The notes below the pieces were generated by a model, which ran no database searches, was not told the DNA's origin, and was given only the letters and a program-made list of their open reading frames with translations. Positions 1-41,568 of a DNA stretch of 41,568 nucleotides are shown piece by piece; the stretch's first letter is position 1; every line of letters begins with the position of its first letter. The DNA is from Bacteroidaceae bacterium (lineage in GTDB: Bacteria > Bacteroidota > Bacteroidia > Bacteroidales > Bacteroidaceae). A program made the position numbers and the translations under genes. Location: positions 1 through 41,568 of the forward strand of contig JAFSVI010000014.1 of assembly GCA_017445145.1 (NCBI GenBank), read 5' to 3'.

Positions 1-1093
1 CCACGCACATGGCCGCATGCACGCGCTTGCGCAGGCGCTCGTCGTCGGGGCGGCGGCGCAGGTCGATGCAATAGGAGGTGGTGAGCGATGTCAGTGCCGA
101 GTCGGCGCTCGAGAACGACGCCGCCACGATGCCGAGCACGAAGAACAGCGACGCCGCCTGCGAGCCACGCACGTAGGTGGTGAGCAGCGCGTCGCCCGCC
201 ACGCCGGACCCCACGGCCATGGTGAGCAGCACGCCGAGGGCGAGGAAGAGCATGTTCACGGGCACGAAGGCCACCCCGTAGGTGCACATGTCTTTCTGTG
301 CATCGGCCAGCGTGCGACACGTGAGGTTTTTCTGCATCATGTCCTGGTCCAGGCCCGTCATGACCACGACGATGAAGGCCCCGCTCACAAACTGCTTCAG
401 AAAATGGTGGGGCGAGGCCCAGTCGCCAAAGACGAAGATGCGGCTCATGTCGCTGTGGGCCACGGCGGCGACGGCCCCGGCCGGCGTGAGGCCGAGGTCG
501 GCAACCACGGCGGCGATGATGAGCACCAGCGCTGCCAGGAGGCACAGCGTCTGGAAGCTGTCGGTGAACACCAGCGTGGCGATGCCGCCGCGACGCGTGT
601 AGAGCCAGATGAGCATCACCATGGCCGCCGCGGTGACGGCGAAAGGCACACCCGCCCGCTCCAGCACGAAGTCCTGCAGGATCATGCACACGACATAGAA
701 CTTCAGAGCCGAACCCGTCAGCTTCGACAGTAGGAAGAACCACGCCCCGGTGGCGTAGGAGCGGCGCCCCAAGCGTTGACCCAGGTAGGCGTAGATGCTG
801 GTCAGGCCCAGGCGGTAGTAGAGCGGCAGCAGCACAAAGGCCACAGCCGCATAGCCCGCGATGAAGCCCAGGCACACCTGCAGGTAGGTCATCTGCGAGG
901 TGAGCACCATGCCCGGCACGCTCACAAAGGTAACGCCCGAGATGGATGCCCCCACCATGCCGAAGGCCACCATGTACCACGGCGCGCGGCCGTTGGCGCG
1001 GTAGAACGTGGCGTTGTCGGCGCCGCGCGCCGTGAGGCGGCTGATGGCGAGGAGGGCGGCGAAGTACGCCGCCACGATGGCAAGCGTCAGCAT
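1..1093 (-). CDS. Sodium:solute symporter (SSS family), 3' part missing
   Basis: I translated this frame by hand; it is open from an ATG at 1093 to the left edge, so about 364 N-terminal residues are present and the C-terminus lies outside the window. The product is an inner-membrane Na+-coupled transporter with repeated hydrophobic helices. SSS-like features are the early GASISGVTFVSVPGMV stretch, the WYMVAFGMVGAS segment before it, the MTGLDQDMMQKNL loop and the SSADSALTSLTTSYCID stretch near the edge. The start codon overlaps the stop of the upstream RNA methyltransferase gene by a few bases, indicating translational coupling as the last visible gene of the minus-strand operon that starts at the phosphatase. 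The substrate cannot be told. Family assignment is secure. Confidence 0.9.
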   Translation of the reverse strand, partial: MLTLAIVAAYFAALLAISRLTARGADNATFYRANGRAPWYMVAFGMVGASISGVTFVSVPGMVLTSQMTYLQVCLGFIAGYAAVAFVLLPLYYRLGLTSIYAYLGQRLGRRSYATGAWFFLLSKLTGSALKFYVVCMILQDFVLERAGVPFAVTAAAMVMLIWLYTRRGGIATLVFTDSFQTLCLLAALVLIIAAVVADLGLTPAGAVAAVAHSDMSRIFVFGDWASPHHFLKQFVSGAFIVVVMTGLDQDMMQKNLTCRTLADAQKDMCTYGVAFVPVNMLFLALGVLLTMAVGSGVAGDALLTTYVRGSQAASLFFVLGIVAASFSSADSALTSLTTSYCIDLRRRPDDERLRKRVHAAMCV

Positions 1094-1911
1094 GGGCAGC
1101 GCAGTTCCCAGAAGGCCACGGCTGCCGCCGCCGCCACGTTGAGCGAATCGACGCCGTGGGCCATGGGTATGCGCACCACGTAGTCCGCACCGGCAATGGT
1201 CGGCGCAGCCAGGCCGTCGCCCTCCGTGCCCATGACGATGGCCAGGCGCGCCTCGCTCTTGAGGCGCGCGTCGTCGAGCGGCAGCGAGTGGGGCGTCAGC
1301 GCCATGGCAGCGGTCTTGAAGCCCTCGCGCCGCAACAGCGCCTGCCAGTCGCCGCCCGGCGCCTCGAGCCACGTCCACGGCACGAGGAACACCGCCCCCA
1401 TCGACACGCGCACGGCGCGGCGGTTGAGGGGGTCGCAGCTCGTGGGCGTGAGCAGCACGGCGTCGATGGCCAGCGCCGCCGCCGAGCGGAAGATGGCACC
1501 GATGTTGGTGGTATCCACCACGCCGTCGATGACCACCACGCGACGGGCGCCGCGCACCACCTCCTCCACGCTGCGCAACGCCGGGCGGCGCATGGCGGCC
1601 AGCACGCCGCGCGTGAGCGTGTAGCCCGTGAGGGCTGCCAGCACCTGGCGCTCGCCGGTATAGACCGGCACGCCGCGCGGCAGACGCGCCACGAGGGGTG
1701 CGGCGTCGCCGTCGAGATGGCGTCGCTCGCACAGCAGCGACACGGGTTGCACGCCAGCGTCGAGGGCCGTGGCAATCACCTTGGGGCTCTCGGCGATGAA
1801 CAGCCCCTCGTCGGGCGACAGGCGGTTGCGCAGCTGCGCCTCGGTGAGGGCGCTGTAGGGCTCCACGCCGCGCTGCGTGAGCGCCGTCACCTCAATAAAA
1901 TCGCCGCACAT
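1087..1911 (-). CDS. SpoU/TrmH-family RNA 2'-O-methyltransferase
   Basis: A 274-residue SAM-dependent RNA ribose methyltransferase with a trefoil-knot (SPOUT) fold. An N-terminal substrate-binding part (LTEAQLRNR, FIAESPKVI) is followed by the three SpoU motifs: motif 1 around residues 128-143 (VIDGVVDTTNIGAIFRSA, with the conserved Asn and Arg), motif 2 (IVMGTEGDGL) and motif 3 (RIPMAHGVDSLNVAAAAAV). I chose the ATG at 1911, giving MCGDFIEV, because family members start close to this point; an in-frame ATG at 1935 would add eight residues and deepen the overlap with the DUF4250 gene. Target RNA (rRNA or tRNA) is not determined. It overlaps both neighbours, as expected inside an operon. Confidence 0.9.
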   Translation of the reverse strand: MCGDFIEVTALTQRGVEPYSALTEAQLRNRLSPDEGLFIAESPKVIATALDAGVQPVSLLCERRHLDGDAAPLVARLPRGVPVYTGERQVLAALTGYTLTRGVLAAMRRPALRSVEEVVRGARRVVVIDGVVDTTNIGAIFRSAAALAIDAVLLTPTSCDPLNRRAVRVSMGAVFLVPWTWLEAPGGDWQALLRREGFKTAAMALTPHSLPLDDARLKSEARLAIVMGTEGDGLAAPTIAGADYVVRIPMAHGVDSLNVAAAAAVAFWELRCPC

Positions 1912-2074
1912 GGCTGTCGTAGTCAAAGCCTTCACGCTGAAGCTGCGCCGTCAGCTCCCCGGCATCACGGCCGAAGGCTGCACACAGCTCGTCAAGTGTC
2001 TCATACTCACCGTCGCGAAGCAGCATGTTCACTGCCGAGACCAACATCGCGGGGTCGTGGGGTAAATGGTCCAT
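1892..2074 (-). CDS. DUF4250 small protein
   Basis: A 60-residue acidic protein beginning MDHLPHDPAMLVSAVNML and ending in GFDYDSHVRRFY. The opening (LP-DP-ML-S-VNM-LRD) and the closing G-YDY/FDYD segment match the DUF4250 family, short cytosolic proteins of unknown function found in Bacteroidota and Firmicutes. It lies 26 bp downstream of the phosphatase gene and its 3' end overlaps the methyltransferase start, so it is most likely co-transcribed. No catalytic motif is visible. Identification rests on the characteristic N-terminus and length; no function can be given. Confidence 0.85.
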   Translation of the reverse strand: MDHLPHDPAMLVSAVNMLLRDGEYETLDELCAAFGRDAGELTAQLQREGFDYDSHVRRFY

Positions 2075-2100
2075 GATAAGTAGTTAATCGATATTGTGCG

Positions 2101-2556
2101 CTACAGCGCCGCGAGGATGGCGCGGCAACCCTCATCGACATCGCGCCACGTGGCATCGAAGTCGCCCGTGTACCACGGGTCGGCAACGTCGCCCGGACGC
2201 GACGTGAAGTCCAGCAGCCGCCGGATCTTGCCCTCGGGGTCGCCGCCACAGATGCGCCTCATGTTGCGGATGTTCCACTCGTCCATGCCCACGAGCAGGT
2301 CGTAGCGCGAGTAGTCGTCGGCGCGCAGCTGGCGCGCACGCTTGCCGGCACACCCTATGCCATGTTCGGCGAGCTTGCGGCGCGCCGGCGGGTACACGGC
2401 GTTGCCAATCTCCTCCGTCGAGGTGGCCGCCGAGGCGATGTGGAACTCGGCAGAGCGCCCGGCCTCATCCACGAGAGCCTTCATGACGAACTCTGCCATC
2501 GGGCTGCGGCAGATGTTGCCGTGGCACACGAAAAGGATAGCTGTCTGCTTCATCAT
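2101..2556 (-). CDS. Low-molecular-weight protein tyrosine phosphatase
   Basis: A 151-residue cytosolic phosphatase hydrolysing phosphotyrosine. The CX5R phosphate-binding loop is CHGNICR at residues 11-17, starting with nucleophile Cys11 and ending with Arg17, and the general acid Asp126 lies in ADPWYTGDF. Length is typical for the family. The start is one of two adjacent ATG codons (2556 or 2553). It is the first gene of the minus-strand operon. A TACCTTTG promoter core lies only five bases upstream (minus strand, 2569-2562), so the mRNA may be leaderless. In Bacteroidota such enzymes often accompany capsule tyrosine kinases, but none is present here, so the physiological target is open. 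Confidence 0.95.
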   Translation of the reverse strand: MMKQTAILFVCHGNICRSPMAEFVMKALVDEAGRSAEFHIASAATSTEEIGNAVYPPARRKLAEHGIGCAGKRARQLRADDYSRYDLLVGMDEWNIRNMRRICGGDPEGKIRRLLDFTSRPGDVADPWYTGDFDATWRDVDEGCRAILAAL

Positions 2557-2560
2557 GGGC

Positions 2561-2632
2561 GCAAAGGTAGTGAAAATAGCTTAAAGTTTGCGTGCCGGAG
2601 GACAAAGTTTAAGCTATTTTCACTACCTTTGC
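2561..2632. promoter_or_regulatory. Divergent promoter within a 25-bp perfect inverted repeat
   Basis: Bases 2561-2585 are the exact reverse complement of 2608-2632, with 22 bp between; pairing continues four more bases inward after one mismatch. Each arm carries a TACCTTTG match to the Bacteroidota -7 element: 2624-2631 on plus, facing the CobW gene, and 2569-2562 on minus, facing the phosphatase. At the usual distance neither core has a TTTG -33 box. The repeat lies upstream of both predicted transcription starts, so it acts as DNA, perhaps as twin operators overlapping the cores. A metal-responsive regulator such as Zur is possible given the CobW neighbour, but this is inference. Confidence 0.7.
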
Positions 2633-2676
2633 GGGCTTCAACACAACAGACAGCAACAAAACCCACCATACACACC

Positions 2677-3891
2677 ATGCACAAACAAATCCCCGTGCTG
2701 CTGCTCACAGGCTATCTCGGCAGCGGCAAGACAACGCTCCTCAACCGCATACTCAACAACCGCCGCGGCATACGCTTCGCTGTCATCGTCAACGACATCG
2801 GTGAGGTCAACATCGACGCCGACCTCATCGAGAAAGGAGGCATCGTCAACCAGAGCGACGACAGCCTCGTGGCGCTGCAAAACGGATGCATCTGCTGCAC
2901 ACTCAAGATGGACCTCGTGCAGCAACTCTGCGACATCACACGCCAGGAGACATTCGACTACATCGTCATCGAGGCCAGCGGCATCTGCGAGCCGGCACCC
3001 ATAGCGCAGACCATCTGCTCCATTCCCACCATGGGCATGGAGTACGTGCGCCACGGGGTGCCTGTCATCGACTGCATAGCCACCGTCGTCGATGCGCTGC
3101 GCATGCGCGACGAGTTCGGCAGCGGCCACGACCTGCTCCGCCCCAACCTCGAGGAGGACGACATCGAGAACCTCGTCATACAGCAGATAGAGTTCTGCAA
3201 CATCATACTCCTGAACAAGGCATCCGAGGTAACACCCGACGAGCTCGGACGCATAAAGGCCATCATACGCTCCATACAGCCCAAGGCTGCCATCATCGAA
3301 TGCGACTACTGCGACGTCGATTTCGACCGCATTCTCGGCACTGGCATGTTCGACTTCGACGACGTGGCCACCTCGGCCGCATGGATTGACCAAATCGAGA
3401 ACCGCCACGACGACGACGACCATCACCACGGCGACCACCATCACCACGATGACCACCACGACGACCACCACGGCGCCCACCACCACCATCACCACCACCA
3501 CGACGAGGGCGAAGCCGAGGAGTACGGCATCGGCACCTTTGTCTATTACCGCCGCCAGCCCCTCAGCCTGGGCCTCTTCGACGAGTTTGTGGCGCGCCAC
3601 TGGCCGCGCACCATCATCCGCGCCAAGGGCATCTGCTGGTTCGCCAGCGAACCCGACACCTGCTACGTCTTCGAGCAGGCAGGCCGCCAGGTGTCGCTGC
3701 GCAACGCCGGACAGTGGTATGCCACCATGCCCGCCGACGAACTCGCCGACTTCAAGGCCCGCACACCGGCCCTCGAGCGCGACTGGGACGAGCGCTATGG
3801 CGACCGCATGCAGAAGCTCGTGTTCATAGGCCAGCACCTCGACCGCGAGGCCATCACCGCAGCCCTCGACAGCTGCCTCGTAGCCCAGTAG
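2677..3891 (+). CDS. CobW/G3E-family GTPase with His-rich loop (putative zinc chaperone)
   Basis: A 404-residue G3E GTPase of the CobW/YjiA/ZNG group, which bind zinc or cobalt and insert metal into client proteins. Walker A is GYLGSGKTT (residues 12-20), the family metal site CICC is at 71-74, and the switch region is VIEASGICEP. A loop at about residues 243-280 carries 20 histidines among Asp residues, a probable metal-collecting segment. The CobW C-terminal domain follows (GICWFASEP, QWYATMP). The frame is open further upstream, but the ATG at 2677 is chosen because Walker A directly follows it and a TACCTTTG core lies about 50 bp upstream. Zinc is the most likely metal; no cobalamin genes are nearby. 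Confidence 0.9.
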   Translation: MHKQIPVLLLTGYLGSGKTTLLNRILNNRRGIRFAVIVNDIGEVNIDADLIEKGGIVNQSDDSLVALQNGCICCTLKMDLVQQLCDITRQETFDYIVIEASGICEPAPIAQTICSIPTMGMEYVRHGVPVIDCIATVVDALRMRDEFGSGHDLLRPNLEEDDIENLVIQQIEFCNIILLNKASEVTPDELGRIKAIIRSIQPKAAIIECDYCDVDFDRILGTGMFDFDDVATSAAWIDQIENRHDDDDHHHGDHHHHDDHHDDHHGAHHHHHHHHDEGEAEEYGIGTFVYYRRQPLSLGLFDEFVARHWPRTIIRAKGICWFASEPDTCYVFEQAGRQVSLRNAGQWYATMPADELADFKARTPALERDWDERYGDRMQKLVFIGQHLDREAITAALDSCLVAQ

Positions 3892-4000
3892 GCACACGCC
3901 GGACAACAGGCAGGCACATGCCAGACGCCAGCCAGACACCCGCCGCAACCCGAAGCACGTCAGAAAAACACCCCACGAGGCAAAAAAAGAGCCGTTTTGC

Positions 4001-4031
4001 TTTGCCATGTCGGGAGAATGGCGTAACTTTG
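4001..4031 (+). promoter_or_regulatory. rpsP promoter
   Basis: TTTG (4001-4004), a 19-nt spacer, then TAACTTTG (4024-4031): a complete match to the Bacteroidota sigma-ABfr consensus TTTG-N19-TAnnTTTG. It lies 62 nt upstream of the rpsP start codon and is the natural promoter for it. Confidence 0.85.
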
Positions 4032-4093
4032 CGCCCGCTGTCACGTGATGGCAGCATGAGTTTCAAACCTATAACAACACCAAACAACTTTTT

Positions 4094-4645
4094 ATGGCAA
4101 CAAAAATCAGACTGCAGCGCCACGGCCGTAAGGGCTATGCCTTCTACAGCATCGTGATCGCTGATGTAAGAGCTCCGCGCGACGGTAAGTTTACAGAGAA
4201 GATTGGAACCTACAACCCCAACACCAATCCTGCCACTGTAGATTTGAACTTCGAGCGCGCACTCTACTGGGTGGAGACAGGCGCACAGCCCACCGACACC
4301 GCACGCAACATCCTCTCCCACGAAGGCGTCTATCTCATGAAGCACCTGCGCGGCGGAGTGAAGAAGGGAGCCTTCGACGAGGCCACGGCACAGGTCAAGT
4401 TCAACGCCTGGAAGGCCGACCGCCAGAAGGGCCTCAAGGCCATCGAGGCCCAGGTGGCTGCCGACAAGAAGGCCGCTGCCGCTGCCGCCCTCGAGGCCGA
4501 GAAGAAGACCAACGAAGAGATCGCAAAGAAAGTAGCCGACAAGAAGGCTGCCGAGGCTGCCGCAAAGGCCGAAGCCGAGGCTGCCGCCAAGGCTGAGGCT
4601 GCTGCAAGTGAAACCGCAGCGACGGAGGCACCGGCAGAGGCTTAA
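4094..4645 (+). CDS. rpsP: 30S ribosomal protein S16 with Ala/Lys-rich tail
   Basis: Small-subunit ribosomal protein S16. The conserved core is residues 1 to about 90: [39 protein letters not shown] and the [16 protein letters not shown] segment. A C-terminal extension of roughly 90 residues rich in Ala, Lys and Glu follows, which would form a charged helix. The protein is about twice the length of E. coli S16 but typical of Bacteroidota. It has its own consensus promoter and appears monocistronic; a weak hairpin follows the stop. Confidence 0.97.
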
Positions 4646-4689
4646 CCCAACTTCCAAACAAATATTTCTTTCCAAACAAGCATACGGGA

Positions 4690-4715
4690 GGCGTGGCTGT
4701 GAAGCCGCGCCTTCT
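4690..4715 (+). terminator. Possible weak terminator after rpsP
   Basis: A 9-bp stem (4690-4698 with 4703-4711, one G-U pair, four-base loop) is followed only by TTCT, 45 bp after the rpsP stop. Position fits a terminator, but there is no real T-run, so this is a low-confidence call. Confidence 0.35.
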
Positions 4716-4738
4716 CGCGTCTATGCACCGCAATGACA

Positions 4739-4782
4739 AACCGGCGCTCCCGCGATGGCGAACCGGCACTCCCGCGATGGCG
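4739..4782. repeat. 22-bp tandem repeat, two copies
   Basis: Two adjacent 22-bp units (4739-4760 and 4761-4782) differ at one base (G to A in the middle of the unit). They lie in the 280-bp spacer between rpsP and rseC, which otherwise holds a possible hairpin and the rseC promoter. Units of the form CCGGCGCTCCCGCGATGGCG resemble interspersed GC-rich repeats. No coding potential or function is evident. Confidence 0.8.
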
Positions 4783-4882
4783 CAGCCGCACGCCCGGGGT
4801 GTCAGCCGCACGCCAATGTTAAAAAACATGAAGCACTAATCATTTTTAGGTATCGCGCGTACATTATATAAGCAATTAATGC

Positions 4883-4890
4883 TATCTTTG
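4883..4890 (+). promoter_or_regulatory. Probable -7 element of the rseC-rnf operon
   Basis: TATCTTTG matches TAnnTTTG 35 bp upstream of the rseC start. No clear TTTG -33 box lies at the expected distance; the region upstream is AT-rich. This is the only good promoter core before the rnf genes and probably drives the whole operon. Confidence 0.6.
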
Positions 4891-4925
4891 CAGCACTTTT
4901 GCAAAGTCTGCATAGCACACGAGGC

Positions 4926-5369
4926 ATGAACAACGACGTGATACGCCACGCAGGAGTGGTGAAAGCCATTGATGGTCAGCACGTTCGCGTAACCATACTG
5001 CAAGCCACGGCTTGCGGAGGCTGCGCGGCGCGTGCCATGTGTTCGAGCGCCGAGGCCAAGGAGAAAGAGGTCGATGTCACCGACGACAAAGCCGGCACCC
5101 TCGCCGTGGGACAGGCGGTGTGGCTCGAGGGCCGCATGGCCGACAGCCGCACGGCAGCCATCGTGGCCTACGGCGTGCCGCTGCTCGTGATGGTGGCCGT
5201 GCTCGCAGCCACCGTCGGCGCCACCGGCAGCGAGCCCCTCGCCGCCGTGCTCGCCTTGGCCTCCGTGGCAGCATACTACGCCATCGTGCGCCTCTTCTTC
5301 CGCCAGCGGCTGCAGCGCACCTTCTCCTTCGCCATCCGCCACGGCGAGCCACCGCGCGCCGAGGCGTGA
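4926..5369 (+). CDS. rseC: RseC/MucC-type SoxR-reducing system protein
   Basis: A 147-residue inner-membrane protein of the RseC/MucC family. The N-terminal cytosolic part carries a Cys cluster, C30-x2-C33-x5-C39 (ACGGCAARAMC), as in homologues, followed by two transmembrane helices at about residues 77-98 and 103-123. I chose the ATG at 4926, giving MNNDVIRHAG; an earlier in-frame ATG at 4899 lies within 10 bp of the -7 element. In Bacteroidota this gene regularly leads the rnf operon and is thought to assist Rnf-linked redox or Fe-S functions; the exact role here is inferred from position. Confidence 0.85.
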   Translation: MNNDVIRHAGVVKAIDGQHVRVTILQATACGGCAARAMCSSAEAKEKEVDVTDDKAGTLAVGQAVWLEGRMADSRTAAIVAYGVPLLVMVAVLAATVGATGSEPLAAVLALASVAAYYAIVRLFFRQRLQRTFSFAIRHGEPPRAEA

Positions 5370-5419
5370 CCCCACCCCACAGCCATCATAACTCAAAACT
5401 ATAAAACCTATCAACACTT

Positions 5420-6424
5420 ATGAATGTAATCCTGATTGCAGTAATCGTTCTTGGAACCATCGGACTGGTGAGCGCGCTCATCCTCTTCCTGGCAGCCAAG
5501 AAGTTTGCTGTCCATGAAGACGAGCGCATCGGCCTCGTCGCAGAGGTCCTGCCCGGAGCCAACTGCGGCGGCTGCGGCTTTCCCGGCTGCGGCGGTTTCG
5601 CCTCGGCATGCGTGAAGGCTGCCACCGACAAAGGCTCGCTCGAAGGCATGCTCTGCCCCGTGGGCGGACAGCCCGTGATGGAGAAGGTGGCCGGCATCCT
5701 CGGCATGACAGCCGAGGCCACGGCGCCGAAGGTGGCCGTGGTGCGATGCAACGGCACCTGCGAGAGCCGCCCGCGCGTGGCCGAGTTCGACGGTGCCCGC
5801 AGCTGCCGCGTGCAGCAGATGCTGGGCTCGGGCGAGACGGCATGTGCCTACGGCTGCCTCGGCTGCGGCGACTGCGTGGCCGCCTGCAAGTTCGGCGCCA
5901 TAAGCATGAACCCCGCCACAGGCCTCCCCGAGGTCGATGAGGAGAAATGCACCGCCTGCGGCGCCTGCGCCAAGGCATGCCCGCGCTCCATCATCGAAAT
6001 CCGCCTCAAGGGCCTGAAGAACCGCCGCGTCGTGGTGCTCTGCAACAACAAGGACAAGGGCGCACAGACGCGCAAGGCATGCGCCGTGGGATGCATAGCC
6101 TGCCAGAAGTGCGTCAAGGTGTGCAAGTTCGAAGCCATCACCGTAGATCAGAACCTCGCACACATCGATGCCGAGAAGTGCAAGCTCTGCCGCAAGTGCG
6201 AGGACGAATGCCCGCAGAACGCCATACACGCCTTCAACTTCCCGCCACGCAAACCCAAGGCAGAAGCAACGGCAGACGCCGCAGCTGCAAAGCCGGCAGC
6301 AGCACCCGCAGCAAAGCCGACAGCAGCACCCGCAGCAAAGCCGGCAGCAGCACCCGCAGCAAAGCCGGCAGCAGAGGCCACAGCCGCCCAGCCCGTCGCC
6401 GCCACAGCGCAGCCCCAATCGTAA
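5420..6424 (+). CDS. rnfB: Rnf complex subunit B (Fe-S ferredoxin subunit)
   Basis: Electron-entry subunit of the Rnf ferredoxin:NAD+ oxidoreductase, 334 residues. An N-terminal membrane helix (residues 1-26) is followed by the RnfB-type [4Fe-4S] motif C49-x2-C52-x4-C57 with Cys79, then several ferredoxin-like Cys clusters (CLGCGDCVAACK, CTACGACAKACP, CIACQKCVKVCK, CKLCRKCEDECP). It accepts electrons from reduced ferredoxin at the cytosolic face. After the last cluster comes an unusual Ala/Pro/Lys-rich tail built from 24-bp DNA repeats. The gene is followed 25 bp later by rnfC. Confidence 0.97.
   Translation: MNVILIAVIVLGTIGLVSALILFLAAKKFAVHEDERIGLVAEVLPGANCGGCGFPGCGGFASACVKAATDKGSLEGMLCPVGGQPVMEKVAGILGMTAEATAPKVAVVRCNGTCESRPRVAEFDGARSCRVQQMLGSGETACAYGCLGCGDCVAACKFGAISMNPATGLPEVDEEKCTACGACAKACPRSIIEIRLKGLKNRRVVVLCNNKDKGAQTRKACAVGCIACQKCVKVCKFEAITVDQNLAHIDAEKCKLCRKCEDECPQNAIHAFNFPPRKPKAEATADAAAAKPAAAPAAKPTAAPAAKPAAAPAAKPAAEATAAQPVAATAQPQS
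6287..6375 (+). repeat. 24-bp in-frame repeats in the rnfB tail
   Basis: Three 24-bp units (6287-6310, 6311-6334, 6335-6358) and a partial fourth encode the octapeptide AKPAAAPA with one Pro-to-Thr type variant at the third repeat position. They form a flexible Ala/Pro/Lys tether after the Fe-S domains of RnfB. Near-identical DNA units suggest recent expansion by slippage. Confidence 0.85.
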
Positions 6425-6449
6425 ATCGTAAATCGTCAAATCGTAAATA

Positions 6450-7817
6450 ATGAAGACATTCCACATAGGCGGCGTTCATCCCGCCGAAAACAAGCTCTCG
6501 GCTGCCAGCCCCATACGCGTGGCAGCACTGCCCAAGCAAGCCGTCTTCTCCATGTTCCAGCACATCGGCGCACCAGCCGTGCCTGTCGTCAAGCGCGGCG
6601 ACGAGGTGAAGGTGGGTACCCTCCTGGGCGAAGCCGGCAAGGGCCTCAGCGTGCCCGTCTTCTCCAGCGTCAGCGGCAAGGTCGCGAAGGTTGAACCCGT
6701 GCTCGACAGCAGCGGCACGCGCCGCATGGCCGTCGTGGTCGATGTCGCCGGCGACGAATGGGAGGAGAGCATAGACCGCACAGACAAGCTCGTGACGTTC
6801 AAGGACCTGGGGTCCATCACCGCCGAGGAGGTCGTCAGCCGCATCAAGGCTGCCGGCATCGTGGGCATGGGCGGAGCCACCTTCCCCACCGGCGTGAAGC
6901 TCATGCCGCCCCCCGGCACCAAGGCCGAGGCCATCATCGTCAACGCGGTGGAGTGTGAGCCCTACCTCACCGCCGACCACCGCCTCATGCTCGAGAAGCC
7001 CGAGCAGATACTGGTGGGCATACAGCTCATCAAGCACGCCGTGAACTGCTCAAAGGCATACATCGGCATCGAGATGAACAAGCCCGACGCCATCAAGCTG
7101 CTCAGCGACATGCTGCGCGAGAAGGCCGCCCAGTACCCCGGCATCGAGGTGGTGCCTCTGAAGGTGAAGTACCCGCAGGGCGGCGAGAAGCAGCTCATCG
7201 ACGCCGTCATCGGGCGTCAGGTGCCGGCACCGCCCGCACTGCCCATCAACGTGGGCGCCATCGTGCAGAACGTGGGCACGGTGTATGCCATCTACGAGGC
7301 CGTGACGAAGCGCAAGCCCCTCATCGAGCGCATCATAACCGTCACGGGTAAAAGCGTTGCTCAACCCACAAACTTCCTCGCACGCATAGGCACACCCATG
7401 CAGCAGCTCATCGACGAAGCCGGTGGCCTGCCCGCCGACACGGGCAAGATCATCGGCGGCGGACCCATGATGGGACGCGCCCTCATGTCGCTCGACGTGC
7501 CCGTGACGAAAGGCTCCAGCGGACTGCTCCTCATGACAGAGGCCGAGAGCCGCCGCGCCACGCCGCAGCCATGCATACGCTGCGCCAAGTGTGTGGGGGC
7601 ATGCCCCATGGGCCTCGAACCATACCTCCTGGCCGCCCAGGCCCGCAACAAGGACTGGGAAGGGTGCGAGAAGAACGACGTCACCTCGTGCATCGAGTGC
7701 GGCTCGTGTGCCTTCACCTGCCCCAGCAGCCGACCCCTGCTCGACAACATACGCGTGGCCAAGCAGACCGTCATGGGCATCATCAAGGCCCGCCACATGG
7801 AGGCCATCAAGAAGTAG
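6450..7817 (+). CDS. rnfC: Rnf complex subunit C (NADH-binding subunit)
   Basis: A 455-residue peripheral subunit that carries the NADH and flavin site of Rnf. The start MKTFHIGGVHP, the glycine-rich GIVGMGGATFPTGVKLMPP segment and VNAVECEPYLTADHRLM are diagnostic of RnfC/Nqo1-like proteins. Two [4Fe-4S] motifs lie near the C-terminus: C375-x2-C378-x2-C381-x3-C385 and C414-x2-C417-x2-C420-x3-C424. The length is shorter than the E. coli protein because the repetitive C-terminal tail is absent, as is usual outside Proteobacteria. Followed by a 105-bp gap before rnfD. Confidence 0.97.
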   Translation: MKTFHIGGVHPAENKLSAASPIRVAALPKQAVFSMFQHIGAPAVPVVKRGDEVKVGTLLGEAGKGLSVPVFSSVSGKVAKVEPVLDSSGTRRMAVVVDVAGDEWEESIDRTDKLVTFKDLGSITAEEVVSRIKAAGIVGMGGATFPTGVKLMPPPGTKAEAIIVNAVECEPYLTADHRLMLEKPEQILVGIQLIKHAVNCSKAYIGIEMNKPDAIKLLSDMLREKAAQYPGIEVVPLKVKYPQGGEKQLIDAVIGRQVPAPPALPINVGAIVQNVGTVYAIYEAVTKRKPLIERIITVTGKSVAQPTNFLARIGTPMQQLIDEAGGLPADTGKIIGGGPMMGRALMSLDVPVTKGSSGLLLMTEAESRRATPQPCIRCAKCVGACPMGLEPYLLAAQARNKDWEGCEKNDVTSCIECGSCAFTCPSSRPLLDNIRVAKQTVMGIIKARHMEAIKK

Positions 7818-7922
7818 TGTTCAAAAAGGTAAGAATAGAATCACTTTTTCCCTCACATCCACGACACGTTTTCCAAGGCATCCATTGCGAACAACGATAG
7901 TGATGTGTGAATCCAACAAAAT

Positions 7923-8900
7923 ATGAAACCTGTAATCTCTCTTTCACCCCACGTCCACAGCGGCGACTCGGTGCAGAAGAACATGTACGGCGTGTGCATA
8001 GCACTCGTGCCGGCACTCGTGGCATCGCTCTGCTTCTTCGGGCTTGGGGCGGCCATCGTGATGCTCGCGTCGGTGGCCTCGTGCGTGTGTTTCGAGTGGG
8101 CCATCACGCGCTTCATCCTCGGCCGCAAGCAACTCACCATCTGCGACGGCTCGGCCGTGCTCACCGGCATGTTGCTGGGCTTCAACCTGCCCTCCAACCT
8201 GCCGCTGTGGATCATCGTCATCGGCGCACTTGTGGCCATTGGCGTCGGCAAGCTCACCTTCGGCGGCCTCGGACAGAACCCCTTCAACCCCGCGCTGGTG
8301 GGACGCGTGTTCCTGCTCATCTCCTTCCCCGTGCAGATGACATCGTGGCCCCTGAGCGGACAGATGGGCTACGTCGATGCCGAGACGGGCGCCACGCCGC
8401 TGGCGCTCATGAAGCTCGCCATCAAGGAAGGCGACACCTCATACCTCGACCAGCTGCCCTCGTCGTTGGACATGCTCCTGGGCCAGACCGGCGGCTCGCT
8501 GGGCGAGGTCAGCGCCCTGTGCCTGCTGCTGGGCTGCTGCTTCATGCTCTGGCGCAAGATTATCACGTGGCACATTCCCGTGAGCATTCTCGCCACCGTG
8601 TTCGTGCTCGCCGGCCTGTTCCACCTCATCGACCCCACCTACGCCAACCCCGTGCAGGTCATACTCAGCGGCGGCCTCGTGCTCGGCGCGTGCTTCATGG
8701 CCACGGACTACGTCACCTCACCCATGACGGCCAGGGGGCAGCTCATCTACGGCGTCGCCATAGGTGTGCTCACGGTGCTCATCCGCGACTTCGGCAGCTA
8801 CCCCGAGGGCATGAGCTTCGCCATACTCATCATGAACGGCTTCACACCCCTCATCAACACCTACGTCAAACCTAAACGCTTCGGGGAGGTCAAGAAATGA
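7923..8900 (+). CDS. rnfD: Rnf complex subunit D (membrane flavoprotein)
   Basis: A 325-residue polytopic membrane subunit. SPHVHSGDSVQKNMYGV at the N-terminus and the FGGLGQNPFNPALVGRVFL loop are typical of RnfD/NqrB. The Thr expected to bind FMN through a phosphoester bond is Thr158 in ETGATPLA. It forms part of the ion-translocating core with RnfA, E and G. The stop overlaps the rnfG start by 4 bp (ATGA), indicating coupled translation. Confidence 0.97.
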   Translation: MKPVISLSPHVHSGDSVQKNMYGVCIALVPALVASLCFFGLGAAIVMLASVASCVCFEWAITRFILGRKQLTICDGSAVLTGMLLGFNLPSNLPLWIIVIGALVAIGVGKLTFGGLGQNPFNPALVGRVFLLISFPVQMTSWPLSGQMGYVDAETGATPLALMKLAIKEGDTSYLDQLPSSLDMLLGQTGGSLGEVSALCLLLGCCFMLWRKIITWHIPVSILATVFVLAGLFHLIDPTYANPVQVILSGGLVLGACFMATDYVTSPMTARGQLIYGVAIGVLTVLIRDFGSYPEGMSFAILIMNGFTPLINTYVKPKRFGEVKK

Positions 8901-9502
8901 AGAAACTACCATCAACATTACCCAATATGCTCTGCGTGCTGACGCTCATCTCCGTCATCGCAGCAGGGGCTCTGGCCTACGTGAACCAGCTCACGGCAGG
9001 CCCCATAGAGCAGAACAAGGCACGCACACTGGCCGAGGGCATCAACCGCGTGCTCGGCGCCAACGACGCCGCCGTGCAGGAGACCTCGACCGTGCAGGAT
9101 GCCAACGACAACGACGTCGTCATCTACATGACCAACAAGGGCGTGGCCGTGCAGGCCATAGACCCCAACGGCTTCGGAGGCACGCTGAAGGTGCTCGTGG
9201 GCTTCGACGACAAAGGCACCATCAAGGGCTACACCGTGCTCGAACATGCCGAGACACCCGGCCTCGGCGCCAAGGCCGACCAGTGGTTCCAGCAGGGCGA
9301 GAAGGGCGACATCATCGGCAAGAACCCCGGACAGAAGGAACTCACCGTGAGCAAGGACGGCGGCGACGTCGATGCCATCACAGCATCCACCATCACCTCA
9401 CGCGCTTTCCTGCGCGCCGTCAACGTGGCCTTCCACGCCTACGCCGGCGCCAGCGCCACCGACGGCCAGACAGGTGCCACACCACATCAACCCCAAAACT
9501 AA
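8897..9502 (+). CDS. rnfG: Rnf complex subunit G (FMN-binding)
   Basis: A 201-residue protein with one N-terminal membrane helix (residues about 11-31) and an outer FMN-binding domain. The covalent flavin motif is DAITASTITS, with Thr165 as the probable attachment residue, and HAETPGLGAKAD is the conserved motif shared with NqrC. It relays electrons between RnfD and the rest of the complex. It starts inside the rnfD stop, and its own stop codon abuts an AAGGAG sequence serving rnfE, one of the few Shine-Dalgarno-like sites in this window. Confidence 0.96.
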   Translation: MKKLPSTLPNMLCVLTLISVIAAGALAYVNQLTAGPIEQNKARTLAEGINRVLGANDAAVQETSTVQDANDNDVVIYMTNKGVAVQAIDPNGFGGTLKVLVGFDDKGTIKGYTVLEHAETPGLGAKADQWFQQGEKGDIIGKNPGQKELTVSKDGGDVDAITASTITSRAFLRAVNVAFHAYAGASATDGQTGATPHQPQN

Positions 9503-9515
9503 GGAGATAACGATT

Positions 9516-10100
9516 ATGAAATATCTGAATATTCTGTGGAACGGCATCCTCAAGGAGAACCCCACCTTCGTGCTACTCCTTGGCATGTGCCCCACGCTGG
9601 GAACCACCTCCAGCGCCATCAACGGCATGTCGATGGGTCTGGCCACGATGGCTGTGCTCATCTTCTCCAACCTCATCATATCATGCGTCAAGAACCTCAT
9701 ACCCGACCAGGTGCGCATACCATCGTACATAGTCGTCATAGCAAGCCTCGTCACCGCGCTCCAGATGTTCATGCAGGCCTACACGCCCGAGGTGTATAAG
9801 ACGCTCGGCCTCTTCATCCCACTCATCGTCGTGAACTGCATCATCCTCGGACGCGCAGAGGCTTTCGCCGCAAAGAACGGTCCCGTGGAGAGCATCTTCG
9901 ACGGCATAGGCATTGGCCTGGGCTTCACCATCGCGCTGACGCTGCTCGGCGGCATACGCGAGCTGCTGGGCACCGGCAAGCTCTTCGGCGCCACGCTCTG
10001 GGCCGAGAGCTATGGCATGCTGCTCTTCGTGCTCGCCCCGGGTGCTTTCATCGCCCTGGGCTACCTCATCGCCGTCGTGAAGAAGACAATGAAGATATAA
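9516..10100 (+). CDS. rnfE: Rnf complex subunit E
   Basis: A 194-residue integral membrane subunit (RnfE/NqrD family) with six predicted helices. MKYLNILWNGILKENPTFV and LGMCPTLGTTSSAINGMSMG at the N-terminus, with the Cys near the half-helix, are family hallmarks; RnfE and RnfA form an antiparallel pair that holds a [2Fe-2S] cluster in the membrane. The open frame extends upstream, but the ATG at 9516 is clear from homology and from AAGGAG at 9501-9506. A 165-bp AT-rich gap follows before rnfA. Confidence 0.96.
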   Translation: MKYLNILWNGILKENPTFVLLLGMCPTLGTTSSAINGMSMGLATMAVLIFSNLIISCVKNLIPDQVRIPSYIVVIASLVTALQMFMQAYTPEVYKTLGLFIPLIVVNCIILGRAEAFAAKNGPVESIFDGIGIGLGFTIALTLLGGIRELLGTGKLFGATLWAESYGMLLFVLAPGAFIALGYLIAVVKKTMKI

Positions 10101-10265
10101 TCAATTCATAATTAACGATTCGCGATTAGCAATTATCAATTGATTCATTCCTATTAATCATTATTTAACCCGTTCAATGTACAACGAACCCTTCACCCAA
10201 AGCAAGACATCCGACCACGCAGCTAACAGGGAAGCGTGAAGTGTGCATTGAGAATTAAATAAAGT

Positions 10266-10883
10266 ATGGCTTACCTATTAATATTCTTCTCGGCCATCTT
10301 CGTCAACAACATCGTGTTCTCGCAGTTCCTCGGAATATGCCCGTTCCTCGGTGTGTCGAAAAAGGTCGATACCGCCCTCGGCATGTCGGCCGCAGTGGCC
10401 TTTGTGCTCACCATAGCAACCATCGTGACGTATCTCATACAAATCCTGCTCATCAAGTACGACCTGGTGTATCTGCAGACCATAGCCTTCATCCTCGTCA
10501 TAGCAGCACTCGTGCAGATGGTGGAGATAATCCTCAAGAAAGTATCGCCGGCACTCTACCAGGCCCTCGGCGTGTTCCTGCCGCTCATCACCACCAACTG
10601 CGCCATCCTCGGCGTGGCCATTCTCGTGGCACAGGGCACATACAACGCACAGGGCATGGAACCCAACCTCCTCACCGGGGTGGTGTATGCCGTCTCGACA
10701 GCACTGGGCTTCGGCCTGGCGCTGACCATCTTCGCCGCCATACGCGAGCAGCTGGCCATGATGGACATACCCAAGGGCATGCAGGGCATGCCCATAGCAC
10801 TCGTCACCGCCGGACTGCTGGCCATGGCCTTCATGGGCTTTGGCGGTGTCGATAACGGCCTGGCAAAGGTGTTTGGCTTGTAG
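10266..10883 (+). CDS. rnfA: Rnf complex subunit A
   Basis: A 205-residue integral membrane subunit paired with RnfE. FVNNIVFSQFLGICPFLGVS near the N-terminus and LITTNCAILGVAI in the second half are the conserved half-helix regions with the two Cys residues that help hold the membrane Fe-S cluster. It is the last gene of the rnf operon and is followed by a strong hairpin. The 165-bp spacer upstream is markedly AT-rich with short ATTA/GATT repeats; I see no consensus promoter there. Confidence 0.96.
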   Translation: MAYLLIFFSAIFVNNIVFSQFLGICPFLGVSKKVDTALGMSAAVAFVLTIATIVTYLIQILLIKYDLVYLQTIAFILVIAALVQMVEIILKKVSPALYQALGVFLPLITTNCAILGVAILVAQGTYNAQGMEPNLLTGVVYAVSTALGFGLALTIFAAIREQLAMMDIPKGMQGMPIALVTAGLLAMAFMGFGGVDNGLAKVFGL

Positions 10884-10925
10884 GCCCACGACCATACCCG
10901 CCCCGGCGGACAGACACACACGTCA

Positions 10926-10960
10926 AGCGGCAAGGCTCCCACATGGTGAGCCTTGCCGCT
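10926..10960 (+). terminator. Terminator hairpin after rnfA
   Basis: A 13-bp perfect stem (10926-10938 with 10948-10960) and a 9-base loop lie 42 bp after the rnfA stop. The T-run is poor (GCTGTT), but the stem is GC-rich and the position between two same-strand operons, with a consensus promoter following, supports a terminator. Confidence 0.7.
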
Positions 10961-11075
10961 GCTGTTGGCCCATGAGGCGGCCTTTGAGGCAAAACATGTG
11001 CGTCCTATTGTTCGCTTTGATTGTCCTACAAACACCTAATATTGGGCTGCGAGGGGCATTTTGCGGCCTTTTTCC

Positions 11076-11106
11076 TTTGTTATGTGTGACAAAATGGCTA
11101 ATTTTG
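11076..11106 (+). promoter_or_regulatory. Promoter of the sulfonation operon
   Basis: TTTG (11076-11079), a 19-nt spacer and TAATTTTG (11099-11106) fit the Bacteroidota consensus exactly. The -7 element is 32 bp upstream of the permease start. No further consensus promoter was found before cysN or the downstream genes, so it probably drives the operon at least to the sulfotransferase gene. Confidence 0.85.
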
Positions 11107-11138
11107 CACCGCATTTTCCATGTCAACGCATTGAAACA

Positions 11139-12800
11139 ATGACCTTCCCAGCTCTATACGTAACCCTCGTGCTCGTGTTCATGCTCGTGGCATTGATGCG
11201 CGAATGCCTGCGACCAGGACTAATACTGTTCACGGCCGTCGTGCTTCTGCTCGTGGCAGGCATCATCAGCCCCGAGGAGGCCATCAAGGGCTTTTCCAAC
11301 AAGGGCATGATCACCGTGGCCCTGCTGTACCTCGTCTCGGAGGGTGTGCGCAAAAGCGGCGTGCTCGAGCGCATCGTGTTCCGCATGCTGCCCAAGAAGA
11401 ACGCCACCATCACCAGCGCCGGCCTGCGCTTCTACCCCATCGTGACCTTCATCTCGGCATTCTTCAACAACACCCCCGTCGTGGTCATCTTCGCACCGAT
11501 GATCAAGAACTGGGCGCGCAAGATGAAGCTTCCACCCACCAAGTTCCTCATACCTCTCTCCTACGCCACCGTCATCGGAGGCGTGTGTACCCTCATCGGC
11601 ACCACCACCAACCTCGTGCTCCACGGCATGCTGCTGCAGGAGTACAAGGAAGAGACCGTGGCCGTGGCCGAACATGGTGCCGCCGAGGGCATCCTCATGC
11701 GCTTCGGCATAGACGGCATGTCGATGTTCGAGCTCACGAAGGTGGGCATCGTCATCGCCGCGGTGGGGCTCATCTACCTCATCTTCTGCTCGCGCTACCT
11801 CCTGCCCGACGAGCGGCACTCCGACGAGGAAGCTGCCGAGGAGGACATCGCCCCCGGCATGATACGCCACGAGATACTGCTTGGCAACCGTTTCCCGGGG
11901 TTGGGAAAGACGCTCCACGACTTCGACTTCTACCGCCACTACGGCGCACACGTGCGCGCCATACGCCGCAACGGCGTCATCCAGCCCAAGGACTACATGC
12001 ACACACGCATGACCCACGAGGACACGCTCATCGTCGATGCCGACGAAACGTTTATGAAGGCATGGGGCGAGAGCCGTGTGTTCTGGATGATCAACCGCGT
12101 GGGCGACTACGAGCCGCCCATGGGCAAGAAGAAACGCTTCATGGCCCTCGTGCTGCTCATACTCATGATCATCGGCGCCACCGTGGGCGAGCTGGAACCT
12201 GTCAAGCAGATGCTGCACGAGTCGGAATTTGTGCAGACACACATGCCGGCGCTGCGCCTGGACATGTTCTTCTTCGCATGCGTCACGGCCATCATCATGG
12301 CGTGGACACGCATGTTCTCGCCACGCAAGTACACCAAGTTCTTCTCTTGGGACGTGCTCATCACCATAGCCTGCGCCTTCGGCATCTCCACCGCCATGAC
12401 CAAGAGCGGCTTTGCCAACATCGTTGCCGGCCACATCATTGCGCTGACCGACATCGTGCGAGGCTCGGACTACGGCATATACATCATCCTCGCCGCATTG
12501 TTCCTCATCACCAACATCTTCACCGAACTCATCACCAACAACGCCGCAGCAGCACTCGCCTTCCCACTGGCGCTCGCCGTGAGCGAGAAGCTCGGCATGA
12601 ACCCCATGCCATTTGTCGTGTGTGTGTGCTTCGCCGCCAGCGCCGCCTTCTCCACGCCCATAGGCTACCAGACCAACCTCATCGTGCAAGGCATCGGCGG
12701 CTACAAGTTCAAGGACTTCCTGCGGGTGGGCCTGCCCATGAACATCATCGTGTTCGTGCTCTCCGTGGTGCTCATACCCCTCTTCTACAACCTGCGATGA
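11139..12800 (+). CDS. SLC13-family permease, probable sulfate transporter
   Basis: A 553-residue inner-membrane transporter of the SLC13/DASS ion-transporter group. Two signature repeats are visible: FFNNTPVVVIF (about residue 109) with GTTTNLVLHG (about 154), and TELITNNAAAALAF (about 462) with STPIGYQTNL (about 505). A cytosolic TrkA-C type domain occupies about residues 240-307. I start it at ATG 11139 because the promoter's -7 element lies between the earlier in-frame ATG (11061) and this one. Its stop overlaps the cysC start by 4 bp. Sulfate as substrate is inferred from the coupling to cysC, cysD and cysN; other anions are possible. Confidence 0.88.
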   Translation: MTFPALYVTLVLVFMLVALMRECLRPGLILFTAVVLLLVAGIISPEEAIKGFSNKGMITVALLYLVSEGVRKSGVLERIVFRMLPKKNATITSAGLRFYPIVTFISAFFNNTPVVVIFAPMIKNWARKMKLPPTKFLIPLSYATVIGGVCTLIGTTTNLVLHGMLLQEYKEETVAVAEHGAAEGILMRFGIDGMSMFELTKVGIVIAAVGLIYLIFCSRYLLPDERHSDEEAAEEDIAPGMIRHEILLGNRFPGLGKTLHDFDFYRHYGAHVRAIRRNGVIQPKDYMHTRMTHEDTLIVDADETFMKAWGESRVFWMINRVGDYEPPMGKKKRFMALVLLILMIIGATVGELEPVKQMLHESEFVQTHMPALRLDMFFFACVTAIIMAWTRMFSPRKYTKFFSWDVLITIACAFGISTAMTKSGFANIVAGHIIALTDIVRGSDYGIYIILAALFLITNIFTELITNNAAAALAFPLALAVSEKLGMNPMPFVVCVCFAASAAFSTPIGYQTNLIVQGIGGYKFKDFLRVGLPMNIIVFVLSVVLIPLFYNLR

Positions 12801-13396
12801 CCATGACAAGAAACATATACCCCATATATGACAAGATGATGACCCGCGCCGACAAGGAGGCACTGCTCCACCAGCGCGGCATGATGATATGGTTCACGGG
12901 CCTCAGCGGCTCGGGAAAGAGCACCATAGCCCTCGGCGTGGAACGCGAGCTACACGCACGGGGCTTGCTGTGCCGCATCCTCGACGGCGACAACATCCGC
13001 AGCGGCATCAACGCCGGGCTGGGCTTCAGCGCCGACGACCGCCGCGAGAACATACGGCGCATAGCCGAGGTGGGACGCCTGTTTGTGGATACGGGCATCA
13101 TCACCCTCGCAGCATTCGTCTCCCCCACAGAGGCATACCGCACCATGGCACGCACCATCATTGGCGACGCCGATTTCCACGAGGTGTATGTCAGCACACC
13201 GCTCGACGAATGCGAGCGGCGCGACGTGAAAGGCCTCTATGCCCGCGCACGGCGTGGCGAGGTGAAGGACTTCACAGGCATCAGCGCACCCTTTGAGCCA
13301 CCCACACGCCCCGCCCTCGACATCGACACCTCGCGCCAGCCGTTGGAAACCAGCGTGGAACAGGTGGTGGAACTGATAATGAAGCACCAGCAATAG
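12797..13396 (+). CDS. cysC: Adenylylsulfate (APS) kinase
   Basis: A 199-residue kinase that phosphorylates APS with ATP to PAPS, the universal sulfonate donor. The P-loop is GLSGSGKS (residues 35-42); DGDNIR follows the typical strand, and the region FSADDRRENIRRIAEV matches the APS-binding part. The ATG at 12797 overlaps the permease stop (ATGA), and the whole frame from it is in register with the kinase domain; an in-frame ATG two codons later is equally possible. There is no PAPS reductase gene nearby, which fits use of PAPS for sulfonation rather than reduction to sulfide. Confidence 0.96.
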   Translation: MTMTRNIYPIYDKMMTRADKEALLHQRGMMIWFTGLSGSGKSTIALGVERELHARGLLCRILDGDNIRSGINAGLGFSADDRRENIRRIAEVGRLFVDTGIITLAAFVSPTEAYRTMARTIIGDADFHEVYVSTPLDECERRDVKGLYARARRGEVKDFTGISAPFEPPTRPALDIDTSRQPLETSVEQVVELIMKHQQ

Positions 13397-13456
13397 TCGG
13401 CATGCGCGCGCCACGGGCCTGAGACGCGCACCAATCCCGAACACCAACATACCTCA

Positions 13457-14368
13457 ATGAATACAAGCTATCATCTTTCACATCTCCAGGAACTCGAAGC
13501 CGAGAGCATACATATCATCCGCGAGGTGGCGGCCGAGTTCGAGAACCCCGTGATGCTCTACAGCATCGGCAAGGACAGCAGCGTCATGGTGCGTCTGGCC
13601 GAGAAGGCATTTGCCCCTGGCAAGGTGCCTTTCCCGCTCATGCACATAGACTCGAAATGGAAGTTCCGCGAGATGATTGAGTTCCGCGACACCTACGCCC
13701 GCCAGCATGGCTGGAACCTCATCGTGGAGAGCAACTTGGAAGCCTTCCGCGCCGGAGTGGGTCCCTTCACCCACGGCTCGAAAGTCCACACCGACCTGAT
13801 GAAAACCAAGGCACTGCTCGACGCGCTGGCAAAGTACAAGTTCGACGCTGCCTTTGGTGGCGCACGGCGCGACGAGGAGAAAAGCCGCGCCAAGGAGCGC
13901 ATCTTCTCCTTCCGCGACCAGTTCCAGCAATGGGACCCCAAGAACCAGCGCCCCGAGCTGTGGGACATCTACAACGCACGCATCCACAAGGGCGAGAGCA
14001 TACGCGTGTTCCCCCTCTCCAACTGGACAGAACTCGACATCTGGCAGTACATACGCCTCGAGAAGATACCCATCGTGCCGCTCTACTATGCCAAGGAACG
14101 CCCCTGCGTGGAGATCGACGGCAATATCATCATGGCCGACGACGACCGACTGCCAGAGAAATACCGACCCCTCGTGCGTCCGCGCATGGTGCGCTTCCGC
14201 ACACTGGGCTGCTGGCCTCTCACGGGAGCCGTGGAGAGCAATGCCACAACCATAGAGGAAATAGTGGAGGAGATGATGACCACCACCAAGAGCGAACGCA
14301 CCACACGTGTCATAGACTTCGACCAGGAAGCATCCATGGAGCAGAAGAAGCGAGAAGGCTACTTCTAA
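13457..14368 (+). CDS. cysD: Sulfate adenylyltransferase subunit 2 (ATP sulfurylase)
   Basis: A 303-residue catalytic subunit that forms APS from ATP and sulfate. The PP-loop motif SIGKDS is at residues 36-41; [33 protein letters not shown] and the C-terminal [12 protein letters not shown] match CysD closely. It works with the GTPase subunit CysN, which is normally encoded directly downstream; here a 4.4-kb helicase gene separates the two. The 95-bp spacer after it is C/A-rich and shows no promoter. Confidence 0.97.
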
Positions 14369-14463
14369 CCCAGCCTCCCCCATACCACTCCCACACCACT
14401 TCCACACCACTCCCACACAAACGCCCAGACACACCACAACGCCCAACACCACCCTGCCACACT

Positions 14464-17400
14464 ATGAACGACGACACCACCACCGCCCAAGCAACCCCCA
14501 CCACCCCCACCGCCCCATCAACAAGGAGTGTCCCCGTTGGAGGCGGCTCTGCCGCCGACCCTGCCACCACCACCACCGCCCCATCAACAAGGAGTGTCCC
14601 CGTTGGAGGCGGCTCTGCCGCCGACCCTGCCGCCACCACCACCGCCCCATCAACAAGGAGTGTCCCCGTTGGAGGCGGCTCTGCCGCCGACCCTGCCGCC
14701 ACCACCACCGCCCCATCAGCAGGGAGTGTCCCCGTTGGAGGCGGCTCTGCCGCCGACCCTGCCGCCACCACCGACACCGCCGACGAGGCCGCCCTGCAAA
14801 TCGACGAGCGCCAGCTCACGCGCCTCGCGCTGTGGGAGCGTAAGCTCCTGGACTTCAGCCTCCGCAACAACCTCCTCAACACCCGCCTCGGCAAACGCGC
14901 CCTGCAGTTTGCCGCCTTCGACATCGCAACCCTCGAGGACCACCTCCACAGCGGTGTCAACTACACCATAACCCCCTGGCCAGAAAAACGCAAGAAGCAC
15001 GAACCCACGCAGGGCATATACCACACCGCAGCCTACGACCCCGACCTGCGCCCCGACTACGAAGCCGCCATCAAGGCCCACCAGCTACCCACCTACCTCT
15101 CGCAGGTAGAGCTGAAGCCCGTGGTGACAAACCTCTACCGCGCCGCACGCACGGCGCTGGAGGAAAACGGCGCCAACGCCCTCTTCATAGCCCTCGGCAT
15201 GCTACGGTGGTACGTCACCGACCGCAGCGACCAGCCACGCTATGCACCCATTCTGCTGCTGCCCGTGAGCCTCGTGCGCAACGGCGCCGGCTATGTGGTG
15301 CGTCTGCGCGAGGAGGAACCCATGCTCAACATCACCCTCAACGAGTTCCTGCGCCAGCAGTACAAGCTGCAGCTGCCAACGTTCGAACCACTGCCCCGCG
15401 ACGACCACGGCATCGACGTCGCCGCCGTGTTCCAGGCCATGCGCCAAGCCATCGCCGGCAACGCCCGCTGGGAGGTCCACGAGGAAGGCATCCTCGGGCT
15501 GTTCTCGTTCAACAAGTTCGTGATGTGGAACGACATATACACCAGCTCCGACATCCTCCAGGAGAGCCCTATCGTGAAAAGTCTCGTGCAGCAACGCCTC
15601 ACGCTGGAACAGCCCACCGACGACATCGACGTGCATGAGTTCGACCTCACGGAGCCGCCATCGGCAGTGGCCACGCCCATCAGCGTGGATAGCTCGCAGC
15701 TCGAGGCCGTCATCGACAGCGGCGAGGGCAAGAGCTTCATCCTCTACGGCCCTCCTGGCACGGGCAAGAGCCAGACCATCACCAACATGATTGCCAATGC
15801 CCTGTACCAGGGACGGCGTGTGCTCTTCGTGGCCGAGAAGATGGCGGCACTCAGCGTGGTGCAGAAACGTCTGGCCAAGATTGGCCTCGACCCCTTCTGC
15901 TTGGAGCTGCACTCCAACAAGGTCACCAAAACCCACTTCCTGCAACAGCTGGATCAGGCGCTCAACGTCACCCACGGCCACCTCAGCGAGAGCTTCGAGC
16001 AGCGCTCCTCAGAGCTTTTCGCCAAGCGCAAGCAACTCAACAGCTACATCCAAGCCGTGCACAGGCAGAGCCGCTACGGTGTCTCCCTCTACGACTGCAT
16101 AGAGCATTTTCTCGACACGCCCGGCGACAAGCAACTGCAGCTCGCCGTCAGCGCCATCAATAACCTCGACGAGCAGCTGCTGCAAGACGCAGTAGCCATA
16201 CTGCAGGACCTCGACACAGTGTTCCAAGTCTCAGGACACCCATGCGAGCACCCTCTCGCCGGGTTCAGGCCCCTCAGCGACCGGCGTGAGAGCCTGGAAC
16301 GGCTCTGCCAGAAGCTCGAAGAGCTCGCGCAGCTGTTGCCGCAGATGGAGGAGGCACGCCAGCAGCTCAACGCCACATGCGGCGTCACCGTGCCCGCCAC
16401 ACAGGAAGGCTTCACATGGATGCTTAGCTTCACCGAACTCCTCGAATACTGCTCTGCCAAGGCACTGGCAGAGGACGCCACGACGCTACGCGCGGAATGG
16501 CAAGCCGTGCAGCAGAAATGGTTCCTGCCAAGGTACTTCGCCACACGTCGCATCCTCAAGCGCATACGTGCCTACAGGCCCGGCATCGAGGAGCCGACGA
16601 TAGACCTGTTCATCAACAAACTGGCCGTCCACGAGATAGAAAGCATTGGCATGGACATCAACGAATTGGCCATAGCCAGCCACTACGACAGCATCCCCTC
16701 GGGGCCGAAAGCCTGGGCGAAGAAGAACCGGGAGGTGCTCACGCAATGGCAAAGCCTGCTCAATGACATAGCGCCGCTATGCGAGCTGCCCTGGCACGAC
16801 GACTATGCCAACACCCTGGCCCGCAGCATATCCTCTTGGCTGCAGCACCGCGAGCAGATGCAGTCGTGGTTCCAATGGGTCGAACAGCGCGAGCTTCTCA
16901 CGGAGCAGCGGCTCACAGATGTCGTGGCATTCATCGAGCAGGGCAACAGCGCCAACGATGCCGCCGCCGCCCTGCAAAAGGCGGTGTACAAGGAATGGGC
17001 ATTGCGGCTCATCGACGACGACGACCTCCTGCGACGCTTCAGCGGCATCACCTTCGAGGACGTCATCAGCCGCTACCGCCAGCTCACCGACCATTTCCAG
17101 GAACTCACGAAGAAAGAGCTTTACTGCCGCCTCGCCGCCAACATACCATCGCTCACCACACAGGCCGCCACCAACTCCGAGGCCGGCATCCTCAAACGCA
17201 ACATCGCCAACGGCGGACGAGGCACCAGCATACGCCACATCATAGACCAGATCCCCAACCTGCTGCCACGACTGTGCCCATGCATGCTCATGAGTCCCAT
17301 CAGCGTGGCACAGTTCCTCGACCCCAAAAGCCCCAAGTTCGACCTCGTCATCTTCGACGAGGCATCGCAGATGCCCACCTCCGAAGCCGTGGGCGCCATA

Positions 17401-18897
17401 GGCCGCGGCAAGGCGCTCATCGTCGTGGGCGACAACAAGCAGATGCCCCCGACGGCCTTCTTCACCACGCAGCAGGTCGATGACGACGATGCACAGTATG
17501 ACGACCTCGACAGCATCCTCGACGACTGCAAGGCGCTCTCCATGCCGGAACGCTATCTCGCCGTGCACTACCGCTCCAAGCACGAGTCGCTCATCACCTT
17601 CTCCAACCAGGAGTACTACGACAGCCGCCTGGCGACATTCCCGTCGGCCGACGACCGCCTCTCGAAAGTGTCGGTGCAGTATGTGCAAGGCACCTACGAC
17701 AAGGGTGGCCGACGCAGCAACCGCGCCGAGGCCGAAGCCGTGGTCGAGGAAGTGATAGCACGCCTCCAGGACCCCGAACGCTCGCAGCGCAGCATAGGCG
17801 TCGTGGCATTCTCCATGGCGCAGCAAAACCTCATCGAGGACATTCTCATGGAGACACTGGCCGGGAAGCCCGACCTCGAGGCACGCGCCTTCCAGTGTGA
17901 GGAACCCATCTTCCTCAAGAACCTGGAGAACGTGCAGGGCGACGAGCGCGACATCATCCTCTTCAGCATAGGCTACGGCCCCGACAGCAACGGCAACGTA
18001 TCGCTCAACTTCGGCCCGCTCAACAACCGAGGCGGCGAGCGTCGCCTCAACGTGGCCGTCACGCGTGCGCGTTATGAGATGAAGGTATTCTCCACCCTGC
18101 ACCCCGAACAGATCGACCTCAACCGCTCCAAGGCCGTCGGCGTGGCGGGTCTGAAGAAATTCCTGCTCTACGCCGAGACTGGGCAAATCATGGAAACCAC
18201 CACCGACGGCACCACGGCCCCGGCGACCGACACCATGGCCCCGGGCGCCGCCACCGACGCCGTAGCTGCCGACATCGCCGACGCACTCACCGCACTGGGC
18301 TACCGCACGGAGACGGGCGTGGGGCGCTCGCAGTTCAAGGTCGATGTGGCAGTGCTCGACCCTGCCGACCCCGAACGCTACCTCCTCGCGCTGCTCATCG
18401 ACACCCCCACCCGCGCGGCAACGCGGACAGCGCGCGACCGCGACCTCACGCAGCCATCCGTGCTGCAGGGCCTCGGCTGGAAGGTGGCACGCCTGTGGAG
18501 CATCGACTGGTTGCAACACCGCCAGCGGGTCATAGACACCATCGTGAGCCACATCGACGGCAGCGCACCACAGGACAAGAGCGCCACGCTCACGCTGAGG
18601 GAACCCACCATCGTGGCCAACCGCACACAAACCATGCGCCCGGCAGCCATTGCCGCTGGCACGGGCGCCAAACGCGACATCGCCTCAATACCTGCCGGGC
18701 AAATCGATGAGGCTGTGATGCAGGTCGTGCAGGACCAGGTGGCACTCTCCGTCGATGACATACGCCTGGCCGCCAACCGCCTCATGGGTTACTCGCGGCG
18801 CACCATGCGCATCGACAACGCCATCACGCGCAGCGTGGCACGCCTCGTCGCCAGCGGCAGGGTCATCCGCGACGGCGACATCATCAAAGCCAAATAA
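14464..18897 (+). CDS. DUF4011 superfamily 1 helicase with Vsr-like and DUF3320 domains
   Basis: A 1477-residue protein. Order: a low-complexity N-terminus with four 22-residue repeats (about 17-104); DUF4011 from about residue 118 (LWERKLLDFSLRNNLLN); Q-motif DSSQLEAV and Walker A GPPGTGKS (about 428-435); DEAD-like box FDEASQ (about 962) with VVGDNKQMPP; LNVAVTRAR motif (about 1197); a Vsr/REase-like domain with putative catalytic Asp1294 (FKVDVAV) and TARDRD; and DUF3320 (about 1415-1476). Relatives are SF1 helicases of the DNA2/COG1112 type, some of them in anti-phage systems. Its place between cysD and cysN is odd; no own promoter is visible. Start ATG 14464 is the only plausible one. 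Function unknown. Confidence 0.88.
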   Translation: MNDDTTTAQATPTTPTAPSTRSVPVGGGSAADPATTTTAPSTRSVPVGGGSAADPAATTTAPSTRSVPVGGGSAADPAATTTAPSAGSVPVGGGSAADPAATTDTADEAALQIDERQLTRLALWERKLLDFSLRNNLLNTRLGKRALQFAAFDIATLEDHLHSGVNYTITPWPEKRKKHEPTQGIYHTAAYDPDLRPDYEAAIKAHQLPTYLSQVELKPVVTNLYRAARTALEENGANALFIALGMLRWYVTDRSDQPRYAPILLLPVSLVRNGAGYVVRLREEEPMLNITLNEFLRQQYKLQLPTFEPLPRDDHGIDVAAVFQAMRQAIAGNARWEVHEEGILGLFSFNKFVMWNDIYTSSDILQESPIVKSLVQQRLTLEQPTDDIDVHEFDLTEPPSAVATPISVDSSQLEAVIDSGEGKSFILYGPPGTGKSQTITNMIANALYQGRRVLFVAEKMAALSVVQKRLAKIGLDPFCLELHSNKVTKTHFLQQLDQALNVTHGHLSESFEQRSSELFAKRKQLNSYIQAVHRQSRYGVSLYDCIEHFLDTPGDKQLQLAVSAINNLDEQLLQDAVAILQDLDTVFQVSGHPCEHPLAGFRPLSDRRESLERLCQKLEELAQLLPQMEEARQQLNATCGVTVPATQEGFTWMLSFTELLEYCSAKALAEDATTLRAEWQAVQQKWFLPRYFATRRILKRIRAYRPGIEEPTIDLFINKLAVHEIESIGMDINELAIASHYDSIPSGPKAWAKKNREVLTQWQSLLNDIAPLCELPWHDDYANTLARSISSWLQHREQMQSWFQWVEQRELLTEQRLTDVVAFIEQGNSANDAAAALQKAVYKEWALRLIDDDDLLRRFSGITFEDVISRYRQLTDHFQELTKKELYCRLAANIPSLTTQAATNSEAGILKRNIANGGRGTSIRHIIDQIPNLLPRLCPCMLMSPISVAQFLDPKSPKFDLVIFDEASQMPTSEAVGAIGRGKALIVVGDNKQMPPTAFFTTQQVDDDDAQYDDLDSILDDCKALSMPERYLAVHYRSKHESLITFSNQEYYDSRLATFPSADDRLSKVSVQYVQGTYDKGGRRSNRAEAEAVVEEVIARLQDPERSQRSIGVVAFSMAQQNLIEDILMETLAGKPDLEARAFQCEEPIFLKNLENVQGDERDIILFSIGYGPDSNGNVSLNFGPLNNRGGERRLNVAVTRARYEMKVFSTLHPEQIDLNRSKAVGVAGLKKFLLYAETGQIMETTTDGTTAPATDTMAPGAATDAVAADIADALTALGYRTETGVGRSQFKVDVAVLDPADPERYLLALLIDTPTRAATRTARDRDLTQPSVLQGLGWKVARLWSIDWLQHRQRVIDTIVSHIDGSAPQDKSATLTLREPTIVANRTQTMRPAAIAAGTGAKRDIASIPAGQIDEAVMQVVQDQVALSVDDIRLAANRLMGYSRRTMRIDNAITRSVARLVASGRVIRDGDIIKAK
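14511..14774 (+). repeat. Minisatellite of four 66-bp units inside the helicase gene
   Basis: Units begin at 14511, 14577, 14643 and 14709, exactly 66 bp apart, and are nearly identical; the fourth changes Thr-Arg to Ala-Gly. Each encodes 22 residues containing RSVPVGGGSAADPA. Each unit holds a small perfect hairpin, GGCGGC-TCT-GCCGCC. Unit length is a multiple of three, so copy number can change without a frameshift. Confidence 0.95.
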
Positions 18898-18927
18898 CGA
18901 CATCCACACACAAACCCCATCTCATAT

Positions 18928-20427
18928 ATGAGCCAACCTTCAACCAACGACACCACCAAGTCACTTGACATACGCTCCTACCTCGATGCCGACGAGCGCA
19001 AGGACCTGCTGCGGCTGCTCACCGCCGGCAGCGTCGATGACGGCAAGTCAACACTCATAGGCCGTCTGCTCTACGACTCCAAGAAACTCTACGACGACCA
19101 GCTGGCAGCCCTGGAGCGCGACTCCAAGCGTGTGGGCAACGCGGGCGACAGCATCGACTATGCCCTGCTGCTCGACGGCCTCAAGGCCGAGCGCGAGGAG
19201 GGCATCACCATCGACGTGGCCTACCGCTACTTCTCCACCAACCGCCGCAAGTTCATCATCGCCGACACCCCGGGCCACGAGCAATACACCCGCAACATGA
19301 TCACCGGCGGCTCCACGGCCAACCTCGCCATCATACTCATCGACGCACGCAAGGGCGTCATCACGCAGACACGACGCCACACCTTCCTCGTCTCGCTGCT
19401 CGGCATCAAGCACATCGTGCTGGCAGTGAACAAGATGGACCTCGTCGGGTTCGACCGCAACGTGTTCGACGCCATCGTGGCCGACTACCGCGCACTCACC
19501 GACCACCTCGGCATTGACGACGTGACATGCTTCCCGCTGTCGGCTCGCGACGGCGACAACGTGGTGCGCCACAGCCCACGCACGCCGTGGTACGAGGGTC
19601 CGGCGCTGCTCGACTTCCTCGAGACGGTGCCCATACATGCCGACCGCAACTTCAGCGACTTCCGCTTCCCTGTGCAGTATGTGGTGCGCCCCGACCTCAA
19701 CTTCAGGGGCTTCGCCGGCAAGGTGGCCAGCGGCGTGGTGCGCGTGGGCGACACAGTCATGGCATTGCCCAGCATGAAGAGCAGCCGCGTGAAGGAGATA
19801 CTCACGCCCGGAAGCGGCGAGCTTGTGAGCCATGCCAACGAGGCTTTCCCCCCGCAGTCCGTCACCATCACCCTCGAGGACGAGATAGACATCAGCCGCG
19901 GCGAGATGCTCGTCCACCCCGACCGCCCGGACCAAGGGGACGCTGCACAAAGCAAGAACCTCCCGCACATCGGGCGCCTCTTCACCACCATGCTTGTTTG
20001 GATGGACGAGGAACCCATGAACACCGACAAGCAATTCTTCCTCAAGCACAACACCAACACCACACGTGCCACCATAGCGGCCATACGCCACCGCATAGAT
20101 GTCAACACACTTGAGAAGAAGGAGGGCAAGCCCTTTCAGCTCAACGAAATAGGTCAGGTGGATATACACACCGCCAAGACGCTGTTCTTCGACGCATACT
20201 CCGACAACCGCCAGACGGGCGCCTTCATACTCATCGACCCCATCACCAACAACACCTCCGCTGTGGGGATGATACTCGCGCCGATAGACGAGGACACCCT
20301 CGCCAGCGACGACGTGCCAACCCTCGACCTGCCGCGCCTCGGCATCACGGCCGAACACTATGACGCCGTGGAACGTGCCGTGCGCGACCTCTCACGCCAG
20401 GGCATTGAGGTGAAGCTCATCAAGTAA
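18928..20427 (+). CDS. cysN: Sulfate adenylyltransferase subunit 1 (GTPase)
   Basis: A 499-residue EF-Tu-like GTPase that drives APS formation by CysD. G1 is GSVDDGKST (residues 34-42), G3 is DTPGHEQ (about 111-117) and G4 is NKMD (about 168-171). Domains 2 and 3 follow, with the RGEMLVH and VWMDEEP segments of CysN. No C-terminal APS kinase is fused, consistent with the separate cysC upstream. It starts 30 bp after the helicase stop and is followed 21 bp later by the 5-alpha-reductase gene. Confidence 0.97.
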
Positions 20428-20448
20428 CCACACAGCCGCAACGCCACC

Positions 20449-21225
20449 ATGCCCATCCTCTCCCCCACCCTCTTCAGCCAGCTCATCAACGTCATGCTCG
20501 CCATGGCTGCCGTGGTGTTCGTGAGCCTCTATTTCGTCAATGCCGGCTACGGGCAGTTCCGCACCAAGCACTGGGGGTGGAGCATCGACAACCGCGTGGC
20601 ATGGGTGCTGATGGAAGCGCCGGTGTTCTGCGTCATGCTCGCCATCTGGATGCAGACAGGACACCCGCTCCACGTGCCGGAGCTGGTGCTCTTCGCCATG
20701 TTCCAGCTTCACTACTTCCAGCGGAGCTTCATCTTCCCTTGGCTCATGCATGGCCACAGCCGCATGCCCGTGGCCATCGTGGCCATGGGGGCTCTGTTCA
20801 ACACCATCAACGGCATCCTACAAGGCGGGGCACTCTTCTGGTACCCCAACCCCGACTATGCCGAAGGGGCATCGTATCTGACCAGCTTCCAGTCCGTCGC
20901 CGGCCTCGCGCTCTTCGCCGCTGGCATGGCCATCAACCTCCACTCTGACCACGTCATACGCCACCTGCGCCAGCCCGGCGACACGCGCCACTATCTGCCA
21001 TCGCGAGGCTACTACCGCCTCGTCACCAGTGCCAACTACTTCGGAGAGCTCGTGGAGTGGATTGGCTTTGCCGCCGTGGCCGACACGCTGGCAGCATGGG
21101 TGTTCCCCATCTGGACCGCTGCCAACCTCGTGCCTCGCGCGCACGCGATATATAATAAGTACCGCACGGAGTTCGGAGCTGCCGCCCTCGCAGGGCGCAA
21201 GCGCATCATTCCATTCATATACTGA
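20449..21225 (+). CDS. Steroid 5-alpha-reductase (SRD5A) family protein
   Basis: A 258-residue polytopic membrane enzyme strongly resembling animal SRD5A1/2, which reduce the C4-C5 double bond of 3-oxo-4-ene steroids with NADPH. Conserved blocks: LHYFQRSF (Tyr89), GMAINLHSD, the RxLRxPGD-like segment HLRQPGDTRHY, SANYFGELVEWIGFA (about residues 193-207) and a terminal IIPFIY. Glu56 (LMEAPV) and Tyr89 match, as recalled, Glu57 and Tyr91 of human SRD5A2, which hold the steroid 3-ketone. The place between cysN and a sulfotransferase argues for a sterol or steroid substrate, probably host or dietary since the bacterium should not make steroids. An unrelated lipid substrate remains possible. Confidence 0.88.
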   Translation: MPILSPTLFSQLINVMLAMAAVVFVSLYFVNAGYGQFRTKHWGWSIDNRVAWVLMEAPVFCVMLAIWMQTGHPLHVPELVLFAMFQLHYFQRSFIFPWLMHGHSRMPVAIVAMGALFNTINGILQGGALFWYPNPDYAEGASYLTSFQSVAGLALFAAGMAINLHSDHVIRHLRQPGDTRHYLPSRGYYRLVTSANYFGELVEWIGFAAVADTLAAWVFPIWTAANLVPRAHAIYNKYRTEFGAAALAGRKRIIPFIY

Positions 21226-21285
21226 ACCCACAACGGCTCACCACCACACACCGTCACCCGCCACAAACGAAATCCACACACACCA

Positions 21286-22395
21286 ATGGGCCTACTGAAA
21301 TTCGACAAGCTGCCTGTATATCCCCTCGTCGGCGCCGACTGGGCAACGCTGCAAAGCATCACTTCCCGCTGGCATGACGACCCGCAGTTCCGCACCAAGA
21401 TGCTCGCCACGAAGGCCATCTGCCGACTGCTCTCGCTGGCGGCACCCATACAGGAGCGGCGCTACGACCGCCTGCTGCGCAACAAGCCCATCGACCACGA
21501 CCCGCTGTTCATACTCGGACACTGGCGCTCGGGCACCACATTCGTACACAACATCTTCGCACAGGACTGCCACTTCGCCCACACCTCAACCTACCAGACC
21601 GTGTTCCCACACATGATGATGGTGGCGCAGCCGGTCATGAAGTTCATTATGAAGCTCTTCATACCGAGCCACAGACCCACCGACCGCATGGAGCTGACAC
21701 CCGACACACCGCAGGAAGAGGAGTTCGCACTGAGCAACTCCATGCCCTACTCCTACTACAACTTCTGGTACTACCCCAAGGACCAGCTGGATCTCTGCGA
21801 CAAGTACCTCACCTTCGAGCACATCACCCCCGAGGAGAAACGTGCATACCAGGAGGCCTTAGAGAAGATTGTCAAGATCTCCATCTGGAACACCGGGGGC
21901 ACACAGTACCTCTCCAAAAGCCCGCCACACACGGGCCACGTGCAGGCCCTCGTGGAGATGTTCCCCAACGCCAAGTTCATCTACCTCATGCGCAACCCCT
22001 ACACCGTGTTCGAGAGCACACGCTCGTTCTTCACGCAGACCATAGCACCGCTCAAGGCGCAGGCCATCAGCGACGACGACATCGAGATGAACTGCATACG
22101 CGTCTATCCTCGCCTCTACAATGCCTACCAGGAGCAGAAGCGCTTCATCCCCGATGGCAACCTCTACGAGGTGCGCTTCGAGGAGTTCGAGCGCGACGCC
22201 TACGCCGTCACCAAAGACATATACCAGAAGCTGCGTCTGCCAGGCTGGGACGAGTCCGAGACCAACATACGAGCCTACATCGACAGCAAACGCGGCTACA
22301 AGAAGAACAGCTACGAGTACAAACCCCGCACCATACAGCTCGTCAACGAGCACTGGGGACGCGCCATCGACGACTGGGGCTATGAGCGCATGTAG
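21286..22395 (+). CDS. PAPS-dependent sulfotransferase, probably steroid/sterol
   Basis: A 369-residue sulfotransferase of the Sulfotransfer_3-like type. The 5'-phosphosulfate-binding loop is HWRSGTTFVHN (about residues 78-88) and the 3'-phosphate-binding region is YLMRNPYTVFESTRSFF (about 233-249). No signal peptide is seen, so it is cytosolic, where CysC makes PAPS. It is the end product gene of the cysCDN operon. Bacteroides thetaiotaomicron has a sulfotransferase in such a context reported to sulfonate cholesterol and flat 5-alpha steroids (recalled, unverified here). A short hairpin (22429-22447) follows. The acceptor is inferred from the 5-alpha-reductase next door; sulfation of a lipid or glycan is the alternative. 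Confidence 0.9.
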   Translation: MGLLKFDKLPVYPLVGADWATLQSITSRWHDDPQFRTKMLATKAICRLLSLAAPIQERRYDRLLRNKPIDHDPLFILGHWRSGTTFVHNIFAQDCHFAHTSTYQTVFPHMMMVAQPVMKFIMKLFIPSHRPTDRMELTPDTPQEEEFALSNSMPYSYYNFWYYPKDQLDLCDKYLTFEHITPEEKRAYQEALEKIVKISIWNTGGTQYLSKSPPHTGHVQALVEMFPNAKFIYLMRNPYTVFESTRSFFTQTIAPLKAQAISDDDIEMNCIRVYPRLYNAYQEQKRFIPDGNLYEVRFEEFERDAYAVTKDIYQKLRLPGWDESETNIRAYIDSKRGYKKNSYEYKPRTIQLVNEHWGRAIDDWGYERM

Positions 22396-22508
22396 CCCCA
22401 TCACCCCCCCCACACACATGTTGAGTACGTCGTCGTACCACGACGACCTCCTCCCCCCACACATCCCCCTCCCATCCACCCGCTAACACACAAAAACACC
22501 CAATAACA

Positions 22509-23177
22509 ATGAAGCACTTACTCACCCTCTTCCTTGCAGTCCTATGCTGCCACAGCGCAACCGCACAAGGCACACAGTACGCCGACCACCTCGACAACAA
22601 GACGCTGCTCGTGTTCGGCGACTCCTACGTCAAGAACCACCGCGAACCCATGGAGCATACCTGGCACTACAAGGCCGCACAGCGCCACAACATGCGCTAT
22701 GCCAACGCCGGGCGCAACGGCTCGAGCATAGCCTTCGACCGCACACGCGACGGCTTCGGACCCTCCATGCTCACCCGCTTGAACGACATCAACATGTCGG
22801 CCGACTACGTCATCGTCATCGCCGGCCACAACGACGCCGACCTCATCAAGGACAGCGCCGACAGCCTCGCCATGTTCCGCGATGCCATGCACCAGCTGTG
22901 CGCACGCCTCACCGACAAGTTCCCCACCGCACGCATCGGTTTCGTCACGCCGTGGAACGTCAACCGCCCCGGCTTCAGGCAGGTCATCAGCACCATCGTG
23001 GAGGTGTGCGGCGAATGGAGCATACCCGTGCTGCGCGCCGACACCGAGAGCGGAATACATGTGCGCTCGGAGGACTTCCGCCAGCGCTACTTCCAGAACG
23101 GCGACACAGCCCACCTGAATGATGCCGGCCACGACCTCATCCTCAACTGGGCCGACCGCTTCCTCACCTCGCTGTAG
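22509..23177 (+). CDS. Secreted SGNH/GDSL-family hydrolase
   Basis: A 222-residue protein with a signal peptide (residues 1 to about 19, ending ATA-Q) and an SGNH esterase fold. Block I is FGDSY with nucleophile Ser39, the Gly/Asn blocks are AGRNGSS and GHND (Asn108), and the Asp-His pair is D199-x2-H202 in GDTAHLNDAGH. It acts in the periplasm or at the surface, typically removing acyl or acetyl groups. It lies 113 bp after the sulfotransferase on the same strand, with no consensus promoter between. Its substrate is unknown; carbohydrate O-acetyl groups are a fair guess given other enzymes in the window. Confidence 0.88.
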   Translation: MKHLLTLFLAVLCCHSATAQGTQYADHLDNKTLLVFGDSYVKNHREPMEHTWHYKAAQRHNMRYANAGRNGSSIAFDRTRDGFGPSMLTRLNDINMSADYVIVIAGHNDADLIKDSADSLAMFRDAMHQLCARLTDKFPTARIGFVTPWNVNRPGFRQVISTIVEVCGEWSIPVLRADTESGIHVRSEDFRQRYFQNGDTAHLNDAGHDLILNWADRFLTSL

Positions 23178-23237
23178 CCCCGCCCCTGCAGCCCCCTCAC
23201 AAGCAACCAACTCTCAACACACAACAGACACACCACT

Positions 23238-24050
23238 ATGGAAAGCATTTTGAACAACCACGACGCATTGAAGAAAGTCGTCGCCGACGTCGCCGAGGTG
23301 GCAGGCTACCTCTGGCAGAAGGGATGGGCCGAGCGCAATGGCGGCAACATCACCGTGAACATCACCGAGCAAGTGGATGACCACATCCGGCAGCTGCCGG
23401 CAATAAGCCCGGTGTATCAGATTGGCACCACGCTCGAGCACCTCAAAGGCTGCTACTTCTACTGCAAAGGCACACAGATGCGCATGCGCGACCTGGCACG
23501 ATGGCCCATGGACAACGGCTCCATCATCCGCATCCTCGACGACTGCGCAAGCTATGTCATCATCGCCGACAAACCCGTGAAGCCCACCAGCGAGCTGCCG
23601 TCGCACCTCGCCGTACACGACTACCTCCTGGCCAAAGGCTCACCATATCGTGCAAGCCTCCACACCCACCCCATAGAACTCGTGGCACTGACCCACAACA
23701 AGCGTTTCATGGAAAAAGACGTCGCCACACGCATGCTATGGTCCATGATCCCCGAGACAAAGGCATTCTGCCCACGCGGCCTCGGCATGGTGCCCTACAT
23801 GCTACCCTCGAGCGTGGAGCTGGCCGATGCCACCATCCGCGCCATCGACGACGACTACGACGTCGTGATGTGGGAGAAGCACGGTGTGTTTGCCGTTGAC
23901 ACCGACATCATGTCGGCTTTCGACCAGGTCGATGTGCTCAACAAGGCCGCACTCATCTACATCGCCGCCAAGAACATGGGCTTCGAACCCGACGGCATGA
24001 CCGACGCACAGATGCAGGAGATTTCCGACGTGTTCCACCTGCCCAAATGA
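23238..24050 (+). CDS. rhaD: Rhamnulose-1-phosphate aldolase
   Basis: A 270-residue class II aldolase that splits L-rhamnulose 1-phosphate into dihydroxyacetone phosphate and L-lactaldehyde. AERNGGNIT near the N-terminus is the phosphate-binding loop; Glu119 (SELPSH) is the likely catalytic acid; the zinc ligands are His142, His144 (LHTHP) and His215 (EKHGVF). It is cytosolic. The other rhamnose genes (kinase, isomerase, permease) are not in the window. Rhamnose is released from rhamnogalacturonan, matching the pectin genes further on, though they are 9 kb away. Confidence 0.95.
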   Translation: MESILNNHDALKKVVADVAEVAGYLWQKGWAERNGGNITVNITEQVDDHIRQLPAISPVYQIGTTLEHLKGCYFYCKGTQMRMRDLARWPMDNGSIIRILDDCASYVIIADKPVKPTSELPSHLAVHDYLLAKGSPYRASLHTHPIELVALTHNKRFMEKDVATRMLWSMIPETKAFCPRGLGMVPYMLPSSVELADATIRAIDDDYDVVMWEKHGVFAVDTDIMSAFDQVDVLNKAALIYIAAKNMGFEPDGMTDAQMQEISDVFHLPK

Positions 24051-24090
24051 CACCCGCAGCCACCTGACACACTACCCACCACAACGACAC

Positions 24091-24933
24091 ATGACAATGG
24101 ACACCATCCACATCCGCCGCACGCTGCTCATAGCAGCCATGGGCGTCGCAACAGCCACCGCAAGCGCACAGTATGTCAACCCCACCATAGACCTATGGCC
24201 TGGCGGCGTGCCGGGGCAGACAGAGGCCAAGGCACAGCCCAAGACACGCAACGCCCACGAGGTGCTGTATCTCGACAAAGTAACCAGCCCAACACTGGAG
24301 GAGTTCAAACCGACGACCGAGGCCAACGGCAAGGCCGTCATCGTATGCCCCGGAGGAGCCTACTCCGTGCTGGCCTACGACAAGGAAGGTCAGGAGGTGG
24401 CACGCTGGCTTGCCGGACAGGGCTTCACGGCCTACGTCCTGGCATACCGCGTGCCCAACAACCGCCTTGGCGCACTGCAAGACGCGCAACGGGCGCTGCG
24501 CACAGCGCGCAGCAAGGGGTTCCACAACGTGGGCATCATAGGCTTCTCGGCAGGAGCCAGCCTCGCATGCCGCGCCTCCACGCTGTGGCACGCACCCGCC
24601 TATGAGCCTCAGGACGACATCGACCGCCTCTCGTGCCAGCCCAACTTCGGCATCCTGATATATCCGGCATACCTCGACGAGGGCGAGGGAGGCACCCTCA
24701 CACCTGAGTTGAGCGTGTCGGCCGAGACGCCGCCGCTCTTCGTGTTCGGCACGGAGGACGACGTGAAGTACAGCGCCCCGTCGTGCATCACCATCACCGA
24801 CGCCATGCGCCGGGCCGGCGCACCCGTGGAGCTCCACTACCTGCCGCGCGGCGGCCACGGCTACGGCATGCGCACGGGCGTTGGCCTCGTGTGGCCCAAG
24901 CTCGCCGAGGCCTGGCTGGGCAATCTCAAGTGA
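24091..24933 (+). CDS. Secreted alpha/beta-hydrolase, acetyl-esterase type
   Basis: A 280-residue protein with a signal peptide (to about residue 26, ASA-Q) and an alpha/beta-hydrolase fold. The oxyanion segment is CPGGAYSVLAYDKEG, the nucleophile elbow GFSAGAS with Ser153, the acid in GTEDD (about 220), and the His in RGGHGYG (about 258). This pattern matches the Bacteroidota acetyl xylan/carbohydrate esterases related to endo-xylanase-associated hydrolases. The ATG at 24097 is an alternative start two codons later. Likely substrate is an O-acetylated plant polysaccharide. Confidence 0.85.
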   Translation: MTMDTIHIRRTLLIAAMGVATATASAQYVNPTIDLWPGGVPGQTEAKAQPKTRNAHEVLYLDKVTSPTLEEFKPTTEANGKAVIVCPGGAYSVLAYDKEGQEVARWLAGQGFTAYVLAYRVPNNRLGALQDAQRALRTARSKGFHNVGIIGFSAGASLACRASTLWHAPAYEPQDDIDRLSCQPNFGILIYPAYLDEGEGGTLTPELSVSAETPPLFVFGTEDDVKYSAPSCITITDAMRRAGAPVELHYLPRGGHGYGMRTGVGLVWPKLAEAWLGNLK

Positions 24934-24973
24934 GCTAATCCCCATCTTTTTGAGCTTTTTTAAGAGCGCAAAG

Positions 24974-25004
24974 TTTGCCAAGTGGAAATAAGTGGCTACC
25001 TTTG
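24974..25004 (+). promoter_or_regulatory. Promoter of the sigma54-activator operon
   Basis: TTTG (24974-24977), 19 nt, TACCTTTG (24997-25004): full consensus. Because the core lies here, the in-frame GTG at 24992 cannot be the start of the downstream gene. Confidence 0.82.
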
Positions 25005-25021
25005 CGCCGCAAAATTGGGCG

Positions 25022-26374
25022 ATGCCGTGGCCGCAGTGGCACGGCATTGGCCCACCACACACAACAGACTTGGACGCAAAGGAACTTCAACCCGTAAAAC
25101 TACGCTATGGCATCGTGGGCAACTGCGAGGCGCTGAACCACGCTCTCGACACCGCCCTGCAGGTGGCACGCACGGAGGTCTCCGTGCTCATCACCGGCGA
25201 GAGCGGCGTGGGCAAGGAAATCATACCCCGCCTCATCCATGACAACAGCCTTCGCCACACCCGCAAGTACTTTGCCATCAACTGCGGCAGCATACCCGAA
25301 GGCACCATCGACAGCGAGCTCTTCGGCCACGAGAAAGGGGCATTCACCGGCGCCATCGGCGAGCATGAAGGCTACTTCGGAGCCGCCGACGGCGGCACGC
25401 TCTTCCTCGACGAGGTGGGCGAACTGCCCCTGAGCACACAGGCACGGCTGCTGCGCGTGCTCGAGACGGGCGAGTACATCCGCGTGGGGTCCAGCGAGGT
25501 GCGCCGCACCAACGTGCGCATCGTTGCCGCCACCAACGTCAACATACAGCACGCCATCCGCGACGGGCGTTTCCGCGAGGACCTCTTCTACCGCCTCAAC
25601 ACCATCCACATCAAGATGCCGCCGCTGCGCGACCGCGGCGACGACATCCTGCTCCTCTTCAAGAAATTCGCCATGGAGGTGGCGGCCAAGTACCAGATGC
25701 CCGAGCGCATCAGCCTCACGCCCGAGGCCGAGGAGGTGATGAAGCGCTACAAATGGCCTGGCAACATACGCCAGCTCAAGAACATCACCGAGCAGATGTC
25801 CATCCTCATGCGCGAGACGCGCATCGTCACTCCTGCCATCCTGGCGGAATATGAGATATGGCCATCGGCCACGCAGGAAGAGGCTCTCGTGCGGGTGGGG
25901 CGCAACGCCGACGACCTCCACACCTACGCGCAGGAACGCGAGATGCTGTTCCAGATGATCAGCGCCCTGCACAACGAGATCAATGAGCTGCGGCAACGCA
26001 TCAACGGTGGCATCAACGGCGACGAGCACGCCATGATGGCCGCGCAGCACAAAGGCAGTGAACCCGCCACCATGACCATGCACCCGGGGGGCTTCGCCAT
26101 GCCACGCTCCACAATACCCATGCCCAAGCAGCCCACCATGACGGTGCCCGCCGATGCCTATGTGAGCAACAGCGACAATGCCTCGGCCGACAACACCCCC
26201 TACGCCGAGGAATATGTGGAGGAGACACTATCCATCGAGGAGCAGGAGAAACGCCTCATCATACGCGCCCTCGAGCGCTGCCGCGGCCGTCGCAAGAAAG
26301 CCGCCGACGAGCTCCACATCAGCGAGCGCACCCTGTACCGCAAAATCAAGGAGTATGGACTCGAAGATATGTAA
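25022..26374 (+). CDS. Sigma54-dependent Fis-type transcription activator, no receiver domain
   Basis: A 450-residue enhancer-binding protein. The AAA+ domain starts almost at the N-terminus: Walker A GESGVGKE (residues 59-66), the sigma54-contact loop GAFTGA (106-111), Walker B GGTLFLDE (124-131). A Pro/Met-rich linker follows, then a Fis-type helix-turn-helix at the C-terminus (RKKAADELHISERTLYRKI). There is no receiver or other sensory domain. Start: ATG 25022 gives a short leader after the promoter; a TTG at 25070 (followed by DAKELQPVKLRYGI) fits homologues equally well. It leads the cluster with lptE, a TPR gene and secG, an order common in Bacteroidota. Confidence 0.92.
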   Translation: MPWPQWHGIGPPHTTDLDAKELQPVKLRYGIVGNCEALNHALDTALQVARTEVSVLITGESGVGKEIIPRLIHDNSLRHTRKYFAINCGSIPEGTIDSELFGHEKGAFTGAIGEHEGYFGAADGGTLFLDEVGELPLSTQARLLRVLETGEYIRVGSSEVRRTNVRIVAATNVNIQHAIRDGRFREDLFYRLNTIHIKMPPLRDRGDDILLLFKKFAMEVAAKYQMPERISLTPEAEEVMKRYKWPGNIRQLKNITEQMSILMRETRIVTPAILAEYEIWPSATQEEALVRVGRNADDLHTYAQEREMLFQMISALHNEINELRQRINGGINGDEHAMMAAQHKGSEPATMTMHPGGFAMPRSTIPMPKQPTMTVPADAYVSNSDNASADNTPYAEEYVEETLSIEEQEKRLIIRALERCRGRRKKAADELHISERTLYRKIKEYGLEDM

Positions 26375-26915
26375 CGCCCTGGGACACGCCACACTCCGGC
26401 GCCACATGCACGCGGCCGCCGTGGCCGTCTGCGCCATAGCGTGCACCGTGCTGGCCTCATGCGCCATAAGCTACCGCTTCAATGGAGCCAGCATCGACTA
26501 CGAGCACGTCAAGACCATACAAATCGACCCGTTCCCCATACGCTCGGCCTACGTCTGGGCCCCCATGCAGAGCATCTTCAACAACCGCCTCACCGACATC
26601 TATGCCCAGCAGACCAAGCTACGGCAGGTGAAGCGCAGCGGCGACCTCGTGCTTGCCGGCGAGATTACGGGCTTCGACCAATACAACAAAGGCGTGGCCA
26701 GCGACGGCTACAGCCAGCAGGTGCAGCTGAAGATGACCGTCAACGTGCGCTTCACCAACACCAAGAACCACAAGGAGGACTTTGAACAGCAGTTCACTGC
26801 CACCACCGAATACGACGCCACCCAGCAGCTCATCAATGTGCAGGAGGAGCTGGTGACACAGATGACCAAGGACATCACCGACCAGATCTTCAATGCCACC
26901 GTTGCCAACTGGTGA
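26355..26915 (+). CDS. lptE: LptE-like outer-membrane lipoprotein
   Basis: A 186-residue lipoprotein, the likely partner of LptD in placing LPS in the outer membrane. The signal peptide ends in a lipobox, VLASC. After it comes SYRFNGASIDYEHVKTI, then a beta-rich domain (LAGEITGFDQYNKG) typical of Bacteroidota LptE. The ATG at 26355 overlaps the activator gene by 20 bp and gives a basic n-region (LRRH); ATG 26406 would give a shorter signal lacking it. Co-transcription with the sigma54 activator ties that regulator to envelope biogenesis by position. Confidence 0.85.
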   Translation: MDSKICNALGHATLRRHMHAAAVAVCAIACTVLASCAISYRFNGASIDYEHVKTIQIDPFPIRSAYVWAPMQSIFNNRLTDIYAQQTKLRQVKRSGDLVLAGEITGFDQYNKGVASDGYSQQVQLKMTVNVRFTNTKNHKEDFEQQFTATTEYDATQQLINVQEELVTQMTKDITDQIFNATVANW

Positions 26916-26942
26916 CACGCAGCCACCAACCTACCACCACAC

Positions 26943-27668
26943 ATGCAACCCCTGACAGCCTACATACAGCAACCCGAACTCCTCGACCAAGATGCCGTGG
27001 AGCAGCTGGCAGCACTCGTCGAGCGCTTCCCCTATTTCCAAAGCGCACGCATGATGCTCGTATGCGGACTATATCAGCTACAGGACGACCGCTTCGGCGC
27101 CGAGCTGCGCAAGGCAGCCATCAGCGTGCCCGACAGGGCACAACTGTTCCAGCTCATCGAGGCACCGGCAATGCAGCCCAAAGGTGCCGCACAGCGCACC
27201 CTCACCACCGACACCACCGACCACCCACAGAGCACCGACCGCACGCTCTCGCTCATCGACTCATTCCTCACCGAGCAACCCGAGCAGCAACGCTCACGCC
27301 GCACAGGGCCCGTAGATGCCTCTGTGGATTACATGGCATACCTCATGCAGCAGGAAGATGCCACACCGCTGCCGCCACCAGCACCCCGTCCGGCCGAGCC
27401 AGAACCCGCCCCCGCGGCCGATGCCGCCAGCGACACCGCGGCCGGCGCTGCCGACAGCCCAAATGGCGACGAAGATGCCTATTTGACCGAGACTTTGGCC
27501 CGCATATACATTAAACAGGGCAAATATATCAAGGCAATTGAAATTATTCGGCGATTAAGTTTGCGTAATCCAAAGAAAAACCGTTACTTTGCAGACCAAA
27601 TCCGCTTCTTGCAGAAGCTGATAGCCAACAATCAGGTCTTGGAGACAGAAAATTCAAACAACAAATAA
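26943..27668 (+). CDS. TPR-containing protein, function unknown
   Basis: A 241-residue protein without a signal peptide or membrane segment. The N-terminal half is helical (ERFPYFQSARMMLVCGLYQL); a Pro/Ala/Asp-rich linker at about residues 140-175 is followed by one tetratricopeptide-like unit near the C-terminus (ETLARIYIKQGKYIKAIEIIRRL). The last 180 bp are noticeably more AT-rich than the rest of the gene. Homologues sit at this place, between lptE and secG, in many Bacteroidota and are annotated only as hypothetical or TPR proteins. Confidence 0.8.
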   Translation: MQPLTAYIQQPELLDQDAVEQLAALVERFPYFQSARMMLVCGLYQLQDDRFGAELRKAAISVPDRAQLFQLIEAPAMQPKGAAQRTLTTDTTDHPQSTDRTLSLIDSFLTEQPEQQRSRRTGPVDASVDYMAYLMQQEDATPLPPPAPRPAEPEPAPAADAASDTAAGAADSPNGDEDAYLTETLARIYIKQGKYIKAIEIIRRLSLRNPKKNRYFADQIRFLQKLIANNQVLETENSNNK

Positions 27669-27682
27669 CCCACAAAACCATT

Positions 27683-28057
27683 ATGTACACACTCTTAGTA
27701 ATCCTCGTCATCATCGCATCAATCTTCATGTGCCTCATCGTGCTCATACAGGAGTCGAAGGGAGGCGGACTGGCCAGCGGCTTCGCCAGCGGCAACCAGA
27801 TGATGGGCGTGCGCAAGACGACCGACGTCATTGAGAAACTCACCTGGGGCCTCGCAGCTGCCATGGTGGTGTTCAGCGTCTGCTCGGTCTATTTCATTCC
27901 CTCGCAGGCAGGCAGCGGCTCCGTCATGGAGGGCATAGCCACAGAGCAGCAGCTCACGGCTCCCACCAACCTACCTGGCATCCCCGCCGCCGACGCCGAG
28001 CAGACCCCGGCTGCCGATGCCGCCGAGGGGCAGCCCGCAGAAGCCCCTGCCAACTAA
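27683..28057 (+). CDS. secG: Preprotein translocase subunit SecG
   Basis: A 124-residue accessory subunit of the SecYEG channel. Two membrane helices (residues 1-23 and about 53-75) flank the conserved cytosolic loop LIQESKGGGLASGFASGNQ. An acidic Ala/Pro-rich tail follows, usual in this phylum. It begins 14 bp after the TPR gene and is followed 15 bp later by the GH115 gene. Confidence 0.95.
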   Translation: MYTLLVILVIIASIFMCLIVLIQESKGGGLASGFASGNQMMGVRKTTDVIEKLTWGLAAAMVVFSVCSVYFIPSQAGSGSVMEGIATEQQLTAPTNLPGIPAADAEQTPAADAAEGQPAEAPAN

Positions 28058-28072
28058 GCCAGACATCGCGCT

Positions 28073-30520
28073 ATGCACGCACGCGGATTCCGAAACATCG
28101 CTCTGGCCATCGCCGGAGCCGTGATAGCGCTGACCTCAGAGGCCAGCGCTTTCGTTTTACCGGCCCAACAGCCGGTGACCATCTTCATGGCACAGGACGA
28201 GCAACCCGTGGTACACACAGCGCTGGCACTCCTCACCGCCGATTTCCAGCACGTGCTGGGAGCCACACTCACGCCCGTCTCCGGCATCGAGCGCCAGCAC
28301 ATCATAGCCGGCTCGCTCGACGGCCCCCTGCGTGAGTATTTCTACGCCACGGGCATCGACATGAGCGACCTGGCACAGTCCCCGCAAAGCTTCATGATGG
28401 TCATCGACAACAAGGGGCGCCTCAACATCATCGGCAGCGACGCCGCCGGAACGGCCTACGGCCTCATGGAGGTCTCGCGCATGCTTGGCGTGTCGCCATG
28501 GGAATGGTGGGCCGACGTGGAACCCCAGCCACTCCAGGAGCTCCGCATCAACGACCATTTCACCACTTTCCAGCGCCCCGACGTGTTCTATCGCGGCATC
28601 TTCATCAACGATGAGGACTGGGGGTTGCAGCCCTGGGCTTCCACCAACCACGAGCCTAATGCCGACCATGCCATAGGCCCGCGCACCACGCAGCGCATCT
28701 TCGAACTAATGCTGCGTCTGCGTGCCAACCTCTACTGGCCGCCCATGCACGAATGCACACAGCCCTTCTTCCTCACGGAAGGCTGCGCCGAGCTTGCCGA
28801 GCAATATGGCATCTTCATCGGCACGAGCCACTGCGAGCCCATGGCATGCAACGCCGCCGGCGAGTGGAAAGTGCGCGGCAATGGCAGCTACAACTTCATC
28901 TCCAACCGCCAAGGCGTGACCGCCTTCTGGCAGCAGCGCCTGGCCCAAACGGCCGACATGCCCATGGTATATACACTGGGCATGAGAGGGGTGCACGACG
29001 GCCCCATGGAAGGTGCCAAGAGCGCCGAGGAACAGAAAGACGCACTCGCACAGGTCATTGCCGCCCAACGCCAGCTCTTGGCGGAGAACGTGGACAGCGA
29101 CGTCGCCACCATCCCGCAGGTGTTCATACCGTACAAGGAAGTGCAGGAAGCCTACGACAAGGGCTTGGAGGTGCCCGAGGATGTCACCCTCCTGTGGAGC
29201 GACGACAACTTCGGCTACATACGCCACTTCCCCACCAAGGCCGAACAACAGCGCCCTGGAGGCAACGGTGTCTATTACCACGTCTCCTACTGGGGCCGTC
29301 CCCACGACTATCTGTGGTTGGCCACGGCAAGCCCCTATCTGCTATACCAGCAGCTGTCAGAGGCATACTACCACGGGGCGCAACGCATGTGGGTGCTCAA
29401 CGTGGGCGACATCAAGCCCGCCGAATACCAGATACAGCTCTTCATGGACATGGCATGGGACCTCGATGCAGTGCGACGCCGCACCGTGGGCGGACACATG
29501 GAGGACTTCTACGTCACCAACATCGGACGCGACATAGCACGCCTCACGGCCATCTACATGAAAGACCACTACCACCTCACCTTCCAGCGCAAGCCCGAGC
29601 ACATGGCAGGGACGCGTGTGGAGGAGCCACGCCAAGGCACCAACGACTGGACTGCCGTCAGCGACCTGCCATGGAGCGAGAAGCGCATCCGCGCACGCTT
29701 GGACCGCTACGACAAGCTACAGCGCAACGTGCGATGGATTGCCGACAGCGTGCGCCGCACACACCCCGACCGCTACGATGCCTTCTACCAGCTCGTGGAA
29801 TACCCCGTGCTCGCGGCAGCTGCCATGAACGAGAAGTACCTCGCCGCACAGCTCGCGCGCCACGGCAAGACCTTCTCGCCACGCGACAATGTTGCAGCCA
29901 CATGGCAGCGCAGCGACCAGGCCCACGATGCCATCCAGGAGATGACGAGGCGCTACAACGCCCTGCGCGGCGGCAAGTGGCGCGGCATCATGGACGCCGC
30001 ACCGCGCTCGCTGACGGTGTTCAAGCGCGTGCCCCACAAACAGGTCAAGACCCCGATGCCCGCAGACAAGGCCCTCATCACATCGTTCTACGGTGCGTCA
30101 TACAACAACTCCTCCTTCTCCGGCAACGCCATCCTCGACCCCGTGCTGGGCCTCGGGGCAAGCATCCGCGCCATGCCGCTGCCCAAGGACTGCAACGTCA
30201 GCTACAACTTCAGCCACACCTTCGGCTCCGACCAATACGTTGACATAGAGCTTCACATGCTGCCCACACACCCCATCGACACGCAGCAGCGAGTGACGGT
30301 GCGCCTCGACGCAGGTGCCACAGAAACGCTGACCTACGCCACAGAGGGGCGCAGCGAACAGTGGAAGGAGAACGTGGTGCAGAACTTCGCCACCATCACC
30401 GCACGCATGCCTGTCACCAGCAGCGGCAGCTCACACACCGTCACCATCGGCGCCCTCGACGACGGCGTGGTGCTCGACGAGGTGTTCATCCGCCCCGTGA
30501 GGACGCTGCACGAGCGATAA
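28073..30520 (+). CDS. Glycoside hydrolase family 115 (xylan alpha-1,2-glucuronidase)
   Basis: An 815-residue secreted enzyme with a signal peptide (to about residue 26). GH115 enzymes remove (4-O-methyl)glucuronic acid from xylan and related hemicellulose or gum side chains. Diagnostic stretches: GTAYGLMEVSRMLGVSPWEWW, YRGIFINDEDWGLQPWA, LRANLYWPPMHECTQPFF, LGMRGVHDGPM and LLWSDDNFGYIR, with a C-terminal beta-rich domain from about residue 670. It has no neighbours acting on xylan in the window other than the esterase at 24091. It is close behind secG and may be read with it. Confidence 0.93.
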   Translation: MHARGFRNIALAIAGAVIALTSEASAFVLPAQQPVTIFMAQDEQPVVHTALALLTADFQHVLGATLTPVSGIERQHIIAGSLDGPLREYFYATGIDMSDLAQSPQSFMMVIDNKGRLNIIGSDAAGTAYGLMEVSRMLGVSPWEWWADVEPQPLQELRINDHFTTFQRPDVFYRGIFINDEDWGLQPWASTNHEPNADHAIGPRTTQRIFELMLRLRANLYWPPMHECTQPFFLTEGCAELAEQYGIFIGTSHCEPMACNAAGEWKVRGNGSYNFISNRQGVTAFWQQRLAQTADMPMVYTLGMRGVHDGPMEGAKSAEEQKDALAQVIAAQRQLLAENVDSDVATIPQVFIPYKEVQEAYDKGLEVPEDVTLLWSDDNFGYIRHFPTKAEQQRPGGNGVYYHVSYWGRPHDYLWLATASPYLLYQQLSEAYYHGAQRMWVLNVGDIKPAEYQIQLFMDMAWDLDAVRRRTVGGHMEDFYVTNIGRDIARLTAIYMKDHYHLTFQRKPEHMAGTRVEEPRQGTNDWTAVSDLPWSEKRIRARLDRYDKLQRNVRWIADSVRRTHPDRYDAFYQLVEYPVLAAAAMNEKYLAAQLARHGKTFSPRDNVAATWQRSDQAHDAIQEMTRRYNALRGGKWRGIMDAAPRSLTVFKRVPHKQVKTPMPADKALITSFYGASYNNSSFSGNAILDPVLGLGASIRAMPLPKDCNVSYNFSHTFGSDQYVDIELHMLPTHPIDTQQRVTVRLDAGATETLTYATEGRSEQWKENVVQNFATITARMPVTSSGSSHTVTIGALDDGVVLDEVFIRPVRTLHER

Positions 30521-30571
30521 TTTGTCATTCTACATTATACATCACATATTCTACATTATCATTAAGTACCC

Positions 30572-31897
30572 GTGTTTGAGAATCTATCCGAACGCCTCGA
30601 ACGCTCCTTCAAGATTCTGAAGGGCGAAGGCAAGATTACAGAAATAAACGTAGCCGAGACACTCAAGGACGTGCGACGCGCACTCCTTGATGCCGATGTC
30701 AACTACCGCGTTGCCAAGGACTTCACCGACACCGTGAAGCAAAAAGCTCTCGGGCAGAACGTGCTCACGGCTGTGAAGCCACAACAGATGATGGTCAAGA
30801 TCGTCCACGACGAGCTGGCGACACTCATGGGCGGCGAGACAGCCGACATCAACCTCAGCGGCCGACCCACCGTGGTGCTCATGGCAGGCCTCAACGGTGC
30901 CGGTAAGACCACCTTTGCCGGAAAGCTCGCCAACCTGCTCAAGACAAAGCGCAACCGACGCCCGCTGCTCGCAGCATGCGACGTCTATCGCCCCGCCGCC
31001 GTGGAGCAGCTGCGCGTGCTCGCCGAGCAGATAGCCGTGCCCATACACATGGAACCCGACAGCCAGGACCCTGTGCAGATAGCCCTCAACGCCATACAGG
31101 AGGCACGGGCCAAAGGCTATGACACCGTCATCGTGGATACCGCCGGCCGCCTGGCCATCGACGAGAAGCTCATGCAGGAGATTGCTGCCATCAAAGCCGC
31201 CATCAACCCCGACGAGACGCTCTTCGTGGTCGATGCCATGACGGGCCAGGATGCCGTGAACACCGCCAAGGAGTTCAACGACCGCCTCGACTACACGGGC
31301 GTGGTGCTCACCAAGCTCGACGGCGACACCCGTGGCGGTGCCGCACTGAGCATACGCACCGTAGTGGATAAACCCATCAAGTTTGTAGGCACAGGCGAGA
31401 AGATGGAAGCCATAGACCCCTTCCATCCCGCACGAATGGCCGACCGCATCCTGGGCATGGGCGACATCGTCAGCCTCGTGGAGCGAGCACAGGAACAGTA
31501 TGACGAGGCCGAGGCACGCCGCCTGCAGAAGAAGATACAGAAGAACCAGTTCGACTTCAACGACTTCTACTCGCAGATACAGCAAATCAAGAAGATGGGC
31601 AACATCAAGGACCTCGCATCCATGATCCCCGGTGTGGGCAAAGCCTTGAAAGACATCGACATCGACGACAACGCCTTCAAGAGCATCGAAGCCATCATCC
31701 TGAGCATGACACCCAAGGAGCGCACAAACCCCGAGCTGCTCAACACCAGCCGCCGACAGCGCATAGCGCGAGGCTCAGGCACCGACATTGCCACCGTCAA
31801 CCGCCTTATCAAGCAGTTTGACCAGACACGCAAGATGATGAAGATGGTCACCAACCCGCGCATGGCGCAGATGATGGCACGCATGCCCAGAAGATAG
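30572..31897 (+). CDS. ffh: Signal recognition particle protein Ffh
   Basis: A 441-residue SRP54 GTPase that binds SRP RNA and signal sequences of membrane proteins. N domain from FENLSERLERSFKIL; G1 loop GLNGAGKTTFAGKL; DTAGRLAID (G3); TKLDGDTRGGAALS (G4 and after); M domain in the last 130 residues with RRQRIARGSGT, the RNA-binding motif, and a Met-rich end. It starts at a GTG (30572): no ATG fits the conserved N-terminus. The 51-bp spacer upstream is AT-rich, without a consensus promoter. Confidence 0.97.
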   Translation: MFENLSERLERSFKILKGEGKITEINVAETLKDVRRALLDADVNYRVAKDFTDTVKQKALGQNVLTAVKPQQMMVKIVHDELATLMGGETADINLSGRPTVVLMAGLNGAGKTTFAGKLANLLKTKRNRRPLLAACDVYRPAAVEQLRVLAEQIAVPIHMEPDSQDPVQIALNAIQEARAKGYDTVIVDTAGRLAIDEKLMQEIAAIKAAINPDETLFVVDAMTGQDAVNTAKEFNDRLDYTGVVLTKLDGDTRGGAALSIRTVVDKPIKFVGTGEKMEAIDPFHPARMADRILGMGDIVSLVERAQEQYDEAEARRLQKKIQKNQFDFNDFYSQIQQIKKMGNIKDLASMIPGVGKALKDIDIDDNAFKSIEAIILSMTPKERTNPELLNTSRRQRIARGSGTDIATVNRLIKQFDQTRKMMKMVTNPRMAQMMARMPRR

Positions 31898-31978
31898 ACA
31901 TACACCCTTTCGGCAACATGCCTGCGCTGCCAGCGCCCCCACATACAGCCCCTAACCCCCTAACACCTCCCAACCACA

Positions 31979-32857
31979 ATGACTCTCATCAACGGAAAAG
32001 CCACCGCCACCGCCATCAAGGCGGAAATAAAGCAAGAGGTGGAACACATCATCGCCCAAGGCGGCAAGCGCCCGCATCTCGCCGCAATACTCGTGGGCCA
32101 CGACGGTGGCTCGGAGACATACGTAGCCAACAAGGTCCGCGCTTGCGAGGAATGCGGCTTCCAAAGCACACTGCTGCGCTACGAGGACAGCATCACAGAG
32201 GCAGAGTTGCTGGCATGTGTGGCACGCCTCAACGCCGATGCCGACATCGACGGCTTCATCGTGCAGCTGCCACTGCCCCGACACATCGACGAGCAGAAGG
32301 TCATCGAGGCCATAGACCCGCGTAAGGACGTGGACGGCTTCCATCCCATCAACGTGGGCCGCATGGCAATAGGCCTGCCAGCCTTCGTCAGCGCCACGCC
32401 CAAAGGCATCCTCGAGCTGCTGCGCCGCTATGACGTCAAGACCTCTGGAGCCAAGTGTGTCATCCTCGGCCGCTCCAACATCGTCGGCAAGCCCATGGCA
32501 CAGCTGATGATGCAGAAGGACGGCGGCGATGCCACTGTCACCGTGTGCCACAGCCATTCGCCGCAACTCAAGGACGAATGCCGACAGGCCGACATCATCA
32601 TAGCCGCCATAGGCCGCCCCGCCTTCGTGACAGCCGACATGGTGAAGCCCGGCGCCGTCGTCATCGACGTGGGTACAACACGCGTGGCCGACGCCACACG
32701 CCAGCGCGGCTGGCGCCTGCAAGGCGACGTCGATTTCGACAACGTGGCCCCCCTCTGCTCCTCCATCACCCCCGTGCCAGGTGGCGTAGGCCCAATGACC
32801 ATCTGCATGCTCATGCTCAACACCCTGGCCGCCGCCCGCCACGACTACTACGAGTAG
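31979..32857 (+). CDS. folD: Methylenetetrahydrofolate dehydrogenase/cyclohydrolase
   Basis: A 292-residue bifunctional enzyme interconverting 5,10-methylene-, methenyl- and 10-formyl-tetrahydrofolate. Tyr48 and Lys52 in SETYVANK form the active site; [10 protein letters not shown] and [12 protein letters not shown] are the family blocks, [13 protein letters not shown] is the NADP-binding part, and [10 protein letters not shown] is near the C-terminus. It lies 81 bp after ffh and ends with a strong terminator. Confidence 0.97.
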
Positions 32858-32880
32858 GCCACCTTGCCCACTCACACCGC

Positions 32881-32946
32881 GCACTCCCCACACCCTCGCC
32901 GCGACCTCACCTTGCGTCGCGCGTGTTGGTGTGGGGAGTGCTTTTT
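32881..32946 (+). terminator. Intrinsic terminator after folD
   Basis: A 14-bp perfect stem (32881-32894 with 32928-32941) with a further short inner stem (GCGAC/GTCGC), followed directly by TTTTTC. It is the clearest intrinsic terminator in the window and marks the border between the housekeeping genes and the pectin locus. Confidence 0.9.
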
Positions 32947-33044
32947 CTTTGTCCTTAGGCGCGCTATGGCCTATATTGCGTCACCGTCACACATTATCTC
33001 AACAATATGCGACAAAACCTGAAGCCAATGTGAAGGCAAATGCA

Positions 33045-33052
33045 TACCTTTG
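33045..33052 (+). promoter_or_regulatory. -7 element of the pectate lyase gene
   Basis: TACCTTTG, 34 bp upstream of the PL1 start. No TTTG -33 box is found 19 nt upstream, which would fit a promoter that needs an activator. Confidence 0.6.
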
Positions 33053-33086
33053 CGCCGTCAAATCATATCACACACTTCACACAATC

Positions 33087-36083
33087 ATGCAGAAGACAAT
33101 CCTCACACTCGCACTGTGCGCCGCCACACTCGGCACCGACGCACAGCAGCTGGCTTTCCCCGGCGCCGAGGGCTACGGAGCCTACGCCACCGGCGGCCGT
33201 GGAGGCCAGGTAGTACACGTCACCAACCTCAATGCCGCAGGCAGCGGTTCGCTGGCCGACGCGGTGAGCCAGCCCGGGCGCTTCGTGGTGTTCGACGTGG
33301 GCGGCGTCATCGACATCACCGGCAAGAGCATCACCATCGCCAGCAACGTCACCATCGCCGGGCAGACAGCCCCCGGCGAGGGCATCACCATCTATGGCGG
33401 ACGCGTCATAGCCTCCAAGGCCAAGAATGTCATCATACGCTACATACGCATGCGCGGCGGCAAGAGCGTGAACAGCAGCAAGTGTACGTTGACACTCGAC
33501 GAGTGCCAAAACCTGATAATGGACCACTGCTCCGTGTCGTGGGGACCGTGGGACAACGTCCACATCAAGGATGCCAACAACATCACCTGGCAACACAGCA
33601 TCATCTCGGAGGGCATCGAGCCACAACGCTTCGGCTCCATCACCGACGGCACCCGCAACTGGACCATCCACCACTGTCTGTGGGCCGACAACAAGAGCCG
33701 CAACCCCAAGATGAAGTGCTATCTGCAGTACTACAACAACGTGGTCTATAATTATGCCATGGGCATCATCGGCGGCCATTCGGCAGCCGACAACTACCAG
33801 GACGTCATCAACAACTACTTCATCGCGGGTCCCGAGGGTTCGGCCAAGTACTTCGACGACTGGACGGCAACCGACCACCTCTACAGCTCTGGCAACTACT
33901 TCGACGGCAACCGCGACGGCCAGCTCAACGGCACGCTTATCACCGACCACCATCAGGCCACACCCATGGCGGCACCCAACTTCCAGACCACACACCCGAT
34001 GAACGTGGAGACGGCGGCCGAAGCCTACCGCACCGTTGCCGACCAGGTAGGCGCCTCACGTGTGCGCGACATCCACGACAAGCGCATCCTCGAGCATCTG
34101 ACCTCACTGGGCACCAAGGGCAGCTTCATCGCCAACGAGGACAACGTGGGCGGCATAGGCACCGTGGCCGGCGGCCCGCGCCCCACCGACAGCGACAACG
34201 ACGGCATGCCCGACGACTGGGAGCGCGCCAATGGTCTCAACGCCAGCCAGAACGATGCCAACGCCTACACCCTGGGCGGGGGCTACACCAACATCGAGCA
34301 CTACGTGAACAGCCTCGCAGCAAAGAGCGTCTTTCTGTATGCGCCCGCCAACCCCGTGGCCACCCTGCAAGGCCAGACCAGCGTGAAACTCACATGGGAG
34401 CTCAACGAGCGCGAGGGAGTGACGGGCATCGTCGTGGAGCAGAGCAGCGACGGCACCACGTTTGCCGCCGTTCAGCAGCTGGCGGCCAACGCCTCGCAGA
34501 CCACCGTCAGCGGCCTCACCGCCGGAGCCGTCTATTACTTCCGCGTCAAGGCTGTTGGCGCCGGCAATGCCGCGTCGGCCTACTCGCCCGTGGTGTCTGT
34601 CAACAATGAGTACATGCGTGCCGGAGGCGGCACACCCGGCGGCACCGCCACATTCACCCCTACGACTGGCAAGGTGTATCGCATCATCAGCTATGCCACA
34701 GTGCCTTACAACTCCAGCACCACACTCAACGGCACACCAAAGTACCTCATCTTCAACACCAACGGCACGTTAGGAACCACGGAGCAGTTCCAATGGGACG
34801 ACCCCTCACTGCTATGGGTCATCACCCCTGTGAATGGCGGCGTCACCATCCGTAACTACAGCAACAAGCAGTACATCAACGGCCGCAACGCCAGCATCGA
34901 CGGGGCCGACCGCATAGGCACTTCCGACACACCCTTCACCCTCACCATCAACTACACCGGCGACCAGCAACCGTCGCAGTCGGGCATCTTCAGCGCCGTC
35001 TCGATGTATCGCATCAACAGCCCGTCGGCCAGCAACCAGCAGATACGCGCACGCGGCTTTGGCGACGACTGGTTCTGGGGCAGCGGCACCTTCGACCGCG
35101 CCGACATGGTGTTCACCTTTGTAGAGGTGGATGTCTCGCACGTGCAGGTGTTTCTCAAGACCTTCAATGCCACCCTCCAAAACGCACTCCAACAGGCCAA
35201 CGGCGCTCAGACGGATGTCACACTGGGCTATCCCACGGCAGCACTCACCGCCCTGATGGATGCCATAGCATCTGCCCAGGCCTTTGCCAACAACATCAAC
35301 GAGCAGACGCAGCAGGAAGACATCGACGCACAGGTGGCAGCACTCAACGCCGCCATGTCGCAGTTCGAGAGCACCCGCATCTACACCCTCGAGGGCTACT
35401 CCACCGACATGGCATACTGCATCTTCAGCTACGGCACCCACCCCAACGCCAGCGCCGCCAACGCCGACGCCAACACCGAGCGCCGCTACCTATATGCCAC
35501 GACGAGCGCCGACGGTCAGCGCGACTCGCTCATGTATCGCATCGGCCTCACCGAGAACGCCATCAAGGGCGGTGCCACCGACCCGCTGGCCTCCGACCCC
35601 GCAGCGCTGTGGGCGCTCCACGACGAGGGCAACGGTTTCGTGCGGGCGCGCAACCTCAAGACCAACAGCTACCTGCAGGTGGAGAGCTACCTCTCGCCGA
35701 CACGCGTCGGCGTGCGCCCCTACTATGCCAAGGATGACAACGGCCACATGGCATTCTTCATCGACTCGAGCGCCAGCGGCCGACGCCTGCTCAACGTTGG
35801 CGCGCCCAACGGCAACGGCGGCCCCGTGGAATTCTTCGGAGCACATGCCGACCGCGTCCGTCTGCGCTGGGTGTTTCTTCCAACGGATGTCGAGGTCACG
35901 TTCGCCACTGCCATGACACCCACAACCGCCGCGCCTACCACCCCACCCCGCTACTACGACCTTCGCGGCATGCAGCTGGCACGCCCGCCCCGCACGGGAC
36001 TCTACATCATCACACAGGACACCCCTCAAGGCACCGTCAGCCACAAAGTATCTGCCCACAGCACAAGTCAGCAGCACATGTAG
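33087..36083 (+). CDS. Secreted multidomain pectate lyase (PL1)
   Basis: A 998-residue protein with a signal peptide (to about residue 19). The PL1 parallel beta-helix spans about residues 20-390: PGAEGYGAYATGGRGG, TIAGQTAPGEGITIYGG, LIMDHCSVSWGPWDN and HHCLWADNKSRNPKM. A thrombospondin-3-like calcium motif follows (DSDNDGMPDDWE), then a fibronectin type III domain (about 420-510), a ricin-like module (about 520-685), a helical FIVAR-like stretch (about 690-760) and a second ricin-like module. It ends in YYDLRGMQLARPPRTGLYII, resembling the sorting tails of secreted Bacteroidota proteins. It cleaves polygalacturonate by beta-elimination. The long frame begins earlier, but the ATG at 33087 follows the promoter and starts the signal peptide. 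Confidence 0.9.
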   Translation: MQKTILTLALCAATLGTDAQQLAFPGAEGYGAYATGGRGGQVVHVTNLNAAGSGSLADAVSQPGRFVVFDVGGVIDITGKSITIASNVTIAGQTAPGEGITIYGGRVIASKAKNVIIRYIRMRGGKSVNSSKCTLTLDECQNLIMDHCSVSWGPWDNVHIKDANNITWQHSIISEGIEPQRFGSITDGTRNWTIHHCLWADNKSRNPKMKCYLQYYNNVVYNYAMGIIGGHSAADNYQDVINNYFIAGPEGSAKYFDDWTATDHLYSSGNYFDGNRDGQLNGTLITDHHQATPMAAPNFQTTHPMNVETAAEAYRTVADQVGASRVRDIHDKRILEHLTSLGTKGSFIANEDNVGGIGTVAGGPRPTDSDNDGMPDDWERANGLNASQNDANAYTLGGGYTNIEHYVNSLAAKSVFLYAPANPVATLQGQTSVKLTWELNEREGVTGIVVEQSSDGTTFAAVQQLAANASQTTVSGLTAGAVYYFRVKAVGAGNAASAYSPVVSVNNEYMRAGGGTPGGTATFTPTTGKVYRIISYATVPYNSSTTLNGTPKYLIFNTNGTLGTTEQFQWDDPSLLWVITPVNGGVTIRNYSNKQYINGRNASIDGADRIGTSDTPFTLTINYTGDQQPSQSGIFSAVSMYRINSPSASNQQIRARGFGDDWFWGSGTFDRADMVFTFVEVDVSHVQVFLKTFNATLQNALQQANGAQTDVTLGYPTAALTALMDAIASAQAFANNINEQTQQEDIDAQVAALNAAMSQFESTRIYTLEGYSTDMAYCIFSYGTHPNASAANADANTERRYLYATTSADGQRDSLMYRIGLTENAIKGGATDPLASDPAALWALHDEGNGFVRARNLKTNSYLQVESYLSPTRVGVRPYYAKDDNGHMAFFIDSSASGRRLLNVGAPNGNGGPVEFFGAHADRVRLRWVFLPTDVEVTFATAMTPTTAAPTTPPRYYDLRGMQLARPPRTGLYIITQDTPQGTVSHKVSAHSTSQQHM

Positions 36084-36182
36084 CGAAGAGCCTTGCAGCT
36101 CCCACATCATGTGAAAGCGCATAATGTTACATTGTGTCATCGACTTGTTACCATCGTGCCACGCCGTTACAGGCATTTGTCG

Positions 36183-36190
36183 TACCTTTG
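36183..36190 (+). promoter_or_regulatory. -7 element of the galactanase gene
   Basis: TACCTTTG, 41 bp upstream of the GH53 start codon. As at the pectate lyase gene, no good -33 box is present at 19 nt, which hints at shared activator control. Confidence 0.6.
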
Positions 36191-36231
36191 CCGCAGATTT
36201 TCCTTAACCATTAACGAATCCATCTTCGGCT

Positions 36232-38073
36232 ATGAAACGACATCTACCACTTGTGATGGCCCTGCTGTGGGCAGTGAGCGCACACGCCATCACCGTAACG
36301 GACACCATCTTCAACCGTGCGGCCAACGAGGCATTTGCCTTTGGTGCCGACGTCAGCTTCGTGCCTGCCATGGAGGGCTGGGGCACCAAGTGGCTCGACA
36401 AGAACGGCAAGCAGAAGGACATCCTCCAGATTCTGAAGGAACAGGGCATCAACAGCATACGTCTGCGCGTGTGGACGGTGGGCAGCGGCGCCAGCAGCAA
36501 ACAGGAGGTCGTGGCCATGTGCCGCCGGGCCAAGGCCAAAGGCATGAGCGTGATGATAGACTTCCACTACAGCGACACGTGGGCCGACCCCGGCAGCCAG
36601 ACCATCCCTGCGGCGTGGACCGACCACAGCGTCGATGCCTTGGCGCAGCGCGTCTATGACCACACCTTCGACGTGCTCTCGGCCATCAAAGCAGAAGGCG
36701 TGGTCCCCCGCTGGGTGCAGGTTGGCAACGAGACAAAACGCGGCATGCTCTATCCCGTGGGACAGACCAACAAGGGCGGCAGCGTGGCCTTCGCACGCTT
36801 CGTGCAAGCTGGCTACGATGCTGTGAAAGCCGTCGATGAGTCCATGCAGGTCATCGTTCACCTGCCCGACGGCCACGACAACTCGCTTTATCGCAGCATC
36901 TTCGACGGCCTGAAGAAGAACGGAGCCAAGTGGGACATCATCGGCCTCTCGGCCTATCCCCGCTGGTCGCATCTCGACGGCCCCACCATGATTACGCGCA
37001 CCATGGCCAACATCAATGACCTGAAGAGCCGCTACAAGACACCGTGTATGGTGGTCGAGACAGGCCACTACCCTCGCGAGGCCCTCATCGGCAACCAATA
37101 TCTCGTGGGACTGATGGACAAGATGATCCGTGGCGGCGACCTTGGCTGCTTCTACTGGGAGCCGGAATCCATGGGCGGCTATGACATGGGCGCCTGGGAC
37201 GAGGCCACGCGAAAGCCCACGGTGATGATGGATGCCTTCCTGGGCGTTAAGCACACAGAGGTGAGCTGGCTCATGCGAGGGCAGATGACCCACCCCACGT
37301 CCGGACAAGAGGTTGACGATGCCGATGGCCTCAGCCTTGTCACGGACATGCGCCACATCCGCAAGCGCATTCAGAATGTCAAGTTCTACGTGGACAAGCG
37401 TCTGGCCTGCACGCTCACGTCAGAACCCTGGGAATGCCGCGTGGCCGATGCCGAGCCGGGCATTCACAGCGCCTGGGCCAAGGCCACCGACAGCGACGGC
37501 AACACCCTGCAGACAGATGCCGTCACTTTCTTCTACGGCCGGTCAGCGCTCCTTGGCACCCCCATCTCTGTCAATGCCACGCAAAAGGACGGCACTGCCA
37601 GCTGGGGTCTGTCGCTGGCTGCGGCCGGTCGCTATCGCCTTGTGTTCGAATACAGCTGCGAACAGACGCGGGGTGCCGTCGTGTGGCTCAATGGCGACAG
37701 CATCACACGCACCTATTTCGACACAGGGACAGACGCCTTCCACACCTTCGACATGGAAGCCACTGCGCCAGGCAACTACGAGCTGCGCTTGGTGGCCACA
37801 CGCGCCGCAGGTCTGCCCGTGGTCAAGACTCTGCGCATCTTCCCCCTCGATGGCCAGCCAACACCATCGGCCAGCGACCTTACAGCCGTGAGCGACTTGC
37901 GCCACGACAGTCCCGAGATGCTCGAAGTCTATTCGCTCTCAGGCGTGCTGGTAGCCAAGACTTCGTCGGCGTCACTTGGCATCCGTCTGGGGTCTCGGAC
38001 ATCGGCCGTGGTGGCGCTGCCAAACTGTGTCGGCGGCACGCCATACATCGTGCGGAAGCAACGGCTGAAGTAG
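36232..38073 (+). CDS. Glycoside hydrolase family 53 endo-beta-1,4-galactanase
   Basis: A 613-residue secreted enzyme (signal peptide to about residue 19) that cuts beta-1,4-galactan side chains of rhamnogalacturonan I. The catalytic domain covers about residues 35-340: GADVSFVPAMEGWG, the acid/base Glu167 in QVGNETKRGMLYP and the nucleophile Glu276 in VVETGHYP. Beta-sandwich regions follow (about 370-550, possibly carbohydrate binding), then a sorting-like tail, VYSLSGVLVAK, to YIVRKQ. Its last 145 bp overlap the convergent regulator gene on the other strand. Confidence 0.92.
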   Translation: MKRHLPLVMALLWAVSAHAITVTDTIFNRAANEAFAFGADVSFVPAMEGWGTKWLDKNGKQKDILQILKEQGINSIRLRVWTVGSGASSKQEVVAMCRRAKAKGMSVMIDFHYSDTWADPGSQTIPAAWTDHSVDALAQRVYDHTFDVLSAIKAEGVVPRWVQVGNETKRGMLYPVGQTNKGGSVAFARFVQAGYDAVKAVDESMQVIVHLPDGHDNSLYRSIFDGLKKNGAKWDIIGLSAYPRWSHLDGPTMITRTMANINDLKSRYKTPCMVVETGHYPREALIGNQYLVGLMDKMIRGGDLGCFYWEPESMGGYDMGAWDEATRKPTVMMDAFLGVKHTEVSWLMRGQMTHPTSGQEVDDADGLSLVTDMRHIRKRIQNVKFYVDKRLACTLTSEPWECRVADAEPGIHSAWAKATDSDGNTLQTDAVTFFYGRSALLGTPISVNATQKDGTASWGLSLAAAGRYRLVFEYSCEQTRGAVVWLNGDSITRTYFDTGTDAFHTFDMEATAPGNYELRLVATRAAGLPVVKTLRIFPLDGQPTPSASDLTAVSDLRHDSPEMLEVYSLSGVLVAKTSSASLGIRLGSRTSAVVALPNCVGGTPYIVRKQRLK

Positions 38074-40091
38074 CTCACCGACGAAAACCCCGTGGAATAG
38101 CTTATCTCCTTCACGCTCATGTCGCCACGCAGCAGCATTTCGGCTGCGTGGCGCAGACGCACGGTGCGTATGAACTCCGTGGGCGATTGTCCCGTGGCAC
38201 CCTGTATCTTGCGGTAGAGCGTCATGCGGCTCACACACAAGTCGCGGCTCAGGAACTCCACGTTGTAGGCATCGTCGCTCAGGTGTTTCTCCACGCATGC
38301 CATGGCATCGCGGAGGAACGGCGAGCTTTCTATGGCTTTGCTGTTTGACGAATCTCCATCGACAGCCCCATCCTTGCCAGCCTCCTCCTCGTCTGCGTGA
38401 GTGGTCTCTGGGATATATGATTCCGCGTCCTGGCTGGCAGCTGCGCGCCGCACCGCGTCGGCAGATGCCGTATCGGCTATGGTGCGCAACTTGAGCTCCT
38501 TGATTTGTGCGATGAAGCGTCGGCTCTGACGGCGCAATATATAATAATGTATAAGCAGTAGGATGAGCATGGCCGCCACGACAGTGTAGCCCACACACAT
38601 CCACCATGCCGTCAGCCACTGCGGCATGCGTTCCACCACCATCCCGCGCTGCGGCTGGCACCAACGCCTGCCAGGCTGCGTCTCATGCATCTCGATGCTG
38701 TATGCACCTTCGGCCTCAATGCTACGCTGTCGCAGTGTGTGTCGTGCGGGGTCATAGAGGCGGACGTAGCGCTCGTGGGCTATGACGAGGCGCCCACAGC
38801 TGTCACCACGGAGCGCCACCACAGCGTCGCCATGTTCGTTGGCTGCATAGTCGTCGGTGGTCAGACGACCGTTGCGCAGCGCATGTAGCATCCCGTAGAT
38901 GGTACCCAGCCACAGCGTGCCATCGGTGGTGAAGGCCATTGCCGACACGTCGGCCATGTGGGGCAGCACCACCACATCCTCCGCAGTGCCGACAGCGCGG
39001 CGTATGTCATGGCCCGTGCTGAACCACAGGCATCCTTTGTCATCAGCAGCCCACGCCGTGGGACGTGTTGTCAGCCCCCATGCCAGTCGCACGGAGTCGG
39101 CATCAAAGTCCGTCGGCGTTTGGATTGCAGCCCATGCCGGGGCAACGGTTTCAGAGTCGTCAACGGCGTATGAGGGACTGTCGCCAGCAGCCACGAGCAC
39201 ACGTCCCCGGCAGTCCAGCGTCATACGCCCCGCCGCCGTGCCTGCCATGATGCTGTCCGTGGGTGCAGCCGTCAGCTGTGCGCCCGTGCGGAACAGGCGC
39301 ACGCCGCCCATGGTGCTCGCCCACAGCCGCGCTCCGTCGGCCGATGCCTGCAGGTCGGTACATACACCCATGGATGCCTCGGGCTGCGGGTGCGTGGTGC
39401 CGCTGCCAGGGTCGTAGCGTACAATGCCTCGTCCGGCAGTGCCCACCCACAGCGTGCCGTCGGCGGCATCAGCCAGGTCGGTAGGCGCGACATCCAGCGG
39501 CCACGGCATCTGGCGGAATGCTCCGTCGCTACACCGCAGCAGCCCGCCACCCCAGAGCGTTGCCCACAGTAGTCCGCTGGCATCTTCGAAGAGGTGCGAG
39601 ACATATTTCCCGTGTGCATCGTATGTGGCTACAAGGTGCAGGTCACGGTCAAAGTAGTATATCTTCTTGTTTGCCGTCAGCAGTAGGTCGCCGTTGCGGG
39701 TCACGAGGATGTCATCCACGCGTTTGTCGTCCACTTCCTCCAGACGCCGTATGGAGAAGTCTGCCTTGTCCAGCACACACGCCCCGTGGAAGGTGCCGAC
39801 GATGATGCATCCCCGCATCTGTGCCAGACAGGCCACGTTGTTGCTTCCAAGCAGGTCGGGACGTGAGGCCTCGTTGCGAAACACGTCGATGGCACAGCCG
39901 TCATCGCGGCAGAGGCCACCACCCTCGGTGGCATACCACAGGGCGCCCTCGTCATCCTGCATCACATATAGCACATGTCCCGACGGCAGCTGTTCCTGGT
40001 TGGGAAGCATCAGCAGGGCGGGCGCTGCGGCGGTCCCTAAGGCCGGCAGCAGCATGCACAGAGGTATCAAAAAGGAGCTTTTTCGTAACAT
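37929..40091 (-). CDS. Beta-propeller membrane sensor fused to AraC DNA-binding domain
   Basis: A 720-residue protein with signal peptide, a periplasmic beta-propeller of about 450 residues (repeats such as DDEGALWYATEGGGL, DASGLLWATLWGGGL, ADGTLWVGTAGRGI and TDGTLWLGTIYGML), one transmembrane helix at about 490-517 and a cytosolic AraC helix-turn-helix domain at about 597-687. The propeller repeats and TM are those of Bacteroidota hybrid two-component systems, but kinase, ATPase, receiver and a full Y_Y_Y domain are all missing. It probably senses an oligosaccharide and controls the flanking pectin genes. Start: ATG 40091 gives the signal peptide directly; ATG 40142 would add 17 residues. 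The 3' end runs antisense into GH53. Confidence 0.87.
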   Translation of the reverse strand: MLRKSSFLIPLCMLLPALGTAAAPALLMLPNQEQLPSGHVLYVMQDDEGALWYATEGGGLCRDDGCAIDVFRNEASRPDLLGSNNVACLAQMRGCIIVGTFHGACVLDKADFSIRRLEEVDDKRVDDILVTRNGDLLLTANKKIYYFDRDLHLVATYDAHGKYVSHLFEDASGLLWATLWGGGLLRCSDGAFRQMPWPLDVAPTDLADAADGTLWVGTAGRGIVRYDPGSGTTHPQPEASMGVCTDLQASADGARLWASTMGGVRLFRTGAQLTAAPTDSIMAGTAAGRMTLDCRGRVLVAAGDSPSYAVDDSETVAPAWAAIQTPTDFDADSVRLAWGLTTRPTAWAADDKGCLWFSTGHDIRRAVGTAEDVVVLPHMADVSAMAFTTDGTLWLGTIYGMLHALRNGRLTTDDYAANEHGDAVVALRGDSCGRLVIAHERYVRLYDPARHTLRQRSIEAEGAYSIEMHETQPGRRWCQPQRGMVVERMPQWLTAWWMCVGYTVVAAMLILLLIHYYILRRQSRRFIAQIKELKLRTIADTASADAVRRAAASQDAESYIPETTHADEEEAGKDGAVDGDSSNSKAIESSPFLRDAMACVEKHLSDDAYNVEFLSRDLCVSRMTLYRKIQGATGQSPTEFIRTVRLRHAAEMLLRGDMSVKEISYSTGFSSVSYFSRCFRTMYGVPPTQFGSATTADVRDPRRMPSDADEVLATSTPESE

Positions 40092-40109
40092 TATGGCCAA
40101 AAAGTGTTG

Positions 40110-40117
40110 CAAATATA
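40110..40117 (-). promoter_or_regulatory. Possible -7 element of the propeller/AraC regulator
   Basis: On the minus strand this reads TATATTTG, a TAnnTTTG match 18 bp before the ATG at 40091. It has no clear -33 box. If used, it rules out the longer start at 40142. Confidence 0.4.
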
Positions 40118-40147
40118 TAACAAACGAGAAGAAAGTGACCATAATGC

Positions 40148-40178
40148 CTTGGCGTTTTAAGGTAATTTAGTAATTTTG
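40148..40178 (+). promoter_or_regulatory. Promoter of the GH43-GH51 genes
   Basis: CTTG (40148-40151), 19 nt, TAATTTTG (40171-40178): near-complete consensus, 74 bp upstream of the GH43 start. A second, weaker core (TACCTTCG, 40203-40210) lies closer to the gene. Together with the regulator's core, this forms a divergent control region at about 40092-40252. Confidence 0.65.
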
Positions 40179-40252
40179 CCTCCGCAGATGCGTTGGCATC
40201 GCTACCTTCGCACCAATCATTAACCAATCAACATAACACAAACGACACTACA

Positions 40253-41269
40253 ATGAGAAAGACAATCTTGACGCTCGTGGCAACCATGCTCGCCACGACA
40301 CTCGTGGCACAAGGCCCCGGCCGCCGTTTCCGCCGAGAGACATTCACCACCGACACCCCCATGGTCCACGACCCCGTCATGGCCCTTGAGGACAGCACCT
40401 ACTATCTCTTTGCCACAGGCATGGGCATACAGCGCATGACCTCGCGCGACCGCCACACGTGGACGGTGTCCCATCAGCCCGTGATGACCGTTATCCCCGG
40501 CTGGACCACCGACTCCGTTCCCGGCTTCGGCAACCACGTGTGGGCCCCTGACGTCATCCGCTGGCACGGCATGTGGTGGATGGCCTACAGCTGCTCCACC
40601 TTCGGCAAGAACGGCTCGGCCATAGGGCTGCTGTCTGCGCGCTCGCTGCGCTCCAACATGTGGAAGGACGAGGGATGCATCGTCACCTCGCGCTCCAAGC
40701 GTGACCAATGGAACGCTATCGACCCCAACTTCATCATCGACGAGACGGACACGCCGTGGCTCGTGTGGGGTTCGTTCTGGGACGGCATACAGCTGGCCCG
40801 CCTCGACTCCACCATGCACCTCGCCGCCGGCGAGCGGCCGCGCACCATCGCCCGGCGCTACGACCCGGCCTACAAGAACGCCGCTCCCAACCCCACGTCG
40901 CGCTTTGCCGGCACCAATGCCATCGAGGCACCCTTCATCTTCCGCCATGGCGACTACTACTACCTCTTCGTCTCGTGGGACTACTGCTGCCGAGGCGCCA
41001 AGAGCAACTACCGCGTTGCCGTGGGCCGCAGCCGCAGCGTGGCCGGCCCCTACCTGGACCGCGAGGGCAAGGACATGCTCCTTGGTGGCGGCACGCTCGT
41101 CATCGAGGGCGACAAGGTGCAATGGGATGCCGCCGGCCACTGTGCGGCCTATGCCTTCCCCGACGGCGACGTATTCGTGTGCCACGGCTACAGCGCCACC
41201 CAGAACGGCGCCGCACTGCTCATACAGCGCCCCATCCGCTGGACGGCCGACGGCTGGCCCGAGCTGTAA
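40253..41269 (+). CDS. Glycoside hydrolase family 43 endo-1,5-alpha-L-arabinanase
   Basis: A 338-residue secreted enzyme (signal peptide to about residue 19) that cuts the alpha-1,5-arabinan backbone of pectin. The five-bladed GH43 fold shows the catalytic triad: Asp40 in MVHDPVMA (base), Asp157 in AIDPNF (pKa modulator) and Glu225 in NAIEAPFIF (acid). HVWAPDVIRW and LVWGSFWDGIQL are typical of the endo-arabinanase subgroup. The length is that of a single-domain enzyme. The ATG at 40253 starts the signal peptide; GH51 follows 57 bp later. Confidence 0.93.
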   Translation: MRKTILTLVATMLATTLVAQGPGRRFRRETFTTDTPMVHDPVMALEDSTYYLFATGMGIQRMTSRDRHTWTVSHQPVMTVIPGWTTDSVPGFGNHVWAPDVIRWHGMWWMAYSCSTFGKNGSAIGLLSARSLRSNMWKDEGCIVTSRSKRDQWNAIDPNFIIDETDTPWLVWGSFWDGIQLARLDSTMHLAAGERPRTIARRYDPAYKNAAPNPTSRFAGTNAIEAPFIFRHGDYYYLFVSWDYCCRGAKSNYRVAVGRSRSVAGPYLDREGKDMLLGGGTLVIEGDKVQWDAAGHCAAYAFPDGDVFVCHGYSATQNGAALLIQRPIRWTADGWPEL

Positions 41270-41326
41270 GCACCAGCCTTCCAACAAAATCAGCCATACA
41301 TAAACTAACGACAACACATACACTCC

Positions 41327-41568
41327 ATGCACAAGAAGACCCTCTCCGCAGCATTGCTGCTCGTCTGCGCCATAGGCTCGCAGGCACAGACCGACCCCAT
41401 CCGCATCGACCTCGCACAAAAAGGTGCAGTGGTCTCACCTGACCTCTACGGCATCTTCTTCGAGGAAATCAACCACGCCGGCGACGGCGGCCTCTATGCC
41501 GAGCTGGTGCAGAACCGCGGCTTCGAGGAACACGTTCTGCCCTCGGGCATGACCTACCGCAAAGGCCG
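41327..41568 (+). CDS. Glycoside hydrolase family 51 alpha-L-arabinofuranosidase, 5' part only
   Basis: I translated this frame by hand; it is open to the right edge, giving about 80 residues. After a signal peptide (ending about residue 20, SQA-Q) come VVSPDLYGIFFEEINHAGDG and GLYAELVQNRGFEE, the well-conserved N-terminus of GH51 arabinofuranosidases. These remove arabinose from arabinan and arabinoxylan, completing the work of the GH43 arabinanase just upstream. The catalytic residues lie beyond the window. Confidence 0.88.
   Translation, partial: MHKKTLSAALLLVCAIGSQAQTDPIRIDLAQKGAVVSPDLYGIFFEEINHAGDGGLYAELVQNRGFEEHVLPSGMTYRKG

Follow-up and report, generated by a model that had tools for sequence, protein, structure and literature searches.

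Bacteroides thetaiotaomicron carries a steroid sulfation cluster in which BT_0411 has the role of CysQ and BT_0413-0415 comprise cysC, cysD and cysN. This cholesterol/steroid sulfation cluster, BT_0411-0416, is described by Le (2022; PMC9417993) and, as reviews report, by Yao (2022). Le describes BT_0412 as the importer, BT_0413-0415 as the PAPS genes and BT_0416 as the sulfotransferase, and reports that BT_0416 alone sulfates cholesterol. According to one review, the B. thetaiotaomicron enzyme (BtSULT) takes steroids with planar A/B rings, including isoalloLCA and beta-sitosterol (PMC12667688); according to another, isoalloLCA loses its Treg-inducing effect once bacteria sulfate it (PMC13008668). 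The conversion of 3-oxoLCA into isoalloLCA is itself attributed, in two articles, to a Bacteroidetes 5BR/5AR/3-beta-HSDH gene set (PMC12697870, PMC11271093).

We analyzed a stretch of 41,568 nucleotides (the window) from a gut bacterium whose relatives include ruminant Bacteroides; in it, a first-pass annotation had described a run, all on one strand, of permease, cysC, cysD, helicase, cysN, SRD5A homologue and sulfotransferase (SULT) genes, preceded by a consensus promoter and devoid of any visible terminator. Coordinates and Pfam/NCBIfam matches bear out this order, and the promoter was found where announced, starting exactly at 11076:

11076..11106, + strand: Bacteroidota-type promoter TTTG-N19-TAATTTTG (sequence and shuffle test)
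11139..12800, + strand: anion permease in the BT_0412 position (Pfam CitMHS 3e-64, Na_sulph_symp 4e-18)
12797..13396, + strand: cysC, APS kinase (Pfam APS_kinase 9e-61; NCBIfam apsK above cut-off, searched from 12800)
13457..14368, + strand: cysD, ATP sulfurylase small subunit (NCBIfam CysD 490 bits, cut-off 397)
14464..18897, + strand: DUF4011/SF1 helicase with MTES_1575 nuclease domain (Pfam DUF4011/AAA/MTES_1575)
18928..20427, + strand: cysN, ATP sulfurylase large subunit (NCBIfam CysN 590 bits, cut-off 336)
20449..21225, + strand: SRD5A homologue, predicted 3-oxo-5-alpha-steroid 4-dehydrogenase (5AR) (PF02544 Steroid_dh E 1e-34; 7c83 and 7bw1 matches)
21286..22395, + strand: PAPS-dependent sulfotransferase (SULT), BT_0416-like by operon position (PF13469 Sulfotransfer_3 E 4e-40; relatives' orthologues after cysN)

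Promoter-type sites (spacer 17-21) number 3 in the window against 0.14 expected, a count reached by none of 100 shuffles. From permease to SULT, the intergenic gaps are -4, 60, 95, 30, 21 and 60 nt, the first being an ATGA overlap of the permease stop with cysC, whose start at 12797 was read from the sequence. As for terminators, the + strand shows no terminator-like site from 12800 to 21286, in a scan whose total yield (8 sites versus 8.4 expected) is at chance level. The permease probably carries sulfate. The helicase, which scores 1452 bits with NCBIfam ProA (under the cut-off of 1500) and 1083 bits with PADLOC PDC-S37, is probably a defence-like passenger outside the steroid route.

As in the BT_0411-0416 cluster, the gene for a sulfate importer comes first, followed by three genes for PAPS synthesis and then by that of a PAPS sulfotransferase, all in a single run on one strand. 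The locus differs from that cluster in three respects: a reductase lies between cysN and SULT (a junction hereafter called the slot), a helicase lies between cysD and cysN, and the CysQ gene is on a separate contig. The permease-cysC-cysD-cysN-SULT arrangement is a known kind of unit, and the first-pass annotation had not seen that this sulfation operon is established in Bacteroides. Across the family, all five genes are present at 17 of 20 SULT loci, two others being cut by contig ends and one consisting of SULT alone. Among 14 genomes labelled as Bacteroides, Phocaeicola, Mediterranea, Caecibacteroides or Prevotella, 13 have a match with 57-59% identity to the SULT (none was found in the Prevotella genome), and the match in Phocaeicola massiliensis lies in the same gene order. 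What is new is the putative 5-alpha-reductase in the slot.

PAPS had been proposed to be made and, with no cysH in sight, handed to the SULT. The lack of cysH holds for the whole draft genome (91% complete), where the sole PF01507 match is this CysD, and PF01077 (NIR_SIR) has no match in this draft either. Because neither cysH nor a sulfite reductase was found in the draft, PAPS is probably made for sulfation; the missing assimilatory sink and the BT_0412-0416 kind of operon favor this part of the proposal, the transfer to the SULT itself being a prediction. The reading of the locus as an ordinary assimilatory sulfate operon, with SULT and reductase as unrelated neighbors, appeals to the cysCDN genes, with which assimilation usually begins, but we rejected it as very improbable given the PF01507 and NIR_SIR results in the 91%-complete genome and the position of SULT after cysN, directly or behind slot genes, in the genus loci read. 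Among the control genomes, Bacteroides ihuae likewise has no NIR_SIR match.

The reductase is a homologue of SRD5A: it scores 119.9 bits with PF02544 (cut-off 22.6) and matches in sequence the solved PbSRD5A (7c83; E 4e-45, residues 16-257 of 258 aligned) and human SRD5A2 (7bw1; E 2e-33). Like these enzymes, to which it aligns over nearly its full length, it possesses the catalytic Glu and Tyr (E57 and Y91 of human SRD5A2) as E56 and Y89, invariant in 40 of 40 rows, and it keeps 10 of the 13 NADPH contacts of PbSRD5A. By contrast, R34, Y177 and H230 of PbSRD5A are replaced by Q36, H181 and I234, and the QEY motif is incomplete, Q56 being replaced by a Met (M55) that is also invariant in 40 of 40 rows; the Q56A and Q56L mutations are reported to abolish the activity of human SRD5A2. 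On its sequence, we file the protein as an SRD5A homologue and not as a proven 5-alpha-reductase.

The three divergent cofactor contacts and the altered QEY motif would fit a reading in which the substrate of reductase and SULT is a lipid other than a steroid, such as an isoprenoid or glycolipid of the bacterium itself, and the product a sulfated membrane lipid. PF02544 also includes polyprenol and enoyl reductases, and the SULT is likened to BT_0416 by operon position. We nevertheless regard this reading as improbable, since the sequence search found no solved relatives other than two steroid enzymes, PbSRD5A and SRD5A2, and since the cassette that harbors the reductase in relatives resembles the Bacteroides 5BR/5AR/3-beta-HSDH set reported to convert 3-oxoLCA into isoalloLCA.

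We consider it fairly likely, from gene content and placement, that a steroid sulfation operon of the BT_0411-0416 kind gained a 5-alpha-reductase in the junction before SULT, and that steroids from the diet or the host are reduced and then sulfated in a coordinated route. SRD5A is found inside the sulfation operon in 7 of 18 genomes of one subclade: it occupies the slot in G000, G178, G152, G010, G210 and G189, and also in G168, where the locus is cut by a contig end. The six complete slot copies form one group (SH-aLRT 93). Full-length SULT was read at 67 places, spread over 66 genus genomes, and at 59 of them the slot is empty (11 of 19 within the subclade and 48 of 48 outside it; the G160 fragment and a second G181 SULT fragment are left out of these counts). 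Slot content is patchy when set against a tree built from the genes of the operon, which leaves out the rows of L062, L067, L068 and L177. The reductase looks like a late addition to the operon, a feature that the first-pass annotation had not seen. The two-step route from reductase to sulfotransferase put forward in that annotation is strengthened by the SRD5A homology, the kind of operon, the lack of a detected assimilatory sink and the same placement in seven genomes, and weakened by the mostly empty slot, the separation of the two genes in most relatives, the altered QEY motif and the three divergent cofactor contacts. The two pathways are kept apart in most relatives, which the annotation had likewise not seen: SRD5A is on the contig of the OYE gene in 39 of 47 genus genomes. 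We did not use the overall association of SRD5A with SULT as support: it falls short of significance within the genus (37/10/33/21, p 0.08), and the value for the family (14/3/31/103, p 3e-6, with the weak SRD5A match of G105 left out) is confounded by kinship.

In the OYE tree, the split OYEs of G000, G178, G191 and G210 group with those of L100 and L101 (100*), whose SRD5A fall outside the slot clade (the longest end branch of the SRD5A tree is 1.23, with no sign of wrongly read rows). Given this disagreement, the slot copy may be a replacement and not a reductase that simply left its cassette.

Slot-bearing genomes also bear on whether the two enzymes share a pathway. The transcript could instead serve two separate steroid functions, the SULT acting on 3-beta-OH sterols (cholesterol, sitosterol) and the reductase serving an OYE/SDR pathway encoded elsewhere, with the slot as a convenient expression site. 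BT_0416 sulfates cholesterol unaided, the operon is complete without SRD5A at the 59 empty places, and OYE and SDR persist elsewhere in the five genomes whose slot holds nothing but SRD5A (side by side in G000, G010, G178 and G210; on two contigs in G152, whose OYE has an in-frame TAG). We nonetheless find this unlikely: in G189 and G168 this junction has also received another enzyme, a dehydrogenase of a different kind, and purifying selection keeps the reductase. In the four genomes compared, SRD5A and SULT are both under purifying selection (dN/dS 0.08-0.27 and 0.08-0.23, respectively).

A 3-oxo product would call for a 3-beta-HSDH, which the first-pass annotation had noted to be lacking from the window. 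The enzyme is indeed absent from the operon, but the gap is probably filled from elsewhere. In relatives, SRD5A usually heads a cassette 5AR-OYE (5BR-like)-SDR (3-beta-HSDH-like): OYE comes next at 70, and OYE plus SDR at 64, of 78 SRD5A loci (78 of 80 recovered, L143 and L157 left out). The reductase of the window is of the family found at the head of these cassettes, which resemble the reported 5BR/5AR/3-beta-HSDH set (PMC12697870, PMC11271093); the window's genome departs from that set in that the three genes are not all adjacent, the reductase being in the sulfation operon on contig C37 and OYE and SDR being adjacent on contig C32. The latter two are 78% and 71% identical to their G078 counterparts, and the existence of this pair means that the "missing" 3-beta-HSDH is probably the SDR beside the 5BR-like OYE.

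Two related genomes, G189 and G168, carry an SDR in the operon itself: an extended SDR between SRD5A and SULT with a PF01073 3Beta_HSD match above cut-off, although Epimerase scores better and the match covers only the first 170 of 512 residues. Of the 47 genus genomes with SRD5A, all but these 2 yielded an OYE, and no close SDR was detected in them either; as both are drafts (87% and 85% complete), the OYE may be unassembled. Since they group together on the operon-gene tree, the SDR swap was probably one event. Also in keeping with a shared pathway, G231 has a diverged SDR-OYE pair (33% and 54%) that converges on SULT at a distance of 34 nt.

In the route that we favor, reduction followed by sulfation, the reductase would convert 3-oxo-4-ene steroids to their flat 5-alpha-3-oxo forms, the SDR (its partner in the relatives' cassette) or, in the related species, the extended SDR would reduce the 3-oxo group to a 3-beta-OH, and the SULT would add sulfate there to give a 3-sulfate, with PAP presumably removed by the CysQ encoded elsewhere. 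Placing the reductase in the operon would couple flattening to PAPS supply and sulfation. Relatives come from the rumen and from deer, which suggests that plant sterols are candidate substrates no less than bile acids.

The operon would link two gut steroid pathways that have been described separately, the formation of flat 5-alpha steroids and their sulfation, in one testable genetic unit. If sulfation abolishes the Treg effect of isoalloLCA, as the review has it, an operon coupling the two steps could produce such a molecule and silence it at the same time. More speculatively, and with some doubt on our part, the slot could be an exchangeable site for "phase I" steroid enzymes in a ruminant-associated Bacteroidaceae lineage, filled by the reductase alone, the reductase plus a 3-beta-HSD-like SDR, or that SDR alone. 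The resulting operons, compact and of a phase I/phase II type, would act on plant sterols or stenones in the forestomach, flattening, reducing and sulfating them ahead of any contact with bile acids.

The gene list, order and strand proposed by the first-pass annotation were confirmed by gene calls and family matches:

11076..22395, + strand: operon of an anion permease, cysC, cysD, a DUF4011 helicase, cysN, an SRD5A homologue and a sulfotransferase
20449..21225, + strand: SRD5A homologue (the reductase)
21286..22395, + strand: PAPS-type sulfotransferase (SULT)

The genes are spaced by -4 to 95 nt. The consensus promoter placed at 11076 agrees with the Bacteroidota consensus and is unlikely to be a chance match: the window contains three such sites versus 0.14 expected. 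In agreement with the proposed lack of a visible terminator, the + strand from 12800 to 21286 is devoid of terminator-like sites in a scan that itself performs at chance level. Since the same chance-level scan found none 3' of SULT up to 23300, the GDSL esterase gene that adjoins SULT (22509-23177) may be co-transcribed. This gene has the same position in four relatives (G178, G152, G221 and G207).

The permease-cysC-cysD-cysN-SULT core is complete in 17 of 20 SULT loci; L062 and L070 are truncated by contig ends, and L069 consists of SULT alone. A match occurs in 45 family genomes, and cysN could be placed in 26 of the best 30. SULT followed it within 154 nt in 23 cases, 451 unread nt separate the two genes in one (L036), and SRD5A occupies the gap in two (the window and G010). 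As described in PMC9417993, BT_0412-0416 comprise an importer, three PAPS genes and a sulfotransferase, with BT_0416 producing cholesterol sulfate. Reviews are the source for the substrate range reported for the B. thetaiotaomicron enzyme, planar A/B steroids including isoalloLCA and beta-sitosterol (PMC12667688). The window operon shares the order importer, three PAPS genes, sulfotransferase. Judged from its genes, the operon is a sulfation operon of a known kind plus a putative captured 5-alpha-reductase. Within BT_0412-0416, the PAPS genes are presumably ordered cysC, cysD, cysN.

The PAPS is probably destined for sulfation. In the window's draft genome (2.73 Mb, 91% complete), the operon's CysD is the sole PF01507 match, in agreement with the proposed absence of cysH, and PF01077 has zero matches. 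Of 14 control genomes, 11 match PF01077; the three that do not include Bacteroides ihuae. CysQ, which scores above its cut-off on contig C169 of this genome, would be the predicted PAP remover.

The assignment of the reductase to the SRD5A family was upheld by matches to PbSRD5A (7c83, E 4e-45) and human SRD5A2 (7bw1, E 2e-33), onto which residues were mapped by eye, from sequence alignment. According to PMC7815742, catalysis by SRD5A2 depends on the pair E57/Y91, which corresponds to E56/Y89 of the window reductase, invariant in 40/40 aligned rows. The same paper lists 13 residues of PbSRD5A that contact NADPH directly; the window reductase retains 10 of them and has Q36, H181 and I234 in place of R34, Y177 and H230. 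All 40 rows have Met where the QEY motif has Q; in the human enzyme, the Q56A/L substitutions abolished activity (PMC7815742). Given these agreements and differences, the protein is filed as an SRD5A homologue within a subgroup from Bacteroidota, with putative 5-alpha-reductase activity. dN/dS ranged from 0.08 to 0.27 for SRD5A and from 0.08 to 0.23 for SULT (window, G178, G010 and G189; six pairs each), at high dS (0.7-2.0).

Among 101 genus genomes, SRD5A is present in 47, a 5BR-like protein (OYE) in 50 and SULT in 70; OYE accompanies SRD5A in 45 of the 47, and the SRD5A-SULT co-occurrence is not significant (p 0.08). The genus draw yielded 67 full-length SULT places, in eight of which the cysN-SULT slot is filled. 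One subclade accounts for 19 places in 18 genomes (identity at least 73%; next full-length SULT at most 63%). Its slot contains SRD5A alone in five (the window's genome, G178, G152, G010 and G210), SRD5A together with an extended SDR in two (G189 and contig C33 of G168, where the contig end truncates the reductase) and the extended SDR alone in one (contig C115 of G168), and is empty in 11. The two G168 operons may come from two strains in one MAG. In all 48 places outside the subclade, SULT lies at most 183 nt after cysN (4 + 44 loci read). In RUG367 (L251), which was not part of the draw, the slot is empty and SRD5A lies elsewhere as a solo gene. The six complete slot reductases cluster in a 95-row tree (SH-aLRT 93, below the 95 star), so that a single capture is likely. 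In a tree built from proteins of the operon itself, filled slots are dispersed among empty ones, which we read as repeated loss or lateral exchange.

In relatives, SRD5A usually heads a cassette, followed by OYE and a 3-beta-HSDH-like SDR. The best 80 of 573 confirmed loci yielded SRD5A in 78: OYE adjoins it in 70 of the 78, and OYE plus SDR in 64. Records with this arrangement include Bacteroides, Phocaeicola, Mediterranea, Prevotella and Paraprevotella. The top NCBIfam match of the cassette OYE is BaiCD (E 2e-48, far below cut-off); the SDR falls among the generic short-chain dehydrogenases. Seven of the best 80 loci also contain PAPS genes: SRD5A is embedded in the operon in L080 and L081, and in L085, L087, L090, L092 and L095 a stretch of 4.4-6.5 kb separates the end of the cassette from the permease downstream, with carA and carB (gene names as read here) in between in G078. 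SULT is present in 16 of 17 genomes reached through the best-80 loci. The solo SRD5A genes outside cassette and operon (L082 and L167, in RUG367 and G191) have similar neighbours in both.

The first-pass annotation noted that the window lacks a 3-beta-hydroxysteroid dehydrogenase. OYE and SDR are directly adjacent, without reductase, on contig C32 of the window's genome, as well as in G010, G178 and G210; in G152 the two genes are on different contigs, and the OYE gene contains an in-frame TAG. Neither OYE nor a close SDR was found in G189 (87% complete) and G168 (85% complete), which have the extended SDR (512 aa) between reductase and SULT. This protein has TGxxGxxG and YxxxK motifs (as read here) and matches Epimerase (E 3e-13 and 8e-14), 3Beta_HSD (E 1.5e-7 and 1e-8) and NAD_binding_4, all above cut-off and within about its first 170 residues. 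Full-length relatives occur in only 4 of the 101 genus genomes: G189, G168 and, away from the operon, G166 and G164. As G189 and G168 cluster on the operon-protein tree, the insertion beside the slot reductase was likely one event. The extended SDR provides the strongest indication of a slot that hosts enzymes acting ahead of the sulfotransferase. A weaker hint comes from G231 (L204), a genome lacking any SRD5A match. There, the SULT of a PAPS operon is faced by a convergent SDR-OYE pair 34 nt away, which has diverged (33% and 54%) and whose OYE contains an in-frame TAG. A two- or three-step steroid route is plausible and testable.

The slot-bearing relatives appear to include red deer MAGs (G178 and G189; loci L080 and L081) and a rumen MAG (G168; L103). 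Because bile joins gut contents downstream of the forestomach, we consider plant sterols or stenones to be as likely substrates as bile acids. Passages from a faecal stanol paper contained no information on rumen enzymes. None of the titles and abstract openings searched describes gut bacteria in which a 5-alpha-reductase is linked to a sulfotransferase. The linkage of a putative captured 5-alpha-reductase to a known kind of sulfation operon is the new element. Elsewhere in the window (28073-38073), GH115, GH53 and a weakly pectate-lyase-like protein are consistent with a plant-fibre habitat.

The defence-like DUF4011/SF1 helicase between cysD and cysN (14464-18897) has an MTES_1575 nuclease domain and is near the anti-phage ProA and PDC-S37 models. 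Of 18 readable subclade operons, 13 have the helicase at this position, as does the operon of RUG367; none was seen in 44 full-length non-subclade loci, many of which end within cysC or cysD. In G010, a 3-keto-disaccharide hydrolase gene (PF06439; L044:12081-13370) lies between permease and cysC.
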